Of a DNA stretch of 64,000 nucleotides, positions 1-64,000 are shown in pieces. The position numbers and the translations under genes are program-made. The notes beneath the pieces were generated by a model. It was not told the origin of the DNA and did not search any database. It saw nothing but the letters and a program-made list of their open reading frames with translations. Numbering within the stretch: position 1 is the first letter of the stretch; each line of letters starts with the position of its first letter. This DNA comes from Microbacterium sp. LWH3-1.2 (GTDB taxonomy: Bacteria; Actinomycetota; Actinomycetes; Actinomycetales; Microbacteriaceae). Location: contig NZ_JBEGIK010000001.1 of assembly GCF_040675855.1 (NCBI RefSeq), positions 3,472,001-3,536,000 of the forward strand, read 5' to 3'.

Positions 1-438
1 GCGTCGCTCGGCGACGAAGCGAAGATGCTCGTCCTTCTTCTCGAATCGGACCTGAACACTCTGGTGTTCTTGCTCTCGCAAACACTCTCGGGTCATGAAG
101 GGCCGTTCTTCCGCACGGCTATGGTCACGCTTTGGCATGCCCTTGTGTCGCTTCAGGAACTCCTGAGCGAGTACGCCGCGGCGAAGGCCACAAGGGTGCG
201 AGAACTTCTCACATCGAAGGACGTGGCTACGTTCTTGGACCCGCGCAACAAGCGCATTCGCAACACCTTTGTGCATTACATCCCCCAAGATCTCCCATTC
301 GATGCGAGCAAACCGATGTCCGGCCTCGTTGAGCTCCTCAACCCGGACCAGGACGCCGCCTCGCTCAGCGATCTCACCTGGCGACTCGCTCAGGCGACGC
401 GGGAGGCTGTCGAGGAGTGGCGGCTCGAGCGCTCGTGA
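1..438 (+). CDS. HEPN-like protein, 5' end outside window
   Basis: The reading frame is open from the first base, so the gene probably begins upstream; the first internal ATG is at 25. The visible part is mostly helical and has an R-N-T-F-V-H string at residues 79-84 counted from that ATG, which fits the RxxxxH motif of HEPN domains. Known HEPN proteins are often RNases in toxin-antitoxin or abortive-infection systems. There are no membrane segments. No partner is visible because the gene is cut by the window edge. The HEPN assignment rests on this one motif plus the helical composition, so the function is tentative. A second HEPN-motif protein lies at 9755-11077. Confidence 0.6.
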   Translation, partial: ASLGDEAKMLVLLLESDLNTLVFLLSQTLSGHEGPFFRTAMVTLWHALVSLQELLSEYAAAKATRVRELLTSKDVATFLDPRNKRIRNTFVHYIPQDLPFDASKPMSGLVELLNPDQDAASLSDLTWRLAQATREAVEEWRLERS

Positions 439-736
439 GACAACTCGTCACTGACGTTTCATTCGGGGGGCCGGTGCGATTTGACGTAAGCGACTCGTTC
501 GGACGTCGAGGCCCGCGACTCGGCGAAGATTGGCGCGTTCTGCGACCGCCTTGCGCGCGGTTGCCACTGGTGGTCGCCCGCGTCCGCGCATACAGGTGTG
601 GTGACCGTCTCCGGATCGGGGCACGCGATCGTCGCAGTAGAGTGCCTCCGATCCGAAGGCCGGCGAAAGGTGGTACAACCGCGGGGACGAGTTCGCCGAC
701 AAGGAGTACGCCCCGAGCGAAGAAGCTCGCTAGCGC
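439..736. other. gap with a possible gene remnant
   Basis: No convincing complete gene is visible. On the + strand a frame following a stop at about 638-640 runs from 641 to 733 and encodes a protein-like tail (about S-D-P-K-A-G-E-R-W-Y-N-R-G-D-E-F) but has no start codon, so it could be the end of a truncated gene. Confidence 0.3.
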
Positions 737-1574
737 TCAGCGGCTCAGACTTTCAGAATCGAAAGCGAGATTCCTGGCCGAACAGCGAGGCCAGTATCGC
801 TTCCGATTTTCGCGGGATTGCGCGGATTGTCTGCTAGCCGACCGCTCTGCGTCGACCAGCGCCTGTCGGGCAGTGCGTTCGGAGTTTCGGCGTACGCGCC
901 ACCGTGTCCAGCGACCGTGATCGAGGGCTTCCAAGGTAGCTCCAATGTTGCTGGGCGTTGCCTTCGCCCATTCCTTGCGCCACTCTGCGAATGCCCACCA
1001 GTGCTGTTCCACGTTCACCCGATTCTTGACGTACTCCCCCGTGAATGTCTGAAGGTCGCAGTGGTGAATCTTCTCAACTCCGCCGAAGTCGGCCCAAATC
1101 TTCTGCCAGAGGGGGCCCGCCGGCAGCGGCCCTGAAATCAACCGGTTGAGCGTGTCGAACATCATCCGGGGAGTGTTGGTCTTCGCCTGTATCAGGACCT
1201 CAACCTTCTTGGCTGAGGCAACCATCGCCTCCCAGTGCTGCACGTAGTCGAGCAGCACACCGAACTCTGCGATGAAAGGACGGGAAGTGCCAGGTGGAAT
1301 CTGTCGTACAAGTCGTTCAACGTGTTGAAAGTCTGTGTCGGCGGGAATGAGCGAGTCCGAGCTGTAGATCAGCTGCTCGCATCCATCGGTCGGCCTCCGT
1401 GACGACACGCCGCTGCGCATCCGCGCTCTCGCGCAGCGCGGCACGGCGGGATATCTGCCGCTCCGCGAAAATCACCGCCGCCGCGACAAAAAGACCGGTA
1501 AAAATCGCGACGATCATGTCGGGCCAGAACGATGACCAGTCAACAGTTGCGACTGTCTTGGCGACAGTGAGCAC
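737..1574 (-). pseudogene. frameshifted membrane-anchored hypothetical protein
   Basis: Two overlapping minus-strand frames look like halves of one protein. The upstream half (1574-1317) starts with a short N-terminus, a hydrophobic segment around W-P-D-M-I-V-A-I-F-T-G-L-F and a basic cytoplasmic stretch, then loses sense after about 1385. The downstream half (from about 1385 to 737) lacks a sensible N-terminus but has good protein character. A +1 shift in the reading direction near 1370-1390 joins them into a product of roughly 275 residues: one N-terminal membrane anchor and a soluble domain. The family is not recognised. The shift could be a real mutation, a sequencing error or programmed frameshifting; no slippery heptamer stands out. 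It lies among other accessory genes of unknown function. Confidence 0.5.
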
Positions 1575-1952
1575 CCGACCAGTATTCCGTGACTCCAGAA
1601 CCGTCGTAACCCCGCGCGAAGGGATCGAGATGTGCGCTGGGGTACCGGCATTCGCGCAGCGCAGTAGCGGGCATATCTAGGAGCGAACCGGCGCTGTGTT
1701 CCAGCGCGCACGCAGTGCCAGCCACCCCGACTCGCGGAATTGGGTTCGAACACGGGAATAGCCGCGCGTGCTCCGTTGTTGAGTGTTGTCGAGTGGACCT
1801 GTCTATCGCCTGTGATAGGCCGAACGGGCCGAATCCAGGCCCTAACCAAGCTCCGACCGGAACATCACGCTCCGGCTGACTGACAACCCCAGAGCTCCAT
1901 GAGAGCCGTCCTAAGAAGCGCCGACAGGCGGGCGCTTCTGGAGACGTGCCTC
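1575..1952. other. gap, no gene seen
   Basis: Short overlapping frames on both strands have no convincing start, composition or motif. It separates the minus-strand frameshifted membrane protein from the plus-strand membrane protein and may hold divergent promoters, but no clear -35/-10 pair was identified. Confidence 0.4.
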
Positions 1953-2252
1953 ATGGACCTTCTGGTTGGTTCCTTTCCTTACCTCCTTTCCACCACCGCG
2001 ATCGCGCTGTTTGCCGCCGCGGCCCTGGCTCGCCTGCTCTTCTTCCTGGCGGTCGCACTCGCCTTTGTTCCGCAGTGGAAGCAGCGCATGCTCAAGCTGA
2101 TCAAGGTGGCAGCGCCACTCATACGAAAGAGCGGCCTGATCGGCACCCGTCGGCTTCACGAGCGCATCGCCGTACCGCCGCTCATGTTCCTGGCGATGAT
2201 CCCGGCGACGGCGAAGACCGCGCGCCAGATCCTGGCCACCCTGAACACCTGA
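1953..2252 (+). CDS. small membrane protein, unknown
   Basis: A 99-residue protein if started at the ATG at 1953 (an upstream ATG at 1899 is in frame). Residues about 4-40 are strongly hydrophobic and could form one long or two short membrane segments, followed by a basic stretch (K-Q-R-M-L-K-L-I-K) and a second moderately hydrophobic segment near P-L-M-F-L-A-M-I-P. No known family was recognised. It stands alone between a broken gene and another membrane-anchored protein, in a stretch with many unknown genes, so it may belong to a defence or mobile module. Confidence 0.5.
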   Translation: MDLLVGSFPYLLSTTAIALFAAAALARLLFFLAVALAFVPQWKQRMLKLIKVAAPLIRKSGLIGTRRLHERIAVPPLMFLAMIPATAKTARQILATLNT

Positions 2253-2402
2253 AGTCCGCCTGCGCGATGGGCTTCAGAGGCGTTGGCCGGAGCCTATCGC
2301 GCGCCGTCGTTCGTACGGGCGGCAAGCGACCGCCAACCGCTCGCCGGTGCAGGACCTTCGCCAGACAACCGGGGAGGACGTCCCGGCCTCTACCATGTCG
2401 TC

Positions 2403-3314
2403 ATGGGCCCGGCAGATTCAATCCTCGCTGCGGTCACGGGTTCCGACTGGGCGCGCATTGTCGGCAGCACCGCCGATTGGGTCACGCTCGGAGCGTTCGC
2501 GATAACGCTAGTCGGATTGTTCTCCGCGTTTCTTACGCGTGGGCGGCTGCGTAGCTCCGTGTTCTGTACGCCGCCAGCACGATCGTTCACCTGGACACTC
2601 TCCAACGCCGGAGCGAGCCCCGTGCAGCAGATCGCCTATCACCGCACGTGGATTACTCGAACGGGTCGTCCCGTCGCCGGCGACGGAACGTTACCCCTGG
2701 TGCAAGCACTGTTTCCAGGCGAGACCTTTCGGATAGAGATCTTCGACGCGGAACAGGTGTCATGGTCTGGCGACGAGAGGCATGACGAGCTACGCATGCC
2801 ATCACCGTCAGGCGCAGACGGCGCTGTCGTAGTCCTCACCTGGCGCAGCCCGCTACTCCCCTGGAAGCGCAGGCGACAAGTAATCATCGCCATGTTCGGC
2901 CTGCCACCAGTCAAGCTACGCGGTCGCGGTGCACGTAAGGTGGCCCGCGAAATGAAGTCGATCGGCCCAAACAGCTGGCCAGCCGCGATCAACTCCGAAC
3001 TCACCAAGATGAACGGTGGGGTTGCTCCTACTGAGGAAAGCATCCAGGACCGTTATCCTCGCGCTGGCGCAGAGATCTCACCGCACGAACTGACGAAGGG
3101 TCCCCCTCCTCAACGAGTTCAGCTCTATCTCGGGACCGAGTTGCTCGCCGATGGGCAGCTCGAAGAGTACATGCTGACCGGTCCGACGGACGTGGGGCCC
3201 GGCCGTGACCGCGCCGCACCCGATACCACGGACAGGCCTCGAGGGTTCGTAAAGATCGAAGGTCAGCAGTTCGAGCTGAACGAATCCCATCGGCTACGAG
3301 TCTTCACACGGTAG
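2403..3314 (+). CDS. membrane-anchored hypothetical protein
   Basis: A 303-residue protein from the ATG at 2403; an in-frame start at 2283 would add 40 residues of poor composition. Residues about 20-42 form one hydrophobic segment (W-V-T-L-G-A-F-A-I-T-L-V-G-L-F), followed by a soluble domain rich in beta-type sequence and a hydrophilic C-terminus. No catalytic motif or known family is visible. It follows the small membrane protein in the same direction with a 150-base gap, so a shared role is possible but not shown. Confidence 0.6.
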   Translation: MGPADSILAAVTGSDWARIVGSTADWVTLGAFAITLVGLFSAFLTRGRLRSSVFCTPPARSFTWTLSNAGASPVQQIAYHRTWITRTGRPVAGDGTLPLVQALFPGETFRIEIFDAEQVSWSGDERHDELRMPSPSGADGAVVVLTWRSPLLPWKRRRQVIIAMFGLPPVKLRGRGARKVAREMKSIGPNSWPAAINSELTKMNGGVAPTEESIQDRYPRAGAEISPHELTKGPPPQRVQLYLGTELLADGQLEEYMLTGPTDVGPGRDRAAPDTTDRPRGFVKIEGQQFELNESHRLRVFTR

Positions 3315-3543
3315 CCGGCGCGGGCGTCTGCATTTCCCGCGAGGAGGCACCCCGACCGACTGAGTCCTGATATGCCACCCTCCCGGTCGCGCGATCGAGG
3401 ACCCGTTCACGCGACTGTGTCGCCGGCCGAGCCAGAGACCTGGCGTCAGAGGGAGAACTGGACACAATCTCACTGTCGATCTGGGCGGTGCTGGCGCAGC
3501 CAACGCCGACCTGGCGTGAGAGCTCGATGCGCTCCGTACGAGG

Positions 3544-3948
3544 TTGAAGCGATCGAAGTTGACCAGCGTCATCGCTGGCGTGGCGGCCGCCGTCGGCTTT
3601 GTGGCCGACGCGGGCGGGGCGGTTGAGACGATCCGCGGCATCATTGAATGGGCGACGGCGCACTTCGACGCTAGTGGCGTCCCGGACTTCTCGAACCTGC
3701 CGCCCGAACAAGTCCCCCCGGCAGGCGCGACTTTGGCACCGGCCATCAGTGGATGCGGAACGAACGCGTCATCTCCCGCATGCTGCGTGCCCTCATCGTG
3801 CGTTGCCCGCATGAGGATCGAGATCGCCGCGCCGTACGGCGTACGCAATCTCCCCGAACGCGCATCGCGAATGGGTATCCCGAGAATTTCCTCACCGACC
3901 TGCGGACGCTGCCGACTCCATACCCATCCCCGTTACGTCGGGCGATAA
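3544..3948 (+). pseudogene. possible remnant of a hypothetical gene
   Basis: A TTG start at 3544 gives 134 residues. The first 50 residues look like real protein (a small hydrophobic segment then a helical stretch ending in A-T-A-H-F-D-A-S-G). The same frame upstream of a TGA at 3517-3519 also looks coding and continues smoothly across the stop (E-L-D-A-L-R-T-R-L-K-R-S). After about 3750 the sense seems to move to another frame. The simplest reading is a decayed gene with an internal stop and a later frameshift, but a short genuine gene cannot be excluded. Confidence 0.3.
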
Positions 3949-4028
3949 TCGACGGCTTCTACCCAGAGTCCGGGTCCGCTTAGTCAGCTATCCGTTCTGG
4001 GGCCGCAGCGTGGACGATGGACTGAGCG

Positions 4029-5135
4029 TCAAGGTGCAGCGAGGGCCTCTGCAAGATCGACGCTCTGCCGCAACTTGGCAATCGGACCGTTCCACGTCTT
4101 TGTTAGGAACGCCCACTGACCAGCAACGAGACTCGGAGATACGCGAAGATCGTGCGCGATCGAACGGATCGTTGACGTGGTTGTGGCGGACAGTAGAGCA
4201 TCCCGGTACGCCCCTGGAATCAGGTGCTCCTCCGCGAATCGATTTGCGGCCGTCTCCTGCGCATCCGCATCGTCGTTCGCCCTAAAGTCGTCGACGAACG
4301 TGCTCCGCTTCGGATGCAGAAGGACGTGAGCAACCTCGTGTAGCAACGTGAACCAAAGACTGTCCAGCGTCTTATAGCGACTCGTCACCGCGATCATCGG
4401 CGTCTTGTGGATCCACCTCGACACACCACTGATTCGCGTGTTGGGCAGCTCTGCAACGAACACCAAGACCACTCCTGCCTCTAGCAATAGATCCTGGGCC
4501 CGCTGGAAGGCAACTCGCGGCCCTTGCGTGGTGAGTCTGGGTAGCTCAGCGGCAACGTCTCGCAGCTTGGTTGGGTCATAGGGTGGCGCCTTGTCGATGA
4601 GCTCTGCCGCCTGCAGCTCGGACAGCCTGAGCCAGAGCGCCGTCAGATTGGTGTCGATTACATGTATCTGGCTGCGCTTGTAGGAGGCTTGCGGCTCTAG
4701 CCAGGTCTTCGCGAAGGCGTGTGGGGAAGCAACTTCGAAGAAGGAGAGTAGCTTCGCCGCTACAGCCGGCCCGTGATCTAGTTGCTCAATCACCCCTCGC
4801 TCGATGAGCAGTTGCCGAGGGAACGTGCTGGCCCACTCCGCGAATCCCGCCAGCGCGTCTCGCCGTTCGGCTCGCGCGCCCTGCGCTTGACGGGCAGCCT
4901 CAAGGCCCAACCACATCTCAGCAGACACACCGAGGATCTCCTCAAGGGTGACAGCGACATCCGCAGACAGCGGTGCGGTCCCTTTGATGACGAGATTGAC
5001 GTGCTTTGTGCTGAGCCCGGTCCGCGCGGCAAGTTGAGCTTGACTGATCCCGCGGGAGTCAAGTTCGCGCTGCAATATGCGCCCTGGGTTCGGGGCGAAA
5101 TCAAACCGGGTGTCGGTGGCGGTGTGTCTAGTCAT
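4029..5135 (-). CDS. Xre-family HTH + ImmA/IrrE peptidase
   Basis: A 368-residue protein with two parts. Residues about 17-75 are a helix-turn-helix of the HigA/Xre type (I-S-Q-A-Q-L-A-A-R-T-G-L-S-T-K-H-V-N). Residues about 205-300 hold an ImmA/IrrE-type zinc peptidase core with the motif H-E-V-A-H at 266-270. Proteins of this build bind DNA as repressors and some cleave partner repressors, as ImmA does for ImmR in ICEBs1. The start lies 12 bases after the stop of 5147-5500, so the two genes form an operon that diverges from the ubiquitin-like operon across the palindromes at 5503-5564. It is the obvious candidate regulator of both directions; that is inference. Only one proteolytic site is visible. 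Confidence 0.85.
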   Translation of the reverse strand: MTRHTATDTRFDFAPNPGRILQRELDSRGISQAQLAARTGLSTKHVNLVIKGTAPLSADVAVTLEEILGVSAEMWLGLEAARQAQGARAERRDALAGFAEWASTFPRQLLIERGVIEQLDHGPAVAAKLLSFFEVASPHAFAKTWLEPQASYKRSQIHVIDTNLTALWLRLSELQAAELIDKAPPYDPTKLRDVAAELPRLTTQGPRVAFQRAQDLLLEAGVVLVFVAELPNTRISGVSRWIHKTPMIAVTSRYKTLDSLWFTLLHEVAHVLLHPKRSTFVDDFRANDDADAQETAANRFAEEHLIPGAYRDALLSATTTSTIRSIAHDLRVSPSLVAGQWAFLTKTWNGPIAKLRQSVDLAEALAAP

Positions 5136-5146
5136 GAAATCTCGAT

Positions 5147-5500
5147 TCAGCTCGCGCGCCGGAGGATCGAGCGGCCGCGGACATGGAAGTCGTGAACAAG
5201 TAGAGCCTCCGCGGAGGCGTGCTCGAGCAACGAGGCCCGATTCGGGAGTGGGAGCGCTACTCCGTCGGCACTGAGTGTGTTGGCATGCATGTCGACCTCA
5301 TCCATCGAGAGAGTCAGGTGGCCTGAGTGAACATCGATTTGGACGCTTCGCAACGGGCCGAGATCGCCGAGCATCGGCGCTTGCGAGATGAGGTACAGAA
5401 GGTCTTCCGCTGCTGCGCTCTGGTCGCCGGCGGCGGCTCGCAGCTGCGCTCCTGACAGACAGCAAACCTGGAGCGATGTGCTCGACCACGCCAACAGCAA
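5147..5500 (-). CDS. hypothetical protein upstream of Xre-ImmA
   Basis: A 117-residue soluble protein of unknown family. The likely start is TTG at 5500 (another TTG at 5494), because an AGAGG ribosome site sits six bases before it, inside the left operator palindrome. Codon use is normal for this genome. It is not recognisably RelE/HigB-like, although its position before an Xre gene is where a toxin would sit. It is followed after 11 bases by the Xre-ImmA gene, so co-transcription and translational proximity are likely. Confidence 0.65.
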   Translation of the reverse strand: MLLAWSSTSLQVCCLSGAQLRAAAGDQSAAAEDLLYLISQAPMLGDLGPLRSVQIDVHSGHLTLSMDEVDMHANTLSADGVALPLPNRASLLEHASAEALLVHDFHVRGRSILRRAS

Positions 5501-5502
5501 GA

Positions 5503-5564
5503 TTTACCTCTTTGGTAAACGAAGATCTGGTACAGTGAGATTTACCCGACAGGTACATGCTACC
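5503..5564. promoter_or_regulatory. palindromic operator cluster between divergent operons
   Basis: Three related inverted repeats occur in 62 bases. TTTACC-N5-GGTAAA is perfect at 5503-5519. TTTACC-N5-GGTACA at 5541-5557 differs at one position. GGTA-N5-TACC at 5552-5564 overlaps it in inverted phase. The first covers the ribosome site of the minus-strand gene at 5500; the others lie 50-110 bases before the plus-strand start at 5614. A -10-like TACAGT at 5531-5536 sits between them. The arrangement fits a dimeric repressor controlling both operons. Confidence 0.7.
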
Positions 5565-5613
5565 TGCTCCCAACCGCGAGCAGGGGCGACACGCTACAAG
5601 GAAGGAGGGTCTC

Positions 5614-6045
5614 ATGACCCCCGACGCACCGCTCAAGATCTACATCGACAACAACGCTTTCACCACGCTCGACGAGGACCAGGAGGCCGCTGCTCTCCTG
5701 CGCTTGGCGGGACACGACCCGAAGTCCCACGACCTCTTCCTCATCACCAAGAACGGCGTAGAGGAGAAGATCGGCGACGGCCAGATCGTCAACCTGAGGG
5801 ATTCCGCGCGGTTCTCCGCCCGCAAGAAGATCCGCTTCACGATCGACGGCGAGCGACACACCAGCCACGACGACGACCAGACCGCGGCGGCGCTGCTCCG
5901 GCTCGCCGGAGTTGACCCGGCTGGCTACGACCTCGCCCGCATCCTCCCGACGGGTGGCACCGAGTCCTTCGCGGACGAACAGGTCGTAAAGATCGAGAAT
6001 GGCGACCAGTTCGTCACCGCCAAGCAGGTCGGAGACGTCGCGTGA
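5614..6045 (+). CDS. multiubiquitin protein (two Ubl domains)
   Basis: A 143-residue protein made of two similar halves of about 70 residues, each with the pattern of a prokaryotic Multi_ubiq beta-grasp domain: a K-I-Y-I-D / R-F-T-I-D strand, then an A-A-A-L-L-R-L-A-G helix and an F/Y-D-L strand. The ATG at 5614 is chosen because AAGGAAGGAGG lies directly before it; the in-frame ATG at 5557 has no such site. In this family the protein is the ubiquitin-like modifier of a bacterial conjugation system. The C-terminus ends V-G-D-V-A with no terminal di-glycine, so it may need trimming or act differently. The stop overlaps the GTG of the E2-like gene by four bases. Confidence 0.88.
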   Translation: MTPDAPLKIYIDNNAFTTLDEDQEAAALLRLAGHDPKSHDLFLITKNGVEEKIGDGQIVNLRDSARFSARKKIRFTIDGERHTSHDDDQTAAALLRLAGVDPAGYDLARILPTGGTESFADEQVVKIENGDQFVTAKQVGDVA

Positions 6046-6437
6046 CCGACGCGCCGCCCCTCTCTGGGCCGGCCCTCAGCGGGCCGGCCCAGCAGTTCAT
6101 CGACGACATGACTGCGGCTGGCGCCCCGGCGTGGGCCGACGGAGCACGAATTCTGTACAACGTCGTCGCTGTCGGCGGTGCACTCGCTGGCGACAAGGTG
6201 ACCACGGGGGTCAGCCTGGCCGAGGTGCATAGCTGGCCGATGGTCCCGCCGCACTGGATTCACCTACCCGCCTCCGTCGCTTTCGCCGCGACCAACGTGG
6301 ACTCCACCGACTGCCCTCCTGGATGGGTGCGGCACTCGCGGGAATTCAGCTTCACCGACATGGCGACGGCTCCTGCTCTCGCGTGGCTCCGCCACGTCCG
6401 CGGATTCATTTCCATAGCGATCCCGACGGCGGCTTGA
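6042..6437 (+). CDS. prokaryotic E2-like protein
   Basis: A 131-residue protein starting at GTG 6042, overlapping the multiubiquitin stop, so translation is coupled. Length, position and the pattern H-W-I-H-L-P-A-S-V followed by P-P-G-W-V-R-H-S-R fit the E2-like proteins that accompany Multi_ubiq and E1-JAB genes (the Prok-E2 families described by Aravind and co-workers). A single cysteine near residue 88, in S-T-D-C-P-P-G-W, is the only candidate for a thioester residue. The family call comes from context and partial motif memory; a structure prediction showing the E2 fold would settle it. Confidence 0.65.
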   Translation: MTDAPPLSGPALSGPAQQFIDDMTAAGAPAWADGARILYNVVAVGGALAGDKVTTGVSLAEVHSWPMVPPHWIHLPASVAFAATNVDSTDCPPGWVRHSREFSFTDMATAPALAWLRHVRGFISIAIPTAA

Positions 6438-6438
6438 T

Positions 6439-7917
6439 ATGCGATTCTCTGTAGCGATTCCCGGCGACCTCGACGAGGCGATGCGTGATCATTTGATGCG
6501 GGAGGACGGGCAAGAAGACGTGCTGATCGCGACCTACGCACTCTCCACCGGATCCGAGCGCACCACGGCGCTCGTCAAGACGGTGATCCTTCCTCGCGAA
6601 GGCGAGCGCCACCTACATGGCAACGCCTCGTTTACTAGCGCATATGTCCTGCGTGCGTCAGTCGAAGCTCAGGCACTCGGGCATGGCCTAATTCTCCTGC
6701 ACTCGCACCCGCACAGCGCGGGCTGGCAGCGACTCAGCGACATGGACCGCAACACAGAGTCCGAGTACGAGCGCGTCGCGCGAACCATCACGAAGACGCC
6801 GCTCGTCGGCATGACACTGGGCGGCGCCGACGAGGCGTGGTCAGCACGATTCTGGTTCGACCGGACCGCCCCGTCCTGGGCCGAATCTGTACGAACAGTG
6901 TCGGCGAAGCTCAAGGTCACTTGGAACGACCAGCTTCGCGGCATCCCGGCGGTGACTCGTTCCCAACAGCGGACGGTTTCATCGTGGGGCGAGAGCACGC
7001 AGAAATCGATCGCACGGCTCCGGATCCTCGTCGTGGGCGCGGGAAGCGTCGGGCTCGACGTCGCCCAGCGTCTCGCCGCCACGGGCATCGAAGAGATCGG
7101 TGTCATGGATTACGACGCCGTCGAAATCGTCAACTTGGATCGCATGATCGGCGCAACACGCCTCGATGCCGCCCTCGGACGCGCCAAGGTAGACGTCGCC
7201 GCGCGCCTGATGAAATCGGCGGCGACCGCCCGAAGGTTCCGCGTTAGCACGCACGAGGTCAGCATCACCGACCCGGCTGGCGTGAGCATGGCGCTGGATT
7301 ACGACGTGATCTTCTCGTGCGTTGATCGGCCGTGGCCGCGTGCGGTTCTCAATGAGATCGCCTACTCGGACCTGATCCCCGTCATCGATGGCGGCATCGC
7401 CCTCGACACCTTCCGCGACGGGCGCATGCGTAATGGCATCTGGCGAGCACACACCCTTGTACCTGGCCGACCCTGCATGGCTTGTCTCGGGCAACTCGTC
7501 CTCGGAGACGTCGCTCTCGACAAGAACGGGCTCCTCGACGACCCCGAGTACATCGCCGGCGCGAATCGAGAAGCGCCTTCGCGGCAGAATGTCGCTGCAC
7601 TCTCCTCCAGCGTCAGCGCCGCTCTCCTCGCGCAATTCGTGAGCCTCACCGCCCATCCCGGCGGCCGCGGCGTCTCGGCTCCGCTTCGCTACCTCCTGTC
7701 GACCCACACGCTCGAGCACTCCGCGGCACCCTCCGGTCCCTACTGTCCCTACGAGAACGCCCTTGCAGTGGGCGACGCACGAACGCCGATCGCTGAGCAG
7801 CGCGAAGACTGGCGGGCGATCGTTCGGCAACGAAGTACAAAGAAGGCAACGCTGCGGCTCCGCGGCCTCGCTGCCATCGAGGGCATCTTGACCCGCGCCA
7901 TCGGGCGCCTGAAGTAG
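6439..7917 (+). CDS. JAMM peptidase-E1 (ThiF) fusion
   Basis: A 492-residue fusion. Residues about 1-140 form a JAB/MPN domain with a full JAMM motif: H90-P-H92, seven residues, S100, then D103. Residues about 193-480 form an E1/ThiF adenylation domain with the nucleotide loop G-A-G-S-V-G at 200-205, the acidic stretch V-M-D-Y-D-A-V-E, and N-L-D-R near 232. Cysteines at 294, 346 and 349 (C-M-A-C) are candidates for the catalytic or zinc residues. Known relatives activate a ubiquitin-like protein and remove it from targets. The start is one base after the E2-like stop. Having deconjugase and activator in one chain is seen in other Multi_ubiq operons and supports a self-contained cycle. Confidence 0.9.
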   Translation: MRFSVAIPGDLDEAMRDHLMREDGQEDVLIATYALSTGSERTTALVKTVILPREGERHLHGNASFTSAYVLRASVEAQALGHGLILLHSHPHSAGWQRLSDMDRNTESEYERVARTITKTPLVGMTLGGADEAWSARFWFDRTAPSWAESVRTVSAKLKVTWNDQLRGIPAVTRSQQRTVSSWGESTQKSIARLRILVVGAGSVGLDVAQRLAATGIEEIGVMDYDAVEIVNLDRMIGATRLDAALGRAKVDVAARLMKSAATARRFRVSTHEVSITDPAGVSMALDYDVIFSCVDRPWPRAVLNEIAYSDLIPVIDGGIALDTFRDGRMRNGIWRAHTLVPGRPCMACLGQLVLGDVALDKNGLLDDPEYIAGANREAPSRQNVAALSSSVSAALLAQFVSLTAHPGGRGVSAPLRYLLSTHTLEHSAAPSGPYCPYENALAVGDARTPIAEQREDWRAIVRQRSTKKATLRLRGLAAIEGILTRAIGRLK

Positions 7918-7929
7918 GAGAGAGTGGTG

Positions 7930-8250
7930 ATGAACGCCGACACCTGTCAGGTCCTCGCAACGGTTCTTCCCCTCGTGATTGTCACTCTCGTCATAGAACG
8001 ACGGGCCTTGCGAATGAAGGTCCGCCGGCAACGGTGGTTCCGACACGGGATTCTCGTGCTTCTCGAGACCTCCGTCATCGGCCTCGGATTTGTCGTCGGG
8101 GGGACGCAAACAGGTGGACTGGAAGGCGTGTGGGGCATCTTCAGCTGGATCCTCTCCGCAACCTCGCTTGCCGGGCTGGCGGTAATCACGCTGCTCTCTA
8201 TGGCGTCCACCGAAGTAGATGAAGACGAGGCGGGCGCTCAGCACGCGTAG
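7930..8250 (+). CDS. small membrane protein of the ubiquitin-like operon
   Basis: A 106-residue protein. ATG 7930 has AGGAGA eight bases upstream; GTG codons at 7924 and 7927 are in frame but too close to that site. It has a hydrophobic N-terminal segment (A-T-V-L-P-L-V-I-V-T-L-V-I), a basic loop, then two more hydrophobic segments, and an acidic tail, so about three membrane helices are likely. It begins 12 bases after the JAMM-E1 stop and is surely co-transcribed. No known family was recognised. In antiviral operons, a trailing membrane protein is often an effector or a target; that role is a guess here. Confidence 0.7.
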   Translation: MNADTCQVLATVLPLVIVTLVIERRALRMKVRRQRWFRHGILVLLETSVIGLGFVVGGTQTGGLEGVWGIFSWILSATSLAGLAVITLLSMASTEVDEDEAGAQHA

Positions 8251-8524
8251 CGTGCCCAAGTCGAGTCACGACTCGCAAAGCACGGCCGCCAGCGCGAAAC
8301 GATCCTCAGCCGCGCCCAAACCCGCACGCAAGCGGGACCAAACGCACGCACTCGGCGCCGCTCGCGTCGGGCCCCGAGCGCGCAATGCCCGAATAGGGAT
8401 CCGGCTTCGCGGTGCAGGAGCGCCATGATGGCCAGCATGTGGGTGGGAGTTGGCGTACCTAGAAGCGCGCGGCCTCGCCTGGCGATAACGCAGTTCCGGC
8501 GAACCGGCCTGCTACGTTCGCGTC

Positions 8525-9331
8525 GTGACGCTGGAACTGGGGCCAGACGATAAACGCATGCGGCTACGGTACGCCGGAACGTGCCGGCTCTGCACCCGGC
8601 AGATCTCCGCCGGCGAGGAAGCGGTCTACGAGCGCGACTCGAAAAGACTTCGCTGTATTGACTGCGCGGCGGAGTTCACTGGTGCGGACCGAGGCGAGGC
8701 GGGGGCATCCGCGCGACGCGAATACGAGCGCCGCCGAGACAACCGGGAACGGCGGATCCGTACAGACCATCCGAAGCTCGGCGGGCTGATCCTCGCGCTC
8801 ACCGATGACCCGCAGAGCACGAAAGCGTGGGAACGCGGCGCCATCGGTGAAGAGCTGCTGGCGCGCCGTCTGGGGGACCTGCCCGACACCTTCCGGACGC
8901 TGCATGACCGCCGCATCCGAGGCACCCGAGCGAACATCGATCACATTGTGATCGGCCCGACCGGGGTCTGGGTGATCGACGCGAAGCGGTATATGGGTAA
9001 GCGTCCCGCGCTGGAGGTGGAAGGTGGCATCATTCGGCCGCGTGTCGAGTCTCTCCGTATCGGCGGACGAGACGGCACCAAGCTGGTACAAGGAGTGCAG
9101 TCCCAGGTCGAACGAGTGACTGCGGCGCTCGAAGAAGCAGTGCCTCCGGTGACCGGCGTGCTGTGTTTTCTTGAAGCCGACTGGTCACTGATCGGCGGCT
9201 CCTTCAGCGTCGACGGTGTCCACGTTGTGTGGCCGCGCCTGCTGGTCCAGCGCATGATGGACGCGGCGCCGCAGCCCATCGATGTCGACCGCATACATAC
9301 CCAGATCGCCCGCGCGTTCCCGAGCGCATAG
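8525..9331 (+). CDS. NERD-domain nuclease-related protein
   Basis: A 268-residue protein from GTG 8525. The N-terminus has a small zinc-ribbon pattern, C-R-L-C near residue 19 and C-I-D-C near 46. The middle holds a NERD domain: a conserved W-E-R-G-A-I-G-E-E block, then N-I-D-H-I-V-I-G-P-T-G-V-W-V-I-D-A-K, which carries the D...D-A-K residues of a PD-(D/E)xK-like nuclease fold. NERD proteins are thought to be nucleases or DNA-processing proteins; few have been tested. It lies 275 bases after the ubiquitin-like operon in the same direction; a functional link is possible but not shown. Confidence 0.85.
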   Translation: MTLELGPDDKRMRLRYAGTCRLCTRQISAGEEAVYERDSKRLRCIDCAAEFTGADRGEAGASARREYERRRDNRERRIRTDHPKLGGLILALTDDPQSTKAWERGAIGEELLARRLGDLPDTFRTLHDRRIRGTRANIDHIVIGPTGVWVIDAKRYMGKRPALEVEGGIIRPRVESLRIGGRDGTKLVQGVQSQVERVTAALEEAVPPVTGVLCFLEADWSLIGGSFSVDGVHVVWPRLLVQRMMDAAPQPIDVDRIHTQIARAFPSA

Positions 9332-9463
9332 GGCGACCACCGGGCTGGAGCCAGCGCCTTAGAGGAAAGTCCGACGAGGGAGCGACTCCCGCTCGTCGCG
9401 CTCGCGCATCACGCCGGCCTGTCGGGCGGTTACACGCGGCGAGCTCCGCCCGTCGCACCGCTA

Positions 9464-9631
9464 TCAGATGTCGACGCCGAAGGCGCAGCAGCGGAACGCG
9501 GGGAACATCCGGCGCGGGCCGAGTTGAACGGTGGGGATTGTCCCGCTTTCGATGCCAAGCCTGATCGTGCGGTAGTCAACGCCGACGAGCTTCGCGGCAT
9601 CCTTTATTTCGGTGCTAGACAGTCTGGTCAC
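9464..9631 (-). CDS. excisionase-like HTH protein, copy 1
   Basis: A HTH_17/excisionase-like domain of about 55 residues: D-A-A-K-L-V-G-V-D-Y-R-T-I-R, then G-I-E-S-G-T-I-P-T-V-Q-L-G-P-R-R. It is homologous to the 59-residue protein at 11432-11611. The ATG that matches the start of copy 2 reads ATG-AAC-CGG-TGA here because of a one-base deletion, so the gene must start at GTG 9631 or further upstream in the frame that is open to 9718. It may be a weakened copy. It lies downstream of the HEPN gene on the same strand. Confidence 0.6.
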   Translation of the reverse strand: MTRLSSTEIKDAAKLVGVDYRTIRLGIESGTIPTVQLGPRRMFPAFRCCAFGVDI

Positions 9632-9695
9632 CGGTTCATGGTCCCGCCCTTCTGAGACCAGTGTCACTCTCCCTTCGTCGCCAGGTACCACCTTG
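9467..9695. repeat. imperfect direct repeat, copy 1
   Basis: This stretch covers the small HTH gene and its upstream region and matches 11435-11668 over about 230 bases with many substitutions and small indels, in the same orientation. The match extends beyond the coding part into the leader (TGTCA, then CTCCCTTC and TACCAC are shared). The two copies bracket the HEPN gene. Confidence 0.7.
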
Positions 9696-9754
9696 GCTGC
9701 CAGGTGACACTCGAGCACTCCGGTGCCTGTTCTGAGAGGCTTCGCTTTCGGACC

Positions 9755-11077
9755 CTAAATTACTGAGCTGCTACCGATGATGACTGCCTCCGAAACGAAC
9801 CGGATCAACGGGATCTCGCGACGAAGCGCGTGGTCGTCTTTAAACGGTGTGTAACGGGACTTGTCGCCATCCTTGCGATGAACGAGGGCATTCCTAGTCT
9901 TATAGATGCGTTGAGCAAGGCGTTTGTAGCGCTGATCGTGCGGTGACCTGAGGTCGACGGTGTCTCCGGATGAAAATCCGACAGGCGTGTGCGCGTAGTA
10001 CTCAAGCAACGAAGCATCGAACGTCGATATCGAGTCGGCGAGCGACGCTAGGTCTACGTACTTCTCGAGAGTCAGCTGGAGCGCCGTGGCCTCGTTGATC
10101 ACTACGCTCTCGTCCCTCGCACGAAGAGACTTGCTCACAGTACGGATGACGCCGCGGATGTCCTTCTTTCGCCTCGCTGAGAAGTCTGGCGAAGTAATGG
10201 CGAGCTGGACGCGAGTTGCCACATCGTCGAGAAAGACGTCTTCGAACCAATGCTCAGCGACGTGATAGAAGGATAAGTACGACAGCATAGGGCTCTCAGA
10301 CCCTAGCGCCACTTGATAGCTGCGAACTATCTCGGGGATATACGTCCGCCGCGGCGCATCAAGCTCGTCTGTCATAGTGCGCCGCAGTCTCTGAATCCGA
10401 CTCGAGCGGGACAATTCTGTCGCGGACTGTCGCGGGGTGAGTGCCAGGTCGAGGTTGAAACCAAGGTGGAAGAAGAGGGACTCGGAAAGAACGCGCCAGT
10501 CGGCTTCGCTTCGCTTCTTGGTGCTCTCGATGCGCAACGTCGAAAGCCGGACCCAATCGGCGATTAAGACGAACGGATCAACAATTTCTGCCTGACCGGA
10601 CGGTGACCGACCATAGCGCAATAGCGTTGGCATCATCGGTCGATCTCGCCTCGGGATGTCAGTCATCAACTTTGCACAGGCGATGCTGAAGGCAGTGCTG
10701 GGTCGCCCAAGCCGATAGAAGAGCCCTTCCGCGGCATTTTCAAGGATCAGGTCGTCGCGCGCCCGTAAAGGCCTTCCGAGAGAGGATTCGTCCACGGCGA
10801 CCTCGAACGTCGTGTCTGTGATGAATGCCAGCCCGAGTGACTCAGATGACCGAAGTCGTTCAATCTCAGCGAGCACCTTCAGAACGTCGGTCCGTGACTT
10901 CTTCTCCAAGACCAGATCTGCTGATTGTCCAGGTTGCCTACCTCGAAACTCGACTTCATCGCCGTTCAAGCTCACCTCGAGGCGAAAGACATCGCCGAGG
11001 ACGCGGGAGAGAGCACCGATCTCGTCAGACTCCACGTCATCGGTCGAGTCGACGTCCCCGATCACATCACCACTCAT
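9755..11077 (-). CDS. large HEPN-domain protein (ApeA-like)
   Basis: A 440-residue protein with no membrane segment. The C-terminal region contains R395-N-A-L-V-H400, the RxxxxH motif of HEPN domains, after the segment Y-L-S-F-Y-H-V-A-E-H-W-F that recalls Apea-like HEPN proteins. The N-terminal 150 residues look like a separate recognition domain with alternating strands. HEPN proteins of this size often act as stand-alone abortive-infection RNases; the activity here is inferred from the motif. The start ATG 11077 has GGTGAG before it, and a perfect 11-bp inverted repeat lies directly upstream (11086-11112). Codon use is less GC-biased than in neighbours of the core region, in keeping with transfer. 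Confidence 0.7.
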   Translation of the reverse strand: MSGDVIGDVDSTDDVESDEIGALSRVLGDVFRLEVSLNGDEVEFRGRQPGQSADLVLEKKSRTDVLKVLAEIERLRSSESLGLAFITDTTFEVAVDESSLGRPLRARDDLILENAAEGLFYRLGRPSTAFSIACAKLMTDIPRRDRPMMPTLLRYGRSPSGQAEIVDPFVLIADWVRLSTLRIESTKKRSEADWRVLSESLFFHLGFNLDLALTPRQSATELSRSSRIQRLRRTMTDELDAPRRTYIPEIVRSYQVALGSESPMLSYLSFYHVAEHWFEDVFLDDVATRVQLAITSPDFSARRKKDIRGVIRTVSKSLRARDESVVINEATALQLTLEKYVDLASLADSISTFDASLLEYYAHTPVGFSSGDTVDLRSPHDQRYKRLAQRIYKTRNALVHRKDGDKSRYTPFKDDHALRREIPLIRFVSEAVIIGSSSVI

Positions 11078-11085
11078 CTGCTCAC

Positions 11086-11112
11086 CATATCGGCGCGTAG
11101 GGCGCCGATATG
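11086..11112 (-). promoter_or_regulatory. 11-bp inverted repeat before HEPN gene
   Basis: Arms CATATCGGCGC (11086-11096) and GCGCCGATATG (11102-11112) are perfectly complementary with a five-base spacer. The element ends nine bases before the HEPN start codon. It could be an operator for autoregulation or a leader hairpin controlling translation. Confidence 0.6.
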
Positions 11113-11431
11113 GGAATACAGAAACCTAGTCGCGAACGCGACGCCGCTCGTTGTCTGGCCGCGCGGGAGAGGCGTGCATCGGTCGCAGATGCGAGCGCGA
11201 CGCGGGCGCCTTCAGTTGGTGGCTCTGAGCCATCCACCGCACGGGCGGGGTTGGCAACGTGCGATCGGGCTCGCGTGGGTTTCACTTGCGCAAACGAAGA
11301 GTCAGAACGGAGTTCCGCCGGAGACCCGAACCTTGAATCAGGATGGAGCATCGAGCCGCGAACAACGCGTCAGGGGCAACGCGTCCTCAGCCTCGAAAGA
11401 CCAACCCGTAGCTCCAGCCATTAGCCACCGG
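11113..11431. other. gap, no gene seen
   Basis: No frame has a credible start and composition. It separates the HEPN gene and its inverted repeat from the second excisionase-like gene on the same strand, so a promoter for the HEPN gene probably lies here, but none was identified with confidence. Confidence 0.4.
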
Positions 11432-11611
11432 TCAAGCGTCGACGCCGAAGGCCCGCAGCAGCGGGGCGCGAGGGATCATGCGGCGGGGGCCCAGCTGGAT
11501 CGTGGGGATGGTCCCGTTCTCGATGCCGAGCTTGATCGTGCGGTAGTCGACGCCGACGAGCTTCGCGGCATCTTTCATTGTCAGAGCCAGGCAGTCCTGT
11601 GACCGGTTCAT
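11432..11611 (-). CDS. excisionase-like HTH protein, copy 2
   Basis: A 59-residue protein starting at ATG 11611, with GGAAGGAAGGG about four bases before it. It is a single HTH_17-type winged helix: M-K-D-A-A-K-L-V-G-V-D-Y-R-T-I-K, then G-I-E-N-G-T-I-P-T-I-Q-L-G-P-R-R, ending in an L-L-R-A-F-G helix. Such proteins act as excisionases (recombination directionality factors) or as small repressors. No integrase is present in the window. The gene is divergent from 11731-12372 and is the intact version of the pair. It is short enough to be missed by automatic gene calling. Confidence 0.75.
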   Translation of the reverse strand: MNRSQDCLALTMKDAAKLVGVDYRTIKLGIENGTIPTIQLGPRRMIPRAPLLRAFGVDA

Positions 11612-11668
11612 CGCCCTTCCTTCCTGTGAGCCAGCAGTGTCAGTCTCCCTTCATCGCAAGCTACCACA
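11435..11668. repeat. imperfect direct repeat, copy 2
   Basis: Second copy of the roughly 230-base repeat described at 9467-9695, covering the intact HTH gene and its leader. Confidence 0.7.
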
Positions 11669-11730
11669 ACCGTGAGCCAAGATCGACAGTCTTCTTCGCG
11701 AATCGTCGCCGACCTGGAATAGTGGGCTCC

Positions 11731-12372
11731 ATGGCAGACGTCGAGGCATATGACTTCAGCGACGAACGCATCGACCTCGGCAGCGGCGTAACGCTGCCGA
11801 AGTCGTGGCACGCGCGGGTGTCAGGCGAGCAGGACGTGCCCGGCACGATCACCGTGCGCGTGGAGTGGGACGCTGCGCTTGGCCGCACGGCCGTTGTGTT
11901 CGCCGCCCTTGAGCGCGAAGCGGAAGGCGTCGACATCACCAGCCAAGTGCTGCGCGAGGTGCGCACGCATTGGATCATGACGAGGTCAGCCCTCGAGGTC
12001 GTCACCGTCGACGTCAGCGGGGAGGGTATCGACGATCGCTCTCGCATCCCGGTGCGAGAGTATCTCAGCCGCGTGCAGGCGCAGGAGGAACGCGAACCCT
12101 TGGAGTCCCTGCACGCCGCGATCGCCGTCTATCGCGTCGCTATGGCGATCAGCTACCCCCCACTCAAGCTCATCAGCGACACTCTCAAGATCAGCCAGAG
12201 CACCGCAACCCGCCTCATGACTCGCGCCCGCGATGCGGGTCTCGCGCCGGAGGTGCGGATCCAGGAGCCTCGGCGTGCGCCGGCAGTGGACCCGTACAAC
12301 CCGCTGAGGCCACACGCAACAGGGCCGTACTACGGCCCGTCCGGGCCCGGGGGTCCGTCGATCGGGCGATGA
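11731..12372 (+). CDS. hypothetical protein with C-terminal HTH
   Basis: A 213-residue protein from ATG 11731; the frame is open further upstream but the earlier part overlaps the divergent HTH gene leader. Residues 1-110 are a beta-rich domain of unknown family (V-T-L-P-K-S-W-H-A-R-V-S). Residues about 135-180 look like a helix-turn-helix (P-L-K-L-I-S-D-T-L-K-I-S-Q-S-T-A-T-R-L). The tail is proline- and glycine-rich (about 35 residues). It could be a regulator of the island. It is the last gene before the island edge. Confidence 0.6.
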   Translation: MADVEAYDFSDERIDLGSGVTLPKSWHARVSGEQDVPGTITVRVEWDAALGRTAVVFAALEREAEGVDITSQVLREVRTHWIMTRSALEVVTVDVSGEGIDDRSRIPVREYLSRVQAQEEREPLESLHAAIAVYRVAMAISYPPLKLISDTLKISQSTATRLMTRARDAGLAPEVRIQEPRRAPAVDPYNPLRPHATGPYYGPSGPGGPSIGR

Positions 12373-12433
12373 GCACAACCCTGGCAGGTGCCACGTGGGC
12401 CGATTTCACGGGGCTCGGAGCAAAGTAGATGAT

Positions 12434-12448
12434 TGAGCATTTTGCTCA
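12434..12448. repeat. palindrome TGAGCA-TTT-TGCTCA
   Basis: Perfect six-base arms around a three-base spacer. It is repeated with identical arms at 12694-12708, 260 bases away, and the 11 bases GATTGAGCATT are identical in both. It could bind a dimeric regulator or a recombinase accessory protein. Confidence 0.7.
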
Positions 12449-12693
12449 TACATCACGACGGACACGGCTTTGCGTTACGCAATGTGCTCTCAGGTAGCTG
12501 GCGAAGAATCTGTCTGTTCGACAGCCCTGCGCAGTGCGCTTGACCATCGCTGAGACCCCTGATTTTCTGCGGATTGCTGCCCGCATTTTGCCCGCAAACT
12601 GTTTGCCGGGACCTGCTTCCGACTGCTGCGCGGTGTCGGCCAGCTCTCTCGAAAGCCCTGTAATTCCGCGGTTCTTGTAGGTATCGGTAGGAT

Positions 12694-12708
12694 TGAGCAT
12701 TATGCTCA
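12694..12708. repeat. palindrome TGAGCA-TTA-TGCTCA
   Basis: Second copy of the palindrome at 12434-12448; only the last spacer base differs. Confidence 0.7.
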
Positions 12709-12804
12709 GTCGTGTTCAAGTCCCTCCAGGGGGAGCGACATTCTTATGTCCTCTGATCAGGTCTTCTTTTCAGCCCGAATTCCTTAGTTGCCACCCGCCA
12801 GACT

Positions 12805-13350
12805 TCACCCGGGTCGACCTGGGTCCTCGAGCTCGGTTGCGATTGTTCGCGCCCAGGCGTCGATCGCCGCCCAGTCTCTGAAGTCGCCGGCGGGCAAGGC
12901 CTCCGCTCCCGCGGGTACGAGCTTCATCAGGTGCTCCGCGGCGCCGACGGGCGGGGCATCCGGATCCCATGCCCCGAAGAAGACCCGCTCGTCACGAGGG
13001 TGCAGTGCCGAGCTGAGTTCTTCGAACTCCTTCGGCCGGCTGGACTCCAGGACGTCGCGGCCCTCGGCGTCGACGGTGTCTGTGCCGAGCGGTCCACTGC
13101 TGAACAGCCAGAGCGGGCGTGAAGCCAGGACCGCCTTGTGCCTCTTGACGAACCGGGTCGCATCTTTCATCCAGTGGAAGACGTAAGCCGCGGCACCGAC
13201 GACGAAGGCGTCGTACTGCTCGACGTCGTGGACGTCTTCAGTCCGCATCGCCTCCGCTTCGACACCGGCGGCCGTCAGCTCGGCGGCGACCCGTTCTGCG
13301 ATTCCGGCCGTGGAGCCGTGCCGACTGGCATAAGCGATGAGAACCTTCAT
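12805..13350 (-). CDS. flavodoxin-domain protein (HemG-like)
   Basis: A 181-residue flavodoxin-fold protein. The N-terminal strand and phosphate loop read V-L-I-A-Y-A-S-R-H-G-S-T-A-G-I-A, the FMN-binding signature, and W-L-F-S-S-G-P-L-G matches the second FMN loop of the menaquinone-dependent protoporphyrinogen oxidase/flavodoxin_5 group. It probably acts as a soluble FMN electron carrier or quinone-linked reductase. Its start is 69 bases from a DevR-like box at 13419-13432, so induction with the dormancy genes is likely. Other stand-alone flavodoxins of the same region are at 15798-16301 and in the broken gene at 24071. Confidence 0.85.
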   Translation of the reverse strand: MKVLIAYASRHGSTAGIAERVAAELTAAGVEAEAMRTEDVHDVEQYDAFVVGAAAYVFHWMKDATRFVKRHKAVLASRPLWLFSSGPLGTDTVDAEGRDVLESSRPKEFEELSSALHPRDERVFFGAWDPDAPPVGAAEHLMKLVPAGAEALPAGDFRDWAAIDAWARTIATELEDPGRPG

Positions 13351-13418
13351 GGCGTGCTCCCTGCCCAGTGATCACCGTGTCAATGTGCTCACCGTAGGAG
13401 GCGCCGCCGCGCCCCGCC

Positions 13419-13432
13419 GGGACCTTCGTCCC
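13419..13432 (-). promoter_or_regulatory. DevR/DosR-like box 1
   Basis: GGGACCTTCGTCCC. The flanks extend it to a perfect palindrome with eight-base arms and a CTTC centre (13416-13435). The spacing of GGGAC-N4-GTCCC matches the core of the mycobacterial DosR site. It precedes the flavodoxin gene at 12805-13350. Confidence 0.75.
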
Positions 13433-13610
13433 GGCTTCTCAGCCCGTCATCGAGGGCTGCTTCGCCGCGGAAGGCTGGGAGCCGGCCGACGTCATCTGGG
13501 AGAGCTATCTGAGCGATCCGGATGCCGAGCCCGATCCGACCGCCTGGCGCACGCTGATCTCGTGGCCCGTCGCCGACCACGAGAGCGACGACCGGCCCGC
13601 AAGTGCGTGA
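13431..13610 (+). pseudogene. headless gene fragment
   Basis: A plus-strand frame ending in TGA at 13608-13610 reads as genuine protein for about 57 residues (W-E-P-A-D-V-I-W-E-S-Y-L-S-D-P-D, then W-R-T-L-I-S-W-P-V) but has no start codon between it and an upstream in-frame stop at 13395. It looks like the C-terminal end of a lost gene. The family was not recognised. Its 5' boundary lies at DevR-like box 1, so a deletion may have joined that promoter region to it. Confidence 0.5.
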
Positions 13611-13641
13611 AGGTCAGGCGGAAGAGGGTTCCCGGCTCCGC

Positions 13642-13655
13642 GGGACCTTCGACCC
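13642..13655 (+). promoter_or_regulatory. DevR/DosR-like box 2
   Basis: GGGACCTTCGACCC, 66 bases before the split-barrel gene at 13722. It differs from box 1 at one base. Confidence 0.75.
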
Positions 13656-13721
13656 GATCGAATCGCGCCCGCGGCGGGTTTACTCAGACGGAGAGGGCCA
13701 CCCTGGAGTGAGGGAGCGATC

Positions 13722-14171
13722 ATGGAGAACGCCGATGACGTCGTCACGCAGTTGGATGAAGAGGCGTGCTGGGCTCTTCTGGCGCGCAACGAGCTCGGAC
13801 GACTGGCGGTGACGGCGGGGGGCGACCTCGAGATCTTCCCGATCAATTACGTGATCGACGGCGGTCGCCTGTACTTTCGCACAGCCCCCGGATCCAAGCT
13901 TGCGGGACTCTCGGCGCACCCGCGCGTCGCCTTCGAAGCCGATGAGCACGACGACGTCTCCGCCGCGAGCGTGGTGCTGAAGGGCACGGCGCGGCGTGTG
14001 GAGCTGCAACGCGAAATCGATGCGCTCGACGCGCTTCCCCTGACGCCCTGGATTCCGACGCTGAAGTACCGCTGGGTTCAGATCACTCCTGACTCCGTGA
14101 CAGGACGGCGATTCGAACGCAGGCCGGAACCGGATCGATACATGGCGTCGACCAACGACCAATGGACGTAA
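13722..14171 (+). CDS. FMN-binding split-barrel (PPOX-like) protein
   Basis: A 149-residue protein of the pyridoxamine 5'-phosphate oxidase superfamily. The opening C-W-A-L-L-A-R-N-E-L-G-R-L-A-V and the strand I-F-P-I-N-Y-V-I-D-G-G-R-L-Y-F-R-T are typical of the Pyridox_ox_2 group, and V-A-F-E-A-D-E-H-D follows as expected. Such proteins bind FMN, heme or F420 and act as small oxidoreductases; several are DosR-regulon members in mycobacteria. A box at 13642-13655 precedes it. ATG 13722 is preceded by GGAGTGAGGGAG. A role in redox balance under low oxygen is inferred. Confidence 0.88.
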   Translation: MENADDVVTQLDEEACWALLARNELGRLAVTAGGDLEIFPINYVIDGGRLYFRTAPGSKLAGLSAHPRVAFEADEHDDVSAASVVLKGTARRVELQREIDALDALPLTPWIPTLKYRWVQITPDSVTGRRFERRPEPDRYMASTNDQWT

Positions 14172-14273
14172 CGCCCGGCCTGTGCGCCCGATGCACGACT
14201 GCTGATCGCGTCGGCTCCTGAGCCGAATGTGTCGAGCGGATGCCGCCGGCACGGTGCGGGAGGGAGGTCTGAC

Positions 14274-15515
14274 GTGCGACGCGAAGAGATGCTGAGGCCG
14301 GTCGACGAAGCCAACCTGGTACTGGATCACTCGGGCCAGGTCAACGTCTTCCTCATCGCGGGCCTGCTCGGTCCCGGCGGGTTCGTCTTTGAGCACGGCG
14401 GGCTGGATCTGGTGGTGCTCCGCGAGGCCGTCCGGCGTCGCATCGCAGACATCCCAGCCCTGTGCCAGGTGCCAGTGCCGGTGGGACGGCGGCATGAGTG
14501 GGCGGAGCGCCAGCCCGACCTTCGATTACACGTGCGCCTTCTGCCGAGGATCGACGACCTGAGCGATCTCGAACTCCGATGCGCCGAACTCATGGTCGAG
14601 CCCCTCCCGCGGTCGCGGCCGCTGTGGGAGCTGCTGGTCGCGCCGACGCCGGCAGGCGCCGCCGTGATCTTCCGCATCCATCATGCGATCGCGGACGGCA
14701 TCGCGGCGGCTGAGGTGGTCCGGCGACTGCTGGATGACGACGCTCACTCCCCCGCTCCCCCGGTACAACCGCCAGCGCCACGCTCGTCACCGATGGATCG
14801 CCTGGGTGCCGCGCTGTTCGGGGTGCGCCGCACGGTGACGACTCTCACCGCGCGCGGTCTGCCCGATACGGTGCTTCTCGGCGCGCGCAGCTGCCATCAC
14901 GGCGTGATCTTCGCGGATGCCGACCTCGAGCGCATCAGGGCCACGGCGCACGGCGATGCGGCGACGGTGAACGACGCGATCCTCGCCGTCGCGGCAGCCG
15001 GCTACCGAGCAGCGCTGACGCAGGCCGGTGGCCCGATGCCCGCTGAACTGCCGGTCTCCGTTCCCGTCGCCCTCGAGCGACGGGGCGCTTCGCGCAACCA
15101 GGTCGGGGTGATGCTCGTCCGGTTGCCCCTGGACGCGGCGTCACCCCATGAGGCCCTCGCCCGGATCGCCGCGCAGACGCGTATCCAGAAGGTCCAGGCG
15201 CGGCAGCAGGGCACGCTCGAGCTGATGCGAGGCCCGCTCGGGGCGCGGGTGATGGATCGGATAGCGCACCGGCAGCACCTGGTCGGAGGCTTCGTGACGA
15301 ACGTGCCTGGTCCGGATCACAGGCTGAGCATGGCGGGCGCTGCGCTGCTGCAGCTCTGGCCGGTCGCCGTGCTGGCCGCCAATGTGCGGCTGGGGGTCGC
15401 GGCGGTCTCGTACGCGGGACGACTCTGTCTCGGCGTCCACTTCGACGCCGGCTACCTCGACGAGGCCGTCGTCAGCGCAGCGATCCGTCGCGAGCTGGTC
15501 GCGCTCACGTCGTGA
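14274..15515 (+). CDS. wax ester synthase/diacylglycerol acyltransferase
   Basis: A 413-residue WS/DGAT. The catalytic H-H-x-x-x-D-G motif is at 136-142 (I-H-H-A-I-A-D-G). The N-terminal L-R-P-V-D-E-A-N and the C-terminal N-V-P-G-P motif (about residue 344) are also family marks. It joins fatty acyl-CoA to diacylglycerol or fatty alcohols to make storage lipid. Triacylglycerol synthases such as Tgs1 belong to the mycobacterial DosR regulon, which fits the neighbourhood. GTG 14274 is chosen because GGGAGGGAGG lies just before it; in-frame upstream codons have no ribosome site. The protein is somewhat shorter than the usual 450-470 residues. Confidence 0.9.
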   Translation: MRREEMLRPVDEANLVLDHSGQVNVFLIAGLLGPGGFVFEHGGLDLVVLREAVRRRIADIPALCQVPVPVGRRHEWAERQPDLRLHVRLLPRIDDLSDLELRCAELMVEPLPRSRPLWELLVAPTPAGAAVIFRIHHAIADGIAAAEVVRRLLDDDAHSPAPPVQPPAPRSSPMDRLGAALFGVRRTVTTLTARGLPDTVLLGARSCHHGVIFADADLERIRATAHGDAATVNDAILAVAAAGYRAALTQAGGPMPAELPVSVPVALERRGASRNQVGVMLVRLPLDAASPHEALARIAAQTRIQKVQARQQGTLELMRGPLGARVMDRIAHRQHLVGGFVTNVPGPDHRLSMAGAALLQLWPVAVLAANVRLGVAAVSYAGRLCLGVHFDAGYLDEAVVSAAIRRELVALTS

Positions 15516-15797
15516 CTCGCTCGAGGTCCGGTCGATCGCCGCAGCCGCACCCGTGCTCGGCCGAGCAGAGGCGAGATCACGCCCATCGCGTTCGGGCGCG
15601 CTCAGCCTCCGCACGCCTCGACGGCTGTCTTGAGGAAGCCCACCACCCGCGACGACCACTCCTGCGGTGAGCTCCTGATCGCGCGGCGAGGTGCACGTGC
15701 CCCGGTGTTGATCGACATGTCATCTCCACGGATCCATTCGGCGGGTGCCCGTCACAAGGCACCTCTGGTTCGCCAGTCACCGACCAGCGACCGCCGG

Positions 15798-16301
15798 TCA
15801 CCCCGCGAGCTGCTCTGTCAGACCATGGCCCCATTCCCGGGCGCGCTGGAGCTGTCCGCCGACGAGAGGGCCCTCGTAGCCTTCGACCAGAAAGCTCGCG
15901 GTGTCGACGACCTCCAATCCGAGCTTCCTGGCGACACGGGCGGCGCTCTGCGACGCCGCGCCCGGCAGGAGCGGCATGTCCACGCGGGTGTCGAATGCCG
16001 CGAAAGCACAGGCCGACGGGGGCGCAGGGAGGGCGTGGAGCCATTCGCGCAGCCCTTCGGGCACATCCGTGTAAGCGCCGCCGCGTCGAGCCGCGCCTCT
16101 CCGAGTCGCGAGTCGCGACATCGAGAACGCGTGGGTTGGTCCGCCGACGACGAGCAGATCCACGTCGTCGGGCACGCGTTGCGGCGCATCGGAGACATCG
16201 AACACGGAAACGTCCGACCCGTCGGCCATGCCATCGGCGATCGCGTCGGCGATCCGGTGAGTGTTCCCGAACATCGACTCGTAGACGACTAGTGCACGCA
16301 T
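15798..16301 (-). CDS. flavodoxin
   Basis: A 167-residue flavodoxin with the FMN loop V-Y-E-S-M-F-G-N-T-H-R-I-A near the N-terminus and the loop G-G-P-T-H-A-F-S-M-S around residue 55. ATG 16301 is chosen because the fold begins there; the upstream part of the frame overlaps the universal stress gene. It is the third gene of a probable operon alcohol dehydrogenase-universal stress protein-flavodoxin, ten bases after the previous stop. A closely related but broken copy lies at 24071-24396. Confidence 0.9.
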   Translation of the reverse strand: MRALVVYESMFGNTHRIADAIADGMADGSDVSVFDVSDAPQRVPDDVDLLVVGGPTHAFSMSRLATRRGAARRGGAYTDVPEGLREWLHALPAPPSACAFAAFDTRVDMPLLPGAASQSAARVARKLGLEVVDTASFLVEGYEGPLVGGQLQRAREWGHGLTEQLAG

Positions 16302-16311
16302 GACGGCACTC

Positions 16312-16779
16312 TCAACGTTCCGCCGCAGCGGCGCCCTGCGCGAGTCCCTCGCTTCGTCCGTGGACGACGACGACAGGGCAATGCGCGTACTCCGCGCACG
16401 CCGTGCTGACGGACCCGAGCAGCAGCCCGGCGAAGCCGCCGTGCCCGCGACTGCCGAGCACGAGCATTCCGGCGCGATCACTGACGTCGATCAGCGTCCG
16501 CGCGGCAGGGCCGACGAGGACGGTTCGCGTGAGTCCCTCGGGTGGCGAAGCGCCGAACGCCCTCTCGATGGCAGCGTCCAGCGTGTCGGCGGCACTCTGC
16601 TCGGGATACCAGCCCGGGACTTCCGGACCGGCGAACGACGGGTACGTCCATGTGGTGATCGCTTCCAGGGGGGCGTCGAAGGCCTCCGCCAGGCGCGCCG
16701 CGTACCGGAGGGCGGCGATCGACGACGCCGATCCGTCCACGCCTGCGACGATGCGATCCGGGTCTGTACTCTCATCCAT
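16312..16779 (-). CDS. universal stress protein
   Basis: A 155-residue single-domain UspA protein. The start I-V-A-G-V-D-G-S-A-S-S and the C-terminal ATP-binding pattern G-S-R-G-H-G-G-F-A-G-L-L-L-G-S-V-S are complete (G-2x-G-9x-G-S/T), so it should bind ATP. Its ATG overlaps the alcohol dehydrogenase stop by eight bases, which shows translational coupling. USPs are core members of DosR-type regulons and help survival under low oxygen or stress. Confidence 0.92.
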   Translation of the reverse strand: MDESTDPDRIVAGVDGSASSIAALRYAARLAEAFDAPLEAITTWTYPSFAGPEVPGWYPEQSAADTLDAAIERAFGASPPEGLTRTVLVGPAARTLIDVSDRAGMLVLGSRGHGGFAGLLLGSVSTACAEYAHCPVVVVHGRSEGLAQGAAAAER

Positions 16780-17833
16780 CGCTCAAACCCTCCTCACCCG
16801 TCACCGGGACGACGTCAGCGGTGTGATAGGTGAACACCAGGCGTGCAGGCACCGTGCCGGCGAGAACCTCGTCAACCGAGGCGTTCACCTGATCGAGGTC
16901 CCGGGTCTGCGTGATCACGCGCGTGCGTCCGGCGGCGTGGAGCGCGAAGACCTCCGCGAGATCCTGCCGCGTGCCGACGATCGAGCCGATGACGCTGATG
17001 CCCTTGAGCACCGTGTCGAAGATCGGGATCGTCAGCGTGCCGTCAGCCGGGAGCGAGACCAGCACCAGTCGACCCCCGCGGTTGAGGGCCTCGAACGACT
17101 GCTCGAACACCTTTCGGGCGACGGCGAGCACCACAGCCACGTCCGCGCCGCCCAGATCGCGGATCGCTTGGACCGGATCGGTCAGCTCGGCGTTGACGAC
17201 GTGGTCCGCGCCGAGCTCGGCGGCGAGCGCCAGCTTCTCAGCGGTGACGTCCACGGCGATGACCTTCGCACCGACGAGTCGGGCGTACTGCACGGCCAGG
17301 TGGCCCAGGCCGCCGACACCGAACACGACGACCGTCTCACCGGGAGTGACGTGCGCATTCTTGATGGCGGCGTAGGTGGTGACTCCCGCGCACGTCAGCG
17401 GTGCGGCATCGAGCGGGGTGACCCCGTCGGGGACGAGGACGGCGAAGCGGGCGTCGGCGAGCATGTATTCGGAGTATCCGCCGTCCACGGCGTAGCCGTT
17501 GTTGTACTGCTGCTCGCACAGGTTCTCGCGACCATCGACGCAATACCGGCACTCGCCACATGCGTGCCCGAGCCAGGGCATCGCCACTCGCTGACCGATC
17601 GTCCGCGTGGTCACCCCCTCGCCGACAGCCTCGATGATGCCGACACCCTCATGCCCGGGCACGAGTGGCAGGTGAGGCTTCACCGGCCAATCACCACGCA
17701 TGGCGTGGATGTCGGTGTGGCAGAGCCCGCATGCCTCCAGCCGCACCAGGACCTGTCCAGGACCGGGTTGCGGAATGGCCCGCTCCTCCACACGCGCCGG
17801 CGCTCCGAAATCATCAACGACTGCGGTCTTCAT
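16772..17833 (-). CDS. zinc-dependent alcohol dehydrogenase (AdhP-type)
   Basis: A 353-residue medium-chain dehydrogenase. The catalytic zinc ligands C38 and H61 (G-H-E-G-V-G) are present, as is the structural zinc set C92, C95, C98 and C106. The Rossmann loop G-V-G-G-L-G and the following acidic residue in V-I-A-V-D point to NAD. It interconverts primary alcohols and aldehydes. ATG 17833 has GAGGAG before it. A DevR-like box at 17892-17905 lies 59 bases upstream, so it heads a stress operon with the next two genes. Fermentative NAD recycling during oxygen limitation is a likely role. Confidence 0.92.
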   Translation of the reverse strand: MKTAVVDDFGAPARVEERAIPQPGPGQVLVRLEACGLCHTDIHAMRGDWPVKPHLPLVPGHEGVGIIEAVGEGVTTRTIGQRVAMPWLGHACGECRYCVDGRENLCEQQYNNGYAVDGGYSEYMLADARFAVLVPDGVTPLDAAPLTCAGVTTYAAIKNAHVTPGETVVVFGVGGLGHLAVQYARLVGAKVIAVDVTAEKLALAAELGADHVVNAELTDPVQAIRDLGGADVAVVLAVARKVFEQSFEALNRGGRLVLVSLPADGTLTIPIFDTVLKGISVIGSIVGTRQDLAEVFALHAAGRTRVITQTRDLDQVNASVDEVLAGTVPARLVFTYHTADVVPVTGEEGLSDG

Positions 17834-17891
17834 GGTCATCTCCTCGGCAGTATCTCTTTCATCAGTGTCTCCGCCGCGCGGTCGGGCAGAT

Positions 17892-17905
17892 GGGACGTAG
17901 GTCCT
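17892..17905 (-). promoter_or_regulatory. DevR/DosR-like box 3
   Basis: On the minus strand AGGACCTACGTCCC, matching box 1 at 12 of 14 positions. It lies between the alcohol dehydrogenase operon and the divergent P-type ATPase gene and could serve both. Confidence 0.6.
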
Positions 17906-18121
17906 GCGGCCCCGGAACACGACGATCTCCCGGCGTCTGGTCATCGGATCGACACCGTCCCGAGGACGCTGCATGGGTTCGCTGTCGCTGACCGCGGATG
18001 TCGAGCCGCCGAGTTCGAAGATGCTTCGCGGTCGCGTCGGCGAGCAGGACCGCCGGAATCGCGACGCTCGCGAGGAGCCAAGCGTGACCCCGCTTCGTCG
18101 CGATCTGGGATGCTGAGCGGC

Positions 18122-20041
18122 ATGCGACTGCTCCGTTCGCTGTGGATCTACCCCGTCATCACCGTGACCGTCATCATGCTGGGCATCGTCGTGGCGCTCG
18201 CAGCGACGGATCAGCCTCGGGCTGCTCGCTGGATCGCGACGGCGTGGGTGGGCGCCGTGGTGGTCTGGACGCTGGTGGGCATGATTCGCGACGTGGTGAA
18301 GGGCCATGTGGGCCTCGACATCCTGGCTGTCGTGGCGATGGTGGCGACCCTGGCGGTCGACGAGTACATCGCATCGCTGATCATCGTCCTGATGCTGTCG
18401 GGTGGGGAGGCACTGGAGGATTTCGCACAGCGGAGGGCCAAACGCGATCTCACTGCGCTGCTGGATCGTTCGCCGCGGGTCGCCCACGTGCTCTCGAGGG
18501 GCGAGGGGCCGGAGCTCGTAGAGGCGCAGGATGTCCCCGTCGACGAGGTCTTGGTCGGCGACGTCCTTCTCGTCCGCCCGTCCGAGATCGTTCCCGTCGA
18601 TGGGGTGCTGCTCACCGATGACGGCACCTTCGACGAGTCTTCATTGACCGGGGAGAGCATGCCGGTGGGCCGGAGCGCAGGCGATGAAGTTCTCTCGGGA
18701 GCGATCAACGGCACCCGTGCCGTGCGGATCCGCGCTTCTCGCAGCAGCGCCGAGAGTCAGTATCAGCAGATCATCGCGCTTGTGCACGCCGCCGAGGAGT
18801 CGCGCGCGCCCGTCGTACGTCTCGCGGACCGCTTCGCGATTCCGTTCACCGCCGTCTCGCTCGTGCTGGCCGGGACGGCCTGGGCCATCTCCGGGGATCC
18901 GACCAGGTTCGCGGAGGTGCTGGTGCTGGCGACACCGTGCCCGCTGCTGATCGCGGCACCGGTCGCGTTCCTAGGGGGCCTCTCACGGTCGGCCAAGAGC
19001 GGAGTGATCATGAAAGGCGGTGCCGTGATCGAGCAATTGGCCGGTGTGCGGTCAGCCGCTTTCGACAAGACCGGAACGCTCACGCGGGGAAAGCCGACGC
19101 TCGTCGCGGTGCGACCCGCCGCCGGATTCTCGTCCGACGAGCTGCTGCGCCTGTCCGCCTCCGCCGAGCAATACTCCTCGCACGTCCTCGCGAGCAGCAT
19201 CCGGCAGGCTGCGATCGATGGCGGCCTGGAGCTCCTCGGCGCAGGCGACGCGAGCGAGGTCGCGACCAACGGCGTGACGGCCGATCTGGGTGGCCGAACA
19301 GTCGTCGTCGGCAAACCCGGGTACGTGTCGTCGATCGCCGCCGATATGCACCGGACCGAGTTGAAGCCGGGCCAGGCGGCGGCGTACGTCGCGGTCGACG
19401 GACAGTTCGCGGGCGCACTGGTGCTCGCGGACGATCCCCGTCCCGAATCGCCGGCGGTGATCTCCTGGCTGCGCTCCGCAGGTGTGGAGCGGATCACGAT
19501 CCTGACCGGCGACGCCCAAGCAACCGCCGAGTCGATCGGCTCTGCTGTCGGCATCGACGAGGTGCACGCCGAGCTGCTGCCCGGCGAAAAGGTACAGCTC
19601 GCGGCGGAACTGCATCCCCGCCCCGTGCTCATGGTGGGCGACGGGGTGAACGACGCGCCGGTCCTCGCGGCCGCCGACATCGGCATCGCCATGGGGGCGA
19701 AGGGTGCGACGGCTGCGGGAGACGCCGCGGACGTCGTGATCCTCGTCGACTCGCTCGCGAAGGTGACCGACGCCATCGCGATCGCCAGACACACCCTGCG
19801 CGTCGCTCTGACGGCGATCTGGATCGGCATCGGCCTCAGCGTCGGCCTCATGCTCGTCGCGATGACCGGTGTGATCCCGGCAGTCGCAGGCGCGCTCACC
19901 CAGGAGCTCGTAGACCTCGCGACGATTCTGTTCGCCCTCCGCGCGCTCCGGGGACCGACGAGCGGCCTCCCTCGGGACGCGAACTCCGCTTCGATCGTTC
20001 CGTTCCGCTCCGACTCGTCGGAGGGAGCCCTCGGCCGATGA
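18122..20041 (+). CDS. heavy-metal-type P1B ATPase lacking HMA domain
   Basis: A 639-residue P-type ATPase from ATG 18122 (an ATG at 18110 is also in frame). Motifs: T-G-E-S at 176-179, the membrane metal site T-P-C-P at 271-274, D-K-T-G-T at 315-319 with the phosphorylated Asp, and G-D-G-V-N-D-A-P near 505. There are about six to eight membrane helices. No N-terminal CxxC metal-binding domain is present, and the metal site is TPCP, not CPC, so the cation is unclear. Similar pumps sit in actinobacterial stress or dormancy clusters. It is divergent from the alcohol dehydrogenase operon across box 3. Confidence 0.88.
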   Translation: MRLLRSLWIYPVITVTVIMLGIVVALAATDQPRAARWIATAWVGAVVVWTLVGMIRDVVKGHVGLDILAVVAMVATLAVDEYIASLIIVLMLSGGEALEDFAQRRAKRDLTALLDRSPRVAHVLSRGEGPELVEAQDVPVDEVLVGDVLLVRPSEIVPVDGVLLTDDGTFDESSLTGESMPVGRSAGDEVLSGAINGTRAVRIRASRSSAESQYQQIIALVHAAEESRAPVVRLADRFAIPFTAVSLVLAGTAWAISGDPTRFAEVLVLATPCPLLIAAPVAFLGGLSRSAKSGVIMKGGAVIEQLAGVRSAAFDKTGTLTRGKPTLVAVRPAAGFSSDELLRLSASAEQYSSHVLASSIRQAAIDGGLELLGAGDASEVATNGVTADLGGRTVVVGKPGYVSSIAADMHRTELKPGQAAAYVAVDGQFAGALVLADDPRPESPAVISWLRSAGVERITILTGDAQATAESIGSAVGIDEVHAELLPGEKVQLAAELHPRPVLMVGDGVNDAPVLAAADIGIAMGAKGATAAGDAADVVILVDSLAKVTDAIAIARHTLRVALTAIWIGIGLSVGLMLVAMTGVIPAVAGALTQELVDLATILFALRALRGPTSGLPRDANSASIVPFRSDSSEGALGR

Positions 20042-20136
20042 GACGGGGGACGCTGAGAGTGTTCCGGCTCGCCAGCCATGGCTGGCGGACGCCGCCCCGG
20101 CGTCATACTGTGGCCTCGGCGCCGAGGAGGTGCGAC

Positions 20137-21864
20137 ATGACCGGACCCGACCCACTGTCGTTCCCGGACGGCCCGCGCCTCGATCTCGACGAGGCGCTCA
20201 CCACCCTGCTGACCCAGGCGGAGCGAGTCCGCGCGACGCAGGACCGACTGCGCGCGCTTCTCAGCGCCACCCAGGCGGTCGTGGAGGAGAGCGACCTGCC
20301 CTCGGTCCTTCGTCGGATCGCACAGGCGGCGGCGACGTTGGTGGACGCGGAGTACGGCGCGCTCGGCGTGATCGCTCCGGAGCGGGACGCGCTCGAGGAG
20401 TTCATCTACGTGGGTCTCGGCGACGACCAGGCCGCCGCGATAGGGCATCTGCCCACGGGACACGGTCTGCTCGGCGCCCTGATCGCCGACCCGCATCCGA
20501 TCCGGCTGCCGAGCATGGCCGACGACCCCCGCGCCGTGGGCTTTCCCCCTCACCACCCCAGGATGGACTCGTTTCTCGGGGTGCCCGTCCGGGTGCGAGG
20601 CGAGGTGTTCGGGAACCTCTATCTCACCAACCGCCGTGACGGCCTGTTCACGGAGGAGGATGAGCGCCTGGTCGAGGCGCTGGCGACCACTGCCGGCTTC
20701 GCGATCGAGAACGCCCGGCTTCTCGAGCAGGCGAGGGGCCGTGCGCAGTGGATGAGTTCCGCAGCAGAGCTGTCCGCCGCGCTCCTCTCGTCCACCACCG
20801 ACACCGCCTTCGACCTCATTGCCAGCCGCATTTTCGACTTGCCGGATATCGACAAGGTCACGGTCGTGCTGGCGGACGATTCCGGGGCCCAGCTTCACGT
20901 CGCCGCCGCCCGCGGACAGGGCGAGAGCGAGGTCAGGGGACTCTCGCTCGATGCTTCATCGACATGCGCGGGCGCCGTCATCACGAGCGGACAGGCGCGA
21001 TCATACGTCCGCGAACCGTCGCCCGAGAACGACCCGCTGCGCGTGGTGCGCGACGGGGATGCCGGCCCGGTGGTCGCAGCCCCGCTGCGGAGGCGGGGAC
21101 GGCTCTGGGGTGTTCTGTGCGTTGCACGCGACCCCAATGGCCGGCGCTTCACGGTGGCCGATCTCGAGAGCATCGCCGACTTCGCCTTCCGTGCGAGCCT
21201 CGCGCTCGAGCTGTCGCACGCTCGGGAGGAGGGTCAGCGCGCGCTGCTCGCCGACGATCGGCGCCGGATCGCACGTGACCTCCACGATCACGTCATCCAG
21301 CAGCTGTTCGGTACCGGCCTCACGCTGCAGGCCGTCGCCGGAAAGCTTCCGCCCGGACCGGAGACCGAGCAGCTGCACGCGAGCATCGACCAGCTCGACG
21401 ACGCGATCTCGCAGATCAGGACCGTCGTGTTCGCCCTGTCCCAGCGCGACGAGAGCTCACTGCGCCACCGCGTGATCGACGTCGTCGCGGACCTCTCGGC
21501 CATGTTGCGTCGTCCACCCGCCATCCGGTTCACCGGCCCGGTGGATCACGCGATCACGGGCACCCTGCTGGTCGATGTCGTCGGCGTGACCCGCGAGCTT
21601 CTCAGCAACGCCGTGCGCCATTCGAGAGCCGACCGGATCTCCGTGGAGGTCGGCATCGACGCGGACACCGCCGTGGTGCAGGTGGAAGACGACGGCATCG
21701 GGATCGGTGCAGGCGACCGGCGCAGCGGATTGAAGAATCTCGCCGACAAGGCAGCAGCGCGCGGAGGACAGTTCACGGTCGAGTCCGTGTCCGGTGCCAC
21801 GACGGTACGCTGGGCCGCTCCCCTGAACGGCGAGGCCGACAAGAGACAGGGGCGGAGTCGATGA
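20137..21864 (+). CDS. devS: DevS/DosS-like GAF sensor kinase
   Basis: A 575-residue soluble histidine kinase. Two GAF domains occupy about 45-195 and 215-360; a HisKA_3 dimer domain has the phosphorylated His at 383 (A-R-D-L-H-D-H-V-I-Q-Q-L), followed by a GHKL ATPase with N-A-V-R-H-S and D-D-G-I-G-I-G. No membrane segment is present, as in DosS/DosT. The first GAF has G-F-P-P-H-H-P-R-M-D-S-F-L-G-V-P, and one of H139/H140 may match the heme-ligating His of DosS; that needs an alignment. ATG 20137 follows GAGGAGG. The stop overlaps the response regulator start by four bases. It probably senses oxygen, NO or redox state. Confidence 0.9.
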   Translation: MTGPDPLSFPDGPRLDLDEALTTLLTQAERVRATQDRLRALLSATQAVVEESDLPSVLRRIAQAAATLVDAEYGALGVIAPERDALEEFIYVGLGDDQAAAIGHLPTGHGLLGALIADPHPIRLPSMADDPRAVGFPPHHPRMDSFLGVPVRVRGEVFGNLYLTNRRDGLFTEEDERLVEALATTAGFAIENARLLEQARGRAQWMSSAAELSAALLSSTTDTAFDLIASRIFDLPDIDKVTVVLADDSGAQLHVAAARGQGESEVRGLSLDASSTCAGAVITSGQARSYVREPSPENDPLRVVRDGDAGPVVAAPLRRRGRLWGVLCVARDPNGRRFTVADLESIADFAFRASLALELSHAREEGQRALLADDRRRIARDLHDHVIQQLFGTGLTLQAVAGKLPPGPETEQLHASIDQLDDAISQIRTVVFALSQRDESSLRHRVIDVVADLSAMLRRPPAIRFTGPVDHAITGTLLVDVVGVTRELLSNAVRHSRADRISVEVGIDADTAVVQVEDDGIGIGAGDRRSGLKNLADKAAARGGQFTVESVSGATTVRWAAPLNGEADKRQGRSR

Positions 21865-22505
21865 CCAACGTCTTCCTCGTCGACGATCACGAGATCGTGC
21901 GCCGCGGGCTCGTGGACCTCGTGCGGGCTCAGACCGACCTGGAAGTGGTGGGCGAAGCGGCCACCGTGCGGCAAGCCATCGGCCGCATCGAGGCCACCCT
22001 GCCCGACGTCGCGGTCCTCGATGTCCGGCTTCCCGACGGCAGCGGGATCGACCTCTGTCGCGACATCCGTTCCCGCATGCCTGCCGTCGCGTGCCTGATG
22101 CTCACCGCGTACGACGATGACGCCGCCGTCCGTGCGGCTGTACTCGCCGGCGCGTCGGGGTACATCTTGAAGGACATCGGCGGCTCGCGACTCGTGGATG
22201 CCATCCGATCCGTGGCGAACGGCCGAACGCTCATGGATGACGCCGTCGTGAAGCGGGCGACGGAGAAGATCCGTGAGCGAGCCGACAACAGCGACCCGCG
22301 CCTGGGGTCGCTCGGGCTCCGCGAGCGACAGATCCTGCGACTGATCGCCGACGGACTGACCAATCGGCAGATCGGCGAGCACCTCGGCATCGCCGAGAAG
22401 ACGGTGAAGAACTACGTGTCGTCGCTCCTGAGCAAGCTCGGCCTCGAACGCCGCACTCAGGCCGCCGTGTTCCAGCTCGAGCATCGCGGCGGACAGCCGA
22501 GCTAG
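21861..22505 (+). CDS. devR: DevR/DosR-like response regulator
   Basis: A 214-residue NarL/LuxR-type regulator. The receiver has D8, D9, the phosphoacceptor D54, T82 and K104. The C-terminal LuxR helix-turn-helix reads E-K-T-V-K-N-Y-V-S-S-L-L-S-K-L-G, which is almost the same as the DNA-reading helix of mycobacterial DosR. Its start overlaps the stop of the kinase gene. It is the natural candidate for binding the GGGAC-N4-GTCCC boxes found at 13419, 13642, 17892, 23932, 23968 and 24844. The match of protein helix and palindrome supports a DosR-type regulon in this organism. Confidence 0.92.
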   Translation: MTNVFLVDDHEIVRRGLVDLVRAQTDLEVVGEAATVRQAIGRIEATLPDVAVLDVRLPDGSGIDLCRDIRSRMPAVACLMLTAYDDDAAVRAAVLAGASGYILKDIGGSRLVDAIRSVANGRTLMDDAVVKRATEKIRERADNSDPRLGSLGLRERQILRLIADGLTNRQIGEHLGIAEKTVKNYVSSLLSKLGLERRTQAAVFQLEHRGGQPS

Positions 22506-22541
22506 CTTCTCGCCGTATCGCGACTCCCCTCGACGGCATGC

Positions 22542-23012
22542 TCACGCTCCGCCGGGCGTCGCCGGTGCGTGTGCGGCGACATACGTCGACCGGTGCGGGT
22601 GTGCCAGATGCGTCAGGACGCCGAGAAGCAGCATCGTGACACCGAGTTCGACCAGACCCAGCGCGAAGTAGAGCGCCTGCAGGAGACTGAAGGGGATGTA
22701 GATCATCTGGATGAAGATCCAGATGAGGCACGCGAACCCGCCCGCCGCCGCGAGCGGCATCGACCAGCGAGATCTCATGATGGTCGCGACGAACGCGGCC
22801 GCGTGCACGCCGGCAACCAAGACGATGAGGCTCATCCCGGGAACGAGGTACGACGAGAACGGAGAACCCTCGAGGTACTCCGCCGGCGGGACGATCACCG
22901 CCCCCCAATCGGGATTGAGGCTGCCGAAGATCAAGGCGAGCCCTCCTGCGAACGCGGTGATCGCGACGAACGCCTGCGCGCTCAGCAGCGCGATACGGGC
23001 GAATCGGATCAT
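22542..23012 (-). CDS. four-helix membrane protein, unknown
   Basis: A 156-residue integral membrane protein with about four hydrophobic helices (for example L-S-A-Q-A-F-V-A-I-T-A-F-A-G-G and L-I-V-L-V-A-G-V-H-A-A-A-F-V-A). ATG 23012 comes three bases after the stop of the tandem universal stress gene, with GAGAGGAGTGATC before it. No family name was recognised. Its position in an operon headed by a universal stress protein with two nearby DevR-like boxes suggests it belongs to the same response. Confidence 0.7.
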   Translation of the reverse strand: MIRFARIALLSAQAFVAITAFAGGLALIFGSLNPDWGAVIVPPAEYLEGSPFSSYLVPGMSLIVLVAGVHAAAFVATIMRSRWSMPLAAAGGFACLIWIFIQMIYIPFSLLQALYFALGLVELGVTMLLLGVLTHLAHPHRSTYVAAHAPATPGGA

Positions 23013-23014
23013 GA

Positions 23015-23860
23015 TCACTCCTCTCTTCCGTGGTGAAGCACAGCGTCCCGGGGAATGACTGCGACCGGGCACTCCGCCTGCCAGAGCACACCCTCGGCGA
23101 CCGAGCCCAGCAGGCTGCCTGCGAGGACGCCGCGATGATGAGTGCCGATGACCAGCATCGAGCTGCGCGGCGCATAGCGCAGCAGCGCGGCCGAGCGACT
23201 GTCTCGCACGAGTTCACTCTGCAGGCGCATCGTCGGATAACGCTCGACGAGCCAGTTCACGGCAGCAGTCAGCGTCGCGCGATGATCGGCCATCACATCC
23301 TCCTGCGTCGCAACCATCACCGCCGATCCCGAGAAGGACGGCGTCGGCATGAGCCACGCGTGCACCAGACGGACAGACGTCTCGGTCTCCTCGGCCTCCT
23401 GAGCCGCGAACGCGAGCGCGGTGCTGGACGAATCATCGTCGGAGATCCCGATGGTGATCGGATCGCCGACATCCACCCAGCCGGCAGGCACCATGACGAC
23501 GGGAACGCGAGCATGGGTGCTGATACGCAACGGCATGGCGCCGGCCATCGCCGCGCGGATCGGGTGTCCCGGATTGATGCCCACGACGAGCAGATCCGTA
23601 TCATCGGCGAACTCGGTCAGCGAGTCGGGTACACCGCCCTCGAGCCGATGGAGTTCGACTCCGACACCGGGCACCCTGTCGCGGAGAAAGGTCTCGGCCT
23701 CCGCCAGCTGGTCGAGCGCGGATGCCCGATCCTGCGCGAACCGGGACACCACATTGACGAGACCGACCTTCGCCACCTCGCGGCCGGCTCGTGCCGCCAC
23801 CCAGGCCAGCGCCGACACGGATGCCGGACTCCCGTCGTAGCCGAGGACGATGCGTTCCAT
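23015..23860 (-). CDS. tandem universal stress protein
   Basis: A 281-residue protein with two UspA domains (about 1-140 and 143-275). The first begins I-V-L-G-Y-D-G-S-P-A-S; its ATP loop is degenerate (G-I-N-P-G-H-P). The second keeps G-T-H-H-R-G-V-L-A-G-S-L-L-G-S-V-A, a good ATP-binding pattern. ATG 23860 is preferred over 23872 because GATGGGG lies eight bases before it. The reverse-oriented box at 23932-23945 is 72 bases upstream. Two-domain USPs are common in mycobacterial DosR regulons. Confidence 0.9.
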   Translation of the reverse strand: MERIVLGYDGSPASVSALAWVAARAGREVAKVGLVNVVSRFAQDRASALDQLAEAETFLRDRVPGVGVELHRLEGGVPDSLTEFADDTDLLVVGINPGHPIRAAMAGAMPLRISTHARVPVVMVPAGWVDVGDPITIGISDDDSSSTALAFAAQEAEETETSVRLVHAWLMPTPSFSGSAVMVATQEDVMADHRATLTAAVNWLVERYPTMRLQSELVRDSRSAALLRYAPRSSMLVIGTHHRGVLAGSLLGSVAEGVLWQAECPVAVIPRDAVLHHGREE

Positions 23861-23931
23861 GAGCGACCCCATCTCGAATCGGCGACCTCTGCCGTTGTCG
23901 AGCAGTCAAATCGCGCCGGCGTCCGAGCGCC

Positions 23932-23945
23932 GGGCCGAAAGTCCC
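23932..23945 (-). promoter_or_regulatory. DevR/DosR-like box 4
   Basis: GGGACTTTCGGCCC on the minus strand, upstream of the tandem universal stress gene. It lies 22 bases from box 5, which points the other way. Confidence 0.7.
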
Positions 23946-23967
23946 ATCGATCGGCTCACGAGAACAC

Positions 23968-23981
23968 GGGACCTTCGACCC
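23968..23981 (+). promoter_or_regulatory. DevR/DosR-like box 5
   Basis: GGGACCTTCGACCC, identical to box 2. It faces the broken flavodoxin gene at 24071. Confidence 0.75.
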
Positions 23982-24070
23982 GACGCCTCCTCACCCAAGC
24001 CGATCGAATGAAGCGAGGCGACGGAATGAACACCACCCACAACCCGGCCGCTCCGAAAGGTGCAGTTCGA

Positions 24071-24396
24071 TGACGAATTCTCCCGCCACCGACCCACGGT
24101 CGCGATCGCGATCGTGTACGAGTCGATGTTCGGCAACACGCGGCGCATCGCGGAGGCGATCGCCGACGGCATCCGCCTGCAGCGACCGGTCAGCCTGATC
24201 CCCGTCGGACAGGCCGATCGTCTCCCCGCGGACGTCGACGCGCTGATCATCGGCGCCCCCACCCATGCCCACGGACTGAGTCGACCCGAGTCGCGGGCCG
24301 AAGCGGTGGTCTGGGCTGGCAACGAACAGAAGCACCTGAAGCTCGACGACGCCTGGAGCGACTCCGGCGTCCGCGAATGGCTGGCCGACGGATCAC
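24071..24396 (+). pseudogene. truncated, frameshifted flavodoxin
   Basis: ATG 24071 has an AAAGG ribosome site, but its frame loses sense after about 11 codons. The flavodoxin sequence (I-V-Y-E-S-M-F-G-N-T-R-R-I-A-E-A) continues in another frame from about 24093, after a GCGATC tandem repeat where slippage could have happened. The fold runs through the second FMN loop ([10 protein letters not shown]) and then stops abruptly after R-E-W-L-A-D-G at about 24396, where antisense phosphoenolpyruvate synthase sequence begins. A DevR-like box lies about 90 bases upstream. It resembles the intact flavodoxin at 15798-16301. Confidence 0.7.
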
Positions 24397-24840
24397 CCCG
24401 CTCTGCAGGTTGGTCAGCCCCATCTCGTCGCAGACGAAGCGCAGCGCCTCGCACTCCATCGCGAAGCAGTCCTCGAACTCGGGCGTGATGTAGCGGGACG
24501 CCCCGCGCCATCCCAGCATCGGGTTCTCCTCCCGTGGTTCGTAGCGGTCACCGCCGAACAGGTGGGCGTACTCGTTGGACTTGAAGTCACTGGTCCGCAC
24601 GATCACCGGCTCGGGGCGAACGCGGCAGCGATCGTCGCCACGCCCTCCGCGAGGCGCCGGACGAAGAAGTCCGGCGCCGATGGGTAGGCGGCGATGCGGT
24701 CGGCGACGTCGGTCTTGAGTGGTTCGGGGAACGCATCGAACTCGAGCAGCGCCCGGGAGTGGATGCCGATCTGGTGGCCCACGATGAACTCCAGCCGGGG
24801 GTGACGAGCCCGTCATCTCCGGGATCGTCTGCTCCCACCG
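24397..24840 (-). pseudogene. ppsA: phosphoenolpyruvate synthase fragment
   Basis: The minus strand encodes a stretch typical of the C-terminal PEP/pyruvate-binding domain of phosphoenolpyruvate synthase: [13 protein letters not shown], then [14 protein letters not shown] and [15 protein letters not shown]. Upstream the sense moves to other frames ([15 protein letters not shown]), so there is at least one frameshift. About 150 of the usual ~780 residues remain. Both ends are cut: at about 24397 by the flavodoxin fragment and near 24840 by the next promoter region. It is clearly non-functional. Confidence 0.75.
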
Positions 24841-24843
24841 CAC

Positions 24844-24857
24844 GGGACCTTCGGCCC
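24844..24857 (+). promoter_or_regulatory. DevR/DosR-like box 6
   Basis: GGGACCTTCGGCCC, 51 bases before the small frame at 24908 and 161 bases before the bactofilin-like gene. Confidence 0.7.
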
Positions 24858-24907
24858 GCAGGCGTCCCCCGCGAGGGCGGAGAGTCAAGTCGACAAAGGG
24901 AGACAAC

Positions 24908-25012
24908 ATGTCCACCACCTCACCCGCTAGCCCTGCTCCCGCAGAATCGTTCGCTCCCCCGGTCGCCACGGCGTCCGACCGATCGATGATGCCGTTGCGG
25001 CAGGGGAGGTGA
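24908..25012 (+). CDS. 34-residue peptide or gene remnant
   Basis: ATG 24908 follows AAAGGGAG with good spacing and opens a frame of 34 codons rich in Ser, Pro and Ala ([12 protein letters not shown]). It stops at 25012, six bases before the start of the bactofilin-like gene. It could be a leader peptide that couples translation to that gene, or the N-terminus of a deleted protein. No family is recognisable. Confidence 0.4.
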
Positions 25013-25017
25013 TCGCG

Positions 25018-26253
25018 GTGAGCGTTCTGCGGCGTGCCGTCCGTCCTCTGGCCGTGATCCTCGCGGCCGGCATTCTCACGCTCGTCGCCGGTGGCGCCGC
25101 CGCCGGCGCACCCGTGCAGTCCTCGCCCGCGGTCGCATCGGCGGTAGACGATCGGGACGGACCACGGTTCTACTCCGGCTTGGTGATCGATGTCTCCGGT
25201 GCAGTCGATGGCGATGTGTACGCCACGGGCCAGAGCGTCACCATCAGCGGCGACGTCACGGGTGACGTGATCGCCGCAGCTCAAACCGTCGCGATCACGG
25301 GGACGGTGGACGGCGATGTTCGCATTGCCGCCCAGGACGTCTCGGTCACCGGCGAGGTGTCCCGAAGCGGAACGGTCTTCGCGGCCGGCTTCACGATCGG
25401 CGATACGGGATCCTTCGGTCAGGACGTGGTCACTGCTGCGGGCACCGTCAGCATCGCCGGCGAGGTGGGGCGCGATGTCGCTGCCAGTGTCGGACGTCTT
25501 GTCATCGACGGGTCCGTCGGCGGCAGCGTGACGTACGTGAGCGACGATGATGCGCGTATCGCAGAAGGGGCGGTCGACGGCACGGTCGAGCGCCTGGAGC
25601 CTCCGCAGACCCCTCGGGTCGAGGTCTCCCCGTGGGCGGTGTTCATCGGCTGGTTCCTCGGCTTCCTTTATGCGCTCATCTCTCTCAGCCTCATCGCCCT
25701 GCTCGCGGGACTCCTCCTCCCGCGCTGGCTGCAACGCGTCACCGACCATCTGACGCCGTCACCGTGGAAGGCGCTGCTCGTGGGCTTCGTCGCATCCGTC
25801 GCGGTTCCCATCGCACTCTTCTTCGTGGCCATCACGATCATCGGCGCTCCGCTCGCCATCGCCGGCGCACTGGTGTGGACGGTCATGGTCCTGGCGACGT
25901 TCGTGTACAGCGCGTTCTACATCGGGCGCCTCGTGTTCCGCGACCGTGCGCACCCCGTGGTGATGTCACTCGTCGGCGGGGTGATACTCATCGTCGCGCT
26001 TCAGATCCCGTGGCTCAACATCCTCGTCTGGCTCGCGATGGTCTTCTTCGGCCTGGGAGCCCAGCTTCTGGAACTCCACCGTCAGCGGCCATGGCATCGC
26101 ACACCGACAGCGATCGTCGGCCCCGCACTGCCGGCGGATCAGACAACAGCTCACGCGCAGCCTCCGAGCGCAGGCGTTGCGCCGCAGGCTGGCGTCACAT
26201 CTCCGCCGCCGCCATCCCTGCGCACAGACCCGACGGCGCCTCCCGCCCCGTAA
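25018..26253 (+). CDS. bactofilin-like membrane protein
   Basis: A 411-residue protein from GTG 25018, eight bases after AGGGGAGG (a GTG at 25009 overlaps that site). A signal or anchor segment spans about 5-32. Residues 50-200 are short beta-helix repeats of the polymer-forming/bactofilin type ([24 protein letters not shown]). Then come about four membrane helices and a Pro/Ala-rich tail of about 60 residues. Similar exported beta-helix plus membrane proteins are widespread in bacteria, with unknown exact roles. Box 6 upstream suggests stress control. Confidence 0.82.
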
Positions 26254-26277
26254 GGAAGCATGCCACCGTCGCGAGAT

Positions 26278-26712
26278 GCGCCCGCTGGGCTACTGCGTCG
26301 ACGATGTCGCCGAGGGACTTGCCGTCACGGCACCGGAGGACGGACGATCGGATGCCGCGGCCGCCCTGGCCGACTGCTACCTGCGTTTCCTCGAGTCCGC
26401 CGTCACAGAGGACGGCCGCGTGCACAACCGCATGGGTCCCGGCGGCGAATGGACCGACGAACCCGGTCCCGGAGACTGGTGAGGCCGCGCCCTGTGGGGA
26501 CTCGGGGTCGCGGCACGCCGATCGAGCCTCGCCGCGCTCGGCGCCGTCGAGATGGCCGGTCCGGGAGGAACGGATACTGCGGCACTCGCCCTGCTCCGTG
26601 ACAAGACCGCCGCCATCGCCGCGTGCCGGTCGGGGGTCTCGGGCTCGACCCTTGCCGCTCTCGCGACGCTGCAGTGCGTCCGCCGCGCGACCGGCGCGCC
26701 CGACGGATGGCG
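26278..26712 (+). pseudogene. broken glycosyltransferase-like gene
   Basis: The frame reads like the C-terminal helical domain of actinobacterial glycosyltransferase-associated proteins (C-Y-L-R-F-L-E-S-A, then D-G-R-V-H-N-R-M and E-W-T-D-E-P). At 26480-26482 the expected tryptophan codon of a D-W-W-G-R-A-L-W-G-L-G motif is TGA, and the same frame continues in sense beyond it. So one nonsense change interrupts it. The 5' end is also missing, as the frame abuts the bactofilin-like gene. The family assignment is from memory of this motif and is uncertain; that the gene is broken is clearer. Confidence 0.55.
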
Positions 26713-27462
26713 TCAGAGCGCGGTCAGCAGCGCGTCCAACTGGCGCCGCGGCATGGGTCGCGCGAACAAGTAGCCCTGGCCGCGGTCGCACCCCAGCGAC
26801 GTGGCCTTCTCCAGGTGCCGCGTAGTCTCGATCCCCTCGGCGACGACGCGGATGCCGGCGTCGTGGGCGACAGTGATCGCGGCGCCCATGGTTCGTTCAG
26901 CCGATGGGGACTCGTCCGCCACCAGGGCGCGGTCGATCTTCAGCTCTGTGGCGTGAAGCCGCTTGAGCTGGGTGAGCGATGCCTGTCCGGCGCCGAAGTC
27001 ATCGAGCGCGATGCCCAGCCCCATCGCCCGGAGACGATCGAGCCGGCCGACGACCGCCGACACATTGCCGATGCGACGACCCTCGGTGATCTCGAGCGTG
27101 AGCCGGCGTGCGGGATGACTGATCCGATCGACCAGCCGACCCAGCCACGTGGAGAACGCGGAGTCCTGCAGCTGTGTCGGCGACACGTTGACGGAGACAT
27201 CGATGCCCCACCTGGACATCACGGCGATCGCCTGCGTGGCCATGTACCGGCCGATCTCCCCGATCATGCCGTCCTCTTCGGCGATGGGAATGAACTCGTT
27301 CGGTCCCACCGGGCCCCAATCCGGGTGAGTCCACCTGCACAAAGCCTCGACGGCGACCACTCTGTGGGTCACCAGGTCGATCTGAGGCTGGAACCACGCG
27401 GTGATCTCCGAGCGGTCGAGGGCGTGCGCCAGCGCTCTCGATATCTCGCTTCTCACAGCCAC
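26713..27462 (-). CDS. EAL-domain c-di-GMP phosphodiesterase
   Basis: A 249-residue stand-alone EAL domain. Motifs: V-E-A-L-C-R-W (the EAL signature), N-V-S-P-T-Q-L, E-I-T-E-G, D-D-F-G-A-G, K-I-D-R and V-A-E-G-I-E-T, so the metal and substrate residues are present and hydrolysis of c-di-GMP is expected. There is no sensor or GGDEF domain and no membrane segment. The start is uncertain: GTG 27462 or 27456 fit the domain boundary. It abuts the broken gene at 26278-26712 and closes the dormancy-like region. Confidence 0.88.
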   Translation of the reverse strand: MAVRSEISRALAHALDRSEITAWFQPQIDLVTHRVVAVEALCRWTHPDWGPVGPNEFIPIAEEDGMIGEIGRYMATQAIAVMSRWGIDVSVNVSPTQLQDSAFSTWLGRLVDRISHPARRLTLEITEGRRIGNVSAVVGRLDRLRAMGLGIALDDFGAGQASLTQLKRLHATELKIDRALVADESPSAERTMGAAITVAHDAGIRVVAEGIETTRHLEKATSLGCDRGQGYLFARPMPRRQLDALLTAL

Positions 27463-27665
27463 GGCTTCTCGCTTCCGGTGCTGGCGGTCACCCCTGCCCC
27501 GCGTCTTCCCGTCGCGCCATTCTCGCACCGGACGCGGTTGGGCATCGGCGTCTTGACTGCGGCCGGTGTTGTCGGATACCCGATGCGTCGCGTCTCGCTT
27601 CATGGGCCAGCGCTTTCGAGTCAACCCGGTTCGCGCGATCGACAGGAGCCGGTTTACTGATCGTG

Positions 27666-28151
27666 ATGAACAGCCGTGATCCGCAGGACCTGATGATCCG
27701 CGACATCCGTGAAGAGGATGCCGGCGAGGTGCTCACGCTTCAGCGCGCCGCGTTCGTGCAGGAGGCGCTCATCTACGACACCGTCCGCATGCCGCCCCTC
27801 ACACAGAGCCTCGACGAGCTGAGAGCGGAGCTGGCGGACAACCTCGGGCGCGTCGCACTGCAGGGATCGAGGCTGGTCGGCGCGGTCCGCGCCAAGCATG
27901 AGTCCGGGCTGCTGCTCATCGGTCGGCTGGCGATCGCCCCGGACGTCCAGGGGCTCGGAATCGGCTCCCGGCTGCTCCTCGCCGTCGAGGATGCCGGGCG
28001 GAACGCGGGATGCCGGGAGGCTGAGCTTTTCACGGGGTCGCTGAGCGAGGCGAATCTGCGACTGTACGAACGCCTCGGCTATCGCGAATCCCAGCGCGTC
28101 GACGGTGACGACGGCATCGAGCAGGTCTTCCTCCGCAAGGCGCTGCTCTGA
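27666..28151 (+). CDS. GNAT N-acetyltransferase
   Basis: A 161-residue GNAT protein. I-G-R-L-A-I-A-P-D-V-Q-G-L-G-I-G-S-R-L-L holds the acetyl-CoA pyrophosphate loop (Q/R-x-x-G-x-G/A), followed by N-L-R-L-Y-E-R-L-G-Y-R-E, the usual C-terminal motif. The substrate is unknown. GTG 27663 directly precedes ATG 27666. It is a single gene with a long non-coding stretch after it. Confidence 0.88.
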   Translation: MNSRDPQDLMIRDIREEDAGEVLTLQRAAFVQEALIYDTVRMPPLTQSLDELRAELADNLGRVALQGSRLVGAVRAKHESGLLLIGRLAIAPDVQGLGIGSRLLLAVEDAGRNAGCREAELFTGSLSEANLRLYERLGYRESQRVDGDDGIEQVFLRKALL

Positions 28152-28771
28152 TGCCTGGTGCCGCGTCACGGTCGTGGCGCAGCGGACGGCGTGAAGGTGC
28201 AGGTTCTGGGACTGCCTGACGGTCTCGGCCCGTGCTCTGCCGAGTGCGCCGGCCGACGCGCACGCGAAGTCCGCGCCGTCTACGCGGCAGCGCTGTTCGG
28301 CGACGACCCGGGGTCAGCCGAAGGAGCGGCGTGGCCCTCGCCGTGTGCGCCTCATGAACCGCTAGGGTGGCAGCAAGCCGGGTCCCACACCTTTCGGCAG
28401 CGTCGCAGAGGCATCCCCAGTGCTGAGCCCTCCCCCCAAATGGGCGCGTGATGCTCGCGGGACAGGCTGAGGTCCCTCGGACGCTACAGGATCTAGCTGC
28501 AACGTCCGAGGGACCGTCCTTGCGCGGGGGGAGCGCAGGGAAATCGGCGGCACTGCCCCAGAGATCCCCAGACCGGACGCCCGCGCCGTGATCATTTCCC
28601 AGGATCACGCCGAGCTGCCCGCGGCTCACCATATCGCGTCCACGCTGCAGTGAACAGCATCCGCCGCCCCACGTCCGTACCCGCCGTGACGTCCGCGTCT
28701 TCGGACGAGCCCTGGGGCACTGATGAAGGATGCTGCGGACCGCAGCATCCGTCGCGGACCCGCTCTCTCGA
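28152..28771. other. long intergenic region with RNA-like structure
   Basis: No credible protein gene in about 620 bases. A segment from about 28410 to 28560 looks structured: a short hairpin whose loop contains CCCCCC (G-C-C-C...G-G-G-C around 28423-28443), the strong inverted repeat at 28471-28515, and then a GGGGGG run near 28527 that could pair with the C-rich loop. It may be a small RNA; see the finding for this region. Confidence 0.35.
28471..28515. repeat. 13-bp perfect inverted repeat
   Basis: GGTCCCTCGGACG (28471-28483) and CGTCCGAGGGACC (28503-28515) are exactly complementary, with a 19-base spacer. No T-run follows on either strand, so a simple Rho-independent terminator is less likely than a structured RNA or a protein-binding site. 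Confidence 0.8.
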
Positions 28772-29695
28772 CTATGCGAGCCGCATCGTCGCCTGCGGCA
28801 GTGCGGCGAGCCCGGCCGCTGTGCGCTCGATCGTCTGCTGCATCACCTCGACGGCCCGTGTCGGAGCCATGTCGGTGACCCGCGCGATGCTGATGGTGCG
28901 CGTCAGGGTCGGGTGGGACAGGCGGACCGATCGCAGTCCGGACCGCTCGATGAGCACCATCGCGGGCACGATCGCGACGCCGATCCCGCGCTCGACGAAG
29001 CGCAGCACGGCGTCCATCTCGGCCCCTTCGATGACCGTGTGCGGCGTCAGTCCCGCCGCCGCGAACGCGGCATCGGTGGTGGCGCGCAGGTCGTACGTCG
29101 AGCTGAAGACGACCTGCGGCAGCGCGGCGACGTCGCCGAGGCCGACGCTCGCTCGTGTCGTGAGCGGAGGCGCGCTGCTCGACGAGATGACGACGAGCTC
29201 TTCGACGAGTAGCTGCGTGACGGTGAATCTCTCGGCGGATGCAGCGCCGGAGGTGGTGATCAGCGCGAGGTCGAGTTCGCCACCCGCAAGGTCGTCGAGC
29301 AGACCGCGCGACCCGCTCTCGGTGATGTGCAGCTCGATTCCGGGATGCGCGGCGTGGAACGCGCTCAGCACTTCGGCGACGAGGCTGATGCAGAGGGTGG
29401 GCGTGGCGCCGAGGCGGACGCGCCCGCGCCGGAGGCCGGCGAGCTCGTCGATCTCGCGGCGAACGGATGCTGCGTCGGCCAGCATCCGTCGGGCGAGGGG
29501 CAGGAGCGCCTCGCCCGCGGCGGTCGGTGTGCTGCCTCCGCGGGCGCGGTGGAACAGATCCACACCCAGACTCTGCTCGAGTGTCGAGATCTGGCGGCTC
29601 AGCGACGGCTGCGCGAGGTGGAGCTGCTCGGCGGCGCGGGTGAAATTGCCCAGCTGAGCCACCGTGACGAACGCACGGAGCTGCTCGAGATTCAT
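28772..29695 (-). CDS. LysR-family regulator
   Basis: A 307-residue LysR protein. The N-terminal HTH reads L-R-A-F-V-T-V-A-Q-L-G-N-F-T-R-A-A-E-Q-L, with S-L-S-R-Q-I-S-T-L-E-Q after it, and the rest is a substrate-binding-type effector domain. ATG 29695 is chosen because the HTH starts there. It is divergent from the flavoprotein gene at 29774 across a short intergenic region holding a T-N11-A type box, the usual layout for a LysR regulator and its target. Confidence 0.93.
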   Translation of the reverse strand: MNLEQLRAFVTVAQLGNFTRAAEQLHLAQPSLSRQISTLEQSLGVDLFHRARGGSTPTAAGEALLPLARRMLADAASVRREIDELAGLRRGRVRLGATPTLCISLVAEVLSAFHAAHPGIELHITESGSRGLLDDLAGGELDLALITTSGAASAERFTVTQLLVEELVVISSSSAPPLTTRASVGLGDVAALPQVVFSSTYDLRATTDAAFAAAGLTPHTVIEGAEMDAVLRFVERGIGVAIVPAMVLIERSGLRSVRLSHPTLTRTISIARVTDMAPTRAVEVMQQTIERTAAGLAALPQATMRLA

Positions 29696-29773
29696 TTTGA
29701 ATAGCCTATTGCTATCTATCCCACCAGGTATATGCATTGGAGTAATCGGTGCGAACTGCTTAGCGTGTCTGCT
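29696..29773. promoter_or_regulatory. LysR-type divergent control region
   Basis: ATAGC-CTATT-GCTAT at 29701-29715 is an interrupted palindrome of the T-N11-A class, six bases from the LysR start codon. It probably binds the regulator and controls both genes. Confidence 0.65.
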
Positions 29774-31507
29774 GTGATCCCCTCAGAACGCCGGCTTTCC
29801 ACCACCGTCCTCGTGATCGGCACCGGGGGCTCCGGTCTCCGCGCGGCCATCGAACTCGCCGAAGCCGGCGTCGACGTCGTCGCGCTGGGCAAGCGCCCGA
29901 AATCGGACGCGCACACCTCCCTCGCCGCAGGCGGCATCAACGCCGCCCTCGGCACAATGGATGCCGACGACAGCTGGCAGCAGCACGCCGCCGACACGCT
30001 GAAGGAGAGCTACCTGCTCGCCAACCCGCACACCGTCGAGATCGTCACGTCGGGCGCCGCTCGCGGGATCGAAGACCTCGAGTGCTACGGCATGCCGTTC
30101 GCCCGCGAGGACGACGGGCGCATCTCGCAGCGGTTCTTCGGCGCGCACACGTACCGTCGCACCGCGTTCGCGGGCGACTACACGGGGCTCGAGATCCAGC
30201 GCACGCTGATCAACCGGGCCGCGCAGCTGCACGTGCCGATCCTCGACACCGTCTACGTGACGCGCATCCTCGTGAACGATGACGGGGCTGTCTTCGGCGC
30301 CTACGGCTTCGACCTCGAGGACGGCACGCGCTACCTCATCCACTCGGACGCGGTGATCCTCGCGGCGGGCGGGCACAACCGCATCTGGCGGCGCACGTCG
30401 TCGCGACGCGACGAGAACACCGGCGACTCCTTCCGCCTCGCGGTGGAAGCAGGCGGCCGGCTTCGTGATCCGGAGCTCGTGCAGTTCCACCCGAGCGGCA
30501 TCATCGAGCCCGAGAACGCGGCCGGCACCCTCATCTCCGAGGCGGCACGCGGCGAAGGCGGCATCCTGCGCAACGGCCTCGGCGAGCGCTTCATGCACAA
30601 GTACGACCCCGAGCGCCTCGAACTTTCCACACGCGACCGTGTCGCCCTGGCCTGCTACACCGAGATCAAGGAGGGCCGCGGCACCCCGAACGGCGGCGTC
30701 TGGCTCGACGTGTCCCACCTCCCGCGCGAGACGATCATGACCCGCCTCCCCCGCGTGTACCAGACGATGCTCGAGCTGCAGATGCTCGACATCACCAAGG
30801 AGCCGATCGAGATCGCGCCGACTGCGCACTACTCGATGGGCGGCGTCTGGGTTCGCGCGTCGGACCACTCCACCGACGTGCCCGGACTCTACGCCATCGG
30901 CGAGGCGTCTTCGGGCCTTCACGGCGCCAACCGGCTCGGCGGCAACTCGCTCATCGAGTTGCTCGTGTTCGGTCGCATCGTCGGGCAGGCCGCCGCCGCG
31001 TACTCGGCGGCGCTCCCCGCCCAGACACGTTCGGCGGCGGCCGTCGCGACCGCCCGCGCGGAGATCGACGTCCTGCTCGCAGCATCCGGAACCGAGAATG
31101 TCCGGGCGCTCCAGCGCGCCATCCGCGACACGATGACCGAGCACGCCGGTGTCGTGCGTGACGAGGAGGGGCTTCTCGCCGGCCTCGCCGAACTCGACGC
31201 GATCGAAACGCGGATGACAGACATCGGCGTGCACCCCGACATCGCGGGATATCACGATCTCGCACACGCGTTCGACCTCAAGTCGGCGGCCCTCGCCGCG
31301 CGGGCGACGCTCGAAGCCGCGCTCGAACGGCGGGAGACCCGCGGGTGCCACAACCGCAGCGACTACCCTGACATCGATCCCGAACTGCAGGTCAACCTGG
31401 TGTGGTCCCCCTCGACCGGCGTTGTACGGGAGCAGATCCCGCCGATCCCCGCCGAGATCGGCGCGCTGATGCGCGAGGTGTCCGTTGCCGGGAAGCTGGC
31501 CGAGTAG
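29774..31507 (+). CDS. FAD-binding SdhA/FrdA/NadB-family flavoprotein
   Basis: A 577-residue flavoprotein. The FAD loop is G-T-G-G-S-G-L-R-A-A-I-E; T-S-L-A-A-G-G-I-N-A-A-L and the C-terminal H-G-A-N-R-L-G-G-N-S-L-I-E-L, plus a tail like C-H-N-R-S-D-Y-P, place it with succinate dehydrogenase/fumarate reductase flavoproteins and L-aspartate oxidase. There is no iron-sulphur subunit gene or NAD gene beside it, so it may act on another dicarboxylate. The start is uncertain (GTG 29774, GTG 29765 or ATG 29732). The divergent LysR gene suggests substrate-induced expression. Confidence 0.85.
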   Translation: MIPSERRLSTTVLVIGTGGSGLRAAIELAEAGVDVVALGKRPKSDAHTSLAAGGINAALGTMDADDSWQQHAADTLKESYLLANPHTVEIVTSGAARGIEDLECYGMPFAREDDGRISQRFFGAHTYRRTAFAGDYTGLEIQRTLINRAAQLHVPILDTVYVTRILVNDDGAVFGAYGFDLEDGTRYLIHSDAVILAAGGHNRIWRRTSSRRDENTGDSFRLAVEAGGRLRDPELVQFHPSGIIEPENAAGTLISEAARGEGGILRNGLGERFMHKYDPERLELSTRDRVALACYTEIKEGRGTPNGGVWLDVSHLPRETIMTRLPRVYQTMLELQMLDITKEPIEIAPTAHYSMGGVWVRASDHSTDVPGLYAIGEASSGLHGANRLGGNSLIELLVFGRIVGQAAAAYSAALPAQTRSAAAVATARAEIDVLLAASGTENVRALQRAIRDTMTEHAGVVRDEEGLLAGLAELDAIETRMTDIGVHPDIAGYHDLAHAFDLKSAALAARATLEAALERRETRGCHNRSDYPDIDPELQVNLVWSPSTGVVREQIPPIPAEIGALMREVSVAGKLAE

Positions 31508-31625
31508 CCCTCGCACACCCGTCTCGAGGGATGCCGGCCACATCGGTCGATGGCGGCTTGTAGCCCCTTCGGCGCCGGGCGGCAACCCCCGAGAGCGACG
31601 GCGAATCCTCAGGTAGAAAGGACTC

Positions 31626-31955
31626 GTGAAGCGGGTGATCTACGCGGGAAGCGAGTTCGTGACGGGTGACGACATCGCCGCCACACTTCTGCGCTGCGGC
31701 CAGGCGCTGGCCGAGGCGGGCGAGGCCGAGGCCGTGACGGTTCCGACGAGGGAGCCGGACGGCTCCGTCGGTGAGGTGACTGTTCTCATCGGGCCCGCGA
31801 GCCAGATGGTCGCGCGTGACGTCCACGACGACAATGGGGAGCTCGTCGATGAGGCGGCGGTCGAGCGGATGAAGTCGATCCAGCGACGTCTGCACCCGAT
31901 CGCCGCGGTCGACCCCGCCCCTTCGGCCGAGGTCGACTGGGAAGACGAGATCTGA
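31626..31955 (+). CDS. conserved hypothetical protein
   Basis: A 109-residue soluble protein from GTG 31626 with AGGTAGAAAGG before it. It opens K-R-V-I-Y-A-G-S-E-F-V-T-G-D-D-I and ends in an acidic tail (V-D-W-E-D-E-I). No motif indicates a function. It is convergent with dnaE2, whose stop is only ten bases beyond its own. Confidence 0.75.
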   Translation: MKRVIYAGSEFVTGDDIAATLLRCGQALAEAGEAEAVTVPTREPDGSVGEVTVLIGPASQMVARDVHDDNGELVDEAAVERMKSIQRRLHPIAAVDPAPSAEVDWEDEI

Positions 31956-31964
31956 CAGGCATCG

Positions 31965-34900
31965 TCATCGGAAGTCCCTGGTGCGATGCTGCACGCCGAC
32001 GCGGAGGTCTTCGAACGCGTCGGCGATGAGGTTCGTCACGCCCTCGGCCGAGCGCTCGAGCATGCCGCGCGCGATGAGCGCGGGCGAGTCGCGCACGATA
32101 CGGCGATACCGATTCCAGACGCCGAGCGAGCACACGATGTTGACGAGACCGTGTTCGTCTTCGAGGTTGAGGAACGTGATTCCGGATGCTGTGGCCGGCC
32201 GCTGCCGATGAGTCACGAGGCCTGCGACCTCGACGCGGCGGCCGACCTCATGGCTGCGCAGTTCGCGGGACGTCAGCACGCCACGCGCGTCGAGCCCGGA
32301 GCGATAGTGGGTGATCGGATGGTCGTCGGTGGAGATGCCCGTCGCCCACAGGTCGGCGGCGAGGCGCTCGTAGCTGGTGGGGTCGGCGAACAGCGGCGGC
32401 TGCACCGCGATGAGCGAGTCCGGCAGGAACTCGGGGCGGTCCTGCGCCGCCGACCCGGCGAGCCAGATCGCCTCGCGCCTGCTGAGCCCGAGGCATTCGA
32501 ACGCCCCCGCGGTGGCGAGCGCCTCGACCTGGACCGCGGTGATGCTGGTGCGCCGCACGAGATCGCGGAGGTCGCGGAACAGCCCGCCCGACTCGCGCGC
32601 GGCGACGATGCGCTGGGCGACCGTCGCGCCGATCCCCTTCACCCCCGCAAGCCCCAGCCGCACCGCGAACCTCCCGTCGCGGCGGTGCGCCGCGGATTCA
32701 TCGGGCGCGTCGATGTCGAAGAGACCGACGGGCGGCTGCTTGCGCTCGGCACACGAGCCGAGGCCGGTGGGCCCTTCGGCTCCGGTCGCTGAGCCTGTCG
32801 AAGCGCCGGCGACGGGCTCGAGCACCGCCTCGCTGCCGGACAGGTGCAGGTCGGGGCGACGCACCTCGACCCCGTGGTGGCGCGCGTCGCCCACGAGCGT
32901 CGCGGGCGAGTAGAAGCCCATCGGCTGCGCCCGCAGCAGGCCGGCGAGGAACGCCGCCGGATAGTGCAGCTTGATCCACGAACTGGCGTAGACCAGCAGC
33001 GCGAACGACAGCGAGTGCGACTCGGCGAAGCCGAAGTTCGCGAATGCCTGGATCTTGGCGTAGATCGCGTCGGCCTCCTCGCCCACGAGGTCGTTCTCGG
33101 CCATGCCGGCGTACAGCTTCTTCTTCAGCGAGTCGATGCGCTCGATCCCCCGCTTGGACCCCATGGCGCGCCGCAGCAGGTCGGCGTCCTCTCCGGTGAG
33201 CCCGCCGACGGCCATGCCCATCTGCATGAGCTGCTCCTGGAACACCGGGATTCCGAGCGTTCGCTCCAGCACCGGCACCAGCTTGGGGTGCGGGTAGGTC
33301 ACACCCTCCTGCCCGAGCTTGCGCTTGACGAACGGGTGCACGGCACCGCCCTGGATGGGGCCGGGGCGGATGAGCGCGATCTCGATCACGAGGTCGTAGA
33401 ACCGGCGCGGCTGCAGGCGCGGCAGAAGGCCTATCTGCGCACGCGACTCGACCTGGAACACCCCGATCGAGTCGGCGCGGCACAGCATGTCGTAGACCGC
33501 CTTCTCCTCCTTCGGGAGGGTCGACAGCTCCCAGTCCTCCCCGGTCGAAGCACGGATCATGTCGAAGCAGTACTGCAGGGCCGCCAGCATCCCGAGGCCC
33601 AGCAGGTCGAACTTCACGAGCCCCATCCAGGCGGCATCGTCCTTGTCCCACTGGATCACCGTGCGGTTCTCCATGCGGGCGTGCTCGATCGGCACGACCT
33701 CGCCCACCGGGCGGTCGGTGAGCACCATGCCGCCGGAATGGATGCCGAGGTGCCGCGGCGCCTTGAGCAGCTCGGAGGCGAACTCCAGCACCTGATCGGG
33801 GATGTCGTGCCCGGCTCCCGTCTCGAGGAGCGCTCCCCAGCCTTCGATCTGCTTCGACCAGGCGTCCTGCTGGCCAGGCGAATGCCCCAGCGCCTTCGCC
33901 ATGTCGCGCACGGCGTTCTTGGGTCGGTACTGGATGACGTTCGCGACCTGTGCCGCACGATCGCGCCCGTACTCGCGGTACACCCACTGGATGACCTCTT
34001 CGCGGCGATCGGAGTCGAAGTCGACGTCGATGTCAGGCTCCTCCTCGCGCAGACTCGACAGGAACCGTTCGAACGGCAGGTCGTACCCGATCGCGTCGAC
34101 GGCGGTGATGTCGAGCAGGTAGCAGATGGCGCTGTTGGCGGCGGAGCCGCGCCCCTGACAGAGGATGCCCTGGCTCCGCGCGAACTGCACGATGCCGTGG
34201 ACTATCAGGAAGTAGCCCGGGAAATCCTTCATCTCGATGACTCCGAGCTCCTTCTCGATACGCGCCCGGTTCTCCTCCGTCAGGTCGGGGTACTTGCGCG
34301 GCACCGCCTCCCACACGAGGTGCCGCAGCCACGACATGGGCGTGTGCCCCTCTGGCACCTTCTGCTTCGGGAGCGCCGGCTTCGCCTTGCGCAGCGGGAA
34401 GGCGAGTTCGTCGGCGAGCGTCACAGTCCGGGCGACGGCATCCGGGAACCGCACGAAGCGCTCCGCCATCTCGGCGCCCGACCGCAGATGCGCACCGGCA
34501 TGCACCGGCAGCCAGCCGTCGAGCTCGTCGAGACCGCGATTCGCGCGCACGGCGGCGACCGCCGCGGCGAGCAGCTGCCGCTTGGGCACGGCGTAGTGCA
34601 CGTTGTTGGTCGCCAGGAGCGGAAGGCCGCGCTCCCGCGCGAGCCCGACGAGCACGTCGTTGTCGCGGGTGTCGAGCGGATTGCCGTGGTCGATGAGCTC
34701 GACGTGCACGTTGTCTCTCCCGAACAGGGTCACGAGACGGTCGAGTTCCCCGGCCGCCGCAGCGGGGCTCTCGGCGAGCGCGCGGCGCACGGCGCCCTTT
34801 CGGCATCCGGTGAGCACCGCCCACTCCCCCGCCGCCTGCGCGGCGAGTTCGTCGAGGTCGTAGACCGGTCGGCCCTTCTCAGCGCCCTGCAGCTGCGCGT

Positions 34901-35381
34901 GGGTGATCGCGCCCGCCAGCCGGTGGTATCCATCCTCACCCCGCGCGAGCACCAGCAGATGCGCGCCGACCGGATCAGCCTCCCCGTTCTGCGGCTTCGG
35001 CAGCTCGAGCGACAGCTCGGCACCGAACACCGTCTTGAGCTGGAGCGCCTCGGCGGCTTCGGCGAACCGGACGATGCCGTAGAACCCGTCGTGATCGGTC
35101 ACCGCGAGGGCATGCAGCCCCAGGCGCTCCGCCTCCTCGGCGAGCTCCTCGGGCGAGGAGGCCCCGTCGAGGAACGAGTACGACGAGTGCGCGTGCAGCT
35201 CGGCGTACGGGATCGCATCGGCCGGGCGCTCGATCTCGGGGGTGACGTACGGCCCCCGCTTATGCGACCATGCGGGACTGTCGCCCCCGTCCGCGCCGAC
35301 CGGCGGCGCGTCGGGCCGGCGACGACCGCTCAGCACACGCTCCATCTCGGACCACGGCACCCCCGGGTTGTTGAAGCCCAT
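31965..35381 (-). CDS. dnaE2: error-prone DNA polymerase DnaE2
   Basis: A 1138-residue C-family polymerase. The N-terminal PHP domain (Y-A-E-L-H-A-H-S-S-Y-S-F-L-D-G-A-S-S) and the palm acidic motif (P-D-I-D-V-D-F-D-S-D-R-R) are clear, followed by the helix-hairpin-helix and OB domains. The length matches DnaE2, not the replicative DnaE1. It performs mutagenic translesion synthesis with ImuA' and ImuB, which lie directly upstream, 12 bases away, in the same operon. Control is by LexA through the box at 37939-37956. Confidence 0.96.
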   Translation of the reverse strand: MGFNNPGVPWSEMERVLSGRRRPDAPPVGADGGDSPAWSHKRGPYVTPEIERPADAIPYAELHAHSSYSFLDGASSPEELAEEAERLGLHALAVTDHDGFYGIVRFAEAAEALQLKTVFGAELSLELPKPQNGEADPVGAHLLVLARGEDGYHRLAGAITHAQLQGAEKGRPVYDLDELAAQAAGEWAVLTGCRKGAVRRALAESPAAAAGELDRLVTLFGRDNVHVELIDHGNPLDTRDNDVLVGLARERGLPLLATNNVHYAVPKRQLLAAAVAAVRANRGLDELDGWLPVHAGAHLRSGAEMAERFVRFPDAVARTVTLADELAFPLRKAKPALPKQKVPEGHTPMSWLRHLVWEAVPRKYPDLTEENRARIEKELGVIEMKDFPGYFLIVHGIVQFARSQGILCQGRGSAANSAICYLLDITAVDAIGYDLPFERFLSSLREEEPDIDVDFDSDRREEVIQWVYREYGRDRAAQVANVIQYRPKNAVRDMAKALGHSPGQQDAWSKQIEGWGALLETGAGHDIPDQVLEFASELLKAPRHLGIHSGGMVLTDRPVGEVVPIEHARMENRTVIQWDKDDAAWMGLVKFDLLGLGMLAALQYCFDMIRASTGEDWELSTLPKEEKAVYDMLCRADSIGVFQVESRAQIGLLPRLQPRRFYDLVIEIALIRPGPIQGGAVHPFVKRKLGQEGVTYPHPKLVPVLERTLGIPVFQEQLMQMGMAVGGLTGEDADLLRRAMGSKRGIERIDSLKKKLYAGMAENDLVGEEADAIYAKIQAFANFGFAESHSLSFALLVYASSWIKLHYPAAFLAGLLRAQPMGFYSPATLVGDARHHGVEVRRPDLHLSGSEAVLEPVAGASTGSATGAEGPTGLGSCAERKQPPVGLFDIDAPDESAAHRRDGRFAVRLGLAGVKGIGATVAQRIVAARESGGLFRDLRDLVRRTSITAVQVEALATAGAFECLGLSRREAIWLAGSAAQDRPEFLPDSLIAVQPPLFADPTSYERLAADLWATGISTDDHPITHYRSGLDARGVLTSRELRSHEVGRRVEVAGLVTHRQRPATASGITFLNLEDEHGLVNIVCSLGVWNRYRRIVRDSPALIARGMLERSAEGVTNLIADAFEDLRVGVQHRTRDFR

Positions 35382-35393
35382 CAGCCCGGCCCC

Positions 35394-37094
35394 CTAGTCA
35401 TAGGTCGCCTCCGCCGTCCAGGCGTCGCCGTCGCACACCAGCAGCCACGCGGACCCGTCGGCGTCGACGACCTGGAACCGATGCGCACGGCGCGAGCGCG
35501 CCGCATCCCATCCGCGCTCCACCACCGGCCACGGCCCCGCCCACGCCTCGATCGCGCGCCGGCGACCGCTCTCGATGAAGAGCGCGGGCACGGCGGACAC
35601 GTTGCCCCGCTCGTCGACGTCGACCAACTCGCCGCCGAGCGCACGCACGTCGACCGGCACCGGATCGGCGAACACCGTCGTCGGCAGCGGGTCGGGCAGG
35701 CTCCCCGGCCACGGGCGCGCGCGCTGCGCCGCGAGGCCCCCGGCTCCGGTGGCCGTCCTGTCGCGTTCGTCCTTCTCACCCCAGGGCACGAGCACCTGGC
35801 GCTCGGCCAGCCACCGCCCGCCGCCGATCGCGGGGGTCAGTACGCCGCGGTGCCCCAGCATCGCCTGCACACGCGACAGCGCGTGGTGCACCCGCTCCTC
35901 AGGTCCGCCGCCGAACAGCGCAGGAGCGTGATGGGATGCCGCATCCACCGCCTCCGGCGAGATCCGCACGAGCGTCACCCCGCTGCGCAGCCCGCGCCCG
36001 GCCGCATCGCCGGCGCCGACGTCCTCCGCGAGCTGCCACCGCACCCGGTCGACGACCGCCGCGGCGTCGAACGAGCCCGGATGCAGCCACACCCTCTCGC
36101 TGCGCTCCCCGCGGTCGCCCACGAGTTCGACCCGCAGCTCGGTGCAGACGAGATCCACCGCACCGAGACCCGAGACGAAGTCGTCGGCGGTGACGCGCAT
36201 GGCGAACGCCACCTGGTCGGCGATCTCGAGGGGCGGCTCGAACGCGACCTCGCGCTGCAGCTCCGGCGGCGGGGTGCGCGGCTGCACCGGTCGCGAGTCG
36301 CACCCCGCGGCGAGCGCGTGGAGCCGGACGCCCCACTCGCCGAACCGCTCACGCACGCGATCGGTCTGCATCTCGGCGAACCCGCCGAGGGTCTGCACGC
36401 CCAGCCGGGCGAGCAAGCCCACAAGGCCCGTCGCCTCCTTCGCGCCGGTGCCGAGCATCGCCGAGGCATCGAGCACCGAGACCGACAGTGGTGCGAGGAA
36501 GCCGGCCGCACCGCCCGCGGGCACGGCGAACACCGGATCGGCGGCGCTCGTGCCGGCGCGCGCCGCCTGCTCCGCGGTGAACGGACCGTCGGCGATGCCC
36601 ACCCGCACCCCGTCGAGCCCTGCGTCGCGCAGGGCGCCGATCAGCATGCGGGCGGCCTCGATCTCGCCGCCGTAGTACCGCGCCGGCCCTCGGGCGCGCA
36701 GCGCGCACAGTCCCGGGCGCACCAGCTGCACGCCGGGCGCCTTCTCTTCGATCAGTGACACGATCGGGGCGAACGCGCGGTGATCACGCGCAGCGTCCGC
36801 GTTCACCAGCGTCAGCCCCGGGCACCGCGCCTGGGCGTCGCGCCGGCGTTGCCCGCGGCGCACCCCCTCCGCACGCGCGGACGCCGAGCACGCCACCACG
36901 AGGTTGCGCTCCACGACGGCGACCGGGGGCTTCGCCTCGGACTTCTCCCGCGGCGCGTGCGTCCGAGTGCCCGGCCGCTCTCCGACCGCGTCCTCCGATT
37001 CCGCCGCGGGCGCGCCCGCCTCCCGCTCGAGAGCCGTGACCGGCCAGTCGGGGAACCACAGCACGAGGCTCCGCACCGGCGTGCCCGGCGACAT
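35394..37094 (-). CDS. imuB: ImuB, Y-family polymerase-like adaptor
   Basis: A 566-residue Y-family-like protein. It starts V-R-S-L-V-L-W-F-P-D-W-P-V and keeps the thumb and little-finger layout, but the catalytic acidic residues of true Y polymerases are not seen (the usual D-x-D is replaced by W-F-P-D-W), as is normal for ImuB. It links DnaE2 to the beta clamp. A 50-residue charged insertion sits near the N-terminus (residues 25-60). The ATG is one base after the imuA' stop, so the two are coupled. Confidence 0.94.
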   Translation of the reverse strand: MSPGTPVRSLVLWFPDWPVTALEREAGAPAAESEDAVGERPGTRTHAPREKSEAKPPVAVVERNLVVACSASARAEGVRRGQRRRDAQARCPGLTLVNADAARDHRAFAPIVSLIEEKAPGVQLVRPGLCALRARGPARYYGGEIEAARMLIGALRDAGLDGVRVGIADGPFTAEQAARAGTSAADPVFAVPAGGAAGFLAPLSVSVLDASAMLGTGAKEATGLVGLLARLGVQTLGGFAEMQTDRVRERFGEWGVRLHALAAGCDSRPVQPRTPPPELQREVAFEPPLEIADQVAFAMRVTADDFVSGLGAVDLVCTELRVELVGDRGERSERVWLHPGSFDAAAVVDRVRWQLAEDVGAGDAAGRGLRSGVTLVRISPEAVDAASHHAPALFGGGPEERVHHALSRVQAMLGHRGVLTPAIGGGRWLAERQVLVPWGEKDERDRTATGAGGLAAQRARPWPGSLPDPLPTTVFADPVPVDVRALGGELVDVDERGNVSAVPALFIESGRRRAIEAWAGPWPVVERGWDAARSRRAHRFQVVDADGSAWLLVCDGDAWTAEATYD

Positions 37095-37095
37095 G

Positions 37096-37929
37096 TCACC
37101 CCACCGCCCTGATCAGATGCGGGAAGGACTCCGCGGATTCCGCAGGCATCGCTTCGACGGTGCGCATGCGCTCGGGCGCGGCGGAGACGTGCCCCGCAGC
37201 ATCCGGAAGCATCACGCGAGCCCGTCGCGAACGCGGCCATCGCCGACTGGACGAGGTGAGCGTCACCTCGCGACCGGAGAGGTAGCCGTGCCCGCGGCCG
37301 ACGCCCTCCCACGTCGGCTCGCCCACCTCGATCACGGCCTCGGCCTGCGGCCAGGGTCCTTGAACGAGCAGCACCGCGCCGCGATCGCGCAGCCGTGCCG
37401 CCAGGCGGGAGATCTCACCGTCGGCTGCCCGCCCCGACGGGCGCACCGCGACCACCGGCAGCACCTCGGCGACGGTCGAGGTCACCGCGAGCCAGCGCGC
37501 ACCCGGATCGGGGATGAGTACGAGCCGCGACAGATCGACCCCGAGGCCCTCGGCCGCCTCGGCGCCGAGCCGCGGCATGCCGATCACCCCGCACCACGAC
37601 CCGGCCTGCGACGGCTGGGCAAGCAGCGCCAGCAGCACCGACGTCGAGCGCGGCAGGGAGTAGGCGGAGCCCGGGCGCAGACCGCCCCCGGGAAGCAGCG
37701 AGGCGATCGCGGGATGCACCGGCAGCACCGGCGCATCGAGCCGCCTGCCCTGCACCCGCTCGACCTGCGCCCGCAGCTGCGCGACGGTTCCCGCAGACGA
37801 CGAACCCGCAGACGTCCCGCCCGCAGACGACGAGTCCACCGCACCGAGGGCGGCAGGCTGCGTGCCCGTCGGCGCCTGGCCGACGGCCTCGTGCACATGC
37901 TGTGCCGTGAGCTGCACGATCGCCCTCAT
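37096..37929 (-). CDS. imuA': ImuA' mutasome protein
   Basis: A 277-residue protein beginning M-R-A-I-V-Q-L-T (ATG 37929; GTG 37935 is in frame). P-G-G-G-L-R-P-G-S-A-Y-S-L recalls the RecA-like strand and loop seen in ImuA', although the Walker A is degenerate. It lies first in the imuA'-imuB-dnaE2 cassette and assembles the mutasome. An insertion of serine, alanine and glycine repeats (S-S-S-A-G-G-T-S-A-G-S-S-S) occurs near residue 35. The promoter and SOS box are directly in front. Confidence 0.9.
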   Translation of the reverse strand: MRAIVQLTAQHVHEAVGQAPTGTQPAALGAVDSSSAGGTSAGSSSAGTVAQLRAQVERVQGRRLDAPVLPVHPAIASLLPGGGLRPGSAYSLPRSTSVLLALLAQPSQAGSWCGVIGMPRLGAEAAEGLGVDLSRLVLIPDPGARWLAVTSTVAEVLPVVAVRPSGRAADGEISRLAARLRDRGAVLLVQGPWPQAEAVIEVGEPTWEGVGRGHGYLSGREVTLTSSSRRWPRSRRARVMLPDAAGHVSAAPERMRTVEAMPAESAESFPHLIRAVG

Positions 37930-37935
37930 TCCCAC

Positions 37936-37964
37936 AGGCTAGAACAGATGTTCTAGTATTTCAA
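37936..37964 (-). promoter_or_regulatory. SOS-controlled promoter of imuA'-imuB-dnaE2
   Basis: On the minus strand: -35 TTGAAA (37964-37959), 17-base spacer, -10 TAGCCT (37941-37936). Within the spacer and overlapping the -10 is CTAGAAC-AGAT-GTTCTAG on the plus strand (37939-37956), a perfect seven-base-arm LexA box of the actinobacterial GAAC-N4-GTTC type. The -10 ends seven bases before ATG 37929, so the transcript may be leaderless. Confidence 0.88.
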
Positions 37965-38232
37965 TCGCAGGAGATCAGGGTAACGCCGGGTTCCGACAAT
38001 TATGTTCGATGTTTCTCCGCCGCCGGCGAGATCGTGCTTCTCGACCGCGCCATGGCCGCGCGCCTCGTCAACGAGCGCCGCATCCTCAACGCGATCGGGA
38101 CGACGGATGCCGCAGCCCTCGAGCCGATCCTCACTCGCTGGCGCGCGTGCTCCACGCACCGGGCCTGCCTTCATGCCGCGGCGCGGCTCACCCTGAAGTC
38201 TCGGGTTTCGCTCTCTCCTGACGCGCGTGCGA

Positions 38233-38730
38233 TCACGCCGCGAGGGCGAGATACGGCTCCCACCGCGGGTCGGTGCGCTCGGTGCCGCGGACGGTCCACT
38301 GCGCGCCGCGCGGCGGGTGCGGCGTGAAGCGCAGCTCCCAGTGCATCTCCTGCGGGGTGCGATCGCTCTTGATGTTGTTGCAGCGCAGGCAGCAGGCGAC
38401 GAGGTTCTCCCACGAGTCGGCGCCACCGCGCGAGCGCGGCAGCACATGGTCGATCGTCGACGCCGCCTTGCCGCAGTAGGCGCAGTGATGGTTGTCACGA
38501 CGCAGCACGCCCCGCCGGGTGACCGGCACGTGACGACCGCCCGGCACCCGCACGTAGCGGGTCAGGATGATCACGGCCGGGCGTTCGTACGATCGTCGGG
38601 TGCCCCACACCGGATCGGTCTCGGTGTGTTCCACCACGGTGGCCTTCTCGTTCATCACGAGCACGAGCGCCCGCTTGAACGACACGACGGCGAGCGGCTC
38701 GTAGCCCGCGTTCAGCACCAGAGTGCGCAT
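38233..38730 (-). CDS. HNH endonuclease
   Basis: A 165-residue protein opening T-L-V-L-N-A-G-Y-E-P-L. The HNH core is D-N-H-H-C-A-Y-C-G-K...T-I-D-H-V-L-P-R-S-R-G-G, then N-L-V-A-C-C-L-R-C-N-N, with the zinc CxxC pairs, the catalytic H in I-D-H-V and the N in C-N-N. This small HNH family is common in actinobacterial genomes and its role is not settled. It follows a short transcription unit with a strong terminator. Confidence 0.9.
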   Translation of the reverse strand: MRTLVLNAGYEPLAVVSFKRALVLVMNEKATVVEHTETDPVWGTRRSYERPAVIILTRYVRVPGGRHVPVTRRGVLRRDNHHCAYCGKAASTIDHVLPRSRGGADSWENLVACCLRCNNIKSDRTPQEMHWELRFTPHPPRGAQWTVRGTERTDPRWEPYLALAA

Positions 38731-38805
38731 TGATCATCCTCTCGAATGGCCGGGACGGCTTCTCGGTTATTCGACTTGCGCGACGATCAAGGGCGCAGGG
38801 GCATG

Positions 38806-38833
38806 AAAAAAGGCGCTGTCTACAGACAGCGCC
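38806..38833 (-). terminator. Rho-independent terminator (minus strand)
   Basis: Nine-base stem GGCGCTGTC/GACAGCGCC with a four-base loop (38812-38833), followed on the minus strand by six T (38811-38806). It ends whatever is transcribed between 38730 and about 39030, 75 bases before the HNH start. Confidence 0.85.
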
Positions 38834-38930
38834 CTGGCGCCACGGCAATGCCGCGGCATCCGCTCGTGCAATGCCGAAGGACGAGGCGTCCAAGCGCATC
38901 CATGGTTCGGATGCGTGGTGTGCAGCCCAT
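38820..38930 (-). CDS. 36-residue small protein or leader peptide
   Basis: ATG 38930 with GGAGGGAG five bases before it gives a basic 36-residue peptide (M-G-C-T-P-R-I-R-T-M-D-A-L-G-R-L) with four cysteines. Its stop codon lies in the loop of the terminator hairpin at 38806-38833. That layout resembles a leader peptide with an attenuator, or a very short mRNA. It is too short for ordinary gene calling. Confidence 0.5.
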   Translation of the reverse strand: MGCTPRIRTMDALGRLVLRHCTSGCRGIAVAPGRCL

Positions 38931-39034
38931 CGGCTCCCTCCGCTCTCTCAGCGTCGAATCCCAGGGTAACCCACCGCGACACGCCCGGGGCGCGGCGAGA
39001 CTGAACGGCTGATGGCGTGTCGGGTAACGAGAAA

Positions 39035-39068
39035 GCGAACGGATGCCCCGGCCGGGGCATCCGTTCGC
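39035..39068 (-). terminator. hairpin terminator after M23 peptidase
   Basis: A perfect palindrome of 34 bases (two 17-base arms meeting at 39051/39052), starting 26 bases beyond the M23 stop. It can fold on either strand. Confidence 0.8.
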
Positions 39069-39093
39069 TTCTGTGATTGCAGAGGTCTGTGTG

Positions 39094-40098
39094 TCAGCCG
39101 GCGTTGGCCTGCAGCCACGCCCACGGGTCGACGACCGAGCCGTTGATGTGGACTTCGAAGTGCAGGTGGCACGCGGTCGAACTGCCGGTGCTGCCGACGA
39201 GGCCGATGAGCTGGCCGGCCGAGACGGACTGGCCGACCGAGACCTGACGGCTGCCGTACGTCATGTGGCCGTAGAGCGAATTGACCTGCTGACCGCCGAT
39301 GACGTGATCGATCGAGACCGCCACGCCGTAGCCGCCGTAGCTCTCCTGCGAGACCTTGACGACGCCGGCGGCCGTCGCGTAGATCGGCGTGCCGCACGAC
39401 GTCAAGAGGTCGACGCCCTGGTGATACCCCGAATCCCACAGGCCGCGGCCCTTGGTGAAGTTGAGGAGGGGCCAGCGCACCTCGCCGGTGCCCGGCGACG
39501 TGAGGGCGATGTTCGTCGGAACCGTGGAGCGCGACTTCGCCGCCGAGGCGGCAGCCGCCGCCACCTGTCGGGCACGCTCGGCGGCGGCCTCTTCGGCCTT
39601 CTTCTTCTCGATCTCTTCCGCGGTGGTGGCCGCGTAGCTCTCGCGCGACAACTCGCTGGCATTCGCGTCTGATGCCGCGACGAACGTCTGCGCATCGTCG
39701 ACGGCCATCTGCTGGATCGTCTTGGAATCCTCCACCACAGCGGTGGCACCCGCGGCGAACGCGGGGATCGCGACCGTGGCGACGAGACCGCCCACCATCG
39801 TCAGCACCACGAGGCTGCGCAACGGCTTCACCACCCGGCCCTTCTTCGACGAGGACGCCGATGCGGAGGGACGGGTTCCCGCCCGTGCTGCCGTCGCCTT
39901 CGCGGGCGCGGCGGCGCCGAAGCGTCGCACGGGGGTCTTCCGATTGCGCGCACGACGGTTCTGGTCCGCCGCGGCACGCTCGGGTACGTTTGCGTGCGAC
40001 TCGATCTCTTCAGCCAAACTGGTCCTCCGGCGCCTCTGCGCCGGGGCGCCTGGCTCGTCGGCACTCGATGTCGGGGCACGATGTGCGGGCTTCACCAC
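39094..40098 (-). CDS. M23 peptidase (LytM-type), exported
   Basis: A 334-residue protein. The first 90 residues are a basic, Ala/Arg-rich cytoplasmic stretch, then a membrane segment (L-V-V-L-T-M-V-G-G-L-V-A-T-V-A-I-P), a coiled-coil-like region rich in Glu and Lys (E-E-I-E-K-K-K-A-E-E-A-A), and a C-terminal LytM domain with H-Q-G-V-D-L and H-L-H-F-E, the zinc ligands. It should cut peptidoglycan cross-bridges at the cell surface. The GTG start is at 40098. The long basic N-terminus is unusual compared with secreted LytM enzymes. Confidence 0.9.
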   Translation of the reverse strand: MVKPAHRAPTSSADEPGAPAQRRRRTSLAEEIESHANVPERAAADQNRRARNRKTPVRRFGAAAPAKATAARAGTRPSASASSSKKGRVVKPLRSLVVLTMVGGLVATVAIPAFAAGATAVVEDSKTIQQMAVDDAQTFVAASDANASELSRESYAATTAEEIEKKKAEEAAAERARQVAAAAASAAKSRSTVPTNIALTSPGTGEVRWPLLNFTKGRGLWDSGYHQGVDLLTSCGTPIYATAAGVVKVSQESYGGYGVAVSIDHVIGGQQVNSLYGHMTYGSRQVSVGQSVSAGQLIGLVGSTGSSTACHLHFEVHINGSVVDPWAWLQANAG

Positions 40099-40171
40099 AT
40101 GTGGACGACGAGCCGGTGAGGCAATCCACGCGGGGTCCTGTCGGCGGGCTTCTGGCCTGGTGGACTTTTCG

Positions 40172-40199
40172 AGGCTACCCGAAGGTCACGTTTATGTCA
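40172..40199 (-). promoter_or_regulatory. likely promoter of M23 peptidase gene
   Basis: On the minus strand TGACAT (40199-40194), 16 bases, TAGCCT (40177-40172), about 74 bases before the GTG start. The -35 and -10 fit a housekeeping promoter moderately well. Confidence 0.5.
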
Positions 40200-40329
40200 C
40201 GCTCCGCGCCTGGCAATCTCCGCACAGTGCGTCACGAGGGCTTACGGAATGCGGCATCCGGTGCCCTCACGCGGCGCCAGGAGCAGACACACCGCGGTGA
40301 GCTTCGCCCTTCAGGGGGACGCGCCCGCC

Positions 40330-41031
40330 TCAGCGGACGTCGTCGACGAGGAAGATGTGCGACGCGATCTCGACCGGCAGCTCGAGGCCCTCGTCGCTGC
40401 CCTGCATCTGAACGAGCACGTAGCCCTCGTTGTAGCGATAATCGCCGACGGCGCCGGGGACGACGCCGGCGCCCTTCAGCTGCTGCAGCAGTTCGGGGTC
40501 GACCTGCGCGGGCTCGGCGAGCCGGCGCACGGTGCCGGTGATCGGCTCACCCGCATCGTTGAGCCGGCGCACCAGGCCCACGACACCCTGTTCGAAGCCG
40601 TTCGTCGGCGCGTCGCCGAGCTGATCGAGCCCGGGGATCGGATTGCCGTACGGCGACTCGGTCGGGTGACCGAGCAGTTCGACGAGGCGGCGCTCGACCT
40701 GCTCGCTCATGACGTGCTCCCAGCGGCAGGCCTCTTCGTGGACGTAGGCCCAGTCCAGGCCGATGACGTCCGACAGCAGACGCTCGGCGAGCCGGTGCTT
40801 GCGCATGACGTCGACGGCCTTCTGCCGGCCGGCGTCGGTGAGCTCGAGGGTACGGTCCTCGGAGACGACGACGAGTCCGTCGCGCTCCATTCGCCCGATC
40901 GTCTGCGACACCGTCGGGCCCGAGTGGCCCAGGCGCTCCGAGATGCGCGCCCGCAGCGGCACGATGTTCTCCTCCTCGAGCTCGAGGATCGTGCGCAGGT
41001 ACATCTCAGTGGTGTCGATCAGGTCGGTCAT
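40330..41031 (-). CDS. ideR: IdeR/DtxR-family metal-dependent repressor
   Basis: A 233-residue regulator. The N-terminal winged helix (T-E-M-Y-L-R-T-I-L-E-L-E, then H-S-G-P-T-V-S-Q-T-I-G-R-M-E-R-D-G-L), the dimer and metal domain (M-R-K-H-R-L-A-E-R-L-L, E-A-C-R-W-E-H-V-M-S) and a C-terminal SH3-like domain are all present. The metal ligands H79/E83/H98-type residues of DtxR are seen as H-R-L-A-E and E-H-V-M. ATG 41031 is chosen at the domain start. It probably represses iron uptake genes. Confidence 0.92.
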   Translation of the reverse strand: MTDLIDTTEMYLRTILELEEENIVPLRARISERLGHSGPTVSQTIGRMERDGLVVVSEDRTLELTDAGRQKAVDVMRKHRLAERLLSDVIGLDWAYVHEEACRWEHVMSEQVERRLVELLGHPTESPYGNPIPGLDQLGDAPTNGFEQGVVGLVRRLNDAGEPITGTVRRLAEPAQVDPELLQQLKGAGVVPGAVGDYRYNEGYVLVQMQGSDEGLELPVEIASHIFLVDDVR

Positions 41032-41167
41032 CGCGGTGTCCTCAGCGGTCTCAAGGGGCTGAGGAAAGCCTATCCTCTGCGCTGGACGCCGAGGCCGGGT
41101 CGGCGGCCGGGGCCCCACGGCGTCACGACGTGTCACGGGGGCGGGGCGGGGGTGCGCGCGTCTCTAG

Positions 41168-42292
<1,125 letters not shown>

Positions 42293-42303
42293 GCCGCCTC
42301 GTG

Positions 42304-42331
42304 GGCCCCGTCCGCGAGCGGCGACGGGGCC
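42304..42331 (+). terminator. hairpin terminator after serC
   Basis: GGCCCCGTC (42304-42312) pairs with GACGGGGCC (42323-42331) around a ten-base loop, starting 11 bases beyond the serC stop. There is no T-run, as usual in high-GC actinobacteria. Confidence 0.7.
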
Positions 42332-42336
42332 GGTGA

Positions 42337-42513
42337 CAGCACCGGAGACACCAGCGCCTCGATCGCGAATTCCGAGGTGTCGAAGCCGGCGGGTTCGAGC
42401 TGCCCGCGGGTCCGCCTTCGCGCGACGACGTGCTGCGCAGCGCACGCTTCCATATCGCCGACGCGGCGGTTCTCACGGCGGTGCCGGCCGAACCCGCGGT
42501 CGAGCGACGCTGA
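42337..42513 (+). pseudogene. possible headless gene fragment after serC
   Basis: A plus-strand frame between stops at 42334 and 42511 reads like a protein end (G-F-E-L-P-A-G-P-P-S-R-D-D-V-L-R-S-A-R-F) but has no start codon. It may be a remnant. It is too short to name. Confidence 0.3.
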
Positions 42514-42520
42514 GGGAACG

Positions 42521-42569
42521 CGAAAGGGTGGATCCCACCGAGCCGTGGGCGGCGGGATCCACCCTTTCG
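42521..42569 (-). terminator. hairpin terminator after DUF3027 gene
   Basis: Perfect 16-base arms (42521-42536 and 42554-42569) around a 17-base loop, 17 bases beyond the stop at 42586. Confidence 0.8.
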
Positions 42570-42585
42570 TCATGTCTGGAGGAGG

Positions 42586-43368
42586 TCAGACGTCTTCGGG
42601 GTCGGGGTCCTCGTCGGAGTAATCCTCATCGGAATCCTCCTCGTCCTCGCCCTCGCCCTCGTCGTCGTCGTCGTCGAAGTCGTCCTCGTCGGAGTAGTCG
42701 TCCTCATCCCCGTCGTCTGAGTCGTCGTCGTCGAAATCCTCGTCGGAGTCGGAGTCGTCCGAGTCGTCCTCGTCCGAGTCGTCCTCGACCTCGGCGTCGG
42801 CGAGCTCGTCGATGTCGACGCCGTCGACGTCACCGGCGTGGAGGATGGGCGAGCCGTCCTCGTCGAAGTCCGACGGGTCGAGGTCATCGTCGTCCTCGAG
42901 CTCCTCCTGGTCCTCGTCCTCGTCCTCGTCGGCGTGCGCGGCCTCCGCCAGGGCGGCCTGCGCGGCGTGGTAGTCCGCAAGTCGCACGGCCCACGGCACC
43001 CAGTCGGGGGCGAGCAGCGCGCCGTCGCCGGGAAGGAGCTCGACCTCGAGCACGGTGGGCTCGGCGTCGTCGACGCGCGCGAGACTGACGGTCCAGAACC
43101 AGCCCGGGTAGCCCGCGAGGCGATTCGCGAACCGCAGCGAGACGACGCCGTCGGCCTCGACGCGGTAGCCCGCGGGGTCGCCGATCGTGACCTCGGGCGT
43201 GATCTCGCGGAGCGCGGCGAGCGCCAGATCATGCGCCGCCAGGAGCTGGGCGTCGGGATCGGCCGGCGCGACGACCTCCACGACCTCGACGACCTCAGCG
43301 GTCTCAGATGCCTCGACGACGCCGACGACGTCGACGACGCTCTCGGTCGGGTCAGGCGTCGAGTTCAT
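42586..43368 (-). CDS. DUF3027 protein with acidic tail
   Basis: A 260-residue protein. Residues about 35-150 are the DUF3027 domain (G-W-F-W-T-V-S-L-A-R-V, D-W-V-P-W-A-V-R-L-A-D-Y). The last ~105 residues are almost only Asp, Glu and Ser (D-E-D-D-S-D-D-S-D-S-D-E-D-F-D), a low-complexity acidic tail that could bind basic proteins or metal. ATG 43368 lies inside the end of the upstream cold-shock gene (overlap of 17 bases), so the two are coupled. The function of DUF3027 is unknown; the cold-shock neighbour suggests an RNA-related role. Confidence 0.88.
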   Translation of the reverse strand: MNSTPDPTESVVDVVGVVEASETAEVVEVVEVVAPADPDAQLLAAHDLALAALREITPEVTIGDPAGYRVEADGVVSLRFANRLAGYPGWFWTVSLARVDDAEPTVLEVELLPGDGALLAPDWVPWAVRLADYHAAQAALAEAAHADEDEDEDQEELEDDDDLDPSDFDEDGSPILHAGDVDGVDIDELADAEVEDDSDEDDSDDSDSDEDFDDDDSDDGDEDDYSDEDDFDDDDDEGEGEDEEDSDEDYSDEDPDPEDV

Positions 43369-43735
43369 CGGCGACCTTGCGCAGGACCGCGGCGACCTTC
43401 TTGGCGTGCGCACCGCTCGGGTAGCGACCGTGACGGAGGTCTCCGCCGATGCCGTCCAGGAGCTTCACGAGGTCCTCGATGATGATCGCCATGTCGTCGG
43501 CGGGCTTGCGGGCGCGCTTCGCCAGGCTCACCGGGGCCTCGAGCACGCGCACCGAAAGGGCCTGCGGGCCGCGCTTGCCATCGGCGATGCCGTACTCGAG
43601 GCGAGTCCCCGCCTTGGGCGCGGGCGTGCCGGGCGGAAGGGCAGTGGCGTGCAGGAAGACGTCCTGACCGTCTTCGGAGGAGATGAAGCCGAACCCCTTC
43701 TCCTCGTCGTAGAACCTGACCTTGCCGGTGGGCAT
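43352..43735 (-). CDS. cold-shock domain protein, long form
   Basis: A 127-residue protein. Residues 1-67 are a cold-shock domain with both RNP motifs (K-G-F-G-F-I-S and V-F-L-H-A-T). The C-terminal 60 residues form a helical extension not found in ordinary CspA. It binds single-stranded nucleic acid. It heads the two-gene unit with DUF3027, an arrangement typical of actinobacteria. A standard short CspA is at 58815-59015. Confidence 0.92.
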   Translation of the reverse strand: MPTGKVRFYDEEKGFGFISSEDGQDVFLHATALPPGTPAPKAGTRLEYGIADGKRGPQALSVRVLEAPVSLAKRARKPADDMAIIIEDLVKLLDGIGGDLRHGRYPSGAHAKKVAAVLRKVADELDA

Positions 43736-43929
43736 GGAAACCTCGCTGGATCGGCGTCCGCGACGCGTCGCGGACGAAACAGAGCATGACGAAACCGGGG
43801 TCTTCCAACCCCGCCTCCCAGCCTAACGGCACGGCGTCCGCCGCGACCCCATGGCGCAGCATCCGTCATCAACCATCACGGTCGCGCGTGCTGACCGCGG
43901 CGCGGGCACCAGCGAGTAGGCTGGTGCGG

Positions 43930-44193
43930 ATGAGCACGAACCCTTCCGGCGACGTTCCCGTCCGCCGCATCGACCGCATCCTGGCCTTCATGTCACTGGG
44001 CCTGCTCGTGCTCTCGATCGTGAGCTTCTTCGCGATCATGATCGCCTCCGCGTCCGGTGCCGACATGAGCACCGGCATCTGGCCGCTCATCGGCGTACTC
44101 GTGTACATCGCCCCCATCGTCGCGTTCGCGATGCTGCTCGCAGTCCTCATCATGAGCTTCGTGCGGAGGGCCCGGGCGAACCGAGGGGGCTGA
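43930..44193 (+). CDS. small two-helix membrane protein
   Basis: An 87-residue protein from ATG 43930 with two hydrophobic helices (L-G-L-L-V-L-S-I-V-S-F-F-A-I-M-I and I-A-P-I-V-A-F-A-M-L-L-A-V-L-I-M) and basic ends. The family is conserved near this locus in Microbacteriaceae, in my recollection, but has no known function. The next gene starts five bases after its stop. Confidence 0.75.
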   Translation: MSTNPSGDVPVRRIDRILAFMSLGLLVLSIVSFFAIMIASASGADMSTGIWPLIGVLVYIAPIVAFAMLLAVLIMSFVRRARANRGG

Positions 44194-44198
44194 CCAGG

Positions 44199-45926
44199 TT
44201 GGTCTCCGACGCGCGCGCCCTGGCGACGCGGCTCGCCGAGCTCGGCGATGCCGCGCTCGCCATGACGCTCGCGGCGCGCGGTGTGTCGCCGCAGGCGGGC
44301 TGGCACGACTTCTTCGATGCCGCCGAAGGCCTGCTCGATCCCGCGTCCATCGACCGGGCCCTGACGCACCTCGACCGCGACGACCTCCTCGCCCTCGTCG
44401 CGCACAGTGCCGGCGCCGATGGCGAACCCGCGCGGCTCGCTCTCACCGACGCGGACGGCACGCCGTACGCGGCCGTCGCGGAGCGGGTGGCCGCTGCCGC
44501 CGCCGCCGCGCCGGACGCGTTCGCCGCTACGCCGGCGACCACCGAGCCGGTTCCCGCCGATGCCCGCACGGCCGCCGCCGCTGCGGAGCGCGCGTTCACC
44601 ACCGCGGGTTCGCTCGCCGACGTTCTGCTCCTGTGCTCGCACACGCCGCTCGTCCGCACCGGCGCGGGACCTGTGAGCGCGGTGGACCGCCGACGTCTGA
44701 TGGACGCGGGAGCCCTCGAGTTCGCCGACGACCTCGAGGATCTGCTCGCCTCGGCGTCCGCCGCCCGCCTTGCGACCGCGCATGAGCGCGAGTGGACCGT
44801 CACCGCGGCCGGCGAGAGGTGGCTGAAGGCCCCGACCGCGGATCGGTGGGAGGCGATCGCCGCCGGTCTTCGCGCGAGCCTTCCTCGCGGGCTGCGCACG
44901 TCGTCGCACGGCTTCCTCTCGCCGGATGCGTGGCTGGGCATCTACCCCCTCGACCCCGAGTGGCCCGCGCGTGCGGAACGACTGCACCGCATCGGGGTGC
45001 GCTGGGGGCTGTTCGCCCCCGACCGCTCCCCTGCCGAGTTCCCGTGGACGACGGCGCTCCGGGCCGGAGGGCGTGCGGATGCCGCCACCATGGCGCCGTA
45101 CCTGCCCGCCGAGATCGATCGGGTCTACCTGCAGGCCGATCTCACGGCGATCGCCCCCGGCCCGCTCGCGCCCGCCCTCGACCTGCGCCTGCGCTCCATC
45201 GCGGTGCGGGAATCGCGCGCCCAGGCATCGACCTATCGCTTCACGGCGGAGTCGATCGGCGCCGGCATGACCGAGGGCGAGACGGCCGGGTCGATCCGCG
45301 ACTTCCTCGCGGGCCTGTCGCTCACCGGCATCCCGCAGCCCCTCGCCTACCTCATCGAGAGCACGGCGGCCCGGCACGGCCTGGTGCGGGTGCGCGCCGA
45401 CGAGGCCACCGGCCGCACCCGCGTCGAGAGCCCCGACGCCGGCCTCCTCGACGCGATCACGGTCGACCAGGCGCTGCGGCCGCTGGGTCTGCTCGTGCTC
45501 GAGGGCGACGACGCGCTCTCGTCGCGCGTCGCCCGCGACGCGGTGTACTGGACCCTCGCCGACGCGCGCTACCCGGTCATCGCCGTCGACGCCCGCGGCG
45601 TGCCCGAGTCGATCCACCGCCGGACCGCCGCGACCGCGTCCGAGCCGGCCGCCTCGCCGCAGCACGCCTACGCCCGCCTCATCGGAACTCTCCGCGGCGG
45701 ACACGGCACGGACGGCGAGTCCGGCTGGCTCGAACGCGAACTGGAGCAGGCCGTGCGCGCTCGCGCCGAGATCGTGGTGGTCGTGCGCATGCCCGACGGC
45801 TCCGAGCGGTCGTTCACCCTCGAGGCCGCCGGTCTCGGCGGCGGGCGCCTGCGCGGACGCGACCGCGCCGCCGACATCGAGCGCACGCTGCCCGTGTCGA
45901 GCATCGTGAGCGTCCGCGGGGGCTGA
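44199..45926 (+). CDS. helicase-associated domain protein
   Basis: A 575-residue protein from TTG 44199. Its C-terminal half carries the XPB/Ssl2-like helicase-associated domain (I-D-R-V-Y-L-Q-A-D-L-T-A-I-A-P-G-P-L, then Y-R-F-T-A-E-S-I). The N-terminus is a helical domain. No Walker motif is present, so it is not itself a helicase. It lies directly before the XPB helicase gene, as in mycobacteria and other actinobacteria, and probably works with it in DNA repair. Confidence 0.85.
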   Translation: MVSDARALATRLAELGDAALAMTLAARGVSPQAGWHDFFDAAEGLLDPASIDRALTHLDRDDLLALVAHSAGADGEPARLALTDADGTPYAAVAERVAAAAAAAPDAFAATPATTEPVPADARTAAAAAERAFTTAGSLADVLLLCSHTPLVRTGAGPVSAVDRRRLMDAGALEFADDLEDLLASASAARLATAHEREWTVTAAGERWLKAPTADRWEAIAAGLRASLPRGLRTSSHGFLSPDAWLGIYPLDPEWPARAERLHRIGVRWGLFAPDRSPAEFPWTTALRAGGRADAATMAPYLPAEIDRVYLQADLTAIAPGPLAPALDLRLRSIAVRESRAQASTYRFTAESIGAGMTEGETAGSIRDFLAGLSLTGIPQPLAYLIESTAARHGLVRVRADEATGRTRVESPDAGLLDAITVDQALRPLGLLVLEGDDALSSRVARDAVYWTLADARYPVIAVDARGVPESIHRRTAATASEPAASPQHAYARLIGTLRGGHGTDGESGWLERELEQAVRARAEIVVVVRMPDGSERSFTLEAAGLGGGRLRGRDRAADIERTLPVSSIVSVRGG

Positions 45927-45971
45927 GGCCGCAGCATCCGTCCTCCGCCTGCGCCGGTAGACTGATCCGTT

Positions 45972-47612
45972 ATGGCTGACGGCCCCCTCATCGTCCAGAG
46001 CGACCGCACCGTGCTCCTCGAGGTCGCGCACCCCGATGCCGAGAGCGCGCGGCACGAGCTCGCGATCTTCGCCGAGCTCGAGCGCGCCCCTGAGCACATC
46101 CACACGTACCGGATCACGCGGCTCGGGCTGTGGAACGCGCGCGCCGCCGGCCACGACGCCGAAGACATGCTGGCGACCCTCGAACGGTGGTCGCGCTTTC
46201 CCGTGCCGCCGTCGGTGTCGATCGACATCGCCGAGACGGTGGGCCGTTACGGTCGCCTCGTCATCGAGCGGAACGACGACGGCGAGCTGATCCTGCGGTC
46301 GACGGATGCTCCGGTCCTGGCGGAGGTGTCGAAGAACAAGCGCATCCAGCCGCTGCTGATCGGGCGTCCCTCCCCCGACTCGTTCGTCATCGACGCGTGG
46401 GCGCGCGGCCAGATCAAGCAGGAGCTGCTGAAGATCGGCTGGCCCGCCGAGGACCTCGCCGGCTACACGCCGGGGACGCCGCACCCGATCGACCTCGCCG
46501 AGGACGGCTGGCACCTGCGGCCGTACCAGCGACAGGCCGTCGACATCTTCACTCAGGGCGGGTCAGGCGTCGTCGTGCTCCCCTGTGGCGCGGGCAAGAC
46601 GCTCGTCGGCGCCGCCGCGATGGCCGACACGAAGACCACGACGCTGATCCTGGTGACCAACACCGTCAGCGCCCGCCAGTGGCGCGACGAGCTGCTCAAG
46701 CGCACGTCGCTCACGGCCGAGGAGATCGGCGAGTACTCGGGCCAGACCAAGGAGATCAAGCCGGTCACGATCGCGACGTACCAGATCCTCACTGCGAAGC
46801 GGAAGGGAGAGTACGCGCACCTGGCTCTCCTCGACGCCCTCGACTGGGGCCTCATCGTGTACGACGAGGTCCACCTCCTCCCCGCGCCCGTCTTCAAGCT
46901 GACCGCCGACCTCCAGGCGCGCCGCCGCCTGGGCCTCACTGCGACCCTCGTGCGCGAGGACGGTCGCGAGGGCGACGTGTTCAGCCTCATCGGACCCAAG
47001 CGGTTCGACGCGCCGTGGAAGGAGATCGAGGCCCAGGGCTTCATCTCCCCCGCCGTCTGCTACGAAGTGCGGGTGGACTTGCCCGCCGGCGACCGCCTCG
47101 AGTACGCCGCCGCGGCCGACGACGAGCGCTACCGCCTGGCCGCGACCGCGCCGGCGAAGATCGGCGTCGTGCGCGACCTGGTGGCGCGCCACGAGGGCGA
47201 GCGAATCCTCATCATCGGCCAGTACCTCGACCAGATCGACGTGCTCGCCGAGGCGCTGAACGCCCCCAAGATCACCGGGCAGACGCCGATCGACGAGCGC
47301 GAGGAGCTGTACCAGGCGTTCCGGGTCGGCGAGATCTCGGTGCTCGTGGTGTCGAAGGTCGCGAACTTCTCGATCGACCTGCCCGAGGCATCCGTCGCCA
47401 TCCAGGTGTCGGGGTCGTTCGGCTCGCGCCAGGAGGAGGCCCAGCGCCTCGGACGCCTGCTGCGGCCGAAGCAGTCCAACCACACCGCGAGCTTCTACAC
47501 GCTCATCGCCCGCGACACCGTCGACCAGGACTTCGCGCAGAACCGCCAGCGGTTCCTCGCCGAACAGGGCTACGCGTACACGATCCTCGACGCGCACTCG
47601 CTCGCGGCCTGA
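45972..47612 (+). CDS. xpb: DNA repair helicase XPB
   Basis: A 546-residue SF2 helicase. Motif I is G-A-G-K-T (near 205), motif II is D-E-V-H (near 298), motif III is L-T-A-T-L and motif VI is Q-R-L-G-R-L-L-R-P. The N-terminal ~170 residues form the damage-recognition region. Bacterial XPB unwinds DNA 3' to 5' and may act in nucleotide excision repair. It follows the helicase-associated gene by 45 bases. Confidence 0.95.
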   Translation: MADGPLIVQSDRTVLLEVAHPDAESARHELAIFAELERAPEHIHTYRITRLGLWNARAAGHDAEDMLATLERWSRFPVPPSVSIDIAETVGRYGRLVIERNDDGELILRSTDAPVLAEVSKNKRIQPLLIGRPSPDSFVIDAWARGQIKQELLKIGWPAEDLAGYTPGTPHPIDLAEDGWHLRPYQRQAVDIFTQGGSGVVVLPCGAGKTLVGAAAMADTKTTTLILVTNTVSARQWRDELLKRTSLTAEEIGEYSGQTKEIKPVTIATYQILTAKRKGEYAHLALLDALDWGLIVYDEVHLLPAPVFKLTADLQARRRLGLTATLVREDGREGDVFSLIGPKRFDAPWKEIEAQGFISPAVCYEVRVDLPAGDRLEYAAAADDERYRLAATAPAKIGVVRDLVARHEGERILIIGQYLDQIDVLAEALNAPKITGQTPIDEREELYQAFRVGEISVLVVSKVANFSIDLPEASVAIQVSGSFGSRQEEAQRLGRLLRPKQSNHTASFYTLIARDTVDQDFAQNRQRFLAEQGYAYTILDAHSLAA

Positions 47613-47623
47613 CCCGCCACCGA

Positions 47624-47653
47624 GAAGGCCCGGCGCCGAAGCGCCGGGCCTTC
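47624..47653. terminator. bidirectional terminator
   Basis: Thirteen-base arms GAAGGCCCGGCGC/GCGCCGGGCCTTC with a CGAA loop, between the convergent XPB and 5'-nucleotidase genes. Confidence 0.85.
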
Positions 47654-47666
47654 CGCGTGTGCGCGG

Positions 47667-49454
47667 TTACGGCACCAGGGTGATCCGGTCCAACGGCCCG
47701 GGCGTGTAGGGGCTGTTGGCGCCCAGGTACGCGGCGAACGCGTCGATGTCGAGCCCGCCGTAGTACACGTTCTGCGCGTCCCTGAACGTGCCGAACCCGT
47801 CCCCGCCGCCGGCGAGGAAGTTGTTCGTCACGACGCGGTACACCGCGTCGTCGACCAGGGGCTGGCCGTTCAGCATGACCGTGCCGAGCGTGAACGTCGT
47901 GGCCGTGCTGCCCGAGTAGGTGTACGAGAAGCCGTCGCTGACCTGCAGCACCTTCCTCGCCGCCGGCGTGTTCGCTCCGCTCCACTGCGCTTCCAGAAGA
48001 TCCCTGATCTGCGCGCCCGTGAGGTCGAGCGAGACCAGGTAGTTGTTGAAAGGCTGAACGGTGAACGCCGCGCCGTAGGTGACTTCGCCGGCCGCGTTCG
48101 GCACGAGGTCTGCGCGGATGCCGCCCGGATTCATCAGCGCCAGCTGCGGCTGGGCGTACGGCCCCACCACACTCGGATCAGCCAGTTGCGCGTCGGCGAT
48201 CAGATCGCCCAGCGGCGATTCCCCAGCTGAGTTCTGCGTGCGCGTGATCGTACCGGACACCGAACCGATGACCTCGTTGGCGATCGGAGCGACGAGGGTC
48301 GTGTACTTCTCGATGAGCGCGGTCTCCGTCGGGTCCTTCGGCACATCGCGCGTCACGACCATGTTGGCGCTCGTGACGGTCGTGCGCACGATGTCGGAGG
48401 TGCGCCGATCATACGTGAGGTTCGTCTCGGTATAGAGACGGCCGAACGACGACGCCGAGGTCACCATGCGCGGCTGACCATTCGGATCGGGGATGTTGCA
48501 CACATACGGCGCGTGCGTGTGCCCCGAGACGATCATGTCGATCGCGGGATCGAGGTTCTGCGCGATCGGGATGATGGGGCTTCCCTCATCGAGCCGCGCG
48601 CCATTGCCGCAGGCGGCGTTGTACACCCCCGAGCCGACGGGCGTGCCGCCCTCGTGGAGCAGCACGACGATCGCGTTGACTCCCTGGGCCTTCAGCACCG
48701 GCACGAGCGCGTTGGCGGTCTCCACCTCGTCCTTGAACTGCAGGCCCTCGACGCCGGCCGCGGTGACGATGTCGGGAGTGCCCTCGAGCGTCATGCCGAT
48801 GAAGCCGATCTTCGCGCCCTTGATCTTCTCGATCGAGTAGGCGGGGAGGATCGTGTCGTTCGTGCCCTCGTAGACGACGTTGGCCGCGAGGTAGTCGAAG
48901 TTGGCGCCGGGGAAGACCTCGCCGTCCGGGCAGGAGTTCTGGTTGAGCGCACCGTCGCCGTCTTCGATGCAGCCCCCGTTCGCCATGCGCTGCAGCTCCA
49001 GATAGCCCTCGTCGAATTCGTGGTTGCCGACGGCCGAGACATCGAGCTTGAGCGCGTTCATGGCGAGGATCGACGGCTCATCGTGGAACGCGCCCGACAG
49101 CAGCGGCGTCGCACCGATCAAGTCGCCCGCCGCAACGGTGAGGGAGTAGGGATGATCCTCGCGAGCCTGGGCGAGGTGGGTCGCGAGGTACTCGACGCCG
49201 CCGGCGGGTTGAATCTCGCCGCTGGGAAGCGTGATGTTGCCGCCCGAGCCGCTCGGGGGCTGCAGGTTGCCGTGGAAGTCGTTGAACGACAGCAGCTGGA
49301 TGTCCATCGTCGGGCCGTTCGGCGTGTTGCCGCCGTTGTTGGGCCCGGTCGGCGGTGCAGCCGATGCGGCTCCCGGCCCGATCATGGCGACCGCGAGCGC
49401 GGTGGCGGCGATGACCGCTCCTCCCGCCAGTCGTGCCGTCGATGTCTTGCGCAT
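47667..49454 (-). CDS. secreted 5'-nucleotidase/metallophosphatase
   Basis: A 595-residue exported enzyme. A signal peptide spans about 1-32 (A-V-A-M-I-G-P-G-A-A-S-A). The calcineurin-like domain has F-N-D-F-H-G-N-L, G-N-H-E-F-D-E-G and G-H-T-H-A-P-Y; the C-terminal substrate domain is complete (N-P-G-G-I-R, then N-N-F-L-A-G-G-G-D). It releases phosphate from extracellular nucleotides or cyclic nucleotides. ATG 49454 is preferred for spacing to GGGAGGG. A Gly/Asn/Pro-rich linker follows the signal. Confidence 0.93.
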   Translation of the reverse strand: MRKTSTARLAGGAVIAATALAVAMIGPGAASAAPPTGPNNGGNTPNGPTMDIQLLSFNDFHGNLQPPSGSGGNITLPSGEIQPAGGVEYLATHLAQAREDHPYSLTVAAGDLIGATPLLSGAFHDEPSILAMNALKLDVSAVGNHEFDEGYLELQRMANGGCIEDGDGALNQNSCPDGEVFPGANFDYLAANVVYEGTNDTILPAYSIEKIKGAKIGFIGMTLEGTPDIVTAAGVEGLQFKDEVETANALVPVLKAQGVNAIVVLLHEGGTPVGSGVYNAACGNGARLDEGSPIIPIAQNLDPAIDMIVSGHTHAPYVCNIPDPNGQPRMVTSASSFGRLYTETNLTYDRRTSDIVRTTVTSANMVVTRDVPKDPTETALIEKYTTLVAPIANEVIGSVSGTITRTQNSAGESPLGDLIADAQLADPSVVGPYAQPQLALMNPGGIRADLVPNAAGEVTYGAAFTVQPFNNYLVSLDLTGAQIRDLLEAQWSGANTPAARKVLQVSDGFSYTYSGSTATTFTLGTVMLNGQPLVDDAVYRVVTNNFLAGGGDGFGTFRDAQNVYYGGLDIDAFAAYLGANSPYTPGPLDRITLVP

Positions 49455-49656
49455 GTGCACAGAACCCTCCCGTTTTCTGGCGGACGGCTCTGCCCGCCGA
49501 GATGCACGCGTCCTCGTGGGCGCGATCACGAGAAACCTAATACAGGCCCTGCGGATGCGACAGCGGGGATCGGTCAACGTCACGAAACCGGAACGATGCA
49601 GGCGACCAAGAGCGCTACTACTTCTGCAGTATCCACTCTTCACCTACTGTCGATGC

Positions 49657-50205
49657 ATGGCATCCACCCGCGATCGCGCGCTCGACGCTGCGCTCGCGCT
49701 CGTGGGCGAGCAGGGCATCCGCGCGCTGACGCACGCTCGGGTCGACGAACGCGCCGGCCTGCCGAAGGGGTCGGCATCGAACTGGTTCCGGACCCGCGAT
49801 GCGCTCGTCGCGGGGGTGGTCGCATGGCTCGCGGAAGCCGAGCGGGCCGAGTTCGCCGCCGCAGCCGCGCCCCCGGTCGAGACGCCCGAACAGTTCATCG
49901 AGGCGCTCAGCACCATGATCGCTTTTCAGACCGGGCCACGCGCTTCACGTACGAGAGCGCGCTACGCACTGTTCCTCGAGGGCGCGGGTGATCCCGAGCT
50001 GCTCGCCCCGCTCCTCACCCAGCGCCGGCTCTTCGTCGAGTGGACGATCGCCCTGCTGGGGCGGATCGGCGCCCGCTCTCCCGATGAGGCGGCGCGTGCT
50101 CTCATGGCCGCGGGCGACGGGCTCGCCCTGCACCGGGTCACCGTGGATCCGGATGCCGAGATCCGGCCGATCGTCGAGCGCGCTGTTCGCGCGTGCCTCG
50201 ACTGA
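49657..50205 (+). CDS. TetR-family regulator
   Basis: A 182-residue TetR protein. The N-terminal HTH reads G-I-R-A-L-T-H-A-R-V-D-E-R-A-G-L, then K-G-S-A-S-N-W-F-R-T-R. The C-terminal ligand domain is of the TetR_C_6-like type. It is divergent from the 5'-nucleotidase and convergent with the reductase operon, so its target is not obvious. Confidence 0.9.
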   Translation: MASTRDRALDAALALVGEQGIRALTHARVDERAGLPKGSASNWFRTRDALVAGVVAWLAEAERAEFAAAAAPPVETPEQFIEALSTMIAFQTGPRASRTRARYALFLEGAGDPELLAPLLTQRRLFVEWTIALLGRIGARSPDEAARALMAAGDGLALHRVTVDPDAEIRPIVERAVRACLD

Positions 50206-50224
50206 CCGATCGCACCGGCCCGCG

Positions 50225-50932
50225 TCACGACGCGACGTAGCGGAGGAACACGAAGCCTTCGTGGTCGGTCACGACACCCGCGAGTTCGAACCGGCGGTCC
50301 GACTCGGCTGCGCCCTGCACGATGCGCCCGGCGTCTCCCCCGACGAACCGGGGCGCCAGTGTGACGCACACCTCGTCGACGAGGTCCGCCTCCAGCAGTG
50401 CGCCGAAGAGGTGCGGGCCACCCTCGCACAGCACCTGCGTCCAGCCCCGCCGCGCGAACGCGTCCAGCATCGCGGCGAGTTCGACCTTTGGATCGCCGCA
50501 CGCCAGCACCGTTGCCACTGATTCGAAGCGCCCGCCGTCGGCCGCGGCGGCAGCATCCGTCGTCACGATCACGGGCTTGCGCACCGCGTCGGCGAAGACC
50601 GAGTCGGCCGGGTCGAGATGCAGCCCACCACTCACCACGGCGAGCGCGGGCTGGTCGTCGAGGCCCCGCGCACGGCGCCACCCGGCATCGGCCTGATCGA
50701 CTTTCAGTCCGCCATAACCCTCGGCGCGTACGGTTCCGGCCCCGACCAGCACGACGTCGGCCATCGTCCGCAGCACCTGCATGAGTGCACGGTCGGTCTC
50801 GCCACCGAGCGCACCGCTGCGGTCGTCGAGCGTGACCGCGCCGTCGGCACTGGAGACGAAGTTCATGCGCACGCGTGTTCCGTCGCGCCCGTGCAGCGCG
50901 TACGCATCGAAGAGCTCGGAGCGCGTGGGCAT
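50225..50932 (-). CDS. RibD-like pyrimidine reductase family protein
   Basis: A 235-residue protein with the RibD C-terminal (dihydrofolate-reductase-like) fold: N-F-V-S-S-A-D-G-A-V-T, V-G-A-G-T-V-R-A-E-G-Y and C-E-G-G-P-H-L-F-G-A-L-L. True RibD proteins reduce the riboflavin intermediate; this stand-alone form may act in pterin or flavin metabolism. Its start codon shares a base with the folP2 stop, so it belongs to that operon. Confidence 0.88.
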   Translation of the reverse strand: MPTRSELFDAYALHGRDGTRVRMNFVSSADGAVTLDDRSGALGGETDRALMQVLRTMADVVLVGAGTVRAEGYGGLKVDQADAGWRRARGLDDQPALAVVSGGLHLDPADSVFADAVRKPVIVTTDAAAAADGGRFESVATVLACGDPKVELAAMLDAFARRGWTQVLCEGGPHLFGALLEADLVDEVCVTLAPRFVGGDAGRIVQGAAESDRRFELAGVVTDHEGFVFLRYVAS

Positions 50933-51840
50933 CAGTCGTTCCCCTCGGGCCGGGTGTTGTGCAGCTCGTACGCCGGATCGCGCCAGCCGAGGATCGCCTC
51001 CACCATGCGCATCGCGTCGACCGTCTCGCGCACGTTGTGCGCGCGCACGATGCGCGCGCCGTTCAGCGCGCAGAACACCGCGGCCGCGAGCGAGCCGGGC
51101 AGGCGGTCGCCCTTCTCGCGATCGAGCGTCTCGCCCACGAAGTCCTTGTTCGACAGCGCCACCAGCAGCGGTGCGCCGAGCCCGGCGAGTTCGCCCAGCC
51201 GCCGGGTGAGCTCGAGGGTCTGCCGCGTGTTCTTGTTCAGGTCGTGCCCAGGGTCGAGCACGATGCGCGAGTCGGGGACGCCGTGCTCGCGCGCCCGCTC
51301 GCGCCGCGCGACCAGGAACTCGGCGATGTCGCCGATCACGTCGTCATAGGACGGGAGCGGATGCTGCGTCCGCGGCGCTGCGAGACTGTGGGCGATGACC
51401 ACCCCGGCGCCGCCCTGCGCGACCACATCGGCCATCGCCGGATCGTGCAGGCCCGTCGTGTCGTTGATGATCGCAGCGCCCGCCTCGATCGCCGCCCGTG
51501 CGACCTCGGGGTGGAACGTGTCGACACTCACACGCGCGACCGGTGCAAGCTCCCGGACGACCGGCACGACGCGGGCGATCTCCTCGGCGACCGGCACCGC
51601 CGGCCCGGGCGCGAACTTCACGCCACCGACGTCGACGATCTCGGCACCGGCCTCTGCCGCGGCGAACCCTGCGGCGACCGCCGCGTCGAGCGCGAACGTC
51701 GAACCCCGGTCGTAGAACGAGTCGGGTGTACGGTTCACGATCGCCATCACCGCGATGTGCCGCGACAGGTCGAGCGCACCTCCTGGCAGGTCGAGCACCG
51801 GTGCGGCCAGGGCCGAGGCATTGCCGGGAGCGAGCGTCAC
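50932..51840 (-). CDS. folP2: FolP2-type dihydropteroate synthase homologue
   Basis: A 302-residue TIM-barrel pterin-binding protein from GTG 51840. The signature is M-A-I-V-N-R-T-P-D-S-F-Y-D-R-G, with I-N-D-T-T-G-L and D-P-G-H-D-L after it. The N-R-T-P-D-S-F-Y form is that of mycobacterial FolP2, which did not show dihydropteroate synthase activity when tested, unlike FolP1 (V-T-P-D-S-F-S-D). So the true reaction is open. It overlaps the reductase gene before it and the RibD-like gene after it, which suggests a shared pterin- or flavin-related pathway. Confidence 0.9.
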   Translation of the reverse strand: MTLAPGNASALAAPVLDLPGGALDLSRHIAVMAIVNRTPDSFYDRGSTFALDAAVAAGFAAAEAGAEIVDVGGVKFAPGPAVPVAEEIARVVPVVRELAPVARVSVDTFHPEVARAAIEAGAAIINDTTGLHDPAMADVVAQGGAGVVIAHSLAAPRTQHPLPSYDDVIGDIAEFLVARRERAREHGVPDSRIVLDPGHDLNKNTRQTLELTRRLGELAGLGAPLLVALSNKDFVGETLDREKGDRLPGSLAAAVFCALNGARIVRAHNVRETVDAMRMVEAILGWRDPAYELHNTRPEGND

Positions 51841-53057
51841 GGCAGGAGATCCTCCAGGGGCGCGTCGGAGTCGCGGAGCCGGTCCGGGTCGATTCGGACT
51901 CCGGAGCGGATGAGGTCCTGCACCTTGTCGTTCACGTCCCACACGTTGACGTTCATGCCCGCGACGATACGGCCGTCGTCGACCCAGAACGCGATGAACT
52001 CGCGGGCGTCGAGATCGCCGCGCACCACGATCTCGGCATCCGTCATCAAAGGTGCGTAGCCCGACAGCTCCATGCCGAGGTCGTACTGGTCGGTGTAGAA
52101 GTACGGGATCTCGTCGAAGGATGCCGGCTGCCCGAGCATCGACTTCGCCACGACCTTTCCCCCATTCAGCGCGTTCGCCCAGTGCTCGCTTCGCAGGTGC
52201 TGCTGCAGCACCGGGTGGTAGGCGTTCGCGACGTCGCCCGCCGCGTACACGCCGGGCGCGCTGGTGCGCAACGCCGCGTCGGTGAGGATCCCGCCCAGGA
52301 TGTCGAGCCCCGCCTCCTCGGCGAGAGCCGAGTTCGGCGCGGCCCCGACGCCCACGAGCACCAGGTCGGCGGGAAGCGTCTCGCCGTCGACGACGACACC
52401 CTCGGCGCGGCCGTCGCCGACGATCCGATCCACGCCGACCGACGTGCGGAGGTCGACGCCGTGCTCGAGATGGAGACTCCGGAACACCTCTCCCATCTCG
52501 GCGCCGAGCGCCATCGCGAGCGGCACGGCGTCACGCTCGAGGATCGCGACCTCGTTGCCGAAGCCGCGGGCCGTGGCGGCGACCTCCATGCCGATCCAGC
52601 CCGCGCCGATCACGACGAGCCTTTTGCCGCCTTCGCGCAGCTGCGCCGCGAGCTCGTCCGAGTCGTCGAGACACCGCAGTGTCATGACTCCGGCCAGATC
52701 GTGTCCGGGCAGCGGGACCATCCGCGGCGTGGCGCCCGTGGCGAGCAGCACCGCGTCGTACGTCACGCGCTCGCCGTCGTCCAGCTCCACCGCGTGCGCG
52801 GCGGGCTCGAGCGAGGTGACCGCCACTCCAGTGAGGAGTCGGATATCGTGCTCGTCGTACCACTCGGTGGGATGCAGGATGACGGCGTCCAGCCCCTCAT
52901 CACCCGCGAGGTACCCCTTCGACAGCGGAGGCCGCTGGTAGGGCGGATGCGCCTCGGCGGCGACGACGGTGATGTCGCCCTCGAACCCCTCGTCTCGCAG
53001 CGCCTCGGCGGCTGTTCCGCCGGCGAGGCTTCCCCCGATGATCAGCATGTGGCTCAT
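51837..53057 (-). CDS. FAD-dependent ferredoxin reductase-like enzyme
   Basis: A 406-residue pyridine nucleotide-disulphide-type oxidoreductase. FAD loop: I-I-G-G-S-L-A-G-G-T-A-A; NAD(P) loop: V-V-I-G-A-G-W-I-G-M-E; and Y-A-A-G-D-V-A-N near 285. No redox disulphide is seen, so it resembles ferredoxin or rubredoxin reductases of Rieske systems. Its stop overlaps the folP2 GTG by three bases. It is divergent from the SufR-like gene at 53271. Confidence 0.9.
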   Translation of the reverse strand: MSHMLIIGGSLAGGTAAEALRDEGFEGDITVVAAEAHPPYQRPPLSKGYLAGDEGLDAVILHPTEWYDEHDIRLLTGVAVTSLEPAAHAVELDDGERVTYDAVLLATGATPRMVPLPGHDLAGVMTLRCLDDSDELAAQLREGGKRLVVIGAGWIGMEVAATARGFGNEVAILERDAVPLAMALGAEMGEVFRSLHLEHGVDLRTSVGVDRIVGDGRAEGVVVDGETLPADLVLVGVGAAPNSALAEEAGLDILGGILTDAALRTSAPGVYAAGDVANAYHPVLQQHLRSEHWANALNGGKVVAKSMLGQPASFDEIPYFYTDQYDLGMELSGYAPLMTDAEIVVRGDLDAREFIAFWVDDGRIVAGMNVNVWDVNDKVQDLIRSGVRIDPDRLRDSDAPLEDLLP

Positions 53058-53270
53058 GGCGACTCCTCTCGTCGATGGTGTACGTCAGATCGGACGCGTT
53101 GCGAGGAACCGCGCCTGCACAGCGAGGTCGGCGGCGAGCGCGCCGCGGAATGCCGTGGGCGACATCATCCGCACCCCTTCGTCCTGAGCACGATCGGCTC
53201 GCCTGGGCCCGACGCTAGAACTCTCAGATTCTTTTGTCAAGGTTCCTGCTTTTAGAGGTAGACTCACGCC

Positions 53271-53960
53271 GTGAGCACCCTCACCCCCAACCGCGCCGAG
53301 GCGGTCGCGGCACTCGCCGACCCGCAGCGCCGCGAGCTGTACCGCCTCGCGGCCGAGCGGCCGATCGGCCGCGCCGAGGCCGCGGACGCGCTCGGAATGC
53401 CGCGGAGCACGGCAGCGGTGAACCTCGATCGATTGGCGGATGCCGGACTCCTGACGGTCTCGTACGAGCGGCGTTCGGGTCGCACAGGGCCCGGCGCCGG
53501 CCGCCCGGCGAAGCTCTACCGAGCAGCCGACGCCGAGCTCGCCGCCACCATCCCGGAGCGGCACTACGAACTGGCGGGCGAATTGCTCGCCGCCGCGGCG
53601 GAGAAGGCCGACGAGCGCGGGGTGCCGGTGCGAGACGCACTCGACACCGAGGCCTTCACCGCGGGCGCAGCGATCGGCGCCCGATGCGCCGATCTCGAGG
53701 AGGCCCTCACGCTGTGCGGCTACGCGCCCCGCGCGAAGCACGCGGTCGCCCCGGACAGCGCAGGGGACGCGGCATCCGTGGATCTCGTGCTCGAGAACTG
53801 CCCCTTCCACACCCTCGCCACCCGGCACACCGCCCTCATCTGCGGAGCGAACCTGGAGCTCGTGAAGGGGCTCGCGACCGCGACCGACGACGCGCGGACG
53901 CCCGTTCTCGCGCCCGCGGCGGGCGGCTGCTGCGTCGAGATCCGCCAGAGCGGCGGTTGA
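53271..53960 (+). CDS. SufR-like iron-sulphur HTH regulator
   Basis: A 229-residue protein. The N-terminal ArsR-type winged helix (R-R-E-L-Y-R-L-A-A-E, then P-R-S-T-A-A-V-N-L-D-R-L) is followed by a domain ending in E-N-C-P-F-H-T-L-A, then L-I-C-G-A-N and G-G-C-C-V-E-I. Those cysteines (one in N-C-P-F-H, one in I-C-G, two in G-C-C-V) match the cluster-binding set of SufR-type repressors. It may sense iron-sulphur or redox state and control the divergent reductase-folP2-ribD-like operon. A TTGTCA hexamer at 53235 is a possible -35. Confidence 0.85.
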   Translation: MSTLTPNRAEAVAALADPQRRELYRLAAERPIGRAEAADALGMPRSTAAVNLDRLADAGLLTVSYERRSGRTGPGAGRPAKLYRAADAELAATIPERHYELAGELLAAAAEKADERGVPVRDALDTEAFTAGAAIGARCADLEEALTLCGYAPRAKHAVAPDSAGDAASVDLVLENCPFHTLATRHTALICGANLELVKGLATATDDARTPVLAPAAGGCCVEIRQSGG

Positions 53961-54023
53961 CGGATTCCGGCAGAGTCGCCCGATATCCAGGCACCGCATC
54001 GATTCCGCCGACATAATGGGCGC

Positions 54024-54716
54024 ATGACCGCACCGCGCATCCTCGTCGTGGACGACGAACCGAACATTCGCGACCTGCTGATCACGAGCCTGCGATTCGC
54101 CGGATTCCAGGTGCGCGCCGTCTCCAACGGCGCCCAGACGATCTCGGCGGTGCTCGAGGAGGAGCCGGACCTCATCATCCTCGACGTGATGCTGCCCGAC
54201 ATGAACGGCTTCAGTGTCACCAAGCGCCTCCGCGGCGCCGGCTATACCGCCCCCATCCTGTTCCTCACCGCGAAGGACGAGACCGAAGACAAGATCACCG
54301 GACTCAACGCCGGCGGCGACGACTACGTCACCAAGCCCTTCAGCCTCGACGAGATCGTCGCCCGCATCCAGGCGATCCTGCGCCGCACGATGCAGGCCGA
54401 CGAGGAGTCGATGATCCGTGCCGGCGAGATCACGATGGACCAGGACACCCACGACGTGCAGGTGGGCGACGCGTCCATCGACCTCAGCCCCACCGAGTTC
54501 AAGCTCCTGCGCTACCTCATGCTCAACCCCAACCGCGTGCTGTCGAAGGCTCAGATCCTCGACCACGTGTGGGAGTACGACTTCAACGGCGACGCCGGCA
54601 TCGTCGAGAGCTACATCTCCTACCTGCGTCGCAAGATCGACCCGCACTCGTCCGAGCCGCTCATCCAGACCAAGCGCGGCTTCGGCTACATGCTGAAGGC
54701 CGGCAAGACGGCATAA
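54024..54716 (+). CDS. OmpR-family response regulator
   Basis: A 230-residue regulator. The receiver opens I-L-V-V-D-D-E-P-N-I-R and has I-L-D-V-M-L-P-D-M-N-G with the phosphorylated Asp; the winged-helix part has P-T-E-F-K-L-L-R-Y and R-G-F-G-Y. The histidine kinase follows after 25 bases. The pair looks like the TcrXY/TcsA-type systems of actinobacteria but the target genes are unknown. Confidence 0.95.
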   Translation: MTAPRILVVDDEPNIRDLLITSLRFAGFQVRAVSNGAQTISAVLEEEPDLIILDVMLPDMNGFSVTKRLRGAGYTAPILFLTAKDETEDKITGLNAGGDDYVTKPFSLDEIVARIQAILRRTMQADEESMIRAGEITMDQDTHDVQVGDASIDLSPTEFKLLRYLMLNPNRVLSKAQILDHVWEYDFNGDAGIVESYISYLRRKIDPHSSEPLIQTKRGFGYMLKAGKTA

Positions 54717-54741
54717 CGCGGGAGCGAACGAGGGGGACGAT

Positions 54742-56496
54742 CTGGCGCACAAGCCCGACGCGATCACCCGGTGGTGGCGCGGCACGAGTCTGCGCGCGAA
54801 GGTCACCGGGGTCACCGTCGCGCTCCTCGGGATCGGGCTCATCGCCGCCGGCGTCGGCACCGCGCTGTTTCTGCGCAACTCGCTGATCGACGGCGTCGAG
54901 ACCCAGCTCATCGCACTCGGACGCCAGGAGGCCGCCGCACCGTTGCTCGAGTTCTCGTCCGTCGACGGACGCCTCGAGGTGGAGGAGAAGGAGGGCACCG
55001 CCGGGGCCGACTACTTCGTCGCCGTCTACGAGCCCACCCAGAAGGAGGACAACCTCCTCGCACTCGTCGGTGGTCGGGGCGGCCCCTCCCCCGACGTGCC
55101 CACCACGCTGACCCCCGAGCGGGCGGTGACGGAGGAGCTGCAGATCCAGCAGCTCCTGTCGGAGGACGGCGAGGCGGAGTTCCTCGCCACGGTGTCGAAC
55201 CAGCAGTCCGAAGACACCGGCATCCTCTACCCCCAGATGGTGGCCGTGCCGCTGGCCCCGGTCAACCGCACGATCGCGCAGTACATCGGCATCTATTCGA
55301 TCCTCGCGCTCGTGGTGCTCATCGCCGGCGCGGTGGCGACCCGCTTCCTCGTCACGCTGACGTTCCGCAGCCTCGGGCAGGTCGAGTCCACCGCCGACGC
55401 CATCGCGGCCGGCGACTTCAGCCTGCGCATGACCGACATCGAGCCGACGACGACAGAGGTCGGCCGCCTCAAGACCGCCATCAACGCGATGCTCGACCGC
55501 GTCGACGCGGCCCTCTCGCAGCGCGATTCGACCGTGCGCCAGATGCGCCGGTTCGTCGGCGACGCGAGCCACGAGCTGCGCACGCCCCTCGTGACCGTGC
55601 GCGGGTACGCCGAGCTGTACCGCATGGGCGCGATCCGCGGCGACGAGGACGTGGCGCAGTCCATGGAGCGCATCGAGAAGGAGGCGATCCGCATGGGCGT
55701 CCTCGTCGAGGACCTGCTCGCGCTCGCCCGGCTCGACGAGCGCCGCGATGTCGTCATCGGGCCCGTCGACCTGCGTCCCATCGCGCGGGACGCGGCCCTC
55801 GATGTGCGCGCCGCCTCGCCGATGCGCGCGGTCGCCGTCATCGACACCACGAACGACGAGCCCGCGCCGGAGCCCGAAGAAGTAGCATCAGAGCCGCCCG
55901 AGACGAAGCGCCGCGGGGGCGCGCCGTCGGCGAGGTCCCGAGCCGGTGCGACGCTGTCGCTGCTGCGCCGCCGACCGAAACCCGTGTCCGCGGCGGGGGC
56001 CGCGAGCGCCGTGCTCCCGCCGATCCTTCCCGACGCGGAGCCGCAGCCTTCCGCAGACAGCCTCCCGCCGGTCGTGCTCGGCGACGAGAACCGCATCCGC
56101 CAGGTCGTCACGAACCTGCTCGGCAACGCGCGGCGCTATTCGTCGGAGGACTCCCCCGTCGAACTGCGCGTCGGCGTCGATGTGCGCGATCGCTCGGGAT
56201 GGATCGAGGTGATCGACCACGGGGAAGGCGTCCCCGACCAGATCAAGGACAAGATCTTCCAGCGCTTCTGGCGGGCCGACACGTCGCGCACGCGCGACAC
56301 CGGCGGGTCGGGACTGGGCCTGTCGATCGTGGCCTCGATCGTCGAGGCGCTGCACGGATCCGTCGGCGTCGTCGACACGCCGGGCGGCGGTGCGACCTTC
56401 CGTGTGGCGTTCCCGCTCGCCGACGCCCGCGACTCCGCCGAGCACCTCGACCTGGAGACCCGGCCGATGGCGCGGCTCACCGACCTGGCGGAGTGA
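54742..56496 (+). CDS. membrane sensor histidine kinase
   Basis: A 584-residue kinase that appears to start at CTG 54742. The frame has no ATG, GTG or TTG before residue 67 (54940), and AGGGGG lies directly before the CTG; starting later would lose the first membrane helix. Layout: helix (T-V-A-L-L-G-I-G-L-I-A-A-G), extracytoplasmic domain, helix (I-L-A-L-V-V-L-I-A-G-A-V), HAMP, H box D-A-S-H-E-L-R-T-P, then a ~95-residue Pro/Ala/Glu-rich insertion, and N-L-L-G-N-A-R-R-Y / G-S-G-L-G-L-S-I-V. The insertion between H and N boxes is unusual. Confidence 0.9.
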   Translation: MAHKPDAITRWWRGTSLRAKVTGVTVALLGIGLIAAGVGTALFLRNSLIDGVETQLIALGRQEAAAPLLEFSSVDGRLEVEEKEGTAGADYFVAVYEPTQKEDNLLALVGGRGGPSPDVPTTLTPERAVTEELQIQQLLSEDGEAEFLATVSNQQSEDTGILYPQMVAVPLAPVNRTIAQYIGIYSILALVVLIAGAVATRFLVTLTFRSLGQVESTADAIAAGDFSLRMTDIEPTTTEVGRLKTAINAMLDRVDAALSQRDSTVRQMRRFVGDASHELRTPLVTVRGYAELYRMGAIRGDEDVAQSMERIEKEAIRMGVLVEDLLALARLDERRDVVIGPVDLRPIARDAALDVRAASPMRAVAVIDTTNDEPAPEPEEVASEPPETKRRGGAPSARSRAGATLSLLRRRPKPVSAAGAASAVLPPILPDAEPQPSADSLPPVVLGDENRIRQVVTNLLGNARRYSSEDSPVELRVGVDVRDRSGWIEVIDHGEGVPDQIKDKIFQRFWRADTSRTRDTGGSGLGLSIVASIVEALHGSVGVVDTPGGGATFRVAFPLADARDSAEHLDLETRPMARLTDLAE

Positions 56497-56637
56497 GCGC
56501 TTCCTCCCCAGCCGCCGCTCGCCCCGCATCATGCACAACGGACGACGGATGCCACGACCCCGCCCCGTCGGACGCCTAGCGTGGCTTCACCGCGGGTTTC
56601 GGCATCCGGCCGCCGCACGTCTGATCAGGAGCCCCGA

Positions 56638-56925
56638 ATGGCCGTCTTCACCGTCGACAGCGACACCATCCTCACCTCCACCGCCACGGTGCGCGGCACG
56701 ATCGACCGGCTGCAGGCCGAGTCGAACGCGATGCTCACGCAGCTCACACAGCTGCAGTCGTCGTGGACCGGCTCGGCATCGGCCGCTTTCGCGGGCGTGG
56801 TCGAGCAGTGGCGCGCGACGCAGCGTCAGGTCGAGGAATCCCTGGCGAACATCAACGCCTCGCTCGCGGCGGCCGGCCGCCAGTACGCCGACACGGAGGT
56901 CGCCACCACGAGCCTGTTCCGCTGA
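56638..56925 (+). CDS. WXG100-family protein (type VII substrate type)
   Basis: A 95-residue helical hairpin with W-T-G at the turn (S-S-W-T-G-S-A-S). This matches EsxA/WXG100 proteins exported by type VII systems. No type VII core gene is nearby, so it may be an orphan secreted by a system elsewhere. ATG 56638 is chosen for the conserved length of about 95-100 residues; upstream in-frame codons lack a ribosome site. Confidence 0.9.
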   Translation: MAVFTVDSDTILTSTATVRGTIDRLQAESNAMLTQLTQLQSSWTGSASAAFAGVVEQWRATQRQVEESLANINASLAAAGRQYADTEVATTSLFR

Positions 56926-56940
56926 CTCCCCCGGGACGGC

Positions 56941-56972
56941 AGAACGGCCCCTCCGCAAGGAGGGGCCGTTCT
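56941..56972. terminator. bidirectional terminator
   Basis: Fourteen-base arms around GCAA, between the convergent WXG100 and groEL genes. Confidence 0.85.
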
Positions 56973-57005
56973 GTGGAACGCGTTACGCGGTCGTGGAGTT
57001 CTGGA

Positions 57006-58661
<1,656 letters not shown>

Positions 58662-58688
58662 TTAGCACTCAACAAACGTGAGTGCTAA
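58662..58688 (-). promoter_or_regulatory. CIRCE element
   Basis: TTAGCACTC-N9-GAGTGCTAA, a perfect match to the HrcA operator, centred about 50 bases before the groEL start. Confidence 0.95.
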
Positions 58689-58691
58689 ATC

Positions 58692-58720
58692 ATTCTGGCA
58701 CTCGACCCTATCGAGTGCAA
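58692..58720 (-). promoter_or_regulatory. groEL promoter with second CIRCE-like repeat
   Basis: On the minus strand TTGCAC (58720-58715), 17 bases, CAGAAT (58697-58692). The promoter also holds GCACTC-GACCCTATC-GAGTGC (58698-58718), which keeps the CIRCE core and its N9 spacing but not the outer TTA/TAA bases. HrcA may bind both sites. Confidence 0.75.
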
Positions 58721-58748
58721 GCCGCCGAGACGGATGCGGAAACACCAA

Positions 58749-58778
58749 GAGACGGGACGCCTTTCGGCATCCCGTCTC
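58749..58778 (-). terminator. hairpin terminator after cspA
   Basis: GAGACGGGA (58749-58757) pairs with TCCCGTCTC (58770-58778), 37 bases beyond the cspA stop. Confidence 0.75.
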
Positions 58779-58814
58779 CGGTGTCGGTTCAGCGCAGGGC
58801 GCTGAGCCGGACGT

Positions 58815-59015
58815 TCAGACGACGCGCACGGACTCGGCCTGGGGCCCTTTCTGGCCGGAGCCGACCGTGAACTCCACGGTCTGCCCCTCCTCCAGCACGC
58901 GGAAGCCCGACATGTCGATGTTCGAGTAATGGACGAAGACGTCCTGGCCATCGGCGACGGTGATGAAGCCGAATCCCTTCTCGGCGTTGAACCATTTCAC
59001 GGTGCCCTGGGTCAT
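58815..59015 (-). CDS. cspA: cold-shock protein CspA
   Basis: A 66-residue cold-shock domain with RNP1 K-G-F-G-F-I-T and RNP2 V-F-V-H-Y-S. ATG 59015 follows CAGGAGATACGC. It is a single-gene unit, read away from the DNA at 59016-59145. Compare the longer form at 43352-43735. Confidence 0.95.
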
Positions 59016-59145
59016 GCGTATCTCCTGTTGCCGGCGGTGCAGGGCTTCATCGTATGCAGGCGAAATCGCGGCATCCGGCCGTTTCGTCACTTGTTGACAT
59101 GCAGGCACACAAGTGTTTACCGGCGCGAAACACGCCAGAGGGGGG

Positions 59146-59715
59146 TCAGGGCGTAGGAGCCGGCGTCTGCCCCGCCGCCGTGCGGTCGAGGCCGATCACG
59201 ACCGTGAGCTGGGGCACGCCCTCCGTGGTCGCCGGGTACGCCTCGCTCTGCTCGATCTCCGCGCCGCCGATGACTCCTGCCAGGCCCGCGGCAGCAGCCT
59301 GATCGGCGGGATCGACATAGAAGACCGTGGTCGTCGGGAAGTCCTGCGAGCCCGCCTCGCCCGCCGTGACCTTGTCGTCCGTCCAGCCCGCACCCACGAC
59401 GACGTCCTTCATCTGCGTCGCGAGTCCCTGCTCGGGGGTCGCGTTGAGGATCATGACGTCGTAGTTCACGTCGATCACCGGAGTCACCTCGGGGACCGGC
59501 TCGACGGTCGGGGTGGGCGTGGGGACCAGCTCGATGCGGCCGGACGCCAGCAGGGTGCCGAAGATGCCGACGACGATGAGCACGACCGTCGCCAGCGCCG
59601 CCCACAGCAGCACGACCCATCCACGCATGCGCGGATTCTCGGCCCGGTGGGCGCCGACGCGGTCCGTCTCCGGCACATCGTCGAAACGATCCCGGGGAAA
59701 GCTGGTGGTCGGCAC
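59146..59715 (-). CDS. LytR C-terminal domain membrane protein
   Basis: A 189-residue protein with one membrane helix ([19 protein letters not shown]), a Pro/Thr/Val linker and a LytR_C domain ([13 protein letters not shown] and [13 protein letters not shown]). LytR_C domains occur at the surface in cell-wall proteins; its role here is unknown. The DUF3263 gene lies upstream on the same strand, with a 68-base gap. Confidence 0.88.
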
Positions 59716-59783
59716 CCGTCGATGCTACCGGTCGAAGCCTGAGCGTCCCGCGCGGGCGGACCCGCGTGGCGTGGAGCGGCAGG

Positions 59784-60032
59784 TCAGCGCGCGTCGGCGG
59801 CGCGCCCCGCGCCCTGGTGCAGACGCGCCTCGCGCAGCCGGCGCAGCCGCTTCACGAGCATGGGGTCGTGCTCCTGCGCGTCGGTCGTGTCGATGAGACG
59901 GCCGAGCAGCTGGTAGTACCGCGCCGGCGACAGCCCGAGGTCGGAGCGGATCGCCTCCTCCTTGGCCCCCGCGTGCCGGCGCCACTCGGCCTCGAAATCG
60001 AGGATGGCGCGGTCGCGGTCGGTCAGAGGCAC
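59784..60032 (-). CDS. DUF3263 protein
   Basis: An 82-residue helical protein: L-T-D-R-D-R-A-I-L-D-F-E-A-E-W-R-R, then L-G-L-S-P-A-R-Y-Y-Q-L-L. This is the actinobacterial DUF3263 family, which has a helix-turn-helix look and no known function. ATG 60032 lies ten bases after the stop of the DUF2332 gene, so the three minus-strand genes may be one unit. Confidence 0.9.
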   Translation of the reverse strand: MPLTDRDRAILDFEAEWRRHAGAKEEAIRSDLGLSPARYYQLLGRLIDTTDAQEHDPMLVKRLRRLREARLHQGAGRAADAR

Positions 60033-60041
60033 CCCTCCACG

Positions 60042-61082
60042 CTAGCCCGCGGCATCCGTTCCTGGAGTGCGCCACGCGCGCCAATGCACGAACGAGCCGA
60101 GCGGGTCCACCGCGGCGAGCGCCGCGCCGTCGCGTCCGAGCACGAAACCACCCCACGACGCTGCGTCGACGGGCGGATGCCACCGCTCGTGCAGCGCCGG
60201 CGGGTCGATGGTGATCCACACCGCGTCGACGGTGAGCAGGGTGTCGAGAAGGCGTTCACGGCCCGCGTGCGGGATGTGCGGCAGCACGCCCGGCGTCGTG
60301 ACGACGAGGGTCGCACCGGCCGGCGCGCGCGCGGCGGCGGCGCGCAGCACGTCCGGGTCGGACGCGTCGCCGGCCAGCAGCGTCGGCGGATCCGCCGACG
60401 CGATGTCGAGGGCGGCCGAGATCCGCTCTGCGCGCCCGGTCTCGCCCGGCCACACGAGGCTCGTGAGGAATCTGCGGTCGGCCGCGTCCGCGGCATCCAG
60501 CGGCTCGAGGTCGATTCCGCCGCGCCACACCACGTGGGGCAGCCGCAGCTTCGGCCCGCCGGTGACCTCGCAGTCCAGCACCACCGTCGAGGTGCCGTCG
60601 TCAGGGTCGAGCGCTACGACGCGGCCGCTCTCCCGGTAGCGGTACGAATAGCGGTCGGGGTACAGACACAGCCCGGCGCTCGCCCCGAGCTCGAGCAGCG
60701 CGATCGGCCCGTCGATCGTGGCGAGGGCGGGGAGCAGAGCCGCGCACCTCTGCGGCTCGTTGGTCTGGAGGCGACGGACGGATGCTGCGGCCACGACCTC
60801 GTCGGCATGCTCGCGCAGCCACTCTGCCCACGCCGGGAACGCGTCCTCGGGTGCGCCGAGCATGCGGGTGACCGCGAACACGAGGGGCGGCTGCCGGCGC
60901 GTCGCCGGGATGCGCGCGAGCAGCGCGGCGAGCAGCGCATCGGCCGCGACCCCGTCCGCCCACTCGGCGTAGAGCGCGGAGCGATCGGGCGCCTCGTCGC
61001 GCGCGAAGCGGGCGTACCGCTCGACGACCGCGTCGGTCTCGTCGCCATCGGTCCCATCCGCCACCCCGCCATCCTCGCGCAT
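60042..61082 (-). CDS. DUF2332 protein
   Basis: A 346-residue protein: E-R-Y-A-R-F-A-R-D-E-A opening, T-N-E-P-Q-R-C-A-A-L-L, and L-L-E-L-G-A-S-A-G-L-C-L, a loop like that of methyltransferases, followed by Y-R-E-S-G and W-R-G-G-I-D. This is the DUF2332 family, probably SAM-dependent methyltransferase-like, with unknown substrate. ATG 61082 is chosen at the family start. Confidence 0.88.
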   Translation of the reverse strand: MREDGGVADGTDGDETDAVVERYARFARDEAPDRSALYAEWADGVAADALLAALLARIPATRRQPPLVFAVTRMLGAPEDAFPAWAEWLREHADEVVAAASVRRLQTNEPQRCAALLPALATIDGPIALLELGASAGLCLYPDRYSYRYRESGRVVALDPDDGTSTVVLDCEVTGGPKLRLPHVVWRGGIDLEPLDAADAADRRFLTSLVWPGETGRAERISAALDIASADPPTLLAGDASDPDVLRAAAARAPAGATLVVTTPGVLPHIPHAGRERLLDTLLTVDAVWITIDPPALHERWHPPVDAASWGGFVLGRDGAALAAVDPLGSFVHWRAWRTPGTDAAG

Positions 61083-61154
61083 GGCCGGGCGCCCCACCGC
61101 GCGTGCCGCTGAGGTTGAATGGAGGGTGCCGCACGCTGCGGACGAGGAGGAACG

Positions 61155-61571
61155 ATGACCTACGCCGTCGACAAGAGCGACGCCCAGTGGCGCGAAGACC
61201 TGACGCCCGACCAGTACGCCGTCCTGCGACAGGCGGGCACCGAGCGGCCCTGGACCGGCGAGCTGCTCGACGAGAGCCGTGCCGGCCTGTACACCTGTGC
61301 GGCGTGCGGCGCCGAGCTGTTCCAGAGCGGCACGAAGTTCGACTCGCACTGCGGCTGGCCGAGCTTCTACGAATCGATCCGCCCGGAGGCGGTCGAGCTC
61401 ATCGAAGACAACAGCCACGGCATGGTGCGCACCGAGGTGCGGTGCGCGAACTGCGGCTCGCACCTCGGCCACGTGTTCCCCGATGGCTTCGGCACGCCGA
61501 CCGGCGACCGCTACTGCATGAACTCGATCTCGCTGCAGTTCACGCCGGGCGACGAGGCGGGAGCGGGGTGA
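61155..61571 (+). CDS. msrB: methionine sulfoxide reductase B
   Basis: A 138-residue MsrB. Zinc pairs C-A-A-C and C-A-N-C are present and the catalytic Cys is in R-Y-C-M-N-S-I-S-L-Q-F. It reduces the R form of methionine sulfoxide. ATG 61155 follows GAGGAGGAACG. Its stop shares a base with the next gene start. Confidence 0.96.
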   Translation: MTYAVDKSDAQWREDLTPDQYAVLRQAGTERPWTGELLDESRAGLYTCAACGAELFQSGTKFDSHCGWPSFYESIRPEAVELIEDNSHGMVRTEVRCANCGSHLGHVFPDGFGTPTGDRYCMNSISLQFTPGDEAGAG

Positions 61572-62113
61572 TGTCCGGCGCGCTCGACGCCGCGCTGGCA
61601 CGACGGTCGTGGTCGAAGGTCACCGACGAGGCGCCGACGCACGAGGAGCTCCTCGACTTCGTCGCCGCCGCAGGTCGGGTCGCCGACCACAAGTCGCTGC
61701 ACCCGTGGCGGCTCATCGAGCTGCGCGGCGCGGATCGCCAGCGTCTGGGCAGGGCTATCAACAAGGCCGAGGGCGAAAAGGGCACGTCGTCGAAGCCGAT
61801 GCGCGCGCCGCTGCTCGTCGCGGTGGTGGCGAGCTACAGCAAGACGCACAAGGTGCCGCGGTGGGAGCAGGAGGCCGTCGCCTCCGGCGTCGCGCACGTG
61901 CTGAGTCTGGTGCTCGACGAGGCCGGCTGGGGCGTCTTCTGGCGCACCGGCGACTACACGCGATCCAAGGCCGTCGCAAAGGCTCACGGCCTCAAGAAGA
62001 ACGAGGAGCTCCTCGGCTGGCTCTACGTCGGCGGCAAGCCGAAGCGCTCGCGTCCGACGCGCCGTAAGGGGGTCGACGCGACGCGCTTCGTCGGCCGCAT
62101 GCCGAAGGGCTGA
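61571..62113 (+). CDS. nitroreductase-family protein
   Basis: A 180-residue FMN-dependent nitroreductase-like protein (A-R-R-S-W-S-K-V-T at the start, then H-P-W-R-L-I-E-L and G-V-A-H-V-L-S-L-V-L-D-E-A-G-W-G). It is coupled to msrB by overlap, a pair often seen in Microbacteriaceae. The substrate is unknown. Confidence 0.88.
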   Translation: MSGALDAALARRSWSKVTDEAPTHEELLDFVAAAGRVADHKSLHPWRLIELRGADRQRLGRAINKAEGEKGTSSKPMRAPLLVAVVASYSKTHKVPRWEQEAVASGVAHVLSLVLDEAGWGVFWRTGDYTRSKAVAKAHGLKKNEELLGWLYVGGKPKRSRPTRRKGVDATRFVGRMPKG

Positions 62114-62134
62114 CACGCCGGCCGCGACCCGGCC

Positions 62135-63034
62135 TCAGCAGAAGCCGGAGATCCCGTTCCACGCGGGGTGGTCCCCGGCGACGCCCTCGCGCAGCACCGT
62201 GGCCTCGATCAGACCGTACGGGCGATCGGCGGCGTAGAAGACCTCATTGGGGTTGTCGAGTCCGAACGGCGTGAGGTCCACCGCGAAATGGTGCAGGTTG
62301 GGCATCGAGAACCGGATCTCGTCGATCTCGGTGCGCTCCTCGAGCACGCGCCGGCCCATCTCGTACAGGGTCTGCTGCAGGGCCAGCGAGTGGGTCTCGG
62401 CGAACGCCACGAGCATCAGCCGCCGCACGTCGGCGAACGCCTCGTCGAAGTCGACATCGAGTCTGCGGTAGCGCCATCGTGCGGTGACCGAGGTCGCGAG
62501 GATGCGGTCGTCCGTCTCGGCGAGCGTCGTGTAGCGGTCGCGGACGAATCCGTGGAACTCGGAGCCCGCGGACTTGAGAACCGCCAGGTCGCGCAGCCCC
62601 GAGATGACGGTGGCCTCGGCTCCGAAGAACGTGACCACGGCCGTGCGGATCTCGGTTCCGCCGCGGACGAAAGAGTGGTCGTGCCCTTCGCCGTCGACGG
62701 GGATGCGGTTCCAGGTGTACTGGTCGGCCTCCCAGCGTCCGCCCGTGACCCACGCGAACTCGCCGGTGAAATGCCGCCCCAGCCGTAGCAGGAAGTCCTC
62801 CGGCGTGCCGACCCCGTCGCGCGCGAAGGCGAACACCGTGTTCTTCTGGGTGTCGGTCGCGACGATGCGGGCGTTGTCGCCCTCGGTGTGGGCCGCCGTG
62901 AAATCCCCGCGCAGCTGCGAGGTCACGTCGAGGTCGGTGACCCTGTGCCTCGAACCGTCCCGGTCGATCCGGACGAGCCGCACCTCGGCCTTGCCGTACT
63001 GGTTCGCGCCGAGCACGATGCCGGGCTCGGTCAT
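62135..63034 (-). CDS. pucL: urate oxidase
   Basis: A 299-residue uricase: L-G-A-N-Q-Y-G-K-A-E-V-R at the N-terminus (with the catalytic Lys/Thr region), D-T-Q-K-N-T-V-F-A and the C-terminal P-N-L-H-H-F. It oxidises urate to 5-hydroxyisourate. Its start follows the uraH stop by one base. The first half-domain and second T-fold are both complete. Confidence 0.95.
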   Translation of the reverse strand: MTEPGIVLGANQYGKAEVRLVRIDRDGSRHRVTDLDVTSQLRGDFTAAHTEGDNARIVATDTQKNTVFAFARDGVGTPEDFLLRLGRHFTGEFAWVTGGRWEADQYTWNRIPVDGEGHDHSFVRGGTEIRTAVVTFFGAEATVISGLRDLAVLKSAGSEFHGFVRDRYTTLAETDDRILATSVTARWRYRRLDVDFDEAFADVRRLMLVAFAETHSLALQQTLYEMGRRVLEERTEIDEIRFSMPNLHHFAVDLTPFGLDNPNEVFYAADRPYGLIEATVLREGVAGDHPAWNGISGFC

Positions 63035-63035
63035 G

Positions 63036-63362
63036 TCAGTTGCCCCGGTAGGTGGAGTACGAGAACGGACTGAGCAGCAGCGGCACGTGGTGGTGCTCCC
63101 CGCCGTCGGCGACCGCGAAAACGATCGACACCACCGGGTAGAACGTGTCCCGTCCCGTGGCGGCGAAGTACTCGCCGGTCGCGAACGTGAGCCGGAACGT
63201 TCCGGCGTCGAGCCGCTCGGGGCCGAGATCGGCGATCCGGCCCGCCTCGTCGGTGACACCGGACGCCACCTCGACGCCGGCCGCCGTGGCGAGCACCACG
63301 CCGACGCCACGCGCAGGGCCTCCGAGCGCAGCATCCAGCACGTGCGTCGTGATCTGGCTCAT
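63036..63362 (-). CDS. uraH: 5-hydroxyisourate hydrolase
   Basis: A 108-residue transthyretin-like protein. T-H-V-L-D-A-A-L-G-G and the C-terminal Y-S-T-Y-R-G-N match the family signature Y-R-G-S. It hydrolyses hydroxyisourate to OHCU, the step after uricase. Its ATG overlaps the stop of the uraD remnant by four bases, showing that the original operon was uraD-uraH-pucL. Confidence 0.95.
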   Translation of the reverse strand: MSQITTHVLDAALGGPARGVGVVLATAAGVEVASGVTDEAGRIADLGPERLDAGTFRLTFATGEYFAATGRDTFYPVVSIVFAVADGGEHHHVPLLLSPFSYSTYRGN

Positions 63363-63492
63363 GAACCGATGTTCCCTTCCCGTCGGAGGAGGGCGATCCG
63401 GCGCAGCTGCTCCGCACGACCGGGATCTCCTGCTCCCCAGTGTGGGCCAGACGGGCGTTCAGCGCATCGAGGATCTCGTCGGCGCTGCACGC
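63359..63492 (-). pseudogene. uraD: OHCU decarboxylase remnant
   Basis: Upstream of uraH the minus strand encodes the end of an OHCU decarboxylase in two frames: A-D-E-I-L-D-A-L-N-A-R-L in one, then G-R-A-E-Q-L-R-R-I-A-L-L-R-R in the next, stopping at 63359. One shift joins them, and everything before about 63492 is missing because the peroxiredoxin gene ends at 63503. So the third urate enzyme is lost here, unless another copy exists elsewhere. Confidence 0.7.
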
Positions 63493-63502
63493 GCCGGCGG
63501 AC

Positions 63503-63976
63503 TCAGGCGGCGAGCTGGGCGCGGAGGCGATCGACGTGGCCGCGGGGATCCACCCGATACTCGGCGGACTGCACCGTGCCGTCGGGATCCAGCACGAAGG
63601 TCGAACGGATGAGGCCCACGCGCTCCTCGCCGTTCACCGCCTTCGTGCCCCACGCGCCCCAGGCTTCGGCGACGGCATGGTCCTCGTCCGAGAGGAGCGG
63701 GAATCGCAGCTGCTCGGCCTCGGCCCATTCTGCAAGGCGCTCGACCGGGTCGGGTGAGATGCCGACCACGGCGACCCCCGCCGCCTGCAGCGACGCGAGG
63801 TTGTCCCGGAAGTCGCAGGCCTCGGTCGTGCAGCCGGGCGTGAACGCGGCCGGGTAGAAGTAGACGACGAGGCGGCGGCCGGCGAAATCCTCGGGCCGCA
63901 CGACCGCCCCGGTGGAGTCGGGAAGCGCGAAGCCGGGGTTCGCGTCGCCCTTGTTCAGCCGTGTCTCGTCCGCCAT
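63503..63976 (-). CDS. peroxiredoxin (PrxQ/Bcp type)
   Basis: A 157-residue peroxiredoxin. The peroxidatic Cys is in F-T-P-G-C-T-T-E-A-C and the second Cys lies five residues later, the PrxQ pattern for an intramolecular disulphide. Q-S-A-E-Y-R-V and an intact thioredoxin fold follow. It reduces peroxides with thioredoxin. Its start is 24 bases from the window edge. Confidence 0.95.
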   Translation of the reverse strand: MADETRLNKGDANPGFALPDSTGAVVRPEDFAGRRLVVYFYPAAFTPGCTTEACDFRDNLASLQAAGVAVVGISPDPVERLAEWAEAEQLRFPLLSDEDHAVAEAWGAWGTKAVNGEERVGLIRSTFVLDPDGTVQSAEYRVDPRGHVDRLRAQLAA

Positions 63977-64000
63977 GTCGTGCGTCCCTTCGATGGCTCC

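Follow-up and report, generated by a model that had tools for sequence, protein, structure and literature searches.

An actinobacterial Bub-type operon with a proposed PD-lambda-2-like controller: a member of a known family, with a probable switch and, in part, a chemistry that look unusual

The proximity of bacterial ubiquitin-like genes to regulatory proteases of the COG2856/DUF955 kind, which we take to be the ImmA-type domain, has several precedents. According to the accessible portion of a 2016 study, 70% of PF14452 proteins adjoin toxin-antitoxin loci with COG2856/DUF955, an arrangement that was read there as stabilization (PMC4963859). Operons of the Bub (bacterial ubiquitination-like) family are likewise accompanied by regulators, as the regulators CapH+CapP and CapW, which are activated by ssDNA, flank many Bub operons, and one or the other was reported at 219 of 544 of them (PMC13373217, in the part of the article available). 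The same portion of that article states that phage protection by Bub operons has not been demonstrated so far (PMC13373217).

The DNA analysed here, referred to as the window, is a stretch of 64,000 nucleotides from Microbacterium sp. LWH3-1.2 and comes from a genome of 3.94 Mb, which is split over two contigs. It holds a four-gene set that probably tags proteins in a ubiquitin-like manner and, facing it, a toxin-antitoxin-like protease pair by which the operon is probably switched (Table 1). Judged by sequence and predicted structure, the operon is a member of the Bub family, which was named only recently, and no new class.

Table 1. Features of the conjugation operon and its divergent controller, in window coordinates
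Feature	Position	Strand	Basis
HigA-ImmA fusion: Xre/HigA helix-turn-helix and M78 (ImmA/IrrE) metallopeptidase, HEVAH; proposed repressor/protease	4029..5135	-	profiles, motif
SML: conserved 117-aa protein with a HigB fold, lacking the YRL Arg seen in HigB relatives	5147..5500	-	predicted fold
Putative operator 1, TTTACCTCTTTGGTAAA, TTTACC-N5-GGTAAA, perfect arms of 6	5503..5519	.	
Putative operator 2, TTTACCCGACAGGTACA, TTTACC-N5-GGTACA	5541..5557	.	
Ubl modifier (BubA-like), two Multi_ubiq repeats, Val-Ala end	5614..6045	+	PF14452
E2-fold protein (BubB-like), 131 aa, C91, H98, S99	6042..6437	+	predicted fold
JAMM-E1 fusion (BubCD-like)	6439..7917	+	PF00899; BubCD 9ea4 E 6.7e-22; residue conservation
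Three-helix membrane protein, 108 aa, strain-level add-on	7924..8250	+	three hydrophobic stretches

Much of what the initial annotation had said of the operon was borne out. All four reading frames are present in tight order, neighbours either overlapping by 4 bases or being separated by 1 and 6 bases; the modifier is a two-domain ubiquitin-like protein, with Multi_ubiq (PF14452) in two stretches (E 2e-11); and three hydrophobic stretches in the 108-aa product agree with a three-helix membrane protein. The third gene does encode a JAMM-E1 fusion, in which Pfam recognises ThiF/E1 (PF00899, E 5.9e-29) and reports no match for the JAMM half, which was assigned from its invariant motif and from the alignment with Citrobacter BubCD (9ea4), which came first when the JAMM-E1 profile was compared with the PDB (E 6.7e-22, residues 6-327 aligned). 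The JAMM residues E26, H88, H90, S100 and D103 are identical in 46/46 JAMM-E1 sequences, as are the E1 residues tested (G200, G202, G205, D224, N232, R235, K250 and D296). The description of an intact JAMM motif stood for S100 and D103, but its histidines, placed at H90 and H92, are H88 and H90, an offset of two. The operon also proved to be of the Multi_ubiq kind that had been suggested, but not to belong with either Bil or CBASS Cap2-Cap3, the other relatives considered; the Bub family had not been named.

As had been pointed out, the modifier has no C-terminal di-glycine; its terminus is nearly fixed among 47 relatives, being exactly Val-Ala in 44, Val-Gly in 2 and Val-Thr in 1, and a comparison of the Ubl with the PDB gave no significant match. 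Because the Ubl ends exactly at Val-Ala, with no tail past the common motif to be trimmed, the JAMM half is more likely to be a deconjugase. The 6042-6437 protein has no Pfam or NCBIfam match, a Pfam scan of 37 of its relatives gave stray matches only, and a PHROGs scan of the E2-like, SML, membrane and Ubl proteins returned a single stray match. Its structure model nevertheless has the E2 fold that the initial annotation had proposed: the first Foldseek match is Citrobacter BubB (E 0.068), 48 of 50 VIA titles name E2 or UEV, and the top VIA row is the TSG101 UEV. The window protein has the E2 cysteine, C91; of 47 E2-like proteins 26 have it and 21 lack it, a distribution that takes two or more changes on the tree of E1 proteins; W65, P66, W72, H74, H98, S99, W115 and H118 are found in 47/47 (of the 120 E2 relatives listed, 20 entered A2 and 19 entered A4). 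With C91 in only 26 of the 47, the E2 step, to judge from these alignments, cannot depend on that cysteine across the family as a whole. Bub conjugation may run via a serine ester, a point that we do not count as evidence here.

The invariant polar residues H74, H98, S99 and H118 would seem to exceed what binding needs, and Cys91 lies 21 residues past the PP motif, close to the spacing in canonical E2s. Both features argue against an inactive, Ubl-binding RWD/UEV-like subunit beside an E1 that transfers the Ubl directly, a reading to which the 21 relatives without Cys91 and the top VIA row lend some weight, UEVs not being known to have a catalytic Cys. We consider it unlikely, even though the type-6e E2-like domain is termed inactive for want of the Cys in the accessible text of PMC1779556, and prefer an E2-fold protein that takes part in the transfer.

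A regulator diverging from the operon had also been described in the initial annotation, as Xre-ImmA, and HigA-ImmA is indeed there; it is not the next gene, as SML lies between, and this HigB-fold partner and the palindromes had both been missed. The fusion protein matches PF01381 (E 1.3e-8) and PF06114 (E 2.2e-16) in Pfam, TIGR02607 antidote_HigA above cut-off, and PD-Lambda-2_B in PADLOC (E 9.6e-39), with a weak match to PADLOC capP (E 2e-7). A profile comparison of SML with HigB relatives gave no significant match, and PADLOC gave no match for SML either, so that it is by its predicted fold that SML is assigned to HigB; from the models, SML and HigA-ImmA may pair up as in PD-lambda-2. SML was found in 5 of 299 family genomes. 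Four of them have the E2-like operon; in G032, the fifth, the operon opposite SML and HigA-ImmA is of the Multi_ubiq, DUF6791-ThiF type. The same is true of G127, where SML is a weaker relative and DUF6527 then follows in the operon; its HigA is 44% identical to that of the window, and a similar first palindrome is present at both loci. Among 296 genomes of the phylum, SML was found in the window's own only. HigA-like matches occur in 12 family genomes, nine of which were inspected (all but G079, G232 and G263), and two other HigA relatives, in G123 and G226, have no Ubl operon alongside.

Both palindromes sit in the 113 bases between SML and Ubl (5501-5613). Exact matches occur at these two places only in the genome, and one-mismatch matches are more numerous in the window than in any of 100 window shuffles. 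Among 48 operons, a set that leaves out repeat loci from the same genomes and counts the near-copies L009/L010 and L011/L012 apart, an exact match was present at 14/14 SML-type loci versus 0/34 other operon loci. Five HigB-type loci (L088 left out) have another palindrome, around TCACC..GGTGA, and L008 and L013, which lie inside the SML clade, have neither the controller nor the palindromes. By eye, L008 has an HTH-like and a kinase-like gene in the controller's place. Operator 1 shares bases with what may be the ribosome site of SML, and a promoter scan gave no sigma-70-type site. A search of the literature by title and abstract start, its coverage leaving out most subscription journals, found neither a HigB-fold partner nor common palindromes beside such operons. 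The five upstream types, labelled by hand and placed on an E1 tree that omits the Clavibacter locus and L025, require 15 changes versus 27.6 in shuffles; controllers thus appear to have been exchanged, though not freely.

These observations bear on whether HigB-fold protein and HigA-ImmA form no more than an addiction module, which would stabilise a mobile conjugation cassette without regulating it, as was proposed for Xre-DUF955 pairs beside Multi_ubiq cassettes in the accessible portion of PMC4963859. Toxin-antitoxin pairs have operators of their own and repress themselves, a caveat on any operator reading, and the operon and the pair are found on plasmids. SML, however, is without the YRL Arg of HigB relatives, the palindromes track the controller and are missing where something else has taken its place, one controller faces two classes of Ubl operon, and all 6 SML loci from the sample of 299 family genomes lie opposite a Multi_ubiq gene. 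We therefore judge a mere addiction module to be quite unlikely and continue with the pair as a probable switch.

The membrane gene, which had been counted among the operon components, begins 6 bases past the JAMM-E1 stop and is absent from all 39 other operon-bearing genome loci, none of which has the same four-gene order (the contig runs for more than 100 bases past the E1 gene in 36 of them and ends within 100 bases in L005, L035 and L038). Its family was found in 14 of 299 family genomes, its own included, and no Ubl, E2 or E1 relative lies near in any of 12 neighbourhoods, which cover 12 of the 13 relatives (G070 was left out); the outcome that the initial annotation had named as refuting its reading, close homologues that never lie beside Multi_ubiq genes, is thus nearly what is seen. 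One of the neighbourhoods, L076, looked prophage-like by eye. The membrane protein has no usable Pfam or NCBIfam match, and searches for it in phages, plasmids and viral contigs found nothing. A protein search returned three relatives besides itself, one of which, the metagenomic P0242, has a longest contig of 27,137 bases; the nearest E1 and E2 relatives have the same figure, and one sister operon may therefore have the membrane gene too. The gene is an add-on and no general component of the operon. A membrane-anchored conjugation system of a new class, with this gene as its essential effector or anchor, was rejected as very improbable on the 0/39 loci and 0/12 neighbourhoods, for all the 6-base spacing and the possible metagenomic linkage.

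A JAMM-E1 relative is encoded at 44 genome-contig loci, the weakest only distant; at 39 of these, Ubl, E2-like protein and JAMM-E1 occur in the same order as in the window, in Actinomycetota, Caldilineaceae (Chloroflexota), one Myxococcota record and others. JAMM-E1 relatives at least 52% identical are encoded on ten actinobacterial plasmids, and one at 32% on a haloarchaeal plasmid; a near DNA search of plasmids with the operon as query gave no match. Viral contigs yielded no JAMM-E1, and phages two partial matches, 27% identical. The E2-like protein was found in 10 of 299 family genomes (E<=0.001, own genome included), eight of the matches being strong and the weak ones, in G055 and G217, being left out of the operon counts. 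The genus is represented by five other listed genomes, none with this protein. The spread of the operon is sporadic, like that of mobile genes.

The surroundings of the locus are in keeping with a genomic island. An integrase lies about 14 kb left of the window start. The interval up to the window holds a type I restriction-modification set (R, S, M), a TrwC relaxase gene and a CBASS pair made up of a patatin effector (PADLOC E 7e-104) and a SMODS/AGS_C cyclase (1e-170); the CBASS-type cyclase is about 9.6 kb left of the Ubl start. G+C content is 57-66% over window positions 1-13,000 and 67-71% over 13,001-20,000. A search of the genus for a syntenic empty site gave partial matches only, and a stretch near window position 12,700 that resembles a tRNA end is not repeated in 16 kb of sequence on the left. 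On named plasmids, the operon has among its neighbours AbiEi/AbiEii, a methyltransferase with a restriction endonuclease, and DarT with an ADP-ribosylglycohydrolase. Together, these surroundings support a possible defence role for the operon.

We therefore postulate, as a fairly probable reading of the locus, a HigA-ImmA-repressed, stress-inducible and mobile Bub conjugation system in a defence island. SML and HigA-ImmA would bind both palindromes within the divergent promoter region of 113 bases, silencing the conjugation operon as well as their own genes, until an infection or DNA-damage signal activates the ImmA protease, whereupon the repressor would be lost and the operon expressed. The E1 half of the fusion would then adenylate the C-terminal alanine of the Ubl, and the E2-fold protein would help to pass the Ubl to targets with no requirement for the canonical cysteine, perhaps via Ser99, via Cys91 where present, or directly from the E1. 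The JAMM half would remove the Ubl again. As for the membrane protein, its part in this strain would be no more than to anchor the machinery or direct it to a target. More tentatively, it is possible that the control cassette (disarmed HigB-fold protein, HigA-ImmA protease and palindromic operators) moves as a unit between JAMM-E1 and DUF6791-E1 Ubl operons and switches on a Val-Ala conjugation that dispenses with the E2 cysteine, through Ser99 or direct E1 transfer.

If the controller is a switch, it would explain the closeness of Multi_ubiq genes to toxin-antitoxin-like loci described in the accessible part of PMC4963859, with the pair acting as a sensor and not as an addiction module. It would also offer an inducible handle on the actinobacterial Bub pathway. 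Most worth testing are the controller, together with its palindromes, and the cysteine that the family can apparently do without; the loss of that cysteine amid otherwise intact tested residues, together with the near-fixed Val-Ala end, singles out residues on which unusual conjugation chemistry could be examined in this remote relation of the ubiquitin system.

Several known systems can be set beside the locus. CBASS Cap2-Cap3 is an E1-E2 fusion encoded in one operon with a CD-NTase; membership was rejected, the E2-like gene here being separate and the four genes giving no cyclase match. Bil (BilABCD) was rejected too, as its DUB BilC and E1 BilD are separate proteins in the accessible account of PMC11354881 and the JAMM and E1 of the window are one protein. 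With the type 6e polyUbl operons of Iyer, Burroughs and Aravind (2006; PMC1779556, as far as its text is available), the locus has in common a tandem Ubl, an N-terminal JAB-E1 fusion and, between the two, an E2/RWD-like gene. The type 6e E2-like domain has no conserved cysteine, whereas the window protein has Cys91 (21 of 47 relatives being without it), and the type 6e Zn-finger protein Y, which we would equate with DUF6527, has no counterpart by DUF6527 match in the window genes scanned, the next two genes included; DUF6527 is present in the DUF6791-type operon L116. Strict type-6e membership was rejected on the presence of Cys91 and the absence of a DUF6527 match.

As to the controller, PD-lambda-2, in the available text of PMC9519451, combines a HigB-fold protein with a HigA-peptidase fusion, as the window may do on the predicted fold of SML, but SML is without the YRL Arg, and where a third component would be expected there is a divergent Ubl operon. 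That component, PD-Lambda-2 C, is needed for defence, and 12 window proteins gave no PADLOC match to it, with a library that may hold no C model. Strict PD-lambda-2 membership was rejected. The PADLOC match identifies component B; SML, the candidate for component A, has a predicted HigB fold and neither a significant profile match nor a PADLOC match. The CBASS and Bub controllers CapH+CapP, CapW and CapK+CapS, in the accessible part of PMC13373217, also place an HTH regulator beside an immune or Bub operon, CapH+CapP with a protease; the HTH and protease of CapH+CapP are separate genes, unlike the one fused protein of the window with its HigB-fold partner. In the Xre-DUF955 toxin-antitoxin loci, HTH and DUF955 genes adjoin PF14452 genes as they do here (PMC4963859, text available in part), the HigB-fold partner and the common palindromes being features of the window. 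From these two sources, as far as accessible, and from an M78-type motif that 38 of 48 operons have in the 2 kb upstream of Ubl, it follows that having an HTH-protease neighbour is in general nothing new.

The closest comparison is with Bub itself, represented by Citrobacter BubB and BubCD (PDB 9ea4, 9ea5, 9eae and 9eav). Both JAMM-E1 halves are homologous to the window protein, the E2-fold partner has BubB as its first fold match, and a Multi_ubiq-type modifier lies in the same operon. BubB is numbered 235-361 in 9eae, which suggests that it belongs to a longer protein there, whereas the window has a separate E2-like gene; the window further differs as an actinobacterial branch with a HigB-fold/HigA-ImmA controller and an added membrane gene. 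Overall, then, we see in this locus an actinobacterial Bub operon with a PD-lambda-2-like controller, a member of a known family; its probable switch and part of its chemistry look unusual.

The Bub-family operon of Microbacterium sp. LWH3-1.2 is placed in a defense-rich, mobile island because the 16 kb to the left of the window (L125) carry integrase, restriction-modification, CBASS-type, and relaxase genes, a setting that we read from gene content. These comprise a type I restriction-modification trio (HsdR, HsdS, and HsdM), a CBASS-type pair of an SMODS/AGS_C cyclase with a patatin effector, and, as mobility genes, the integrase and a TrwC relaxase gene.

Features in the operon's surroundings and in related loci
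Location	Strand	Feature	Remarks
L125 1522-15056		Integrase, HsdR, HsdS, HsdM, patatin effector, SMODS/AGS_C cyclase, TrwC relaxase gene	
Window 8525-9331	+	NERD-domain protein	PF08378, E 3e-12
Window 9464-9718 and 11432-11611	-	Pair of small proteins	Nearly identical stretch in common
Window 9755-11077	-	440-aa protein	PADLOC DzbB, E 1.3e-6 (weak); MauJ below threshold
L008 2044-5031	-	HTH-like, kinase-like, and large hypothetical genes	By eye
L025 5983-7491	+	JAMM-E1 relative as two ORFs, 5983-6516 and 6532-7491	
L095 4059-6584		JAMM-E1 relative	32% identity; Haloprofundus halobius plasmid

To the right, the NERD-domain gene lies directly 3′ of the operon; at another locus, L073, a strong relative of its product is encoded approximately 4 kb from a relative of the operon's membrane protein. 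The 440-aa protein may represent another defense gene. The two small proteins share the near-identical stretch KDAAKLVGVDYRTI...GPRRM, and the product of 9464-9718 has weak HTH_17/MerR matches; the two are possibly duplicated excisionase-like genes. Further on, at approximately 12,695-12,745, G+C rises at a stretch (GTTCAAGTCCCTCCAGGGGGAGC) that, judged by eye, resembles a tRNA 3′ end and is a possible att site, although a search of the 16 kb left of the window yielded no repeat of it.

Variant arrangements occur in other genomes. In L008, an operon within the clade whose members mostly carry the SML controller, the three tabulated genes replace SML and HigA-ImmA. In a Dehalococcoidia record (L025), the JAMM-E1 relative is split, reflecting either separate JAMM and E1 proteins or a frameshift.

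Among phages, a search with JAMM-E1 detected a ThiF-like stretch in two Staphylococcus phage records that carry no annotation (OR850000.1 and OR844994.1), with 27% identity to the E1 half over 188 residues. On the haloarchaeal plasmid (L095), two small hypothetical genes precede the JAMM-E1 relative and DEAD/DEAH helicases follow, and this relative is perhaps an archaeal counterpart of the operon.
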